This document shows positions 1-36,577 of a stretch of 36,577 nt of DNA, piece by piece; position 1 is the stretch's first letter, and each line of letters begins with the position of its first letter. The position numbers and the translations under genes are program-made. The notes beneath the pieces were generated by a model. The model was not told the origin of the DNA, ran no database searches, and worked only from the letters and a program-made list of their open reading frames with translations. The DNA is from a virus. The stretch is taken from positions 1 to 36,577 of IMG/VR virus record IMGVR_UViG_3300017991_000235; one strand, 5' to 3'.

Positions 1-52
1 ACCTTCTTTTTTTTTTCACGAGTTACAACATTTCAAAAAGGGAATCCACCAG

Positions 53-1414
53 ATGAAAACGAAAAACACAAAGCTCTCAGAAATAAGGCCTTACAAAAAA
101 AATCCAAGGTCAAACGAAAAGGCGGTCCAGGCCCTCGCCTCCAGCATTAAGGCCTACGGATTCAGGCAGCCGATTGTGATCGACAAATCCGGCGTCATTG
201 TTTGCGGGGAGACACGATACAAAGCCGCAAAGCTTCTCGGTTTGAAAACGGTCCCGACCCACACGGCAGAAGACCTAAATCCGACGCAAATACGAGCATA
301 CCGGCTCGCAGATAACAAGCTAGGAGAAATAGCAACCTGGGAATTCGGGCTTTTAACCGATGAACTCAAGGCGCTAAACAAGGCGAAGATAGACCTGAAC
401 GCGATCGGCTTCAAGGATTCCGAGCTCAAGGCATTGTTTGAACCACGCAAAGGAAAGACAGAACCGGACGCAATACCGTCCCAGAAGACGACAAACATCA
501 AGAATGGCGACGTTTACGAGCTAGGCAAGCACCGGATAATGTGCGGAGACGCGACGAAAGCAGCAGATTACAAGAAATTGATGAAGGCAGACAAGGCGGA
601 TCTGGTTTTCACAGACCCCCCATACGGCGTGAGCTACGAATCGGCAGAGGGAAGCATCATGGGAGATAAAAAGCGGGACGACGACCTGCTCGGCAAATTA
701 CTGGCGCCGGCATTCAAAAATATGGTCCGACACACGAAAGACAGCGCCGCCTTTTACATTTGGCACGCCTCGAACACCCGGCGAGACTTCGACGAAGCCC
801 TCACCGCCGCCGGCCTCGAGGAAAAACAATATATAATCTGGGTAAAAGACAGCCTGGTACTTGGCTGGGCCGATTATCACTCGCAGCATGAGCCCTGTTT
901 TTACCTTCAGAAATGCGGACAGAGCGCAAAATGGTACGGGACCAGGAGCAACACGACCACATGGCGCATAACCACAAAGCAGAATGGGGAACATTTTGTC
1001 AGCCTGGTGGACGGTTTAAGGCTTTCAGATGGCAATGGGAGCGAGATATACCTCACACCGAAGTCCCCAAAAAACAAAAAGACACGGCTAATCCGGACAA
1101 AAGATGCCGAAGCTGTAAATATTTCGATGCCGGCAGACGATACATCAACATGGGAGGTGAAAAGGATAACCCGAAACTACGTACACCCGGCGGAGAAGCC
1201 AACCGAACTGGCCCGCAGAGCTATCGAAAACAGCACCCCCAGAGGCGGCACGGTTCTAGACACCTTCCTGGGCTCGGGCTCCACGCTGATCGCCGCAGAG
1301 CAGCAAGAGAGAATTTGCTACGGGCTAGAATTGGACCCCAAGTACGTCCAGGTCATTATTTCACGATGGGAGGCCTTCACAGGCCGGAAAGCGAAAAGAA
1401 TAGCCAATGGCTAA
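53..1414 (+). CDS. ParB-like domain / DNA methyltransferase fusion
   Basis: Predicted orphan phage DNA methyltransferase that modifies adenine or cytosine amino groups, probably to protect phage DNA from host restriction. Residues about 5-110 form a ParB/sulfiredoxin-like domain (GETRYKAA near residue 52). The catalytic motif DPPY lies at residues 188-191 and the AdoMet-binding motif DTFLGSGST at about 403-411. The order IV then I is that of beta-class enzymes. At 453 aa it has the usual length of phage ParB-methyltransferase fusions. A ribosome site (AAGGGA near 38-43) precedes the ATG. It overlaps the small terminase gene by 8 bases, so it belongs to the packaging operon. No cognate restriction gene is visible. 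Target sequence unknown. Confidence 0.93.
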   Translation: MKTKNTKLSEIRPYKKNPRSNEKAVQALASSIKAYGFRQPIVIDKSGVIVCGETRYKAAKLLGLKTVPTHTAEDLNPTQIRAYRLADNKLGEIATWEFGLLTDELKALNKAKIDLNAIGFKDSELKALFEPRKGKTEPDAIPSQKTTNIKNGDVYELGKHRIMCGDATKAADYKKLMKADKADLVFTDPPYGVSYESAEGSIMGDKKRDDDLLGKLLAPAFKNMVRHTKDSAAFYIWHASNTRRDFDEALTAAGLEEKQYIIWVKDSLVLGWADYHSQHEPCFYLQKCGQSAKWYGTRSNTTTWRITTKQNGEHFVSLVDGLRLSDGNGSEIYLTPKSPKNKKTRLIRTKDAEAVNISMPADDTSTWEVKRITRNYVHPAEKPTELARRAIENSTPRGGTVLDTFLGSGSTLIAAEQQERICYGLELDPKYVQVIISRWEAFTGRKAKRIANG

Positions 1415-1901
1415 GCCAGGACCACGACCAACACCGACCAAAATCCTCGAAATGAGGGGATCCTGGAGGGCCAAAGAGCGCCCCGAGGAGCCCTTGGTCC
1501 CCGACGGACGGCCCAGATGCCCGCAATGGTTCACGAAAGACGCCCGCAGGATTTGGAAAAAGGTACTCCGGACGATGGACGCGCTGCGCCTACAGAGCCC
1601 AGCCTACGGCACATCGCTCGAGATTTTCGTCGACACCCTGGCAGAATGGAAGAAATGCCGGAGATTTGTGCTCGAGAATAACCCACGCGTCCCAATTTAC
1701 GGCCCAGACGGAGAGCTAGCCGGCTACAAATTGATTCCAGAGATAACCAGAGGAGACAGACTCGCCGCCCTGGCGATGAAAATGGCCCGAGAATTCGGTT
1801 TGACGCCTTCGGCCATAAGCGCGATAGTTTCATTCGATAATCACCGAGGAGACTCAGCTTCCGAGGAAAAGAAAAAGAGGTTTGTGAACCTTGGCAACTA
1901 A
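1407..1901 (+). CDS. terS: Terminase small subunit, P27 family
   Basis: Recognises phage DNA and starts packaging together with the large terminase that follows. The N-terminus MAKPGPRPTPTKILEMRGSW, followed by an acidic/proline stretch and a helical core (WFTKDARRIWKKVLRTM), is typical of the P27/Terminase_4 family. The 164 aa length fits. The C-terminal part around residues 110-150 is predicted helical and would oligomerise. Start is ATG overlapping the methyltransferase end; the stop overlaps the large terminase start by 11 bases, implying translational coupling. Family assignment rests on these motifs and on gene order. Confidence 0.9.
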   Translation: MAKPGPRPTPTKILEMRGSWRAKERPEEPLVPDGRPRCPQWFTKDARRIWKKVLRTMDALRLQSPAYGTSLEIFVDTLAEWKKCRRFVLENNPRVPIYGPDGELAGYKLIPEITRGDRLAALAMKMAREFGLTPSAISAIVSFDNHRGDSASEEKKKRFVNLGN

Positions 1902-3597
1902 AAAGAAGCCCAAAACCAGGAAAAAGGTCACGCGCACCAAGAGCAAGCGGAGACTCACCGTAAAGCAGGAGATGTGCGCAAAATACAAGATCAGCGCCAA
2001 GATGTACGACATTTTGATGCTGATCCCAGGCTATAACCCATTCAAAGATGCGGAGGATTTCCGGTTTAATGAACAGGCAGCACAACACGCGATCGATTTT
2101 TTCCATGAACGGCTCACGCACGTCAAAGGACAACAGGCCAGGGATCCGTTCCACCTTGAGAAATGGCAACAAGCGATAATCGCTAATCTCTTTGGATGGA
2201 AGACAAAAGAGCGAAAGCCGCGCCGGCGGTACCGGGAGAGCTTCATCCTGGTCCCCAGAAAGAACGGAAAATCCCTCCTCGCCGCAGGAATCTGCAATTA
2301 CGGCCTATTCTGTGACGGCGAACAGGGAGCAGAAATATATAGCGCAGCCGCGAAGCGAGAACAGGCCGCCCTGGTTTGGAGCATGGCCAAGAGACAGATC
2401 GAAAATTCGCCAGAGCTCAAAGAGGTCGCGAAATTATACCAGCATTCGATAACCATCGAGGAGATAGGCAGCTACTACAAGCCGATAAGCTCAGAAGCCA
2501 AAACGGCGCACGGATTCAACACGCATATGGCGGTCGTCGACGAATTACACGCGCAGCCAGACGATGAGCTCGTCAACGTGATCATGACTTCGATGGCATC
2601 CAGGACACAGCCGTTGATGGTTTACATAACCACCGCAGACTACGACAGGAAAAGCGTCTGCAACGAAAAATACGAATGGGCCAAAGGCGTCCGGGACGGG
2701 ACCATCCCAGATTCGTCATTTCTGCCGGTGATTTACGAGGCAGCCAAAGATGACGATTGGACCAACCCAAAAGTATGGGCGAAGGCGAACCCGAATCTTG
2801 ACATCAGCATCAGCCAGGAATATCTCGAGAGAGAATGCAAGCGGGCCATGGCAAGCCCGGCATACGAGAACACGTTCAAGCGCTTACACCTCAACATCCA
2901 AACGGAGCAATCCACCCGGTGGATCCAGCTTGACGCATGGCGCAAATGCGGAGGGGAAATAGATCCGGAAGATTACAAGGGAAAGCCATGCTGGTGCGGG
3001 CTCGACCTGGCAAGCAGAACGGACCTCGCGGCCTTCGCGCTTTATTTCCCGCACGACCACGCCCTCTTCTTGAAATTCTGGATACCAAAAGAGAACACAA
3101 ACAAGCTGGAGCGCCGAAATTGGAATTCATACAGCACCTGGTCGAGACAAGGCCACATCAAGATGACGGAGGGGAATATCATCGATTACGACGTAATCCG
3201 GGCAGATATCCTGGCCCTCCGGGAGATTTACGACATACAGGAAATAGCATACGACAGATGGAACGCGACACAAATAACGACCCAGCTAGCGGGAGAAGAG
3301 ATAGAGATGGTGGAATTCGGGCAGGGATTCGCAAGTATGAGCGCTCCCTCAAAGGAATTCGAGAAGTTGATAATAGGCGAACTTTTGAAGCACGGAGACA
3401 ACCCGGTCCTCGAGTGGATGGCCTCGAATGTCACGGTCGAGCTAGATGCCGCCGGCAACATGAAGCCCTCGAGGAAAAAGAGCACGAACAAGATAGACGG
3501 CATCGTCGCCGGGATCATGGGGATAGGCCGCGCGATGGTAGCCGCGATAGACCAAGCAAGCGTATACGAGGACGAGGAAACCTCTTTATTTTTGTAG
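1891..3597 (+). CDS. terL: Terminase large subunit
   Basis: DNA-packaging motor: ATPase plus nuclease that pumps DNA through the portal and cuts it. Walker A-like VPRKNGKS is at residues 121-128 and Walker B AVVDE ends at 217-218. The RNase H-like nuclease is marked by D372 (in CGLDLASRTD), D455 (AYDRWN) and D536 (KIDG), the expected three metal-binding acids. The 568 aa length fits HK97-type (Terminase_1) proteins. The start is TTG at 1891, supported by AGAGG at 1876-1880 and by an 11-base overlap with the small subunit. A lysine/arginine-rich N-terminus (first 25 residues) is a small extension. Confidence 0.96.
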   Translation: MATKKKPKTRKKVTRTKSKRRLTVKQEMCAKYKISAKMYDILMLIPGYNPFKDAEDFRFNEQAAQHAIDFFHERLTHVKGQQARDPFHLEKWQQAIIANLFGWKTKERKPRRRYRESFILVPRKNGKSLLAAGICNYGLFCDGEQGAEIYSAAAKREQAALVWSMAKRQIENSPELKEVAKLYQHSITIEEIGSYYKPISSEAKTAHGFNTHMAVVDELHAQPDDELVNVIMTSMASRTQPLMVYITTADYDRKSVCNEKYEWAKGVRDGTIPDSSFLPVIYEAAKDDDWTNPKVWAKANPNLDISISQEYLERECKRAMASPAYENTFKRLHLNIQTEQSTRWIQLDAWRKCGGEIDPEDYKGKPCWCGLDLASRTDLAAFALYFPHDHALFLKFWIPKENTNKLERRNWNSYSTWSRQGHIKMTEGNIIDYDVIRADILALREIYDIQEIAYDRWNATQITTQLAGEEIEMVEFGQGFASMSAPSKEFEKLIIGELLKHGDNPVLEWMASNVTVELDAAGNMKPSRKKSTNKIDGIVAGIMGIGRAMVAAIDQASVYEDEETSLFL

Positions 3598-3607
3598 GAG
3601 TGGAAAA

Positions 3608-5272
3608 ATGCGGATATTTGGATTTGACATCAGCATAGCGAGAGGACCACGCAAGAACTACGCCGATGACGTCATATTAATGCCGACGATAGCCGGCCCG
3701 GCGGTCAACGAAAACACCGCCCTGACATATTCGGCAGTTTTCGCATGCACGAAGGTGGTCAGCGAAACGGTCGCCGGCTTACCCTGGCACGTCCGGGAGC
3801 GCGTAGGAGATAGCAAAATAATCAATATGGCCCACCCGGTAGATTGGCTCTTAAACCAGCAGCCGAACCCAGAGATGGATGCCTTCGCATTCAAATGCGA
3901 CATGGGAGCGCATGCCCTCCTCTGGGGGAACGCATACGCAGAGATAGAGCGAAACAACGGCGGCATACCGATCGCCCTTTGGCTTGTGACGCCAGACCGG
4001 GTCAAAATCATGAGAGACGACGAAGGCGAACTATTCTACCGGGTAACCGGGAAATTCAACGAATACGCAGACGTCCCCCAGGAGGACATGCTACACATAA
4101 AAGGCCTGGGATTCGACGGGAGAAAAGGATACTCGGTAATCAAGCTGGGCAGGGAATCGGTCGGATTAGGCAAGGCGATGGAGAACTACGGCGGGGCATT
4201 TTTCAAGAATGACGCCACGCCAGGGATCGCGCTACAGCACCCAGGCAAGCTGACGCCCAAGGCGCAGGAGTTTCTAGAAAAGCAACTGAATAAGAAATTC
4301 ACCGGCGCAAGAAATCACAAAAAGACGATGATTCTCCAGGAGGGGATAGAACTCAAGACCTACGCGATACCGCCAGAGCAGGCTCAATTTTTAGGCTCGC
4401 GGAAATTCCAAATCGCGGAGATAGCGCGCTGGTTTCGCTGCCCATTGCACAAACTAGCCGACCTGGAGCGAGCCACGTTCAGCAATATCGAGCACCAAAG
4501 CCTCGAGTTTGTCACAGACACGATCGTACCCTGGGTCCAGAGATGGGAGCAAGAAGCAAACAGAAAACTGTTCCCAACCACAAACCGGACATTTTTCACG
4601 AAGATGGAGGTCAAAGGACTACTCCGAGGCGACATCAAGACCAGGACGCTCTGGTACAAAACCGGATGGGCCATGGGCATCTTCACGATAAACGAGATCC
4701 GGATGCTCGAGGACATGAACCCAATCGGCGCAGATGGGGATGTGCGATTTGTACCGAGGAACATGACCACCCTCGAGAACGCGATACGAGGCGCCACAGA
4801 GCCGGCGACACAAGGCAGCCAGATAAACGAAATCTACGAGAGATCCGGAGTTTTGAAGGAAGCCATGATGCCGGTAGTCCGGGAGGCGATCGCCAGGATG
4901 ATGCGCAAGGAAAGCAAGGCGGTCAGCAAAGCGATAGCCAGATACGCCAAAGATCCGCAGCGCTTCATGGATTGGATCGGCGATTTCTACCAGAAGCACG
5001 AGAAGGAACTCGGAGAATCGCTGGCGCCGGCAACCAGGACGATGGGAGAGCTCCTTCTTTCGCCAGACATAGCGGAAGCCTTCAACTTTTCCGCATGGTG
5101 CGCAGATTCAAAAGCCATATTTGCGGACCTTTACAACAAATCCGCAGAGGAGGAGCAAATCAATCGAATATGCGAAATACGCGAGAAAGACACAGCCCAG
5201 ACGCGGGCGGAGGAATTCATAAAAGCCATAATAGGAGGGAAACTCAATGCCGTTCAATCTAAAGTTGCATGA
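3608..5272 (+). CDS. Portal protein, HK97 family
   Basis: Dodecameric ring at the capsid vertex through which DNA passes. Recognisable HK97-family segments are ALTYSAVFACTKVVSETVAG near residue 40, the LLWGNAYAEI region near residue 100, and EIARWFRCPLHKL near residue 275. The 554 aa length exceeds the usual 400-450. The extra part is a C-terminal helical tail (about residues 410-554) rich in charged residues, which could sit inside the capsid. GGAG overlaps the large terminase stop. The gene overlaps the protease by 26 bases. Confidence 0.93.
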   Translation: MRIFGFDISIARGPRKNYADDVILMPTIAGPAVNENTALTYSAVFACTKVVSETVAGLPWHVRERVGDSKIINMAHPVDWLLNQQPNPEMDAFAFKCDMGAHALLWGNAYAEIERNNGGIPIALWLVTPDRVKIMRDDEGELFYRVTGKFNEYADVPQEDMLHIKGLGFDGRKGYSVIKLGRESVGLGKAMENYGGAFFKNDATPGIALQHPGKLTPKAQEFLEKQLNKKFTGARNHKKTMILQEGIELKTYAIPPEQAQFLGSRKFQIAEIARWFRCPLHKLADLERATFSNIEHQSLEFVTDTIVPWVQRWEQEANRKLFPTTNRTFFTKMEVKGLLRGDIKTRTLWYKTGWAMGIFTINEIRMLEDMNPIGADGDVRFVPRNMTTLENAIRGATEPATQGSQINEIYERSGVLKEAMMPVVREAIARMMRKESKAVSKAIARYAKDPQRFMDWIGDFYQKHEKELGESLAPATRTMGELLLSPDIAEAFNFSAWCADSKAIFADLYNKSAEEEQINRICEIREKDTAQTRAEEFIKAIIGGKLNAVQSKVA

Positions 5273-6122
5273 TTTAGCCAGTAACAAACCAGGACAGCCG
5301 TCAAATTGTCTTTATTGGGGCATTTTGCCGGAGGCGTACACCGAAGCGATGGCATTTAAGAATGCCAAGCCAGCCGAAGGCCCGGTAGCAGACCAGGAGA
5401 GAAGAGGCGGCCCGATGAAGGCTCAAAACGGAATCGGCGTACTCCACATCAGCGGCCCAATTTTCAAACGAGGATTTATAGATTGGTTTGGGAACCGATT
5501 TCCAGGCACCCAGACATACCGAGACGCGCTCAGATTGGCCGCAAATGACCCAGAGATACAAAAGGTACTCATGGTCATAGACAGCCCAGGCGGCAGCGTA
5601 GACGGCCTGTCAGAGCTTGGAGACACCATCCGAGAGGTGAGGGCTCAGAAGCCCGTAATCGCGTATGTGGACGGCCTAGCGGCCTCCGCAGCGTATTACA
5701 TAGCGGCCCAGGCCACAGAGATATACGCAGAGCGAACCGCGCTCATCGGCTCGATCGGGACACTTCTCGTTCTTTGGGACACATCGAAGATGTATGAGGA
5801 TTTCGGAATTAAGGTCATTGTCATAAAGACAGGAGAGGTGAAAGGCGCCGGCATTGACGGCACCGAGATAACCGAAGCCCAGCAAGCGGAGTTCCAGCGC
5901 ATGGTGGATTTTTTCTTCGCAGATTTCATAACAGCGATCGCCAAGGGGAGGGGAAAGCCAAAGAGCGAGATAAAGCCCATGGCCGACGGACGGGTCTGGC
6001 CGGCACCGGAAGCGAAGACCCTCGGATTGATTGACGGGGTAAAAACATTGCAGGAAGTAGCCAACGCAATGACAAAAAGACCCAGAACGGCGCGGGCAAA
6101 GGCACAAACAATAGGGAGATAG
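5247..6122 (+). CDS. S49 (SppA-like) prohead protease
   Basis: Serine protease expected to cleave the capsid scaffold domain during head maturation. It has a ClpP/crotonase-like fold: MVIDSPGGSVDG at about residues 109-120, nucleophile Ser147 in LAASAAYYIA, and Lys199 in GEVKGAG as the general base. The 52-residue Ser-Lys spacing equals that known for Bacillus SppA. The basic C-terminus (KRPRTARAKAQ) is typical of phage versions. AGGAGGG at 5234-5240 supports the ATG inside the portal gene. It is the last gene before the capsid promoter at 6156. Confidence 0.93.
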   Translation: MPFNLKLHDLASNKPGQPSNCLYWGILPEAYTEAMAFKNAKPAEGPVADQERRGGPMKAQNGIGVLHISGPIFKRGFIDWFGNRFPGTQTYRDALRLAANDPEIQKVLMVIDSPGGSVDGLSELGDTIREVRAQKPVIAYVDGLAASAAYYIAAQATEIYAERTALIGSIGTLLVLWDTSKMYEDFGIKVIVIKTGEVKGAGIDGTEITEAQQAEFQRMVDFFFADFITAIAKGRGKPKSEIKPMADGRVWPAPEAKTLGLIDGVKTLQEVANAMTKRPRTARAKAQTIGR

Positions 6123-6131
6123 GGATAAATC

Positions 6132-6148
6132 AACTCCAACTTGGAGTT
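6132..6148. promoter_or_regulatory. Late operator palindrome, copy 1
   Basis: AACTCCAA-C-TTGGAGTT is a perfect inverted repeat with an 8-bp arm and a one-base centre at 6140. The 1-nt centre cannot form an RNA hairpin loop, so a dimeric DNA-binding protein is the natural reader. The core CTCCAACTTGGAG recurs at 36155-36167, in both cases 16 bases from palindrome centre to the first base of a -35 box. Its place near -51 fits an activator site; a repressor is possible. Confidence 0.7.
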
Positions 6149-6155
6149 TACGCGC

Positions 6156-6184
6156 TTGCAAAGTGGTGTCCCGATAAGTACAAT
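6156..6184 (+). promoter_or_regulatory. Late promoter before major capsid gene
   Basis: TTGCAA (6156-6161), a 17-base spacer and TACAAT (6179-6184) form a good sigma70-type promoter. The expected start is near 6191, giving a leader of about 175 nt before the capsid ATG. It shares geometry and the upstream palindrome with the promoter at 36177-36205. It would separately drive the highly expressed capsid and tail genes. Seen in sequence; activity is inferred. Confidence 0.7.
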
Positions 6185-6205
6185 CCTTGCAGAATCGGGA
6201 CACCA
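6164..6205. repeat. 12-bp inverted repeat across the capsid promoter
   Basis: TGGTGTCCCGAT (6164-6175) and ATCGGGACACCA (6194-6205) are perfect reverse complements 18 bases apart. The left arm is in the -35/-10 spacer and the right arm begins just past the expected start point, so the -10 box lies between them. Because the left arm is probably not transcribed, this looks like a DNA-level operator rather than an RNA hairpin. Confidence 0.65.
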
Positions 6206-6367
6206 TCCCCGGCCAAATGCCGAGTCATTAGGCTCCGGGATATCGTTATAAGACTTTGGACTGCCGAGTACAGCACAAGTCGCCCCAGCGGACCCTGCCG
6301 AGATCAGGAACACGCGAGAGGAGCAACCTGTGCTTTTTTTTGTTGGCATATTTTGGAGAAAAAAGAA
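6206..6367 (+). other. Capsid mRNA leader with TGCCGAG repeats
   Basis: Non-coding stretch between the promoter and the capsid gene. It contains three copies of TGCCGAG (6218-6224, 6262-6268, 6296-6302) and a T8 run at 6334-6341 shortly before the ribosome site. I found no open reading frame with a credible start, and no clear terminator hairpin directly before the T run. The repeats could be protein-binding sites in DNA or RNA, or chance. Confidence 0.35.
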
Positions 6368-7756
6368 ATGAGTTTGAAACAACTGCGTGAATTGAGAGCA
6401 AAACTTCTGGCAGACACGGAGGCCATCATAGCCCTCGCGGAAACAGAGAAAAGAGACCTGACCGAAGAAGAAGCCACACTAATCGACGAGATGAAAGCCC
6501 AGGACGAACAGGCCAAAGCCGACATCGCAGACATAATCGCAGCAGATAAGAAGAAAGCAGAACGCAAAGAAGACATCGCCGCACGAAAGAAAGAGCTGGC
6601 CGCCAGCGCCGGTCGTAAAACAACCGCCCTCGCACCGGAGGACGTTCTGGACGATGTCCAGGATAAAGCGACCATAACCACACACGAGAGATGGCTGGAC
6701 GACCCGAAGCTCGGATTCAAAGACGACCGCGAATATCTTAATTCAGTCGTCGCAGCCGGAATGGGAACGCGCCAGGTAGATGAGAAGCTCATCAAAATCA
6801 ACGCGGCCCTCGGCCAGAACACGCTCAGCGGAGAAGATGGCGGATTCGTTATCCCGCCCGAATTCAGCAACCGGGTATTTGAGAGAGTCAGGTCAGACCG
6901 CCTCGGCATCCTTGCCAAGACGGACCATCTCACGCTCACCGGCAATACTATGAAGGTGCCCGGATTTGTTGACCACGACAAATCCAGCGCGACCTACAGA
7001 CACGCCGGAATCGTCGTTTACGATGTAGGCGAAGGAAACGAGATAACCGCCAGCAACCTCAAATTTCGCCAGATCAAGCTGGAGCTCAACAAGAAGGCCG
7101 CCCTCGCATACGCAACAGAGGAGATGCTTTCTGACACCTCGCTCAACATGGGGCAGCGCATATTCGATAAGATGGGCGAGGCAATCGGAGACGAGCTCAC
7201 GGAAGATGTGATGTTTGGAGACGGCGTCGGAAGAGCCCAAGGCGCCTTAACCAGCGACGCAGTAGTTAGCCAGGCGAAGGAAAGCGGACAGGTCGCAGCT
7301 ACAATCGTCAGCCAGAACATCATCAAAATGAAGGCTCGAATCTGGTCCGGCAGCGAAGGCCGAGTCAACTGGTATTACAACCAGGGAGCATTCCCACAGC
7401 TGGCCAGTATGTACATAGCAGTCGGAACCGGCGGAGTTCCGGTCTGGCTACCGGCCAACGGAATAGCCGGCGCGGCATTTGACACCCTCTATGGCGAACC
7501 AGCCTGGAAGACGGATCACTGCGCAGCGGTCGGAACCGTAGGCGACATAGCCGCGATCGATTGGAGCCAATACTACACGGCATCCAAGGGAACACCGCAG
7601 ACCGCGATGAGCATGCACGTCCGATTTATTTACGACGAGCTCGCATTCCGGACAACCTTCAGGTTTGACGGAACGCCGGCATGGGATCGGGCTTTGACAC
7701 CTCGCAAGGGTGCCGACGATGTAAGCCCATTTGTCACATTGGCGAAGCGCGTATAA
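6368..7756 (+). CDS. Major capsid protein, HK97 fold
   Basis: Main shell protein. Residues 1-90 are a charged, helical scaffold (delta) domain (LKQLRELRAKL, AQDEQAKADIADII) that the upstream S49 protease probably removes. HK97-fold landmarks follow: SGEDGGFVIPPEFSNRVFE, then MKVPGFVDHDKSS, KKAALAYATEEMLSDTS (spine helix region) and a C-terminal FRTTFRFDGTPAWDRALTP. The ATG at 6368, 9 bases after GGAG (6355-6358), is preferred to the TTG at 6353 that overlaps this ribosome site. This gives 462 aa. It is first in the transcript from the promoter at 6156. Confidence 0.95.
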   Translation: MSLKQLRELRAKLLADTEAIIALAETEKRDLTEEEATLIDEMKAQDEQAKADIADIIAADKKKAERKEDIAARKKELAASAGRKTTALAPEDVLDDVQDKATITTHERWLDDPKLGFKDDREYLNSVVAAGMGTRQVDEKLIKINAALGQNTLSGEDGGFVIPPEFSNRVFERVRSDRLGILAKTDHLTLTGNTMKVPGFVDHDKSSATYRHAGIVVYDVGEGNEITASNLKFRQIKLELNKKAALAYATEEMLSDTSLNMGQRIFDKMGEAIGDELTEDVMFGDGVGRAQGALTSDAVVSQAKESGQVAATIVSQNIIKMKARIWSGSEGRVNWYYNQGAFPQLASMYIAVGTGGVPVWLPANGIAGAAFDTLYGEPAWKTDHCAAVGTVGDIAAIDWSQYYTASKGTPQTAMSMHVRFIYDELAFRTTFRFDGTPAWDRALTPRKGADDVSPFVTLAKRV

Positions 7757-7816
7757 CCGAAAGGCACACGCAGGAAGGATCACTTTTTACGTTTAACAAA
7801 TTCTAGGAGAAGAGAA

Positions 7817-8338
7817 ATGACAAAGCTACTCGAGCAAGTACAAGTAGTACAGGCAGGCGCGCCGAAAGACGTCAACGCCTCCGCGCTTACGGGGGATTAT
7901 GTTTCCCTGAAAAACTATAACAAATTGACTATCCTGGTCAATTTCGGTGACGGGACTGCGGCGGACAGCGATCTAACCGCAACGGTTTATCAAGCCCAGG
8001 ATGTAGCGGGCACCGGCGCAAAAGCTCTAAACGCTTTGCAGACTGGCCGCATATACAGCAAAATGGCTGACGCGGATCTTACCGCGACAGCTACCTGGAC
8101 GAAGGAAACTCAGGCAACCGCCGATGAGGAATACACCGATGCCACCAGTGGCGAAAAAGTCGGTCAATGGGTTTTTGAGATTTACGCTCAAGACCTGGAC
8201 GTCTCGAACAACTTTGATTGTGTACGCTGCGACATTGCAGCCACAAGCGCAGCCAAGGTCGTCGGCGTTACGTATATTTTGCACGGCGCAAAATACCCAG
8301 CCGCGCCAGAGCTGATGCTCGGTGCGATTGCAGACTAG
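7817..8338 (+). CDS. Probable head accessory/decoration protein
   Basis: 173 aa, beta-rich, rich in Ala/Thr/Asp, with no signal peptide or membrane segment. The pattern KNYNKLTILVNFGDG, then DLTATVYQAQD, and a C-terminal DCVRCDIAATSAAKVVGVTYIL resembles small phage structural proteins coded directly after the capsid gene. TAGGAG precedes the ATG with good spacing. Position suggests a capsid-bound role, for example decoration. No catalytic motif. Function is inferred from context only. Confidence 0.6.
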   Translation: MTKLLEQVQVVQAGAPKDVNASALTGDYVSLKNYNKLTILVNFGDGTAADSDLTATVYQAQDVAGTGAKALNALQTGRIYSKMADADLTATATWTKETQATADEEYTDATSGEKVGQWVFEIYAQDLDVSNNFDCVRCDIAATSAAKVVGVTYILHGAKYPAAPELMLGAIAD

Positions 8339-8357
8339 AGTTTCATACGTATGAACA

Positions 8358-8383
8358 GGGGGCGAGACGTAGCGCTCGCCCTC
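8358..8383 (+). terminator. GC-rich hairpin after head accessory gene
   Basis: GGGCGAG (8360-8366) pairs with CTCGCCC (8375-8381), extendable by a G-T and a G-C pair, with an 8-nt loop. The following sequence, TCTCAATCTTTT, has only a broken T run, so it may be a weak or partial terminator that lowers expression of genes after the capsid proteins, or an mRNA-stabilising hairpin. Confidence 0.4.
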
Positions 8384-8405
8384 TCAATCTTTTAGGAGAA
8401 TGAAA

Positions 8406-9314
8406 ATGGGACTACGAACAGGAATGGCCTCGAGGTTTATCGGGGGAACCATGGCGATGGAAGACCTGGCCGTCACGACAGGCCGCAGGTTTTACGTCAG
8501 CAGCGCAAGCGCCACGGCAAGTAATGCCGGCGGATATGGGGCAGACCCAGACAAGCCAGTATCAACACTTGATTATGCGATCGGTCTTTGCACAGAAAAC
8601 GAAGGGGACATAATCTACTTAATGCCGGGACACGCGGAGAACGTAGCGAGCGCCGGCGCGATCAGCATTGACAAAGAAGGGATCAAGATAGTCGGGCTCG
8701 GAGAGGGAGACAACAAGCCAACGTTCACATTTATCACGGCCACAACCGCAGACATCGACATCGACGCGGATAACGTAACGATCGAGAATGTCAGATTTGT
8801 TTGTGACATAGACGCCCTCGCCGCGCCGATCGACGTGAACAACGCATACTGCACAATCCGAAATTGTGAATTCATCGACGACGGCACAGACAACACGATC
8901 GATTGGATCGACCTGGTCGCCGGTTCAGCAGATTTCACGATCGAGGATTGCATCAACAAGGGGACAGCTACCGCCGGGAACGATTCCTTTATCACGATGG
9001 CTGCCACCCCAAACGTAACGATTCGCAGATGCAGATCATACGGAGACTTCGCAGCGGCAAACGTCGAATTGACAGCAGCTGCAACCGAGCTCTTGATAGA
9101 AGATTGTTCCTTCGAGAACCTCAACGCAGTCGATGTCAATATAGAAGGATTTGCCGCCGCCACAGGCTGGATAAGATACAACAGCCTGAGAATAGCGACC
9201 GACGGGCAGGACACATGGATCAACACACCAGGCGCAACCTCCCTGTTTGAAAATTACGGGGTAAACAATGACGGCGAGACCGGCATGCTGGTCGGCACGG
9301 TTTCAACTTCATAA
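8406..9314 (+). CDS. Parallel beta-helix structural protein
   Basis: 302 aa. After an N-terminal segment with FYVSSASATASNAGGYGADP and the hallmark GDIIYLMPGHAENV, it shows repeating short strands (NVTIENVRF, YCTIRNCEF, DFTIEDC, NVTIRRCRS, ELLIEDCSFEN) every 22-25 residues. This is the pattern of a right-handed parallel beta-helix as in pectate lyases and tail spikes. No catalytic residues can be assigned. The start ATG at 8406 (7 bases after AGGAG) is better than the ATG at 8400, which is one base from the ribosome site. Its place among head genes suggests a capsid fibre or spike. Confidence 0.7.
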   Translation: MGLRTGMASRFIGGTMAMEDLAVTTGRRFYVSSASATASNAGGYGADPDKPVSTLDYAIGLCTENEGDIIYLMPGHAENVASAGAISIDKEGIKIVGLGEGDNKPTFTFITATTADIDIDADNVTIENVRFVCDIDALAAPIDVNNAYCTIRNCEFIDDGTDNTIDWIDLVAGSADFTIEDCINKGTATAGNDSFITMAATPNVTIRRCRSYGDFAAANVELTAAATELLIEDCSFENLNAVDVNIEGFAAATGWIRYNSLRIATDGQDTWINTPGATSLFENYGVNNDGETGMLVGTVSTS

Positions 9315-9323
9315 AGGACAAAC

Positions 9324-10109
9324 ATGAAAACGGTAGTCATTACAGCGATGCTAGGCTCCTACGACCAGGAGGTGCCACACACAGAAGATGCAGAAATCTG
9401 GGGAGTCAATTTCGCTTACAAGGTGCACCAGAAACTAGACAGGCTTTACTGCATGGATTTTCTGGACGTCGCCAAAGGCAAGAATGGCTTTGCAGATTAC
9501 GCTCAAGAAGTAGCAGCGCTCGGAATACCGTTTATCTCATGCCAGCGATACCAGGAGATCCCGAATTCAAGACGATACCCGATAGAGGACATCGTCGAAC
9601 ACTTCGGGATCCCCTATTTTACGTCGACGATTTGCTACATGATCGCCGCCGCCATTTTTGAAGGATTCGATCATATCATCCTGCACAGGATGCACAACTG
9701 CCCGGCGTCGCATGAATATTTTCATCAGCAGGCCTGTCTCCATTTCTGGTGCGGAATGGCGATGAGCCGAAAAATCAAAATGAGCGTCAGCGAGGATTCG
9801 TATATTCTAAAGCCGCACCCATGGGAGCCCGAGCTCTACGGATACATGAGAGCCCCCAACGCAATCAACATCGAGCACCAGCTCGGATGCGTTATTCACG
9901 TCACACAACAGCTCCCAGTGATTTTCGAATACAAAAGCAAAGACGCGAAAGAAATAAGAGAGGCAACGCAGAGGCTAAACAAGGTCAATGTTTATCCGGT
10001 GGCAAATGACCTGGTCTGGGACCGGACCGCTGGCTGCCAGATAGTCGAGATGATACCGTACCCGAAACCAATGTACAAGGAATACGAAAAAGCAGACAAC
10101 AAAACATAA
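9324..10109 (+). CDS. Rossmann-like phage protein of unknown function
   Basis: 261 aa. The pattern VVITAMLGSYDQ at the start, WGVNFAYK near residue 30, LDRLYCMDF, then YPIEDIVEHFGIPYFTSTIC followed by EGFDHIILHRM resembles a phage family with a Rossmann-like, MptE/glycosyltransferase-like fold that often sits among structural genes. In relatives I recall, this last segment reads like a conserved 'IHLYGVDM'. Here it is LHRMHNC, so a key acidic residue may be lost. Function is unknown; binding of a nucleotide or sugar nucleotide is a guess. GGAC precedes the ATG. Confidence 0.5.
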   Translation: MKTVVITAMLGSYDQEVPHTEDAEIWGVNFAYKVHQKLDRLYCMDFLDVAKGKNGFADYAQEVAALGIPFISCQRYQEIPNSRRYPIEDIVEHFGIPYFTSTICYMIAAAIFEGFDHIILHRMHNCPASHEYFHQQACLHFWCGMAMSRKIKMSVSEDSYILKPHPWEPELYGYMRAPNAINIEHQLGCVIHVTQQLPVIFEYKSKDAKEIREATQRLNKVNVYPVANDLVWDRTAGCQIVEMIPYPKPMYKEYEKADNKT

Positions 10110-10123
10110 GCGGAGGAAAAGCT

Positions 10124-10414
10124 ATGGCAGTCAGAAGCATAATAAAATTATCAACCACAGATGTGGTCACGATCAGCTCCACGGCATCCGGAAGCCCGGA
10201 CACGGTCTACGACGCGAACAGCACGAGCATCGCAATCAAGGCAACGTCCACAAATACCGGATGGGTTAAAGTAGGAATAGAAGGCGCGATGGATTACGTT
10301 TTGAACGGGAAAGACGGAATCAGCCTGGACATAAACTGCGCCCTCAATGCCGTAACGGCCTATTCCGAAAACGGGACAGAGACCCTGGAGATTATTGTTT
10401 TAGAAGGTGAATAA
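10124..10414 (+). CDS. Small beta-rich structural protein
   Basis: 96 aa, Thr/Ser-rich, predicted all-beta, without Cys, signal peptide or membrane segment. GGAGG at 10111-10115 supports the ATG. It overlaps the LamG gene in a TAATG junction, so the two are translationally coupled and may act together, for example as a base and a head group of a capsid fibre. Not recognised beyond this. Confidence 0.5.
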   Translation: MAVRSIIKLSTTDVVTISSTASGSPDTVYDANSTSIAIKATSTNTGWVKVGIEGAMDYVLNGKDGISLDINCALNAVTAYSENGTETLEIIVLEGE

Positions 10415-11181
10415 TGAGCATAATTATAACGACAGCACAATCAAGCGACGTCTCCGCACCTTTCGTGCATACCGGACGAAGCGGAATAGACATCTTCGCA
10501 AACAAAGATTTGATAACCGACCTTGTCAGCTATTGGAGATTCGAGGAAACCAGCGGCACGGCAAGAGCTGATGCCTTTGGCCGCAACAACGCGACAGCCT
10601 ATAATGATTCGCCTACGGTTTCAGGGAAGGTCGGCAGATGCGCGAGCTTTGATGGCGTTGACCAGTACATCCTCGGCCCCACAAAAGCAGCCGCAAATGC
10701 CGAATTGAATCTACACGGCCAGTCATTGACGGTCGCGTGCTGGTTTAAGGTGAACACCTTGCCGAGTGCCGATGCGGAATACAAAGCTCTTTATGATATG
10801 TCGCGAGGCACCGGAGGATGGTACACGCTCTACTTGAGCAAATTCGATACAACGCATTTCAGAGCCGCAGGACAATACATCGAGGGCACAACGAATTTTG
10901 TTGTAGATACCTGGTATTTAATCTGGGCCAGGTATGATAACGACACCGGCAGATTGGAAACATATCTGAATATGAATTTAGAAAACTCCAGGAATGACGG
11001 CTCGTGGGGATCCGCTCCGACCACAAGCTTAAGACCAGGCATCGGCAGTAATTCTAGTTCGCCAGGCTCATCAGAAAACTTGAATGGATTCATGGATGAG
11101 CTCGGGGTCTGGAGCCGATACGTCTCCGTCGAAGAAATGCAATTTTTCTACAATGCGGGAGCAGGGCGGCACGCAGCATAG
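10414..11181 (+). CDS. LamG/concanavalin A-like capsid-surface protein
   Basis: 255 aa. Residues about 40-250 form a LamG-like jelly roll: LVSYWRFEETSGTARAD, RCASFDGVDQYI, QSLTVACWFKV, WYTLYLSKFDTTHFRA, FVVDTWYLIWARYDNDTGRL and FMDELGVWSRYVSVEEMQFFYNAG. This fold commonly binds carbohydrates. Such proteins on phage heads may anchor virions to surface glycans or mucus; that role here is inferred. It is related in pattern to the two LamG domains of the fibre at 22085. Its start overlaps the preceding stop by one base. Confidence 0.78.
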   Translation: MSIIITTAQSSDVSAPFVHTGRSGIDIFANKDLITDLVSYWRFEETSGTARADAFGRNNATAYNDSPTVSGKVGRCASFDGVDQYILGPTKAAANAELNLHGQSLTVACWFKVNTLPSADAEYKALYDMSRGTGGWYTLYLSKFDTTHFRAAGQYIEGTTNFVVDTWYLIWARYDNDTGRLETYLNMNLENSRNDGSWGSAPTTSLRPGIGSNSSSPGSSENLNGFMDELGVWSRYVSVEEMQFFYNAGAGRHAA

Positions 11182-11190
11182 GAGCCAAAG

Positions 11191-11439
11191 ATGGCAGATG
11201 AATATAAATATTTTATTGTACCGAACGCAGATGTGACAGAAGCCCTGGTAGCACAATCAGAAGAAAGCAGCATCGACACGCTGAGACATTCGGTTCAAGG
11301 AACCGATCGCGTAGTAATGAAAACGGACGGCTCGCAACCAACGCCTCCAGGTTTCCAGGGGTATGATGAATACAGCCACGCCGCCATTTTAGAATTGATG
11401 ACAACTGTCGATTGGAAAAGCCAAGATCCATATCCATAA
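11191..11439 (+). CDS. Small hypothetical head-region protein
   Basis: 82 aa, acidic, no motif recognised. It opens with DEYKYFIVPNADVTEALVAQ and carries a hydrophilic middle (STDTLRHSVQG-like region) and an aromatic C-terminus (DWKSQDPYP). GGAG lies 6 bases before the ATG. It sits between the LamG protein and the head-tail connector, so a minor structural role is likely. No stronger statement is possible. Confidence 0.5.
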   Translation: MADEYKYFIVPNADVTEALVAQSEESSIDTLRHSVQGTDRVVMKTDGSQPTPPGFQGYDEYSHAAILELMTTVDWKSQDPYP

Positions 11440-11454
11440 TGAAAAGGAAATAAT

Positions 11455-12096
11455 ATGTCGGGACTAAGAAGACAAGCGGAACCGAGCGCAGAGCCGGTTA
11501 CAACGGATGAGGCAAAGACCCACAGCCGGATAGACCTGGACGATGATTACCAGGACGCATACATCAACACATTGATAACAGCTTCCCGCCAGGCAGTCGA
11601 GCAATATACCAACAGACAACTAATCACGGCCACCTGGAAAATGACGATGGATGGTTTCCCTGGCAACTTCAGCACCGGCGCGGACATCTGGCAGCCATAC
11701 TACGACATAGCGGAAGGTGGAGTAATCTGTCTACCATACCCGCCGATACAAAGCGTTACCAGCGTAACCTATACGGACACCGCCGGCGATGCACAAACAT
11801 GGGCCTCGGCCAATTACCAGGTGGATGCAGAGAGCGAACCAGGTCGCATCGCTCCGGTAGCCAACGCAAGCTGGCCCAGCACCCAAGCCGGCACGATGAA
11901 CACAGCCGCAATAACATACGTGGCTGGATACGGAAATGCCGCAGAAGATGTGCCGCAGGAATTGAGGCACGCCCTCCTCTTGATATTGGCGCATCTATTC
12001 GAGAACCGCGAGCAAGTCGTGATCGGGCAGACTGCCATAGAAATCCCGATGGCGGCCCGAGATTTAATGTACCATTACACGATACCACAAATATAG
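11455..12096 (+). CDS. Head-tail connector (gp6-like)
   Basis: Expected to form the ring below the portal. The N-terminus (VTTDEAKTHSRIDLDDDYQD, then YINTLITASRQAVEQYTNRQ) is the signature of the Phage_connect/HK97 gp6-like family. The central strands LPYPPIQSVTSVTY and NYQVDAESEPGRI and the late helix LRHALLLILAHLFENREQV are also typical. The 213 aa length fits. AAGGAAA precedes the ATG. The order connector, small protein, head closure, gp10-like, tail terminator follows the usual siphovirus plan. Confidence 0.85.
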   Translation: MSGLRRQAEPSAEPVTTDEAKTHSRIDLDDDYQDAYINTLITASRQAVEQYTNRQLITATWKMTMDGFPGNFSTGADIWQPYYDIAEGGVICLPYPPIQSVTSVTYTDTAGDAQTWASANYQVDAESEPGRIAPVANASWPSTQAGTMNTAAITYVAGYGNAAEDVPQELRHALLLILAHLFENREQVVIGQTAIEIPMAARDLMYHYTIPQI

Positions 12097-12105
12097 GAGA
12101 AAACC

Positions 12106-12525
12106 ATGGCTGACCTATCAATAACAGCTGCCCAGGTTTTAGAAGGAACCATAGCCGAAATAGAATCCGGGACCGCCGGCGAAGCGGTCACCGCAGGACA
12201 GGCCGGATACATGGATACCACCGTAGGCAAGTATAAACTCGCAGACGCAAACAACACAGCAGCCACAGCAGTCACAAAGATTATTTTCCTTAACAGCGCG
12301 GCAGCCGATCAGCCGGTCAAGGGGGTCAAGGAAGGAACCATAACTCTCGGGGCAGACGCCAGCGTGATAGAGGGAACCGTTTATGTTTTATCAGACACGC
12401 CTGGCGGCATAGCGCCGGCAGCGGACCTGGCAACAGGATGGAACGTATCCGTCCTTGGTGTGGGCAACGATTCAGACGGCCTCGAGGTGAAAATCAATAA
12501 CAGCGGAGCAACAGTACCAGCATGA
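12106..12525 (+). CDS. Putative head decoration protein
   Basis: 139 aa, Ala/Gly/Thr-rich and acidic, predicted beta. ITAAQVLEGTIAEIESGTAGE, KYKLADANN and a late GTVYVLSDTPGGIAPAADL resemble small head proteins of the DUF2190-like type found near connectors. It overlaps the head-closure gene by 4 bases (ATGA). TAGGAG precedes the ATG. Role as decoration or stabilisation protein is inferred from composition and position. Confidence 0.5.
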   Translation: MADLSITAAQVLEGTIAEIESGTAGEAVTAGQAGYMDTTVGKYKLADANNTAATAVTKIIFLNSAAADQPVKGVKEGTITLGADASVIEGTVYVLSDTPGGIAPAADLATGWNVSVLGVGNDSDGLEVKINNSGATVPA

Positions 12526-12854
12526 GAGCCGGACGACTAAGACACAGGATCACCATACAGAAAAAATCAGAAGGCGCGAGAAACACATTCAACGAACGCC
12601 TTCCGGACTATTCTGATCTAGCTACAGTTTGCGCGAGAGTGCGCCCGGTTCGAGGAACGGAACGATTTGAGGCGGACGCCAGCAAGCCGCAGATCACGCA
12701 CATGATCGAGATGAGGTACGGAGCGCCGGCGAATCCAGGATACCGGATCATTTTTAAGGACCGAGTGTTCGAGATAATATACGTGATCGACGTGGAGGAA
12801 CGGCACATCAAGCTCGAGGCGATGTGCATAGAAGTTATAAAGGACATCCCATGA
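12522..12854 (+). CDS. Head closure protein (SPP1 gp16-like)
   Basis: 110 aa protein that would plug the connector and join the tail. The Phage_H_T_join pattern is clear: MRAGRLRHRITIQ at the N-terminus, a mid-section ATVCARVRPVRGTERFEA, MIEMRY, then RIIFKDRVFEIIYVIDVEERH. Length is standard. It starts inside the previous gene and overlaps the next in ATGA, showing translational coupling in the head-tail joining cluster. Confidence 0.88.
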   Translation: MRAGRLRHRITIQKKSEGARNTFNERLPDYSDLATVCARVRPVRGTERFEADASKPQITHMIEMRYGAPANPGYRIIFKDRVFEIIYVIDVEERHIKLEAMCIEVIKDIP

Positions 12855-13390
12855 CCACCCAGATCGTACAGATGAAAATGGACATGCGGACACTAAAGAA
12901 CGTCCAGCGCAACTTTTCGCTCTTGCCAGCCAAGCTATTGACAGGGCCTGTAGCTAAAGCGGCAAACAAGGCGATGACGATAGTGCTCAAGGCAGCACGA
13001 GCAAAAGTCAGCCAGGCCTCCGCCAACGAAGGCACGCTAGAGGAATCTCTCGGAAAGAAAAAAATGGTTTACAAGAAGGCGGAGGTCGTAGCCGTTTACG
13101 TCGGACCGAGGCCAGGACACAAAGATCCGGACACAGGAGCCAACCCGGTCAACTATGCCCATTTGTTTGAAGAAGGGGTAGAGCCACACGTAATCAAGGC
13201 ACCCAGCGGAGGGCTAATGATAGGCGGCAAGGTGATAATCAGAGGCGCCGTCGAACACCCAGGCTACCAGGGCGAGCACTTCCTAAAGGAATCGCTCTAC
13301 GAAAATTCGACCGCAGTCATAAACAAATACACCACGGACCTGGCCCAGCAAGCCGAGAAAGCTGTGGCAGCATTAGGACGAAAAAGATGA
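12851..13390 (+). CDS. HK97 gp10-like tail completion protein
   Basis: Predicted minor protein of the head-tail joint or tail completion. HK97-gp10-family features are a helical N-terminus (NVQRNFSLLPAKLLTGPVAKA), the central YAHLFEEGVEPHVI, and EHPGYQGEHFLKESL near residue 145. The ATG at 12851, 6 bases after AAAGGA and overlapping the previous stop, is preferred over an upstream in-frame ATG at 12824 inside the head-closure gene. This gives 179 aa. Confidence 0.85.
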   Translation: MTTQIVQMKMDMRTLKNVQRNFSLLPAKLLTGPVAKAANKAMTIVLKAARAKVSQASANEGTLEESLGKKKMVYKKAEVVAVYVGPRPGHKDPDTGANPVNYAHLFEEGVEPHVIKAPSGGLMIGGKVIIRGAVEHPGYQGEHFLKESLYENSTAVINKYTTDLAQQAEKAVAALGRKR

Positions 13391-13737
13391 ACGCAGAACA
13401 GAAAATGTTGTTTCAGGCATTCAAGGAAGAGTTTAATAAATTCGAGCAAAGCGTCACAAAACAAATAGATAGCCTTTTCAAGAAGCAAAATGAGAAAGTA
13501 AACAAAGAGAGCTGCGCGATACAGATGAAGCGGATAGAGGGCGAGCAAGCCAAGCGCGAGATAGCATACGAAGAGCTCGAGAAAACGGTCACGGATGTCA
13601 GGTTAGAAAAACTGGACAAGGCAACCGCATGGAAATTGGCTGGGGCCACATCCGCATGCGCGGCCACATTGATAGCTACGATTTTCAAGGTTACAGAATT
13701 CATACTGGCATATCTTAAAGCAAGAGGTCAAGGATGA
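13387..13737 (+). CDS. Coiled-coil protein with one C-terminal membrane segment
   Basis: 116 aa. Residues 1-78 are highly charged and helical (EEFNKFEQSVTKQIDSLFKK, QMKRIEGEQAKREIAYEELE), probably a coiled coil. Residues about 82-108 are hydrophobic (TAWKLAGATSACAATLIATI, then FILAYL), followed by basic KARGQG. The layout resembles XhlA-like lysis proteins, but the gene sits between gp10-like and tail terminator genes, overlapping both neighbours in ATGA. It could be a lysis or membrane-anchoring protein placed out of its usual module. Function not certain. Confidence 0.6.
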   Translation: MNAEQKMLFQAFKEEFNKFEQSVTKQIDSLFKKQNEKVNKESCAIQMKRIEGEQAKREIAYEELEKTVTDVRLEKLDKATAWKLAGATSACAATLIATIFKVTEFILAYLKARGQG

Positions 13738-14180
13738 GCAGCACAAAGCCATTTATAGAAGAGGCGATAGTCCAGCTCTTGAGCCAATCCCCGGAATACG
13801 TGGCTCTGATAGGCGATAAGTTTTTTCCTCTTTACGCGCCGCAGGGAACACATCTGCCATATATCGCCTATTTGATGTCGTCAGGAAATTCGTCACAGAA
13901 CATGGATGGCACCGGAGGATACCGCGAGGACGTGATCAGATTTCAGATTTATTCAGAATCATACTTCCAGGTCAAAACCATAGGCAGGATATGCACAGAG
14001 CAGCTGAACGGTTTCAAAGGGATCATAACCGTAGGAAACAGAAGCCTCCGGGTAGATGGAATATACCGCGAGAGTAATACAACGAACCACATCACCCCGA
14101 GTTCAGGAGACGGGGTCGGATATATGCGCGGACAACAGGATTACAAAGTAACGAGCGAGGAATCAGTCAACACTTTTTAG
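13734..14180 (+). CDS. Tail terminator protein (DUF3168-like)
   Basis: 148 aa protein expected to stop tail-tube growth and join tail to head. The pattern EEAIVQLLSQSPEYVALIGDKFFPLYAPQG, YIAYLMSSG, DVIRFQIYSESYFQVKTI and a C-terminal DYKVTSEE matches the DUF3168/gpU-like fold, with the expected length. ATGA overlap with the membrane protein gene. The next gene encodes the tube protein, as usual. Confidence 0.82.
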   Translation: MSSTKPFIEEAIVQLLSQSPEYVALIGDKFFPLYAPQGTHLPYIAYLMSSGNSSQNMDGTGGYREDVIRFQIYSESYFQVKTIGRICTEQLNGFKGIITVGNRSLRVDGIYRESNTTNHITPSSGDGVGYMRGQQDYKVTSEESVNTF

Positions 14181-14190
14181 GAGAATTGTC

Positions 14191-14574
14191 ATGGCAGGAC
14201 GAGACGGACATGGGACCACCATAACATTCGGGACGACCGGATTTGCAGCAAAAATCAAATCCGTGGGTGGCCCGAATATGGAGCGAGGCGCGATCGACGT
14301 GACCACGATGGACACGACCGGAGCGCTGGCGTATATCGCCGCCGCATTGTACGATGGCGGGAGTGTAGATATCACCTTCCAGTTTGACCCGGAAGACGGC
14401 ATGCCCCCGATAAACACAGCAGCCGAAACAATCACGATCGATTGGGCCGCCGTAGGAGCAACCTGGGCATTTCCAGGATTTATGACAGCAGCGGGACCAG
14501 CTGCCGCAGTGGGAGAAGAGATGCAAATGACCTCTACGCTCAAATGCGCAGGAGAGATAACCGTAAGCACATAA
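14191..14574 (+). CDS. Major tail tube protein
   Basis: 127 aa. GTTITFGTTGFAAKIKSVGG followed by GAIDVTTMDTTGALAYIAAAL and SVDITFQFDPEDGMPP is the standard opening of short siphovirus tube proteins, and the C-terminus STLKCAGEITVST is a typical closing strand. It would form stacked hexamer rings around the tape measure. AGGAG precedes the ATG. It lies between terminator and chaperone genes. No Ig-like extension is present. Confidence 0.87.
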   Translation: MAGRDGHGTTITFGTTGFAAKIKSVGGPNMERGAIDVTTMDTTGALAYIAAALYDGGSVDITFQFDPEDGMPPINTAAETITIDWAAVGATWAFPGFMTAAGPAAAVGEEMQMTSTLKCAGEITVST

Positions 14575-14615
14575 ACCATTAACCCAAGAGGTTAACATTT
14601 TTAAGGGAATCCAAC

Positions 14616-15071
14616 ATGAGCGACGAAGAAAAAAAAGGAAAAGTATGCGAGATGAGCGCCCCGGAGCCGGTAGATACAACCGCCGGCCTTCCGGAGCTCA
14701 GCAGGGCCGAGATTTTAGCAGCAGACGACCTCGAATTAATACCGATGGCCGTCCCAGAATGGAAAGGCAAAATCTACCTACGGGTAATGACCGGATCGGA
14801 GCGTGGCGGATTCGAGGCATCGGTCAGGGCCGGCAAGGGAGGCAAGAAAAACCTGGTCGATTTCCGCGAGAGATTCGCAAGGCTGGTAATTTGCGATAGC
14901 AAGGGCCAGCTACTTTTTTCAAAGGCGGATATCCTGGCCCTCCGGGAAAAATCCGGCGCGGTACTGGATCGAGTTTTAGAAAAGGGATTCGAACTAAACC
15001 ACATAGGGGAACAGGACGTCAAGGATCTGGTAAAAAACTCAGAGAGCGACCGGAGCGACGATTCTGGCTAA
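14616..15071 (+). CDS. Tail assembly chaperone G
   Basis: 151 aa. Binds the tape measure before tail polymerisation. It has a variable acidic N-terminus and a core LSRAEILAADDLELIPMAVPEW, LRVMTGSERGGFEASV, NLVDFRERFARLVICDSKGQ and LREKSGAVLDRVLEKG, typical of phage chaperones. The last codons are polar (SESDRSDDSG). Near the end, A_AAA_AAC at 15032-15038 allows a -1 shift into the T frame, giving a longer GT product. AAGGGA precedes the ATG. Confidence 0.85.
   Translation: MSDEEKKGKVCEMSAPEPVDTTAGLPELSRAEILAADDLELIPMAVPEWKGKIYLRVMTGSERGGFEASVRAGKGGKKNLVDFRERFARLVICDSKGQLLFSKADILALREKSGAVLDRVLEKGFELNHIGEQDVKDLVKNSESDRSDDSG
15032..15038 (+). promoter_or_regulatory. -1 ribosomal frameshift site A_AAA_AAC
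   Basis: The chaperone G frame reads GTA AAA AAC here, so the heptamer A_AAA_AAC is in the exact X_XXY_YYZ phase. Slipping one base back enters an open frame that continues to 15388. The zero-frame stop is at 15069-15071, 33 bases further on. The classical lambda G/GT arrangement supports function. Confidence 0.82.
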
Positions 15072-15388
15072 AATTAGCCATCACATTTGGAGAGCCCTCG
15101 GTCGCGCGATTGCAGGAGAAGATAAACAGTAGAGAATTCGCGGAGTGGCAAGCATATGACGAAATTGAACCATTTGGAGAACTTAGGGCGGACCTCAGAG
15201 CTGGAATTGTGGCTCACGCAGCTGCGAACGCCCCCTACCGCAAGCCATACCCCAATTCTGTACCAGCGCATTTTATGCCAGACTTCGAAAAAGAAGAGGG
15301 CGACGACGGGCAACAGAGCGACAAAGAAATGATGGCCAATATGGCCATGGCTTTTGGAGTAAAGATAGACGATGGCAGTGATCGGTAA
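15038..15388 (+). CDS. Tail assembly chaperone T part (made as GT fusion)
   Basis: Read after the -1 shift: residues begin LRERPERRFWLKLAITFGEP and continue SVARLQEKINSREFAEWQAY, DEIEPFGELRADLRAG. The SREFAEWQAY...EPFG..RADLRAG block is the well-known T-domain signature. No good independent ribosome site exists, and the T frame is open back through the slip site, so it is best read as the C-terminal 116 residues of a GT protein of 257 aa starting at 14616. It overlaps the tape measure start by 17 bases. Confidence 0.82.
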   Translation, partial: LRERPERRFWLKLAITFGEPSVARLQEKINSREFAEWQAYDEIEPFGELRADLRAGIVAHAAANAPYRKPYPNSVPAHFMPDFEKEEGDDGQQSDKEMMANMAMAFGVKIDDGSDR

Positions 15389-16772
15389 AATAGCAGTAAA
15401 CCTGACAGCGCGAACCGCAGAACTCACCAAGGGATTGAGCCGGGGCATGAAGAAAATGAAGCTGTTCGCATCCCAAACCAAGCGCGTAGCCACCAGGGTA
15501 GCCGGCATCGGGACAGCCCTCATGGCGGTCGCCGCCGGCGGAGGGGCCGCGCTCATGGTCAAGAATAGCATGGCCGCGATAGACGCAACCGGGAAGCTAT
15601 CCGATGAGCTAAACATCAGCACGGAGCGCCTGGTCGGATTCCAGCACGCCGCAGACATAGCCGGCACAAAGCAGGAGACCCTGACAAAAGGTATGCAGCG
15701 GATGATCCGGCGATTGGGAGAGGCGAAGCTCGGATACGGAGAAGGGGTCAAGGGGCTTGAAGCGATGGGTCTCAAGGCCGACGCGCTCGTCGAGAAGAAT
15801 CCAGCTGACGCATTCGAGGACATAGCGGAGGCACTGACCCAGATGCCAGACGCCGCATCACGAGCCGCAGCAGCTTACGCGCTATTCGGTCGGCAAGGCC
15901 AGGAATTGATGAATTTTCTTCTCCTGGGCAAAAAGGGACTAAAGGACATGCAAGCCGAAGCGGAGAAGCTCGGGATCACATTCAACAGGATGGATGCCGC
16001 AAAGGTGGAGCTGGCCAACGATTCCGTCCTTCGACTAACAGAGACTTTTAAGGGAATGGCCAACACCCTCACGATACAACTTGTGCCATTCATTGACGCA
16101 GCCGCGACCAAGCTGGTCAAGCTGGGCACCTCCGGCAAAGGCATGGGAGACAAGGTGGTGCGAGCATTCGAATGGATTCTGCGATCAGCCGCGAGAGTTT
16201 CCGATTGGTTCAACCTTCTAAAATCAGCCGCCAACGTAATGAGCGCTGGTGTTCTGACTGCCGTAGGACGGATACAGCAGGGATTCGGAGAGCTTGTCGC
16301 AACATTCGCAGAGGCAGCAGATTACGTGCCGGGGCTCGGCAAGGTGGCCGCCGGCGCCGAGAAATTCGCCAAGGACATGATCCGCACATCAGAGGAGTAC
16401 AGAGACGCAGCAAAGCTGGCAGCCGACGACGCCATACAGGCTTATGACGCCTTTTCAAGCGGAGCAGCGCAACGGAAGGTCAAGGCATTTTTCGACGAAT
16501 TGAAAAACGAATCCGAAGAAAAGGCCAAAGAGGTGGTAAAGAACATCAACAAGATAAACAAGGCACCCGCGCTCGACATGGATAAGGCAGCCGAGAAAAC
16601 AGGCAAGGCGGCATCATTCAAGCAGATAAGCCTGGCCAGGACAGCGCTCTCCGTTCGAGGATTTGATCCAAAAACGGACCAGGCGCCGAAGGCCACGCAG
16701 ATAGACAAAACGAATGCGCTACTCCAGAAAATAGCGACCAACACATTTAAACCCGTACCAGTGGTAGGATAA
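15372..16772 (+). CDS. Tail tape measure protein
   Basis: 466 aa, helical, Ala/Lys-rich. It opens with AVIGKIAVNLTARTAELTKG followed by a coiled region and a hydrophobic Gly/Ala stretch (GIGTALMAVAAGGGAALMV). The NISTERLVGFQHAADIAG and DAASRAAAAYALFGRQGQEL blocks are characteristic of tape measures. The known rule of about 1.5 angstrom per residue suggests a tail near 70 nm, short for a siphovirus. The start overlaps the T frame. A distant GGAG (15356-15359) may serve, with translational coupling. Confidence 0.9.
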   Translation: MAVIGKIAVNLTARTAELTKGLSRGMKKMKLFASQTKRVATRVAGIGTALMAVAAGGGAALMVKNSMAAIDATGKLSDELNISTERLVGFQHAADIAGTKQETLTKGMQRMIRRLGEAKLGYGEGVKGLEAMGLKADALVEKNPADAFEDIAEALTQMPDAASRAAAAYALFGRQGQELMNFLLLGKKGLKDMQAEAEKLGITFNRMDAAKVELANDSVLRLTETFKGMANTLTIQLVPFIDAAATKLVKLGTSGKGMGDKVVRAFEWILRSAARVSDWFNLLKSAANVMSAGVLTAVGRIQQGFGELVATFAEAADYVPGLGKVAAGAEKFAKDMIRTSEEYRDAAKLAADDAIQAYDAFSSGAAQRKVKAFFDELKNESEEKAKEVVKNINKINKAPALDMDKAAEKTGKAASFKQISLARTALSVRGFDPKTDQAPKATQIDKTNALLQKIATNTFKPVPVVG

Positions 16773-16775
16773 CAA

Positions 16776-17717
16776 ATGGCAACAGCATATATAGACAGGA
16801 TCACCGATTTAGGCTGCAAGGAGCGAGACGGAGTCGTAGTCGAACTCAGGCGCAAAGCGACAATCGCAGGAATAACGACAACGGATTACACCGCCGCTTA
16901 TGATGCATTGACAGCGCTTGACACCGAGGGCATCACATACAACAGCAACCCGGACACCGGACGCGGAGCCAATCTGGTCCTCAAAGAACGCAACCCGATG
17001 ATAAATCCGCAGAGCAAGGAAGTATTTGAGGTCGAGCTTTTATACGAACATTTCCAATCAGAGGGACAGAACCTGACCTCTCCGATGTTTTCTGGCGTTT
17101 ACATCAAGTTGCGGCATTCCCTGCAGCAGGTCACCACGAACAAATACCCGGCGGATTATGGCATAACCGAAACCGACGAAACGACCAAGGCGCTCAAGGA
17201 AAGTTTAAGAGGCAAGGAGATCACGGTCCAGCACACATGGCCGGACGGGACAGATAAGTACACATACACAGACGAGAATAACGTAGTTCAGACCTTGCCA
17301 GCGGATCCGGACGCATCCCGCAGGGGCCGCACGGACATCCAAACCGGCGAGCTTTCTGTTTACGAGGGAATCCAGCAAGCAGAGATAGGCGGCATCGGGC
17401 AATTTGAACAAGTGACATCCGTAGCCCACTATTTTCTCGGCAGGACAAATAACGCCATCTGGCTGGGAGGGCAAATAGGGACATGGCTCTGCATGTCAGT
17501 AGATTACCAACTTTACAGCCAGAGCCTGACCGAAGCATCCCGCGCCAATTTTCTTTTTCAATTCCAATACAACATCGCAGGATGGAAGCCCACCGCAGCC
17601 TTTATCGATGAGCGAACCGGCAAACCAGCCGCCGGATTAGTTGTCGACGTAGGGCTCAAGACCATCCCATACCAGGGCGAAGCCGACTACGAGAAATACT
17701 GGACGATACAGGGGTAA
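16776..17717 (+). CDS. Putative distal tail/tail-tip structural protein
   Basis: 313 aa, mixed alpha/beta, no motif that I can name. Its place directly after the tape measure is that of a distal tail protein. Recognisable features are an N-terminal strand-rich part with RDGVVVELRRKATIAGITTT, a middle DKYTYTDENNVVQTLPADPD that may be a loop or hairpin insertion, and a C-terminal beta part (FLFQFQYNIAGWKP, LVVDVGLKTIPYQG). No signal peptide or membrane segment. The start follows the preceding stop by three bases. Confidence 0.55.
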   Translation: MATAYIDRITDLGCKERDGVVVELRRKATIAGITTTDYTAAYDALTALDTEGITYNSNPDTGRGANLVLKERNPMINPQSKEVFEVELLYEHFQSEGQNLTSPMFSGVYIKLRHSLQQVTTNKYPADYGITETDETTKALKESLRGKEITVQHTWPDGTDKYTYTDENNVVQTLPADPDASRRGRTDIQTGELSVYEGIQQAEIGGIGQFEQVTSVAHYFLGRTNNAIWLGGQIGTWLCMSVDYQLYSQSLTEASRANFLFQFQYNIAGWKPTAAFIDERTGKPAAGLVVDVGLKTIPYQGEADYEKYWTIQG

Positions 17718-17723
17718 CAAGCC

Positions 17724-18569
17724 ATGCAAAGAGCAAAAGATTATCAGCGTGGCGATGGCTTAACCCGGGAGCGCCTAAACCAGACGGTCCGATCAGTTTT
17801 GACCCTTCTACGCGGAGGCAAAGACATCAAGATTAAAGAGGTAGGCCGCCAGATAATAATTAATTTCACCGGCAAGATCCCATACACCGCCGGCGGCGGC
17901 AGCGGAACCAAGCTCGTAGAATTAATATATTCGATAACAGAAACGGTCCCCATGGCCGGGATCACGGCAATAGGCGCGAGCAAAGAAAACAAGGCCGGCA
18001 CCGGAAGCCTAAACGCAGCAAGCGCGACAACCGTCACATATACAGCACCAGGGGATAGCGTAGGGTCCGCCACAGCGATCGCCAACGGAGAAACCAAGGC
18101 CATCGCCAGCGGTAGCTCAGACATGACCCTGACGATCACCAGGACCAGCGAAGACGATTTATCCGGAACGGCCACGATAGACCTTGACACGGATCCGGAT
18201 TACACCGTCCAGGAGATAGCATACGACGGAACGGCGATCGGCAGCGTGACAACCGGAGTCAAAAACGGAGCCGGCACATCAGAGGCCCTCATTCCAGGGG
18301 ACCGATACGAATTATACAGCGACGGAAACGCGAACAACTACATCAGAGCCGACCTGGAGAGAGCAAGATTCGGAAAGGTGGTCGTAGCCACGGTCCCGTA
18401 TTCGTTCATCGAGACAGACGCCAACGGCAACGAGATCGGCCCGGAGATAACCGGAATATTGAATCCAGTATCAAGCGCCAATTTTGCACCAGGCGACGAG
18501 GTGCGCCTCTGGAAGGACATCACAGGACTGAGATATCTATTCCCGTACAGTTATTTAAGAGGCTACTAA
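17724..18569 (+). CDS. Putative tail structural protein with Ig-like middle
   Basis: 281 aa. The N-terminal 50 residues are basic and helical (QRAKDYQRGDGLTRERLNQT), a pattern common in baseplate-hub or fibre-anchoring proteins. Residues about 70-180 are Thr/Ser/Ala/Gly-rich and beta (SGSSDMTLTITRTSEDDLSG), resembling an Ig-like or BIG-type surface domain. The C-terminal RADLERARFGKVVVATV and ITGLRYLFPYSYLRGY are aromatic. It overlaps the next gene in TAATG. Structural role is inferred from position. Confidence 0.5.
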   Translation: MQRAKDYQRGDGLTRERLNQTVRSVLTLLRGGKDIKIKEVGRQIIINFTGKIPYTAGGGSGTKLVELIYSITETVPMAGITAIGASKENKAGTGSLNAASATTVTYTAPGDSVGSATAIANGETKAIASGSSDMTLTITRTSEDDLSGTATIDLDTDPDYTVQEIAYDGTAIGSVTTGVKNGAGTSEALIPGDRYELYSDGNANNYIRADLERARFGKVVVATVPYSFIETDANGNEIGPEITGILNPVSSANFAPGDEVRLWKDITGLRYLFPYSYLRGY

Positions 18570-19870
18570 TGGCAGGATGGAGCACAGGCAGCGCAGGACT
18601 TTCCGGCGACGACAACCCGGTCGCAGGAAACGCACCGACCAGCGATAACGACATCGAGAGTCTGTCACAATTCAAGAGAAACGTGATCGAATGCATGCGA
18701 GGTGTCCACGAGCGCCAATACGACAACGGGATCAGCTTGACAACCTTCACGAAGACCAACGCAGCCGGCACCAGCAACATTCCGGTGGAGGCATCCGGCG
18801 AAGGTTTCAACTGGCCAGTTTTAGATGGAGCCGAAAACGCATACGCAGGACCGCAGCTGATAACACAGATCCAGAACGCAATAACAGATGCCCTGGCCGC
18901 CGCCTACGGATACGCAAACAAAGCCGCATTATTGACAGCAGCCATAGGCGCCTCGAGCTTTACGGCCATCGCAGGAAATTCCCTGGCGCAGCTAGCATTG
19001 ATAGAGACCAGGAAGGTTATAGAAGAGATGCGCGGCCTAATTTTGAAAAAGAGCCTGGTCAACACGATATGCGATAAACAGATAATACCACAGAAATGGG
19101 ACGGGATTCTGTTTGAATGGTTCGACATAGGCGCACGAGGCAACAGCACAGTTTCAAAAGCAGCAGCATGGTCCGCAGCATTCTCCAATTATTCCACGGA
19201 ATACGGGGGCGCAACGTTCAACGAGTACAGCCAATACTGGTCAAGCTTTCTTATTCACTGCCGAGTTTATCCGCCAACCTACAGAACGGGAGTCGGCATC
19301 TGGGCAAAGGCATTCAAAACAACAAACATAGCGGACAGCTTAAGAGATGCCAGTAAGCATCCGTATGACATTTATAAATTTGAGACAATTCTCTACGCAT
19401 CCGGAGCGCCCACGAACAGGAACAGAGCAAATTATATACAGGACGTGCCAAGCTCGAACAATTTCTACCCACACGGAGCCGACATCGGAGTCAAGCTAAG
19501 ATACGGCACAGGATATAGCGGATTGACGAACCAGCAGAAGTTTGAGTATTCATCGAATCTGATCGGAACCATGGCAGCGAGCAAGACCGCAGATGAGGGA
19601 CACTTCAAGCAACTTCAGATATCAAATCCGTTTCCAGACCCGGTCCCAGATGATATTTTCATAATGCTCGACACACCAACACAATCAGAGTTTGACACGG
19701 AGCAGAAGAAAAGCTCCACGGTTTCACCGGCAGCCGGCGCCTCCGTTTTGAATTATTGGTGGCAGGACGAAACAGGCGCATCGGCCCTCCAGGCTTTTGG
19801 AGATGTTCAATTCAACGTGTCACAATGGAGCGTATACGCATACCAACAAAAGGATTACAACTACGGATAA
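18569..19870 (+). CDS. Unrecognised tail-region protein, 433 aa
   Basis: 433 aa. The N-terminus is polar with DDNPVAGNAPTSDNDIESL, followed by an amphipathic helical part (NAITDALAAAYGYANKAALL, ALIETRKVIEEMRGL). The C-terminal 280 residues are rich in Tyr, Trp, Asn and Ser (YSTEYGGATFNEYSQYWSSF), as in surface-exposed beta proteins. No catalytic motif of lysozymes, amidases or peptidases is visible. It is coupled to the previous gene by a one-base overlap. A tail-tip or receptor-related role is possible. Confidence 0.5.
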   Translation: MAGWSTGSAGLSGDDNPVAGNAPTSDNDIESLSQFKRNVIECMRGVHERQYDNGISLTTFTKTNAAGTSNIPVEASGEGFNWPVLDGAENAYAGPQLITQIQNAITDALAAAYGYANKAALLTAAIGASSFTAIAGNSLAQLALIETRKVIEEMRGLILKKSLVNTICDKQIIPQKWDGILFEWFDIGARGNSTVSKAAAWSAAFSNYSTEYGGATFNEYSQYWSSFLIHCRVYPPTYRTGVGIWAKAFKTTNIADSLRDASKHPYDIYKFETILYASGAPTNRNRANYIQDVPSSNNFYPHGADIGVKLRYGTGYSGLTNQQKFEYSSNLIGTMAASKTADEGHFKQLQISNPFPDPVPDDIFIMLDTPTQSEFDTEQKKSSTVSPAAGASVLNYWWQDETGASALQAFGDVQFNVSQWSVYAYQQKDYNYG

Positions 19871-19876
19871 AATACT

Positions 19877-20502
19877 ATGCCAAAAATAATGAAACAGAAC
19901 ATCAGGAACCAGGCGAGGCCTCCACACACCGGAAGGATAACACGCAACAGCGGTCTGCGCTGGATGGTCCGATCGGCATTTCGGATTATAGACGTGGAGA
20001 AAATAGGCGCGCAATCCTGGCGCTACACATGGGCAGAGGACTTTCTCCGTATTCGATATGGTACAAGGGGATTTTATGGGACAGGGTAGATGCCACGGAG
20101 TACATCATCGAGGAAACCGGCGCGGCAAACGAGCCACCGGCGATCGAGGTTTTAGATTCAAGCCCCGGCGCAACAGCAGAGCAAGAACTATATCCACCCC
20201 TTTTGATTTTACAATGGAGAGGCGTCGACGGGGTGGACCGCTACCAAATACAAGAAAAAGTATTCGGCACCTGGACAACCAGGCATACCGTCTTAGAGAC
20301 CGGGCTCGGATATTATCAATACAAGACGCCAGCGCTGGCAGACGTCACGCTAGCCAAGTGGCGAGTAAGGGCGATAGACGAATGGGACAACCCAAGCGCA
20401 GCATTGAACTTTGACGCCTTTATAGTTTCCAATCCGGAACCGCCAGCGATAACGATGACCTACGATTCAGGAACGGGGCTAGTAACAATAGCCTCTGCAT
20501 AA
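19877..20502 (+). CDS. Fibronectin III-like tail protein, reading frame broken near 20042
   Basis: The protein starts in one frame (MPKIMKQNIRNQ ... IGAQSWRYTWAED) and must continue in the -1 frame (SPYSIWYKGILWDRV, then TEYIIEETG) to 20502. The first frame ends at 20087-20089; the second has no start with a ribosome site. The join lies in CTTTCT at 20041-20046. One extra T would give WAEDFSPYSIWYKG and a single protein of about 209 aa. The second half looks like a fibronectin III-like module (LILQWRGVDGVDRYQIQEKV). Either a lost base, a sequencing error in a T run, or recoding; no classic slippery heptamer is in phase. Confidence 0.6.
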
Positions 20503-20503
20503 A

Positions 20504-21538
20504 ATGAGCGACGAAACAGGAAGAGAAAAAGATGCGCTGGGCCTTTACCTTTCCGGCGCCGATTCAGACGGAGGCGATCAGCCGGATCCGAGGGCCGCGC
20601 TCGGAAACTACCGATCGGCCACGGAAGCCAAGCTAATGGGAGGGTTAATAAGCAACCCGATCAAGCCGGTCGTCATAAATAAAATATTCGGCAGCAACGG
20701 AGAGGGAATCGGAACGATACGCACCGACCAGAATGGTTCCTGGTATTATACCGCGCCAGGAGGAAGCGAGGGATCCGGCGTAACCGTCCCAGACGGCGAG
20801 AGCCGGATTCTGCAATCAAGCGACACGGACAAGCTTGTCAGGGTTTCCAGGGACGGCGCCGTCGATGTGAGCTCGAGCATGACGATACAGCAGATGGAGG
20901 CATTCGATAACATATTCAGCCTGGGCAACGTAGCAACCGCAGACCGAGCCGCCGGCGTCAACAGATACACCGCCGTCATGATGAGAGCACACGGCGATCA
21001 CGGAGTATTAGCTATCCAGATTTATATAGGAGAGCTCGGCACAAGCCACACAACCTCCGGCCAGGTTTTAAGCGGAGCCGGAGCCGGGCACATTGGGTTA
21101 CAAACGGGAAACTTTAACGATTGGCCGCCGGTCGGATTTGCACAGGTCAGGGATAACGCCGGCACATTGAAAGAGATAATATTTTACGATCAGAAAAACG
21201 TAAACACGCTCACGATCGGCAACGCATCATACCGAGGGCTCCTCGGCACGAGCGCGACAGCCGGGGCGAGCGATGATACCATTCACGCCGTACCAGGAAT
21301 ACGGATAGCGGGCGAAGCCGCAGACGGCTCTAACAAAATCCAGACGATAGCAGATGTCAACACAGCGCCCGCAGCGGTAAGCTGGAACACGAGCATCACA
21401 GCTGCCGCAGGAATACAGATCGCCTCGATAGACGTAGACCGGAATCACGGCCTCTGGATACAGAGCGCAATTCCGACGAATTGCGTGCTTTTCAAAGAGA
21501 TGAAAAATTACGTTCGCTTCAAATATTACGCAGCGTAG
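20504..21538 (+). CDS. Unrecognised tail-fibre-region protein, 344 aa
   Basis: 344 aa, Gly/Ala/Ser/Asp-rich. The first 70 residues are polar with a possible anchoring helix (PRAALGNYRSATEAKLMGGL). A Gly-rich linker (YYTAPGGSEGSGVTVP) leads into a beta-rich region of repeated short strands (HGVLAIQIYIGELGTSHTTS; AGIQIASIDVDRNHGLWIQS). It follows the fibronectin-like gene by one base. It is probably part of the tail tip or a short fibre; no enzyme motif is seen. Confidence 0.5.
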   Translation: MSDETGREKDALGLYLSGADSDGGDQPDPRAALGNYRSATEAKLMGGLISNPIKPVVINKIFGSNGEGIGTIRTDQNGSWYYTAPGGSEGSGVTVPDGESRILQSSDTDKLVRVSRDGAVDVSSSMTIQQMEAFDNIFSLGNVATADRAAGVNRYTAVMMRAHGDHGVLAIQIYIGELGTSHTTSGQVLSGAGAGHIGLQTGNFNDWPPVGFAQVRDNAGTLKEIIFYDQKNVNTLTIGNASYRGLLGTSATAGASDDTIHAVPGIRIAGEAADGSNKIQTIADVNTAPAAVSWNTSITAAAGIQIASIDVDRNHGLWIQSAIPTNCVLFKEMKNYVRFKYYAA

Positions 21539-21572
21539 TATTTTTTTTACACTTTTTTTAAGGAGATGGAAA

Positions 21573-22019
21573 ATGGCAGGAATAAGAGCAGTCGCAGTTA
21601 CAGGAGAGGTAGCGACAGGCACGAGCCAGAAAACGCTGCTTCAGATTGTCGCAGCATCGAACCACAGGGTTCTGATCAGCGAAATCGCGATCAGTTTTAG
21701 AGGCACCTCAAACACCGCAGAGCCGATCGAGGTCGAGATCGCAAGGCAGACCACAGCCGGAACGATGTCAGCGCTGACGCCGGAGAAGATGAACGAGAGC
21801 GACCAGGAAACTCTCCAGACCACGGCCCAGCATACCGCAACCGTTGAGCCGACTACAGGAAACACGGTCCTCCGGGAGAACGTACACCCGCAAGGCGGAT
21901 ACACATGGCAAGCGCCATTCGGTGGGGAATTGGTAGTCGAGGGCGGAAATCGGCTAGGCGTAATGGTCACCGCAGGAGCGGATGTCAACGCAACCACACG
22001 CGCGATTTTCGAGGAATAG
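21573..22019 (+). CDS. Small beta-sandwich structural protein
   Basis: 148 aa. RAVAVTGEVATGTSQKTLLQI, VLISEIAISFRGTSNTAEPI, NTVLRENVHPQGGYTWQAPF and GELVVEGGNRLGVMVTAGAD give an alternating strand pattern seen in a family of small phage structural proteins with a jelly-roll-like fold. AAGGAG lies before the ATG, preceded by two T runs. A minor tail or head-fibre component is likely. Not linked to any enzymatic role. Confidence 0.5.
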   Translation: MAGIRAVAVTGEVATGTSQKTLLQIVAASNHRVLISEIAISFRGTSNTAEPIEVEIARQTTAGTMSALTPEKMNESDQETLQTTAQHTATVEPTTGNTVLRENVHPQGGYTWQAPFGGELVVEGGNRLGVMVTAGADVNATTRAIFEE

Positions 22020-22032
22020 CGACACGAGGCAA

Positions 22033-22066
22033 GCCGGGGGTTTTTCGCCTCCTTCTGACCCCCGGC
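22033..22066 (+). terminator. Strong GC hairpin before the large fibre gene
   Basis: GCCGGGGGT (22033-22041) and ACCCCCGGC (22058-22066) form a perfect 9-bp stem with a 16-nt loop. It is followed by ACCCTCTAGGAG rather than a T run, so it is a doubtful terminator. It may protect upstream mRNA or dampen reading into the fibre gene. Confidence 0.4.
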
Positions 22067-22084
22067 ACCCTCTAGGAGAAACGA

Positions 22085-24784
22085 ATGGCAGGGATTGATT
22101 ATTATACCAAGCTATGCCTAGACATGGATGGACCAGACACATCTACAACGTTCCTAGATAGTAGTTTGTTCAACCAAAGTGTCGCCGCCAACGGAAACGC
22201 GCAAGTAGATACAGCGCAACAGAAATTCGGCACAGGTAGCCTATTGCTCGACGGCAGCGGAGACTATCTATCGGCAACAGATAACAACGGTTTCAATTTA
22301 GCGGGAAACAACTGGACGATAGACTTCTGGGTACGCCTCGCAAGCAATTCAACTTACCAGACATTCGTATCCCAGGACGCCGGCAGCGTATCGCGGGCAT
22401 GCTCTTTTGATTTTATTAACGACGGCAAATTACAATTCTATTTCTACAACCTTTCCGATTCCGTCATAGCACAATACCAAACGACATCAGCCCCAACGAT
22501 GAACACAGGCACCTGGTACCATGTCGAATATGCGAGATCGGGCAACAACGCGTATATTTTTCTAGACGGAACGAGCCTAGCTTTGACGACATTGACAGCC
22601 TTCTCCGGTTCGCTGCCGGACTACACCAGCAGCCTATACATCGGCGCCTTTCGAGGCACCGCAAATTACCTAAATGCGCACGTCGACGAATTCAGATTTA
22701 CCAATGGAGTAGTAAGGCACACCAGCGACTTCACACCAGCAACAGAGGCCTACAGTTTAACAACGGCAGGCATTGACGACGATACCGCAGCTTGCATTCA
22801 TTGGGATGGCACAGATGGCTCAACGGCATTTTATGATGACAGCCCAAACAATTACACCGTAACCGCATACGGCGATGCGCAGATAGACACGGCCCAAAAG
22901 AAATTCGGCACCGGCAGCTTACTACTTGACGGCACCGGCGATTATGCGGGACTTCCTTCTGCCGCCGGGCTATCGGGAGCTGGAGACTTTGTAGTAGATT
23001 GCTGGTCTAGATTCAACAGCCTTCCGGCATCCTTTACCATAGCAGGACAATGGGACAATAATCAAAACTCGTGGCTTTTGCTTCCAGTACCCATACTGAA
23101 CTCGTTTTACTTTTATTATTCAACTAACGGATCTGGTAGTTATACCACTTTAACGTTTGCATGGACACCTTCAGTAGATACTTGGTATCACATAGCGATA
23201 GTCAGAAGCGGTTCGAATCTTTACGCATTTATTGACGGCACACAAATCGGTACCACAAAAAATATAGGGACGGCCTCACTCCATTCTTCCTCCGACATAG
23301 TAAATATAGGTGCCCACAAATCCGGTACCTTAGAAGCGATGGATGGTTGGATTGATGAGTTCAGAATTTCCAAAGGTACCGATAGGGGGTGGACCAGCGA
23401 CTTCACTCCTCCATCAGAAGCCTACAGGGTAGATGTCGCGATACGGAATTACAACAGAATAGCCCGGCCACCAAAAGCACCGGCAAGAGAGGTATTACAA
23501 CCAGCCAGGGCCACCCGCAATTTTTTTCGTTACCTTCCAGATGTGACATTAAGGATCCCCGAAAATTACAGGCAGACCCTTTACGCCAAGTATCCACCCC
23601 TTGACCGTCTCGCACCGGCAAAAGCTATTAGAAGGGAGGGCATATGGGGACCGGCGACGCCCGACAGAAATCCGCAGAACTTCAGGCAAAATCTGAAAGG
23701 CAAATACCCTCCGCACAAAAGCCTCATCCCAGCAAGGACGACCAGGCGCGGAGGATGGTGGGCTCCTGCAACGCAAGAGATAATACCGTATTTCTTGAGG
23801 CAGAATTTGAGAGCCAAGTATCCGCACCCAGCGATACTCGTACCGGCCAGACATACCAGGAAAGAGGGAGTAAGAGCTTCAATAATATTTTTGACCGGCG
23901 AGAAATTATCGCGTAACCTCAGAGCCAAGTACCCGCCCCTTCCTGCTTTGATACCAGGCAGGGCGATGAGGAATCAGCCCGTCTACGATGAGACGCTAGA
24001 CGACATCCCGATCGCCTTTTTGCGAACATTTATCAAGGCGAAGTTTCCACCCCTTGGTAGCCTGGCGCCGGCGCGGGTTTTCAGGCAACCAGGCCGACCT
24101 CCACAATGGACACTATACGAAGAGGACGCGATCGGCCTATTCCGAATAGAGGGCGTGCCGGTCTATGAAGCCTTTGTAGGCCCGGATGGGATACCAGACG
24201 TCAAGGCAGCCCCAGACGCTACAAGCACATCTCTACCATTTACGGTAGCGCTGGCAGCCCCGCCCTCCGGGTCGACCATTTACCGCGTAATCTGCGCATT
24301 AGAAAACGAGTACGGGATCCAGAGCCTCAACCTTTACCCGCGCAAATTCGAGATAGACAGCGCCGGCGACCAGGTAACGCCCGACCCCACGAGCCCAGAG
24401 AACACAGAACTCAAGGATTCGCCCGGATTGAAAGTGGCCGTTATTTCGGAATACCACAAGCACGAGGACGGCGCCAACGCAGCGGACACATGGGACATAT
24501 ACCTGACCACAGACGGGACGGACCCGGATCCAGATATAGATTCACCCACCCAGGTGGACATGCACGGAGTCGGCACGACAGAGCTCCTGCGCGAGATTCT
24601 CGGAGCATACGCATCCGGCAGCACAATAAAAGCAATAGTCCGGGTCTCGAGAAGCGGAGACGGAGCCGACGACGGCAACAGCACAATCTACACGATGACG
24701 ATGGTAACAACACCGGACGCGCCAACCGGCGGATCACCTTTCCTCGGTTCGCAAAATCTGGTAGCAACAGACGGAGTAGGATAA
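22085..24784 (+). CDS. Large fibre-like protein: two LamG domains plus 38-residue repeats
   Basis: 899 aa. Two LamG/concanavalin A-like domains fill about residues 1-225 and 230-450 (QKFGTGSLLLDGSGDYL and KKFGTGSLLLDGTGDY; HVDEFRFTNG and WIDEFRISKG). Residues about 455-670 hold five to six tandem repeats of about 38 residues with the core NLRAKYPPL..LIPAR..R, very basic and proline-rich. Residues 690-899 are beta-rich and fibronectin-like (GLKVAVISEYHKHEDGANAA). The lectin-like domains suggest binding to host or environmental glycans. The repeats have no family that I recognise. It is the last gene of the structural block. TAGGAG precedes the ATG. Confidence 0.7.
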   Translation: MAGIDYYTKLCLDMDGPDTSTTFLDSSLFNQSVAANGNAQVDTAQQKFGTGSLLLDGSGDYLSATDNNGFNLAGNNWTIDFWVRLASNSTYQTFVSQDAGSVSRACSFDFINDGKLQFYFYNLSDSVIAQYQTTSAPTMNTGTWYHVEYARSGNNAYIFLDGTSLALTTLTAFSGSLPDYTSSLYIGAFRGTANYLNAHVDEFRFTNGVVRHTSDFTPATEAYSLTTAGIDDDTAACIHWDGTDGSTAFYDDSPNNYTVTAYGDAQIDTAQKKFGTGSLLLDGTGDYAGLPSAAGLSGAGDFVVDCWSRFNSLPASFTIAGQWDNNQNSWLLLPVPILNSFYFYYSTNGSGSYTTLTFAWTPSVDTWYHIAIVRSGSNLYAFIDGTQIGTTKNIGTASLHSSSDIVNIGAHKSGTLEAMDGWIDEFRISKGTDRGWTSDFTPPSEAYRVDVAIRNYNRIARPPKAPAREVLQPARATRNFFRYLPDVTLRIPENYRQTLYAKYPPLDRLAPAKAIRREGIWGPATPDRNPQNFRQNLKGKYPPHKSLIPARTTRRGGWWAPATQEIIPYFLRQNLRAKYPHPAILVPARHTRKEGVRASIIFLTGEKLSRNLRAKYPPLPALIPGRAMRNQPVYDETLDDIPIAFLRTFIKAKFPPLGSLAPARVFRQPGRPPQWTLYEEDAIGLFRIEGVPVYEAFVGPDGIPDVKAAPDATSTSLPFTVALAAPPSGSTIYRVICALENEYGIQSLNLYPRKFEIDSAGDQVTPDPTSPENTELKDSPGLKVAVISEYHKHEDGANAADTWDIYLTTDGTDPDPDIDSPTQVDMHGVGTTELLREILGAYASGSTIKAIVRVSRSGDGADDGNSTIYTMTMVTTPDAPTGGSPFLGSQNLVATDGVG

Positions 24785-24802
24785 CGAAAGGGGGTGATTT
24801 AA

Positions 24803-25066
24803 TTGGCAGCCAAGAAAAAGAGCATAGGCGATGCGGCAACCGACCTGGTGGTGGGCATCTTTTCCACCTTGACTAGTTTTCTCACAAGCCGGAAATTCTG
24901 GTCGATTGTAGCGGGAGCACTTCTCAGCCAGGAAGCCAAGAAGCGAGGATGGGACATAGACCCGGAGGTATTCACCGAAGGCAGCTATTGGTTGACGGGA
25001 GCGATAGCAGCGGAGGACGTAGCGAAGAAGCTCAAAATAGGGGAATGGATCAGCGCCAAGAAGTAG
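24803..25066 (+). CDS. Small hydrophobic protein, possible holin
   Basis: 87 aa from a TTG start preceded by AAAGGGGGTGAT, a near-perfect anti-16S match. The N-terminus is basic (AAKKKS), residues about 12-42 are largely hydrophobic (DLVVGIFSTLTSFL, SRKFWSIVAGALL), and the C-terminus is charged. The SRKFW motif in a short phage protein after the tail genes is often seen in holin-like or membrane-associated proteins. A holin role is inferred from position and composition; the hydrophobic stretch is broken by SRK, so membrane insertion is not certain. Confidence 0.5.
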   Translation: MAAKKKSIGDAATDLVVGIFSTLTSFLTSRKFWSIVAGALLSQEAKKRGWDIDPEVFTEGSYWLTGAIAAEDVAKKLKIGEWISAKK

Positions 25067-25068
25067 AC

Positions 25069-25138
25069 AAAGGGGCCAGCTTCCTGGAGGGTTCGTAAAA
25101 GGACGCTCATGTTAGGATTCCCGACCTGGCCCCTTTTT
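25069..25138 (+). terminator. Terminator after the structural block
   Basis: AAAGGGGCCAG (25069-25079) pairs perfectly with CTGGCCCCTTT (25126-25136), followed by more T residues. The loop is long, 46 nt. It lies directly after the stop of the last late gene and probably ends late transcription. Confidence 0.65.
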
Positions 25139-25143
25139 ATCAA

Positions 25144-25172
25144 AATGGCCATAAGTCGCATTTATGGCCATT
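25144..25172. repeat. 11-bp inverted repeat, possible operator
   Basis: AATGGCCATAA (25144-25154) and TTATGGCCATT (25162-25172) are perfect reverse complements with a 7-base centre GTCGCAT. No T run follows. The arms are themselves built around the palindrome ATGGCCAT. It could be a regulator site or a transcript-end stabiliser. Confidence 0.45.
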
Positions 25173-25259
25173 CCAACAATAGAAGGCCGATGTGCTTTTT
25201 ATTTAACAAGCGGGCGAAGAGGAGATAGAATTTGAAAGATGTGATTTCTTCTTTGCTGT

Positions 25260-25297
25260 AGGCCTCTCGGGTTCGTGATTCGGGAGGCCTTTTTTTA
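25260..25297 (+). terminator. Intrinsic terminator with T8 run
   Basis: AGGCCTCTCG (25260-25269) pairs with CGGGAGGCCT (25281-25290) with one G-T pair, an 11-nt loop and a following T run to 25297. Good Rho-independent terminator. It overlaps the stop codon of a nine-codon reading frame at 25232-25261. Confidence 0.8.
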
Positions 25298-25318
25298 TCC
25301 AGAAGGGAGGTGAGAAAA

Positions 25319-25474
25319 ATGCGTCTTCAAATAGCAGCCCTGATGATCGCGGCACTTTTGGCATTTTCGGGATGCATTCGCATCGCAGCAGGAAAAGTCA
25401 ATTACAAAGACACCACGATAGAGAATGCAGAAATCGAGGTAAAGGAAGACAAGGCGAAGGATGATGGCCAGTGA
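25319..25474 (+). CDS. Small lipoprotein
   Basis: 51 aa, not flagged by length-limited gene calling. A short signal peptide MRLQIAALMIAALLAFSGC ends in a lipobox-like FSGC with Cys19 as the likely lipidated residue; Phe at -3 is unusual. The mature part is short and charged (VNYKDTTIENAEIEVKEDKA). GGGAGGTGAG gives a strong ribosome site. Lying between two terminators after the putative holin, it could be an Rz1-like outer-membrane spanin subunit or a superinfection-exclusion lipoprotein; no Rz partner is evident. Confidence 0.65.
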   Translation: MRLQIAALMIAALLAFSGCIRIAAGKVNYKDTTIENAEIEVKEDKAKDDGQ

Positions 25475-25521
25475 GGCCGATAATTCAACTGAAGCCATAA
25501 CGTTAAGAACAACAGGCAAGC

Positions 25522-25556
25522 AAGGTCGGCTCCCGAAAGGTAGCCGGCCTTTTTTA
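25522..25556 (+). terminator. Intrinsic terminator after lipoprotein gene
   Basis: AAGGTCGGCT (25522-25531) pairs with AGCCGGCCTT (25542-25551) with one G-T pair and a 10-nt loop, followed by a T run to 25556. It insulates the early promoter region from upstream transcription. Confidence 0.85.
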
Positions 25557-25687
25557 TTGGCTCAAAGCGGCAAATCCGGACTTAAAACACATAGGGAATA
25601 AAAAACTTCAGAAAATGAAAGTATTTGTAAGCACCATGAGTGTGGGGACATGTGTCCGCAAAAATGCCAAATAGGCCATAATAAAAG
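25557..25687. promoter_or_regulatory. Control region upstream of early promoter
   Basis: AT-rich non-coding stretch. It holds CACATAGGGAATAAAA at 25588-25603, repeated with one change at 25691-25706 inside the promoter spacer, and the inverted repeat GGACA-TG-TGTCC at 25646-25657. Both are candidate regulator sites. I see no credible gene in it. Confidence 0.45.
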
Positions 25688-25716
25688 TTGCACATAGGGA
25701 AGAAAAGTCTTATAAT
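25688..25716 (+). promoter_or_regulatory. Early promoter, near-consensus sigma70 type
   Basis: TTGCAC (25688-25693), a spacer of exactly 17 bases and TATAAT (25711-25716). The expected start is at about 25723. It is the strongest promoter match in the window and drives the run of small early genes. The spacer contains the second copy of the CACATAGGGAA repeat, so a protein bound there would block the promoter. Confidence 0.85.
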
Positions 25717-25791
25717 ATAAGCATGGAAACAAGGAAAAACACACACGAAACCAGGCCAACAGCAAAGAAGGCCACATTAAGGAGCAAAGGC

Positions 25792-25995
25792 ATGAAGGCA
25801 GCAGAAGCATACACGGCGACGATGAAGGAAACCCTGGGAGCGATCGAGGCCCTCAAGAACAACCTCCTCGAGACATACCCAGCAGCAACTCACGAGGCCA
25901 TGAAGACGTTGAACTGGGACACCGTAGGCAGCCTCAAGCACGTTCTCGCAGAGATCAAAGACCTGAACGCCTTTGTCACAGGCGAGGAGAGATAA
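25792..25995 (+). CDS. Small early helical protein
   Basis: 67 aa, helical and acidic (YTATMKETLGAIEALKNNLL, SLKHVLAEIKDLNAF). No family recognised. The ATG at 25792 has AAGGAG at 25779-25784 with 7-base spacing. An in-frame ATG at 25723 coincides with the predicted transcription start and would need leaderless translation, so the shorter form is preferred. As the first gene after the early promoter it is a candidate host-takeover or regulatory protein, by position only. Confidence 0.6.
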   Translation: MKAAEAYTATMKETLGAIEALKNNLLETYPAATHEAMKTLNWDTVGSLKHVLAEIKDLNAFVTGEER

Positions 25996-26010
25996 CCCGA
26001 AACCAGGGCC

Positions 26011-26043
26011 GGGACCGCAAACCGGCCCAACAGCAAAGGAGAA
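26011..26043 (+). repeat. Early leader repeat, copy 1
   Basis: A 33-base sequence starting GGGACCGCAAACCGG and ending AACAGCAAAGGAGAA, which includes the ribosome site of the next gene. It is 32/33 identical to 26281-26313. In this copy only, the preceding GGGCCGG (26006-26012) can pair with CCGGCCC (26022-26028) in a 7-bp hairpin just upstream of the ribosome site. Confidence 0.75.
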
Positions 26044-26048
26044 ACAAG

Positions 26049-26270
26049 ATGGACAACAGAACACGCGAAGAAAAACTGGACAGGCTAGCCGAGATAAGAT
26101 GGCAGATGAGCGACCTGATCGAAGAGGCCGAAGATTTGATCGGACAGATGGACACCGGCGAGCTTCACATAGCCAAAAGAACATGGCTGGCACACCTCAA
26201 AAACAGCATCGAAGAGACCACGCAAAACGAGCGAACCATGGAGATGGCCATAAGAGACCTGGCGAGCTAA
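26049..26270 (+). CDS. Small early charged helical protein
   Basis: 73 aa, nearly all helix, very charged (EEKLDRLAEIRWQMSDLIEE; HLKNSIEETTQNERTMEMAI). Probably a coiled coil or helical bundle. No motif. AAAGGAG from the repeated leader lies 7 bases before the ATG. Coding is supported by the ribosome site and by the matching leader on the next gene. Function unknown. Confidence 0.6.
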   Translation: MDNRTREEKLDRLAEIRWQMSDLIEEAEDLIGQMDTGELHIAKRTWLAHLKNSIEETTQNERTMEMAIRDLAS

Positions 26271-26280
26271 ACCCTAACCA

Positions 26281-26313
26281 GGGACCGCAAACCGGCCCCA
26301 CAGCAAAGGAGAA
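26281..26313 (+). repeat. Early leader repeat, copy 2
   Basis: Second copy of the 33-base leader unit of 26011-26043, one base different (C for A at 26300 region). It also supplies AAAGGAG to the following gene. The upstream arm needed for the copy-1 hairpin is missing here. Confidence 0.75.
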
Positions 26314-26320
26314 GAAAGAC

Positions 26321-26572
26321 ATGACAACGGCAACGAAGAATACACAGCCCCCCAAAAAATACACGGTCCAGGAATACGACCTGGTCACCCCCAAGCGCCT
26401 CAAGATAATCGGATATTACAGCACGATGGCGGAGGCAAAGAAGGCCGCCAAGGAATCAGCGAAAGGCTGGTGTGAGGGCGAGACGCCCGAGTTTTTCCCG
26501 ATTATACCAGGCATCACAGGCTGCGCCGGCATGGCAGACTTCGGAGCCGTAATCATAAACAACCAGCGATAA
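26321..26572 (+). CDS. Small early protein, 83 aa
   Basis: 83 aa. A short polar N-terminus (TTATKNTQPPKK) leads to a compact alpha/beta part: YTVQEYDLVTPKRLKIIGYY, TMAEAKKAAKESAKGW, a possible loop, then ITGCAGMADFGAVIINNQR. It resembles small phage domains with a strand-helix-strand core; no family is assigned. The ATG follows the second copy of the repeated leader with its AAAGGAG. Confidence 0.6.
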   Translation: MTTATKNTQPPKKYTVQEYDLVTPKRLKIIGYYSTMAEAKKAAKESAKGWCEGETPEFFPIIPGITGCAGMADFGAVIINNQR

Positions 26573-26596
26573 CCCTAAGCGAGATGGGAGGCGAAA

Positions 26597-26803
26597 ATGA
26601 GACTTCAAGAATACGCGATTAAATGGCGAAGGAACCCAGGCGTCAACTTTGCGCTGGCTTGCTACAAGGATAAGGATATCTTCGAATTAGAAGAGATGGT
26701 AGCCGGAAAGCCCGACCTGGATGATCTGACCACATGGGGGATAAGCGCCCAAGAATGGACAGAGGCCATCGACGCCGCGATTCAAGAAAGGATGTACGAA
26801 TGA
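26597..26803 (+). CDS. Small early protein, 68 aa
   Basis: 68 aa, mostly helical, with YAIKWRRNPGVNFALACYKD and a C-terminal WGISAQEWTEAIDAAIQERM. No motif. GGGAGG lies 6 bases before the ATG. The stop overlaps the start of the PLD-like gene in ATGA, so the two are coupled. Confidence 0.55.
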   Translation: MRLQEYAIKWRRNPGVNFALACYKDKDIFELEEMVAGKPDLDDLTTWGISAQEWTEAIDAAIQERMYE

Positions 26804-27429
26804 AGCAAAAAACGCTCTTTGATTTAGACGACGTCGCGGACGAAGTGGACAAGGTGGTAGAGAAGACCAAGAGCAAAGCCACCCGGACCGAGGAAAAAAT
26901 CCAGATGAAGCTCAGCAAGGCAGCCGACCGCCTCGAGGACGTGATCGGCGCGGTCGAGATGGGAAAAACAACCCATTACGTTTCCATAAGCGAATGGAGC
27001 ATGCATGATGTCTTGTTCCACATTTTGAGACAGACCGGGCCGGCGGAGGTTTGCATAGCGACCTGGTCGGTTTCCGAGATAGCGGTCCGGCAAATTTTCA
27101 AGCAGATGGAGGAGGGACAGATAACCAGGCTGTACGCGCTCCTTGATTGGAGGGTCAAGGTAAGGCGCCCGGAGGTCCACGACCTGCTCAAGTTTAACAT
27201 TTCCGACATTCACGTGACGACATGCCACGCGAAGACCACGGTAATCAGAAACAAAAAATGGGCAATCTCGATAGTCGGGAGCGCCAACTTCACGAATAAC
27301 CCGAGGATAGAGGCCGGCGTGATTTCATGCGACAGAGCCGCCGCAGATTTCCACCGGAGATGGATTCTTGACGCGATAAAGGGAGCTAACCCATTCGAGG
27401 TCAAGACCGGGAGGCGAAATTGGAAATAA
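26800..27429 (+). CDS. PLD-like domain protein with degenerate HKD motif
   Basis: 209 aa. Residues 1-60 are charged and helical, perhaps DNA- or partner-binding. Residues about 65-190 look like one phospholipase D-like half: H143 and K145 in CHAKTTVI, then VGSANFTNNPRIE (G160, S161, N163). The Asp expected five residues after the Lys is Arg150, so catalysis is doubtful. PLD-fold nucleases act as dimers of such halves. The role could be nuclease, nuclease inhibitor or DNA binding. The start at 26800 overlaps the preceding stop; an upstream in-frame start lies inside that gene. Confidence 0.72.
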   Translation: MKQKTLFDLDDVADEVDKVVEKTKSKATRTEEKIQMKLSKAADRLEDVIGAVEMGKTTHYVSISEWSMHDVLFHILRQTGPAEVCIATWSVSEIAVRQIFKQMEEGQITRLYALLDWRVKVRRPEVHDLLKFNISDIHVTTCHAKTTVIRNKKWAISIVGSANFTNNPRIEAGVISCDRAAADFHRRWILDAIKGANPFEVKTGRRNWK

Positions 27430-27734
27430 AGAAGGCACAGCTAAGCGAAATCGAGCAGCTTGGCGAGCTGCAGTTTTCCATACGGGAGATAGCGATAATC
27501 ATGCAGCTGGACGAAGCAGCGCTAGAGAAGAAGGTCAGAGAGAACAAGATAGTCCGCAACGCATACGAGCGGGGCCGGCTCAAGGCCTCCGCAGCAGTCC
27601 GCAAGGCCCTACTCCAGCTAGCGAAGCAGGGTAGCAGTCCAGCCCAGAAGCAGATGCTCGAATTGATAGACAAGGCCGGCAAGAAGAAGGAATCAGCGGC
27701 CAAGCAGATGGAAAATCTATTGACCAAGAAATGA
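27420..27734 (+). CDS. Helix-turn-helix-like early protein
   Basis: 104 aa from TTG with GGGAGG upstream, overlapping the PLD-like gene by 10 bases. FSIREIAIIMQLDEAALEKK reads like a helix-turn-helix that senses a target site. It is followed by AYERGRLKASAAVRKALLQL and GSSPAQKQMLELIDK, which recalls the tail part of some small terminase or phage DNA-binding proteins. It is too far from the packaging genes to be the main small terminase. A DNA-binding role is likely, target unknown. Confidence 0.65.
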   Translation: MEIKKAQLSEIEQLGELQFSIREIAIIMQLDEAALEKKVRENKIVRNAYERGRLKASAAVRKALLQLAKQGSSPAQKQMLELIDKAGKKKESAAKQMENLLTKK

Positions 27735-27750
27735 GAGGAGGTGAACAGAT

Positions 27751-27951
27751 TTGAAGGTGAAAACGACGAAGCTCAGATGCCACCGATGCGGGCACGAATG
27801 GAGCCCGAGAGGCGAGGACGTCTATAAATGCCCAGCATGCAGATCAATTTATTGGTATCTGACAGATGCGCAATACTACGACCAAGTAACCCGGGGCCGG
27901 AAGCCCAGAGAGGAGACAAATGAGACCGCTAAAGATAAAACAGGCAACTAG
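27751..27951 (+). CDS. Zinc-ribbon protein, 66 aa
   Basis: 66 aa. Two CxxC knuckles (CHRCGHEW and CPACRSIYW) 18 residues apart form a typical zinc ribbon, followed by a charged tail (RGRKPREETNETAKDKTG). TTG start with GAGGAGGTGA, an excellent ribosome site. It could bind nucleic acid or a host transcription component. It overlaps the next gene by 32 bases. Confidence 0.7.
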   Translation: MKVKTTKLRCHRCGHEWSPRGEDVYKCPACRSIYWYLTDAQYYDQVTRGRKPREETNETAKDKTGN

Positions 27952-28135
27952 GAAGGTGGCCAAGGCGATCGCACACCTTAGCGATCAGATAGAGAAAGGA
28001 AAGGAGAATGAGACGCAGCCACAGATGACCAGGGTCTGGGAAGACGCCGAGCATTTTGCCAGTAAGGCACACTTGGCGCTTTTGAATTGCCTGGACAAAT
28101 TAGAAATCGTACGGAGAGCCGACCAGGATTTATAG
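27920..28135 (+). CDS. Small early helical protein, 71 aa
   Basis: 71 aa, basic N-terminus (RPLKIKQATRKVAKAIAHL) and amphipathic helices (SKAHLALLNCLDKLEIV). GAGGAG lies 4 bases before the ATG, inside the zinc-ribbon gene. No family recognised; composition suggests a helical hairpin. Confidence 0.55.
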   Translation: MRPLKIKQATRKVAKAIAHLSDQIEKGKENETQPQMTRVWEDAEHFASKAHLALLNCLDKLEIVRRADQDL

Positions 28136-28145
28136 GAGAAATCAC

Positions 28146-28493
28146 ATGGCAGAGAACAGGGCAAAACACAAAAGGGAATCAGCGCTCGAAGAATTCGCGC
28201 AAATGTGGACAGGGCAAAAGCGAGAATTCATAACGGTCACCTATAACGCCGCGGTCCTCAACGCAATTCTAACGACTCTAATGGCTGATTTGGCAAAAAT
28301 GATCGACAAGGCAAAGCAGAGCATAGGGCTAGATATTGAGGTTTTGCAGTTCGTCAAAGGACAGCATGCGCTCATTCGCGAATTTGCAAAACCCCTGGCA
28401 GGAACCGCCGCGATAGATTCGCTCGAGGATGGCTTGAAAAACAACCTGGTCACCATAGGCATTCTAACGCAGGAGGAGCTCGATGCTAAATGA
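28146..28493 (+). CDS. Early helical protein, 115 aa
   Basis: 115 aa, helical throughout: SALEEFAQMWTGQKREFITV, YNAAVLNAILTTLMADLAKM and QFVKGQHALIREFAKPLAG. It ends with EDGLKNNLVTIGILTQEELD. AGGAG precedes the ATG. It is followed by a 33-residue membrane peptide that begins within its last codons. No enzymatic motif; unknown function. Confidence 0.6.
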   Translation: MAENRAKHKRESALEEFAQMWTGQKREFITVTYNAAVLNAILTTLMADLAKMIDKAKQSIGLDIEVLQFVKGQHALIREFAKPLAGTAAIDSLEDGLKNNLVTIGILTQEELDAK

Positions 28494-28584
28494 TTGGATT
28501 TCGAAGAACGGGATAGCCAACATGGCCATCCTGGCAATAACGGTTTTACTTTTATGGGAGATCATAAAATGGTTGACGCGATAA
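28483..28584 (+). CDS. 33-residue single-span membrane peptide
   Basis: Short frame MLNDWISKNG, then a hydrophobic span (IANMAILAITVLLLWEII) and a basic end KWLTR. AGGAGG at 28471-28476 is 6 bases before the ATG. It overlaps the end of the previous gene and the start of the next, in a third frame. The charge pattern (N-out, positive C-terminus) is that of small phage membrane peptides that affect host membranes or superinfection. Too short for routine calling; supported by ribosome site and composition. Confidence 0.55.
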   Translation: MLNDWISKNGIANMAILAITVLLLWEIIKWLTR

Positions 28585-29813
28585 GCAGAGAAGACGGAAC
28601 GACAGCAGTAGACAAGGCGGCACAGATGCCGGTAGCCACAACGCCGGCGGAGGCACCGCAAGCAGTCTCCGAGATAAAGCACAAAGCGGAGATAGCGCGA
28701 GCGCAGATGGCGGCAGATATGAGCGTAGTAATCGCCAGGGAACAAGCGATAGACCTCCTCTTCGAGAAGAAAATCATGAAAAACGGGATCCACTACGGAG
28801 AGATACCAGGGACAAAGGGGAGAAAATGCCTCCTCCAGGCAGGAGCCCAGAAGCTGATGACACTTTTCCAGATGAGGCCCCAGCGCGAGGTGGAGGAAAT
28901 CAAGCTGCCGGGCGACCACCGGGAATACAAGGTCAGAACCAAGCTCATATCGATGGTTTCCGGTCAGCAGGTCGGAGAGGGGCATGGCAGCGCGAGCACG
29001 ATGGAGGCAAAATACAGATACCGGATAGAATGGCTCAACGACAAGCCAGTTCCTAAGGAATGGTGGACAACAAAAGATCCGATGGTCCTCGGCGGCCCGG
29101 AATACGAGGTCAGGTCAATCGGCAGCGGAAAATTCAAGACGTACAAGATTGTCCGGAAGCATGAGCACCCAGACCCCTTCGACTACCACAACACAGCTCT
29201 CAAGATGGCATGCAAGCGCAGCGAGGTACACGCGACGATAGACGCGACAGCGACGTCCGACCGATACACGAGCGACAAGGAAGATTGGACGCCCAGCATG
29301 CGCCCGGACGACAACAGCGAGGAAACGCACGAGCAGCTAGAGGCCGAAAGTCTACAAGAATCCCAGTTTAAGGCCCGTCACGTACAGCCGATGCAGGCAG
29401 CGCCCGAGGCCAGGCAGGGATTGGACTGGAACCGAGGAAAGACGCCATTCCAGGGATCTGGCGCTAAAACGCACGAGAATGCCCCAGGATCGCCGGTTCC
29501 GGATCCGCGTAGGGATACACCAGAGGCCCAGAGCTCGCAAAACGTACCCACAGAAGCCAAAGCGGATAACCCCAAAACAGGCGAGGGTCCGGACATTGAC
29601 GATACTCCGAACCGGAGGATAACAAAGCAGGAATACGACGAGATGTGGGACCACGCCCGGAATCTTGGCGCAACTCCGGAAGAAATAAACAATTACATCG
29701 GCATGATGGGCTTTAACAAGCCAAGCGAGATAACCGAGGAGGGATGCCGGATGGTTGTCGAATGGGCAGAGGCACAGAAACGGATACGCGACCAGGAATC
29801 CGGCAAGGGATAA
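28569..29813 (+). CDS. Putative single-strand annealing (recombination) protein
   Basis: 414 aa. Residues 20-230 hold a block that I associate with phage annealing/Rad52-like or related recombination proteins: GIHYGEIPGTKGRKCLLQAG, AQKLMTLFQMRP, VSGQQVGEGHGSASTMEAKY and NTALKMACKRSEVHATIDAT. The region 240-370 is polar, low-complexity and probably disordered (PPro/Ser/Glu-rich). Residues 375-414 form a small helical domain (TPEEINNYIGMMGF). The ATG at 28569 follows GGGAG by 8 bases. The alternative ATG at 28554 overlaps that site. Function moderately supported; it could instead be an uncharacterised DNA-binding protein. Confidence 0.6.
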   Translation: MVDAISREDGTTAVDKAAQMPVATTPAEAPQAVSEIKHKAEIARAQMAADMSVVIAREQAIDLLFEKKIMKNGIHYGEIPGTKGRKCLLQAGAQKLMTLFQMRPQREVEEIKLPGDHREYKVRTKLISMVSGQQVGEGHGSASTMEAKYRYRIEWLNDKPVPKEWWTTKDPMVLGGPEYEVRSIGSGKFKTYKIVRKHEHPDPFDYHNTALKMACKRSEVHATIDATATSDRYTSDKEDWTPSMRPDDNSEETHEQLEAESLQESQFKARHVQPMQAAPEARQGLDWNRGKTPFQGSGAKTHENAPGSPVPDPRRDTPEAQSSQNVPTEAKADNPKTGEGPDIDDTPNRRITKQEYDEMWDHARNLGATPEEINNYIGMMGFNKPSEITEEGCRMVVEWAEAQKRIRDQESGKG

Positions 29814-29859
29814 ATTCAGACCGAAACCAACAAACCAACCAAGATGGGAGGCGAAAACA

Positions 29860-30186
29860 ATGGCGAATTACAGCGCAAAGAAGAAGGCAACGCGGAAAAT
29901 AGCCCGAATCATCCAGGGCATATCGGTCAACATAGAGCAGGAGGCGACCGCAAAGAAGACGAGATACGGTATGATTTCCTACAGTATGGACCAGATAAGA
30001 GATCAGCTTGAGCTTCTAGATGAGATTCTAAAGCTAAAAGATGGAGACAAAAATGGCAAAATGCAAAAGATGCGGCAGACAGATAATCTGGCTAAAGACC
30101 AAAGCGGGCAAGGCGATGCCGGTGGACCATCCGATACCGGAGCAGAAACAGAAGAGATGGGAGGCCAGAAGGATGCCGATATTTGA
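29860..30186 (+). CDS. Small early protein overlapping a zinc-finger gene
   Basis: 108 aa if read to its stop. Residues 1-65 look like a real helical basic protein (ANYSAKKKATRKIARIIQGI; MDQIRDQLELLDEILKLKDG). The last 43 residues overlap the next gene in another frame and have a biased, shadow-like composition (GQGDAGGPSDTGAETEEMGG). GGGAGGCGAAAACA precedes the ATG. The long overlap suggests a lost stop codon or an incidental C-terminal extension. Confidence 0.55.
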   Translation: MANYSAKKKATRKIARIIQGISVNIEQEATAKKTRYGMISYSMDQIRDQLELLDEILKLKDGDKNGKMQKMRQTDNLAKDQSGQGDAGGPSDTGAETEEMGGQKDADI

Positions 30187-30313
30187 TCCGAAGATCCACA
30201 CGAGCCACTACTCAACGTGTCCGGACGCAAACAAATTCCGGATGAGGAAAAGGCCCATCCCCAAAAAGGAACCAGACCCCCAGCTGGATCTGTTTGGAGA
30301 AAAAAAGATTTGA
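30053..30313 (+). CDS. Zinc-binding early protein, 86 aa
   Basis: 86 aa. CKRCGRQIIWLKTKAGKAMP at the start, followed by a VDH motif and later HTSHYSTCPDANKFR, gives a CxxC plus H/C set typical of small phage zinc-finger proteins. The basic tail (RMRKRPIPKKEPDPQLDLF) ends in a QLDLF motif resembling the short beta-clamp-binding peptides of replication proteins. GGAG at 30043-30046, 6 bases before the ATG, supports this start over the ATG at 30041. It overlaps the previous gene by 134 bases. Confidence 0.68.
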   Translation: MAKCKRCGRQIIWLKTKAGKAMPVDHPIPEQKQKRWEARRMPIFDPKIHTSHYSTCPDANKFRMRKRPIPKKEPDPQLDLFGEKKI

Positions 30314-30343
30314 CACATGGGGAACAAAAGATTAAGGTGCTAC

Positions 30344-30523
30344 ATGAAGGCCAAAACAACATCAAACCACACTGGGATAATGCACCGTATTTTGAGGGGA
30401 GCCCCGGTCGCCCACCTAGCTACACAGCTTGGCCTTCACGACCGGGAATCTCCCCTTCACAGGACGATTCTCTACCCCTGCGCGCGCGCGTATTATGTAT
30501 ATAATTATATAGCAGCCGCGTGA
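30344..30523 (+). CDS. Possible small helix-turn-helix protein
   Basis: 59 aa. GIMHRILRGAPVAHLATQLG followed by LHDRESPLHRTIL reads like a helix-turn-helix of a small regulator. AAGGTG lies 5 bases before the ATG. TTGACA-N17-TAAGGT (30312-30340) is a possible weak promoter in front. Against it, the frame contains a 15-bp inverted repeat and its end runs through a CG repeat and AT-rich block, so the composition may reflect DNA structure rather than coding. Confidence 0.35.
   Translation: MKAKTTSNHTGIMHRILRGAPVAHLATQLGLHDRESPLHRTILYPCARAYYVYNYIAAA
30395..30456. repeat. Long imperfect inverted repeat near replication gene
   Basis: AGGGGAG-c-CCCGGTCG (30395-30410) pairs with CGACCGGG-aat-CTCCCCT (30439-30456): 15 pairs with a small internal bulge and a 28-nt loop. 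No T run follows. It is 23 bases before the CG-alternating tract at 30479-30492. Possible replication or regulatory structure. Confidence 0.5.
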
Positions 30524-30572
30524 TAGGTTTTTCTTAAGAAAGAGAGAGATAAGAGAAAGAGAAAAAAATAAC
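30479..30572. other. Alternating CG tract, AT-rich block and purine tract
   Basis: TGCGCGCGCGCGTA (30479-30492) is 14 bases of strict purine/pyrimidine alternation, followed by the AT-rich TATTATGTATATAATTATAT and, at 30535-30567, a run of almost pure A/G on this strand. This is the sharpest composition change in the window. It lies just before a loader-like gene; easily melted DNA of this sort is common at replication origins. Inference only. Confidence 0.35.
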
Positions 30573-30609
30573 TGGTGGCAAGCCGAGCCACAGAATAGGA
30601 CGACAAACG

Positions 30610-31347
30610 ATGGACGAAAAAATCGCAGAGAAGAGGCAAGAGTTTATAGAGATATATGAGGAGACCTTCACGAAGTTTCCCTGCACGATCAAGCAACCCA
30701 CCAGGAGAGCAATCTGGTACGAGTTTATTGATCCGCTGGACAGGGGGATCCGGGACAAGGTTTTTATAGCGGTCCGGAAGCTCAACGAGGACGACAGATA
30801 CAAGCCACGGCTTAAGGTATTTTACAAGGCAAAAGAGGACATTCTCCGAGAATTGGAACAATCTAGAAGAGAGCAAGATTTTTCCCACACGTGCGAACTA
30901 TGCCACGATGGGATCCTTTCATTCCTGGCAGCTCGGACAAAGCAGGAGAACACCACATACTACACGTATTTTATAGGCAAGACGGACAAGGGCAAGCTAT
31001 ACTGGTGGTCCATCCCATGCACATGCCACAGGGGCAAGAAGAAAGAGCTCAAATGGCAGAGATTCAGCAGAAGCCTCCAGGTAGCCGCGGAGCAATGGCT
31101 CAAGTTTTCGGTACCCAGCGAGGTAGCCCGGTTTTCAGCGGAGACCGGCGGAGGCATCATCGAATATTTTACACACCTTGAGAGGGAGGCGCACAGGAAA
31201 GCCATCGAGGCGGATAACGGAATCCGGATAGAGCAGACGGAGGCCCGGCGAATCTGGGACGACGAACAGCAATGGAAAAAGGCCAGAGCTGCCAGAGCAG
31301 ATGGAGGACGATACAAGGCGGTCCAGTTCAAGCGCGAATTTGTGTAA
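30610..31347 (+). CDS. Putative replication protein (helicase-loader-like N-terminus, zinc finger)
   Basis: 245 aa. Residues 1-80 (EFIEIYEETFTKFPCTIKQP, then AIWYEFIDPLDRGIRDKVFI) resemble the small helical domain of phage helicase loaders such as the G39P N-terminus. Residues 94-140 contain C..C and CTCH, a likely zinc site. The C-terminal 70 residues are basic and helical (RIEQTEARRIWDDEQQWKKA). No ATPase motif. The ribosome site is weak (AGG near 30597). A role in bringing host helicase to the phage origin is inferred. Confidence 0.5.
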   Translation: MDEKIAEKRQEFIEIYEETFTKFPCTIKQPTRRAIWYEFIDPLDRGIRDKVFIAVRKLNEDDRYKPRLKVFYKAKEDILRELEQSRREQDFSHTCELCHDGILSFLAARTKQENTTYYTYFIGKTDKGKLYWWSIPCTCHRGKKKELKWQRFSRSLQVAAEQWLKFSVPSEVARFSAETGGGIIEYFTHLEREAHRKAIEADNGIRIEQTEARRIWDDEQQWKKARAARADGGRYKAVQFKREFV

Positions 31348-31361
31348 GGAGGGAGCGAAGA

Positions 31362-31598
31362 ATGGAGCCGGAAAACATAACAACAATCCTCGATGAACCC
31401 TGCCCATTATGCAGAGGGAAAATGTACGCCTATTGGCATACGCCATGTTCAGACCAGCCGGAGCTCGGCAGATGGTATATAGATCACAACGGGGACACCA
31501 ATTGTCCGGGCCTACAAACGGTAACCGGAGATAGCGAGGACGAGATAAAACAAAACTGGAAGGACATCGTCAGACGTGCGCATTACGTAATGCAGTAA
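31362..31598 (+). CDS. Lar-like zinc-finger protein
   Basis: 78 aa. CPLCRGKMYAYWHTPCSDQP, a later W-Y-I-D-H-N-G-D-T-N-C segment and SEDEIKQNWKDIVRRA match the layout of small phage zinc-finger proteins of the Lar (restriction alleviation) type. In those, a C-terminal helix with W-N ends the fold. Whether it blocks restriction is not known. GGAGGGAG lies about 9 bases before the ATG. An upstream in-frame start lies inside the previous gene. Confidence 0.62.
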   Translation: MEPENITTILDEPCPLCRGKMYAYWHTPCSDQPELGRWYIDHNGDTNCPGLQTVTGDSEDEIKQNWKDIVRRAHYVMQ

Positions 31599-31645
31599 GG
31601 GTAAAAGAGAACCGATTAACAAACCAGCGAAGGGAGGTGATACGA

Positions 31646-31957
31646 ATGGCATTAGGTGAATACAGGATATGCGATAAACACGAGGCACAGGGTAAGCGGC
31701 ATTTTGCAGAATTCACATGCATCATCTGCGGGAAGGATTTCTGTAGCGATTTAGAGAGCAGCACAGTGCATGGCATATGCGATGGATGCGAGGAACACAT
31801 CCAAGATAGAGATCTAGATGTTTTTGAGGAAATCCACGCGAAGCATTTAGCCGCAGCGCATAAGGAAATCCACGAATGGATCCGGACCAACCTCGAGACG
31901 CACCAGGATAAGCAGAAACCGAAACCAGCCAAAAAGAAGGGAGGCAAGCGTGGCTAA
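31646..31957 (+). CDS. Zinc-finger early protein, 103 aa
   Basis: 103 aa. The N-terminal half is Cys/His-rich (CDKHEAQGKRHFAEFTCIIC, then FCSDLESST, GICDGCEEHI), suggesting one or two zinc sites in a treble-clef or B-box-like arrangement. The C-terminal half is helical and ends in lysines (KPAKKKGGKR). GGGAGGTGA is an excellent ribosome site for the ATG at 31646; a GTG/ATT-like earlier start is inside it. It overlaps the nuclease gene by 8 bases. Function unknown. Confidence 0.62.
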   Translation: MALGEYRICDKHEAQGKRHFAEFTCIICGKDFCSDLESSTVHGICDGCEEHIQDRDLDVFEEIHAKHLAAAHKEIHEWIRTNLETHQDKQKPKPAKKKGGKRG

Positions 31958-32357
31958 GACCACATCGACACAGAGGACCATGAAAGAGCTCAGAGCGCGA
32001 GGATGCAAATGCCAGGTGGTGGAAAAGTGGAATTCTTTTGCCAAGAAGAAAGACGGTACCGGACCGCCCGGCATAAGGCAAGACCTCTTCGGGATTGTTG
32101 ACATTTTAGTGCTTGAGCCCGGTCGCGGTTTTCTCGGGGTTCAATGCTGCGCGGGGTCCGGCTTCAAGAGACATTGGGATAAGCTCACGGTCGAGAGAGC
32201 ACAAGACAGTCTGGACTGGTTAACCACGCCGGGCGGATTTCTTCAAATCTGGGCGTGGAGAAAGGTCAAGGCGCAGCGTGGAGGCAAGGCAATGATATGG
32301 CAGCCACGCATACAGGACGTTACCGTAGAAGACATAACCGGAAAGGAGAAATCATGA
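31950..32357 (+). CDS. VRR-NUC/PD-(D/E)xK-like nuclease
   Basis: 135 aa. The core DLFGIVDILVLEPGRGFLGV followed by QCCAGSGFKRHWDKL fits a PD-(D/E)xK nuclease: Asp near residue 46, Asp50, then a strand with Q-C in place of the usual E-x-K, and a Lys/His helix. WAWRKVKAQRGGKA after it is a block that I have seen in phage relatives annotated as nuclease or Holliday junction resolvase-like. It may resolve phage DNA or act in recombination. Its start overlaps the previous gene; it couples to the next by ATGA. Confidence 0.68.
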   Translation: MAKTTSTQRTMKELRARGCKCQVVEKWNSFAKKKDGTGPPGIRQDLFGIVDILVLEPGRGFLGVQCCAGSGFKRHWDKLTVERAQDSLDWLTTPGGFLQIWAWRKVKAQRGGKAMIWQPRIQDVTVEDITGKEKS

Positions 32358-32545
32358 CGGAGAGGGAAAAGCTTATAATGGCTTTCGGAGAGGCGTGCTT
32401 TGCGGAATCAACATTCTCACTTAGTAAACCTCGCGACACGGGATTCTGGAAGGCAGAAACCTTCGTTAAATTCAAGGTTCTTCAGGGTAAATCTTGGGAG
32501 GCTTTTCTTGCAATCCGAGAATACGACGGAAAGGAGAAAACATGA
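32354..32545 (+). CDS. Small early protein, 63 aa
   Basis: 63 aa. A helical start (TEREKLIMAFGEACFAESTF) leads to an aromatic/beta part (FWKAETFVKFKVLQGKSWEA, then FLAIREYDG). AAGGAG is 5 bases before the ATG, which overlaps the preceding stop. Its own stop overlaps the next start in ATGA. No family recognised. Confidence 0.55.
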   Translation: MTEREKLIMAFGEACFAESTFSLSKPRDTGFWKAETFVKFKVLQGKSWEAFLAIREYDGKEKT

Positions 32546-32808
32546 ACAACACGCCAAACCTGCCGAACATGCCGGTGAAGGAATCACCGCTAGAGAAGGC
32601 CCTGGTGAATTATTTAAGTTTGACAGAAGTATCCGCCAGGACGGATGCCCAGATAGCAGAGGCACGCCTCGATGTGATAGCGGAGATGAAAGAAGCCAAC
32701 ATGCACACGGTCAACTTTGAGGGCCGGCGATTCGAGTACGACGTACAGCCAGAGAAGGAATGCCTCCGGATCAAGGTGGCCAAGAGGAGCAAGAAGGGCG
32801 ATGGATAA
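32542..32808 (+). CDS. Small early protein, 88 aa
   Basis: 88 aa. A helical N-terminal half (KALVNYLSLTEVSARTDAQI, ARLDVIAEMKEAN) is followed by a small beta part (HTVNFEGRRFEYDVQPEKEC) and a basic end (KVAKRSKKG). This layout is common in short phage proteins that bind DNA or a partner protein. GGAG lies before the ATG. Unknown function. Confidence 0.58.
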   Translation: MNNTPNLPNMPVKESPLEKALVNYLSLTEVSARTDAQIAEARLDVIAEMKEANMHTVNFEGRRFEYDVQPEKECLRIKVAKRSKKGDG

Positions 32809-32852
32809 AAAAATAGAACATGGGAAATGTTAGGATACGAAAGAGGAAAAAA

Positions 32853-33470
32853 ATGAAAAAGAACCGAACATCAATACGGGCGATAAAGCCGATCGATTCG
32901 GATTTCGCGCCATCAAGAGGAGAGCCCGGGAACGATTGGACGATGAACTTCTGGTACAAAACCGGACCCAGAAAGAGGGAAAGCGCAACCGATCTTACCC
33001 TAAACTTTAATCCAGGCCCAGGCTTCTTTGAGCTTAAGGCGAAAACCAAAAGATGGAGAGAAGCAATGGCGAAGGCGGAGCAGAATCTGGAAGAGTTTAG
33101 CAAGATAACAAACAGGGCGAATCGCCGCCCAGAAAGGATGGAAAACATGAGCAAGTATGAAGAAGCCACACTAATCAAAAAACGGATCGAGCACGCAAAA
33201 GAAGGGTTTAGATTCTTAGCAACTACGCCAAACGAAAACTCGCAAAGCGGAATATCAATCCAGCTTGATTGGGCAGACGCTATAGATGAGGAAGATGGGA
33301 GATACAACGCACACAGCGCAAGGGTTTATCTCTGCGGCCCAAACGAAAAGCTAGATCCAGAAATCGAGCAGCTATTGATAGAGCTCGTAGACTTATCTTC
33401 AAAGAGAGCCAAGGAGGCAGCCAGGAAGGAAGCCAGGGAAATCATCGGAAGCCTAGAGGGAGACGCATAA
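32853..33470 (+). CDS. Early protein with two charged domains, 205 aa
   Basis: 205 aa, highly charged. Residues 1-90 are basic (KKNRTSIRAIKPIDSDFAPS, FELKAKTKRWREAMAKAEQN). Residues 95-205 contain ISIQLDWADAIDEEDGRY, then RVYLCGPNEKLDPEIEQLLI and a C-terminal helix (SKRAKEAARKEAREIIGSLE). AGAGG precedes the ATG at 32853. An upstream ATG at 32820 lacks one. A second ATG at 33147 could allow an internal product. No family recognised. Confidence 0.58.
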   Translation: MKKNRTSIRAIKPIDSDFAPSRGEPGNDWTMNFWYKTGPRKRESATDLTLNFNPGPGFFELKAKTKRWREAMAKAEQNLEEFSKITNRANRRPERMENMSKYEEATLIKKRIEHAKEGFRFLATTPNENSQSGISIQLDWADAIDEEDGRYNAHSARVYLCGPNEKLDPEIEQLLIELVDLSSKRAKEAARKEAREIIGSLEGDA

Positions 33471-33473
33471 CTA

Positions 33474-33491
33474 GAACCGGGCGTCCGGTTC
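33474..33491 (+). other. Perfect tetraloop hairpin between early genes
   Basis: GAACCGG-GCGT-CCGGTTC: 7-bp stem with a 4-nt loop, immediately after the preceding stop and 20 bases before the next ribosome site. No T run. It may protect mRNA ends or separate the two translation units. Confidence 0.5.
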
Positions 33492-33522
33492 ACGAACAAA
33501 GCCCCATTTGAAAGGGAGAAGG

Positions 33523-33843
33523 ATGGCAGAGAAGAAGACGAGTATTCTGCAAGCAGCAATCTGGGAAAAAGAAGGCGCGGAGGCGGTCAAAAACCACCTC
33601 GCAAGGCGAACGCTAAAATGCCGGGTCACCTTCGAGACAACCAAGGGGGGTAGCCTAGGACACGTGGACGTCATAGAGAAGGGCGAACCCATACCAGGAA
33701 TCAGCGATTTTCTCCCAAGTTTTCTTGGCGAGGTGACCAAGAAAGCCGAAGCCACCATTAAGGCCGAAGCCCAGAAAGCGATTGATAACGTAGGCAAACC
33801 AGCTGCGTCCGGTCCGGTTGATTTCCCGGATCAAGACGAATAA
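33523..33843 (+). CDS. Early protein, 106 aa
   Basis: 106 aa. N-terminal helix (AIWEKEGAEAVKNHLARRTL), a beta part (KCRVTFETTKGGSLGHVDVI) with PGISDFLPSFLGEVT, then an Ala/Lys helix (KKAEATIKAEAQKAIDNVGK) and an acidic tail. GGGAG precedes the ATG; a TTG at 33508 lies within that site. The tRNA-like element starts five bases after its stop. Unknown function. Confidence 0.58.
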   Translation: MAEKKTSILQAAIWEKEGAEAVKNHLARRTLKCRVTFETTKGGSLGHVDVIEKGEPIPGISDFLPSFLGEVTKKAEATIKAEAQKAIDNVGKPAASGPVDFPDQDE

Positions 33844-33848
33844 GAAGC

Positions 33849-33908
33849 AGGGGTCATGGTTGGGGAGAGCTTGACGGCAAGCTGCCCGGTTCGATTCCGG
33901 GCACCCCT
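33849..33908 (+). ncRNA. 60-nt tRNA-like three-helix element
   Basis: Three helices follow one another without gaps. Outer stem: AGGGGT (33849-33854) with ACCCCT (33903-33908). Hairpin: AGCTTG-ACGG-CAAGCT (33868-33883). T-arm: GCCCGG-TTCGATT-CCGGGC (33884-33902), with the exact TTCGATT loop of bacterial tRNAs. The 13-nt single strand 33855-33867 (CATGGTTGGGGAG) resembles a D-loop but has no D-stem. It is about 13 nt too short for a tRNA and lacks a 7-nt anticodon loop. It may be a decayed tRNA, a tmRNA-like acceptor domain, an mRNA-bound mimic, or an attachment-site core. Confidence 0.6.
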
Positions 33909-33923
33909 CAAAAGGAGAACAAA

Positions 33924-34091
33924 ATGAACACAGCCACAATTATAACATTAGCCCTGGCGACCGTTTTATCAATATCGATGTGGATAATAGACATTTACCG
34001 CCAGAAACAACGCCTCGAGAGAGGAAGAAAGAGAGACATGGAAAATGAAGAAAAGAGTCACAAAGCAAATCAGGTATCAGATAGGAGATAA
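33924..34091 (+). CDS. 55-residue single-span membrane protein
   Basis: MNTATIITLALATVLSISMW is a hydrophobic N-terminal span (about residues 4-24), followed by a strongly basic and then acidic cytoplasmic part (YRQKQRLERGRKRD, MENEEKSHKANQ). AAGGAG lies 6 bases before the ATG, just after the tRNA-like element. It overlaps the next gene by 47 bases. The form (short N-terminal span and charged tail) fits a small membrane-anchored regulator or an Rz-like spanin fragment. Not recognised. Confidence 0.58.
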   Translation: MNTATIITLALATVLSISMWIIDIYRQKQRLERGRKRDMENEEKSHKANQVSDRR

Positions 34092-34269
34092 GACACAAGA
34101 GCTTTTTACTCTGGTGGCCAATCTCATAGAAAAAGGCTACGATGTGGATTTAGATAACGATTGCCAAGACGCAATACTCAGAGATGGCCCTGGATCCGGA
34201 TGCCGGCACAGGTTCTGTATCGAGATAAATAAAGAACAAGAGGACAAGGGAGAATACCCTGCGAATTAA
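34045..34269 (+). CDS. Small early protein, 74 aa
   Basis: 74 aa, mixed alpha/beta. KKRVTKQIRYQIGDKTQELF is followed by TLVANLIEKGYDVDLDNDCQ and a Cys/His pair in GSGCRHRFCIEINKE. No family assigned. The ribosome site is weak (GGAAA), and the start lies within the membrane-protein gene, so translational coupling is likely. Confidence 0.5.
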   Translation: MKKRVTKQIRYQIGDKTQELFTLVANLIEKGYDVDLDNDCQDAILRDGPGSGCRHRFCIEINKEQEDKGEYPAN

Positions 34270-34314
34270 CAAGGAGAAACAATGCAGAAATCCAAGCAAC
34301 GTGAATAGAAAAAA

Positions 34315-34533
34315 GTGGTTGGCTCACTCAAGAAATGCGACGATGGCAATTTTTACATGAAAGTAGGGCCTCGTGACGGCACAGCGTCATACAAACCGGG
34401 CGAAAATGTCAAGAAATTAGGATTGATGATATGGCACGCATTCGATGATTGTGCTCAGGATATGCTGAAGAAAGGAGATAGGATCGATTTCGAGATGACT
34501 TTCACAAGAACAGAAGAAAAGGACAAACTATGA
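34315..34533 (+). CDS. Small early protein preceded by an in-frame amber codon
   Basis: 72 aa from GTG at 34315, with VGSLKKCDDGNFYMKVGPRD and a beta-like FEMTFTRTEEKDKL. It looks like a small OB- or Sm-like beta protein, unnamed. The GTG has no ribosome site. Eleven codons upstream and in frame is an ATG (34282) with an ideal AAGGAG, but TAG at 34306-34308 interrupts it after eight codons. So the natural gene may begin at 34282 with a nonsense mutation, be read through, or use a short leader peptide with re-initiation. Confidence 0.55.
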   Translation: MVGSLKKCDDGNFYMKVGPRDGTASYKPGENVKKLGLMIWHAFDDCAQDMLKKGDRIDFEMTFTRTEEKDKL

Positions 34534-34856
34534 CAAACGCAAAATTCGAAGAGATGCTCAAAGAGATCCATGAATGGGAGATCAAGACGAACCAGAAAAA
34601 GGCCCATGACTACGCGAACGACGCAAACACCCTAAACAACTTTGAGATTCAAGCCCAGATACTCAAGGCATTGGCACTCCCGGAGGCGCCATGGGCACAA
34701 TGTATACGCATGGTGGTGGTGAAGATTATACGATATGCAAACCTGGCCAAGAAGAACGTCGAAGCGCAGAACGAAACCCTCCTCGATACGGTGGGCGATG
34801 CCAGGCAATACATGCTGCTGGCAGAGGCATGCAGGAAGGAATGCAAATCACAATGA
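34530..34856 (+). CDS. DUF1599-like nucleotide-associated protein
   Basis: 108 aa, all helical. HDYANDANTLNNFEIQAQIL, WAQCIRMVVVKIIRYANLAK and LLDTVGDARQYMLLAEACRK match the D-Y...L-x-D...G-D-x-x-x-Y-x-x-L layout of a phage family near DUF1599 (nucleotide modification-associated domain), which is structurally related to MazG-type helical enzymes. Substrate unknown. ATGA overlaps on both sides place it in a coupled group with nearby small genes. Confidence 0.68.
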   Translation: MTNAKFEEMLKEIHEWEIKTNQKKAHDYANDANTLNNFEIQAQILKALALPEAPWAQCIRMVVVKIIRYANLAKKNVEAQNETLLDTVGDARQYMLLAEACRKECKSQ

Positions 34857-35272
34857 CAACCCAAACGCCAGAATTTCCAGGAGCGAAAAACGACCTAGAG
34901 CTCATGAGGTTACACAAGGCAAAATTAGACCTCCTCGAAGAGGGATGCCGGAGAGGATGCATCAACATCCAATTCCACCTAGCACATCCACACGCGGATA
35001 GGTTATTCAAAAGATACTACGAAATAGAGGCCCAACTAAAGGAGCTACAGAATGAACAAAAAGAAGCGATTGCAAGAATTGAGCACAAAGAACAACACGC
35101 GGAAAAACAGACACAAGATAATCCAGCTAGAACTCCGGCTCAAACAAGCACACCTCAAGGAAGCGGGATACCGGAAACAGATAATCGAGATGAAAAAGAC
35201 AATCCGACGATGCAAGGCAGAGCAGCAAACAATACGCAGCGAGGTCCAGCGGACATTGACAGAGATGCGTAA
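34853..35272 (+). CDS. Early protein, N-terminal 75 residues helical, long overlap with next frame
   Basis: 139 aa to its stop. Residues 1-70 look like a true helical protein (GAKNDLELMRLHKAKLDLLE; ADRLFKRYYEIEAQLKELQN). Residues beyond about 75 overlap the next gene in another frame and are polar and low-complexity, with Gln/Thr/Pro/Asn (TPAQTSTPQGSGIPETDNRD), perhaps incidental. The ATG overlaps the previous stop. AAGGA lies 12 bases upstream. Confidence 0.5.
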   Translation: MTTQTPEFPGAKNDLELMRLHKAKLDLLEEGCRRGCINIQFHLAHPHADRLFKRYYEIEAQLKELQNEQKEAIARIEHKEQHAEKQTQDNPARTPAQTSTPQGSGIPETDNRDEKDNPTMQGRAANNTQRGPADIDRDA

Positions 35273-35291
35273 GCTTCAAGTGGAGGGCTAA
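35052..35291 (+). CDS. Basic coiled-coil protein, 79 aa
   Basis: 79 aa, almost entirely helical and basic (KKKRLQELSTKNNTRKNRHK; LRLKQAHLKEAGYRKQIIEM; EQQTIRSEVQRTLTEMRKLQ). AGGAG is 7 bases before the ATG. It overlaps the previous frame by 221 bases. The coiled-coil heptads are regular, which favours this frame as the coding one in the overlap. Role unknown; nucleic acid or protein binding is possible. Confidence 0.52.
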   Translation: MNKKKRLQELSTKNNTRKNRHKIIQLELRLKQAHLKEAGYRKQIIEMKKTIRRCKAEQQTIRSEVQRTLTEMRKLQVEG

Positions 35292-35328
35292 AATGACCGA
35301 TAATGTAGCCAACACAGGAGGCAATAAC

Positions 35329-35601
35329 ATGACAACATACGAAGACGGAGGTCTGGACCAATGGCAGATAGACCAATGGGCAGATGCGATACGGGACGAA
35401 GACATGTACCAGAGGACGAAGCATGGCAAGCAAGACAGAACAGCATTCGAGTGGCTGGCTTATTTGGGAGAAGAAGTTGGAGAGCTCAACCAGGCCATTA
35501 TAGAACACCATTACAGGGATGGGCAATGCGACCACATCCGGCAAGAGGCGATACAGGTGGCCACATTAGCGATTAAGATAGCACAGATGATGTGCGGATA
35601 G
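35329..35601 (+). CDS. MazG-like NTP pyrophosphohydrolase
   Basis: 90 aa. The block WLAYLGEEVGELNQAIIEHH, followed by IRQEAIQVATLAIKIAQMM, has the EExxE plus later E/D helix layout of MazG-type all-alpha pyrophosphatases. The expected second acidic ExxD is only partly present (QEAIQVA), so activity is uncertain. These enzymes hydrolyse NTPs or alarmones. ATG at 35329, 7 bases after AGGAGG (35316-35321), is preferred to the ATG at 35293. Confidence 0.75.
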   Translation: MTTYEDGGLDQWQIDQWADAIRDEDMYQRTKHGKQDRTAFEWLAYLGEEVGELNQAIIEHHYRDGQCDHIRQEAIQVATLAIKIAQMMCG

Positions 35602-35608
35602 GAGAGAC

Positions 35609-35797
35609 ATGGAAGACGGAAAACCCATTTACTACGACAGATGGAAGGGGGTCAATTGCCCGTTTTGCCTAAAGGACAAAAACAAGCTATACCGAGCATG
35701 GACAACCAGAACAGAGAAATGCATAGGCTACATAAGGCGATACCACAAATGTCCCAAATGCAACAACACATTCCAGAGCTTCGAGCAATTACCATAG
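35609..35797 (+). CDS. NrdR-like zinc-ribbon protein
   Basis: 62 aa. CPFCLKDKNKLYRAW, then a basic stretch with TTRTEKCIGYIRRYHKCPKC and NNTFQSFE, is close to the zinc ribbon of NrdR-type repressors (CPFC ... RRRRxCxxCxxRFTTxE). The ATP-cone is missing. Ogr/Delta-type late activators are also small Cys-rich proteins. Being one gene before the late operon, it is a candidate late regulator; that role is inference. GGAGAG precedes the ATG. Confidence 0.65.
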   Translation: MEDGKPIYYDRWKGVNCPFCLKDKNKLYRAWTTRTEKCIGYIRRYHKCPKCNNTFQSFEQLP

Positions 35798-35810
35798 AGA
35801 GGAGAATGAC

Positions 35811-36170
35811 GTGGGCATTACAGAAGACAGGATAAAAGAAGACGCAGCATTCGCAAAGTGGGCGACGCGAGTTATAATGGGATTAGAGACACCTAGATCA
35901 TTAACACAACGCAGGATGGCCCACAACCTGGCAATCACCACGCTGGCTAACAGAGGGAAGGCGAGATCCGTCAAGGAATTTTACACACACGTCCTGGAAT
36001 CGAGAATGAGAGATTACACGATGATAGGCGCAGCAATGCAGCACACATTAAGAAACTTCGGCTACGAGGGATGCCTCGAGGTGACATGGCGACAGGACGT
36101 CGTAGACGCACGCACAACAAAGGAGAGCAGAACGCTCCTCAACCCCCACCAAAGCTCCAACTTGGAGTAA
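35811..36170 (+). CDS. Last early gene, 119 aa, candidate late regulator
   Basis: 119 aa from GTG with GAGAGGAG 6 bases upstream. Helical and basic: DAAFAKWATRVIMGLETPRS, LTQRRMAHNLAITTLANRGK and DYTMIGAAMQHTLRNFGYEG. No family recognised; the basic helical core could bind DNA. Its last codons (SSNLE) are formed by the late operator palindrome at 36155-36167, so the operator overlaps its 3' end. Position before the late promoter fits a regulator of late genes, but this is an inference. Confidence 0.55.
   Translation: MGITEDRIKEDAAFAKWATRVIMGLETPRSLTQRRMAHNLAITTLANRGKARSVKEFYTHVLESRMRDYTMIGAAMQHTLRNFGYEGCLEVTWRQDVVDARTTKESRTLLNPHQSSNLE
36155..36167. promoter_or_regulatory. Late operator palindrome, copy 2
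   Basis: CTCCAA-C-TTGGAG, identical over 13 bases to 6134-6146. Its centre (36161) is 16 bases before the -35 box, exactly as in copy 1. It lies within the last codons of the preceding gene, so its conservation is not explained by spacer sequence. Confidence 0.7.
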
Positions 36171-36176
36171 GCACGC

Positions 36177-36205
36177 TTGACCAGACAACCCGGCAATGTT
36201 ATAAC
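36177..36205 (+). promoter_or_regulatory. Late promoter before HNH/terminase operon
   Basis: TTGACC (36177-36182), a 17-base spacer and TATAAC (36200-36205). The expected start lies at about 36211-36212, on or next to the HNH start codon. Together with the palindrome it matches the capsid promoter in layout. Confidence 0.72.
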
Positions 36206-36210
36206 CCTAC

Positions 36211-36558
36211 ATGCCGCGAGCCAACAAACGACACACGATTAAGCCGATAGGAAAGAAGCATCACACCCCGAGACCATCAGCATGGACGCAGGGATACGAC
36301 GCAAGATGGCAGCGGTTCAGACAGATGTACCTTCGAGAGAATCCATTGTGCGTGATTTGTTTACAGCACAACAGGCTGACCCCAGCAACGCAGGTCGATC
36401 ACATCACACCACTGAGCGAAGGCGGAACACATTGTGATCCGGACAATTCACAAGGGCTCTGCCATTCATGTCACAGCAGGAAGACCCAGGAGGAGGCACA
36501 GAGGGCCAGGAAACAGGCCCTGTGTAGCGAGAGGGGGAAGGGGGGCATAAATAGCTAA
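36211..36558 (+). CDS. HNH endonuclease of the packaging module
   Basis: 115 aa. A basic N-terminus (RANKRHTIKPIGKKHHTPRP) precedes the HNH core: WTQGYDARWQRFRQMYLREN, CVIC, the catalytic VDHITPLSEGG, and DPDNSQGLCHSCHSRKT, with four zinc-binding Cys. This is the HK97 gp74-like type that acts with terminase in cos cleavage. No ribosome site lies before the ATG, which almost coincides with the predicted transcription start, so leaderless translation is possible. It ends 19 bases before the window end and would run into the methyltransferase gene if the ends join. Confidence 0.9.
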   Translation: MPRANKRHTIKPIGKKHHTPRPSAWTQGYDARWQRFRQMYLRENPLCVICLQHNRLTPATQVDHITPLSEGGTHCDPDNSQGLCHSCHSRKTQEEAQRARKQALCSERGKGGINS

Positions 36559-36569
36559 ACGGACCGTTT
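36557..36569. repeat. 13-bp palindrome after the HNH gene
   Basis: AAACGG-A-CCGTTT, a perfect 6+1+6 inverted repeat starting at the HNH stop codon. It has the same 13-bp form as the late operator but a different sequence. It may be a regulator or packaging site at the junction between the HNH and methyltransferase genes. Confidence 0.4.
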
Positions 36570-36577
36570 CTAAGGAA

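Follow-up and report, generated by a model that had tools for sequence, protein, structure and literature searches.

A palindrome shared by two predicted late promoters is a candidate operator for coordinated late expression in a phage probably infecting Planctomycetota

Why do two promoter-like sites of one phage genome, one ahead of the capsid gene and one ahead of an HNH endonuclease gene, carry the same palindrome at the same distance from the -35 box? A sequence-only reading of the IMG/VR virus record IMGVR_UViG_3300017991_000235 had suggested that a single phage regulator coordinates late expression through this site. We followed up the proposal across the whole 36,577-bp record (52% G+C), hereafter called the window; the features discussed are collected in Table 1.

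Results

Gene layout of the window

Every called gene lies on the + strand. The window encodes an HK97-type head module (ParB/MTase, TerS, TerL, portal, S49 protease and capsid) and divides into a late block, from the left end to ~25,066, and an early block, from 25,723 to 36,170, the names "early" and "late" being drawn, for this phage, from gene content. The HNH gene, reaching to 36,558, is the final gene of the record. As the record itself is linear, a "terminase transcript" starting ahead of HNH presupposes that the right end connects with the left, in a concatemer or a circle; HNH-MTase-TerS-TerL-portal-protease would then make up a single packaging unit, followed by a unit headed by the capsid gene. 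The record stops 19 nt past HNH, with a palindrome, AAACGGACCGTTT, near that end (36540-36577), and begins 52 nt ahead of the MTase ATG (1-60). It is possible that the genome has its physical (cos) end here, where the record breaks between HNH and MTase.

The late and early blocks are separated by a gap of 656 nt (25067-25722) containing a strong terminator at 25260-25290. Several strong inverted repeats, e.g., AATGGCCATAA/TTATGGCCATT at 25144-25172, and the predicted early promoter are also found there. Within the early block, AAACCGGCCCAACAGCAAAGGAG occurs in three imperfect copies spaced by 270-271 nt (25748-26311), possibly a local duplication. No tRNA genes were found in the window. The nearest relatives of the terminase are loci in metagenome-assembled genomes (MAGs) of Planctomycetota, with 46-57% identity, and the phage therefore probably infects a bacterium of this phylum.

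Two copies of one palindrome in register with two promoter-like sites

The 13-nt palindrome CTCCAACTTGGAG had been placed at 6134-6146 and 36155-36167. Both matches are exact, and the window contains no third copy. The dyad of copy 1 is longer, with arms of 8+1+8 (AACTCCAACTTGGAGTT) compared with 6+1+6 in copy 2, which lies entirely within the 3' end of the ORF at 35811-36170. The geometry proposed earlier was likewise confirmed: in both places the palindrome is followed by 9 nt, a -35 box, a 17-nt spacer and a -10 box, and its centre is 16 nt ahead of the TTG. The stretch common to the two sites is actually CTCCAACTTGGAGT, of 14 nt. In the 9-nt spacer, positions 2-4 differ between the copies and are followed by a common C and a common CGC abutting the TTG; the shared ending CGCTTG or GCGCTTG ascribed to this spacer thus holds for the CGC, but takes in the first 3 bases of the -35 box. 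With the transcription start assumed to be about 7 nt past the -10 box, the dyad centre falls at ~-51, close to known activator positions.

Table 1. Features at the two palindrome-bearing sites and in their surroundings (window coordinates)
Feature	Position	Strand	Remarks
Palindrome copy 1, AACTCCAACTTGGAGTT, core CTCCAACTTGGAG at 6134-6146	6132-6148	.	Centre at ~-51 of the predicted capsid promoter
Predicted sigma70-type capsid promoter, TTGCAA (6156-6161)-17-TACAAT (6179-6184)	6156-6184	+	Consensus match only; +1 expected at ~6190-6191
Perfect 12-bp inverted repeat, TGGTGTCCCGAT-18 nt-ATCGGGACACCA	6164-6205	.	Extends across the capsid promoter's -10 and expected +1
Predicted capsid mRNA 5' leader, ~177 nt	6191-6367	+	Ordinary folding energy
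Major capsid protein, HK97-type (Phage_capsid)	6368-7756	+	Profile match
Basic NrdR-type zinc ribbon, 62 aa, CX2C-X27-CX2C, pI 9.4	35609-35797	+	Candidate regulator
Basic orphan protein, 119 aa, pI 9.6	35811-36170	+	Last gene before the packaging promoter; candidate regulator by position
Palindrome copy 2, CTCCAACTTGGAG	36155-36167	.	Centre at ~-51 of the predicted packaging promoter
Predicted sigma70-type packaging promoter, TTGACC (36177-36182)-17-TATAAC (36200-36205)	36177-36205	+	Consensus match only
HNH endonuclease	36211-36558	+	Gene 1 of the predicted packaging transcript

The two sites match the promoter consensus at 9-10 of 12 positions, their -35 boxes being fair (4/6 and 5/6). Altogether, the + strand contains 30 promoter-like sites, without a clear excess in the window. 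Only four of these are intergenic: the two bearing the palindrome and two in the 656-nt gap, one at 25203 and one at 25689-25716, directly ahead of the early operon, whose first gene has its ATG at 25723. The palindrome is absent from both of the latter; within this set, then, it is restricted to the two late-region promoters. At the packaging promoter, the -10 box ends 5 nt before the HNH ATG (36211) and an in-frame TAA is found at 36202-36204, so the HNH mRNA would be leaderless. A similar geometry is seen at the first early gene (25711-25725), where the -10 ends 5-6 nt ahead of the ATG and the mRNA is likewise predicted to be leaderless. The predicted capsid leader RNA matched no Rfam family and its folding was not unusual.

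The capsid promoter has a second dyad, not mentioned in the sequence-only reading. It was the sole perfect 12-bp inverted repeat returned when the window was searched with arms at most 60 nt apart, and it is absent at the HNH promoter. As DNA it is plausibly a second operator; if transcribed by read-through, the RNA would form a strong hairpin of -22.8 kcal/mol, and a role in RNA processing is possible.

The shared register is not expected by chance

The repetition of a 13-mer in 36.6 kb is unremarkable alone, about ten direct pairs being expected by calculation. A duplicated perfect palindrome appeared in 12 of 300 dinucleotide shuffles of the sequence, and a duplicated palindrome with promoters at the same offset, requiring co-registered promoters scoring at least 9/12, in none (0/300). 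When all pairs of the 30 + strand sites were compared, the palindrome-bearing pair shared an in-register word of 14 nt and the next best pair one of 7.

The site in other genomes

No close relatives were found with the capsid, zinc-ribbon and 35811 peptides, and the TerL peptides were only 38-48% identical to their matches. The palindrome site was missing from about 160 TerL-relative loci, from 69 HNH-relative loci, from the capsid relatives (76 examined of 80 loci) and from 18 Planctomycetota regions. The site is evidently not widespread. Its absence does not refute it, however, as the relatives compared are distant and at most 57-60% identical in single proteins. A scan of IMG/VR for the composite site (palindrome, 9 nt, TTG, 20 nt, TA) gave nine matches, none with the flanks of the window, and we take these for chance matches. 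Across 199 Planctomycetota genomes, CTCCAACTTGGAG had 23 matches and its reversed control also 23; this lack of enrichment makes a host-wide operator unlikely and, together with the lack of genuine sites in IMG/VR, is as expected for a phage-specific regulator.

We also considered whether a zinc ribbon before HNH is a conserved feature and rejected this: the arrangement was seen in only four of the 115 loci that had HNH and sufficient sequence ahead of it, the window itself being one of them. One prophage in a Planctomycetota MAG (L020, 7272-7530), among the closest TerL relatives found, encodes a 67-aa zinc ribbon (CX2C-X24-CX4C) directly before HNH, and the ribbon is followed by a TCCA-ACGGC-TGGA dyad, an extended -10 and a poor -35. 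This dyad is 11 bp nearer the -10 than that of the window. As the two ribbons align in short patches only and the other Planctomycetota relatives examined are without the dyad, we treat the likeness as a weak lead, possibly due to chance: it is a single case, spotted post hoc, and no evidence of conservation.

Candidate regulators next to the packaging promoter

Two small basic proteins are encoded directly upstream of the packaging promoter. The 35609 protein resembles the N-terminal zinc ribbon of NrdR (PF22811, E = 6e-5, under the curated cut-off); against full-length NrdR (TIGR00244) it scored 18.7 bits, far from the cut-off of 124.65, and the resemblance is to the ribbon only. The Ogr/Delta family (PF04606) was not among its matches listed at E <= 10, and its cysteines depart from the CX2C-X22-CX4C spacing. 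The 35811 protein had no match in Pfam, PHROGs or NCBIfam at E <= 1, and its gene ends at 36170, shortly before the promoter-like site begins at 36177. In searches with family models, neither protein matched known activator families, and their structures as predicted from single sequences were poor (pLDDT ~50). The likeliest regulator is the 35811 protein, the 35609 zinc ribbon or both.

Discussion

Our proposal, to which we give a probability of about 0.5, is that a late regulator encoded by the phage uses the dyad as its operator and, probably by activation, coordinates transcription of the packaging and capsid genes. The regulator would occupy the dyad at ~-51, on the upstream face of RNA polymerase, and the bound protein would most likely help the host sigma70 polymerase to start at two late promoters, one before HNH-terminase-portal-protease and the other before the capsid gene. 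The packaging and capsid genes would then be switched on together, after the early genes. For this phage, we infer that the promoters are active, that a protein binds, that it activates and does not repress, which protein it is and that the ends are joined.

The operator reading is supported by the two exact copies of the dyad, each in the same register with its promoter, as measured by the shuffles and the shared word, and by the confinement of the dyad to the intergenic promoter-like sites heading the two late units. Also in its favour, two small basic proteins are encoded next to the site at the packaging promoter, one of them with a zinc-ribbon signature. The suggestion that one phage regulator coordinates late expression therefore holds in part: the common dyad is nonrandom, lies at an activator-like distance, marks both late-region promoters and is not over-represented in Planctomycetota. 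Counting against the proposal are the fair -35 boxes, which activator-dependent promoters often lack, the roughly 160 TerL and 76 capsid relatives without the site, the position of both candidate proteins outside known activator families and the definition of the promoters by consensus matches.

The same arrangement could serve the opposite purpose. If the host polymerase suffices for both promoters, as their good overall consensus matches would allow, the dyad might bind a phage repressor, or a dual regulator, keeping them off early in infection, and at the capsid promoter the second perfect dyad covers the -10 and +1, a classical position for a repressor. The common dyad, however, lies wholly upstream of the -35, which is unusual for simple repression, and the second dyad is not common to the HNH promoter; we consider repression unlikely, if still worth keeping in mind. 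Lower again we place the idea that the phage exploits a site for a host transcription factor. Phages often use host regulators, and one confined to the host genus is conceivable, the host phylum being inferred from terminase relatives alone, but the equal counts of the 13-mer and its reversed control in the Planctomycetota genomes speak against it.

To a similarly low degree, the two copies could be a coincidence or a recent local duplication with no regulatory function. The repeated 13-mer alone is expected in 36.6 kb, copy 2 sits in coding sequence and the site was in no relative examined; yet the palindrome with co-registered promoters never arose in the shuffles, both copies head late units, and the flanks beyond the element are unlike, making simple duplication unlikely. 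We find it highly improbable that the dyad works at the RNA level, as a hairpin ending the upstream gene, be it a weak terminator or an mRNA 3' end. Copy 1 is located shortly past the protease stop and copy 2 at the 35811 stop, and each can fold into a hairpin of 6-7 bp with ~-7 kcal/mol. Such a hairpin would need neither the same loop and bases nor a fixed distance to a -35 box; moreover, a long U-tract is missing after the copies and terminator calling picked out neither of them.

If the operator reading is true, it gives late-gene control in a Planctomycetota phage a concrete candidate, naming two small proteins and one 13-bp site; we know of no characterised phage regulator in that phylum. 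More speculatively, the 35811 orphan or the NrdR-like mini zinc ribbon could represent a new family of late activators in Planctomycetota phages, acting through a new palindrome at -51 and with the second dyad adding an extra control at the capsid promoter.

The site had been called previously undescribed. This stands for its sequence, CTCCAACTTGGAG not being found in the open-access papers searched, but not for the principle, which is established by P2 Ogr and may be compared with Ltr. NrdR itself gives little guidance: the 62-aa 35609 protein is without the ATP-cone domain, and NrdR boxes are AT-rich, unlike the palindrome of the window. The 35811 gene is placed like those of the Ltr-type late activators (RinA, LtrC-type, TP901-1 Alt and phi13 Ltr). 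The sites of that group, however, are several direct repeats at one promoter (in phi13 four, from -107 to -42), whereas in the window one palindrome occurs at two promoters and upstream of the packaging promoter it stands single (36155-36167), with no set of direct repeats; the 35811 protein also differs in having no detectable sequence match to a known family model. In GIL01, the phage LexA homologue gp6 activates the late promoter P3 by binding a short palindrome (PMC6182141). The combination of a phage-encoded protein, a short palindrome and a late promoter is alike, although the protein is only proposed in the window, but gp6 binds over the -35, in a class II position, whereas our dyad is upstream of it. 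No LexA homologue was found among the window proteins searched.

The Ogr-type systems (P2 and 186 Ogr, Delta and B) share with the window the use of a common upstream dyad by several late promoters, here two predicted promoter-like sites with the dyad at ~-51; the dyad of P2 Ogr is similarly centred, at ~-55. The likeness is in kind and not in family: the ribbon of the window is CX2C-X27-CX2C and that of Ogr CX2CX22CX4C, and the terminase and capsid genes of the window are of HK97 type and not a P2-type set. In P2, the zinc-finger activator Ogr serves four late promoters via one type of site, TGT-N12-ACA (PMC3931495), from which the site of the window differs in both its sequence and the spacing of its dyad. 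P2 and its relatives already provide the precedent of one regulator acting through one site on several late promoters; the sequence found here is new.
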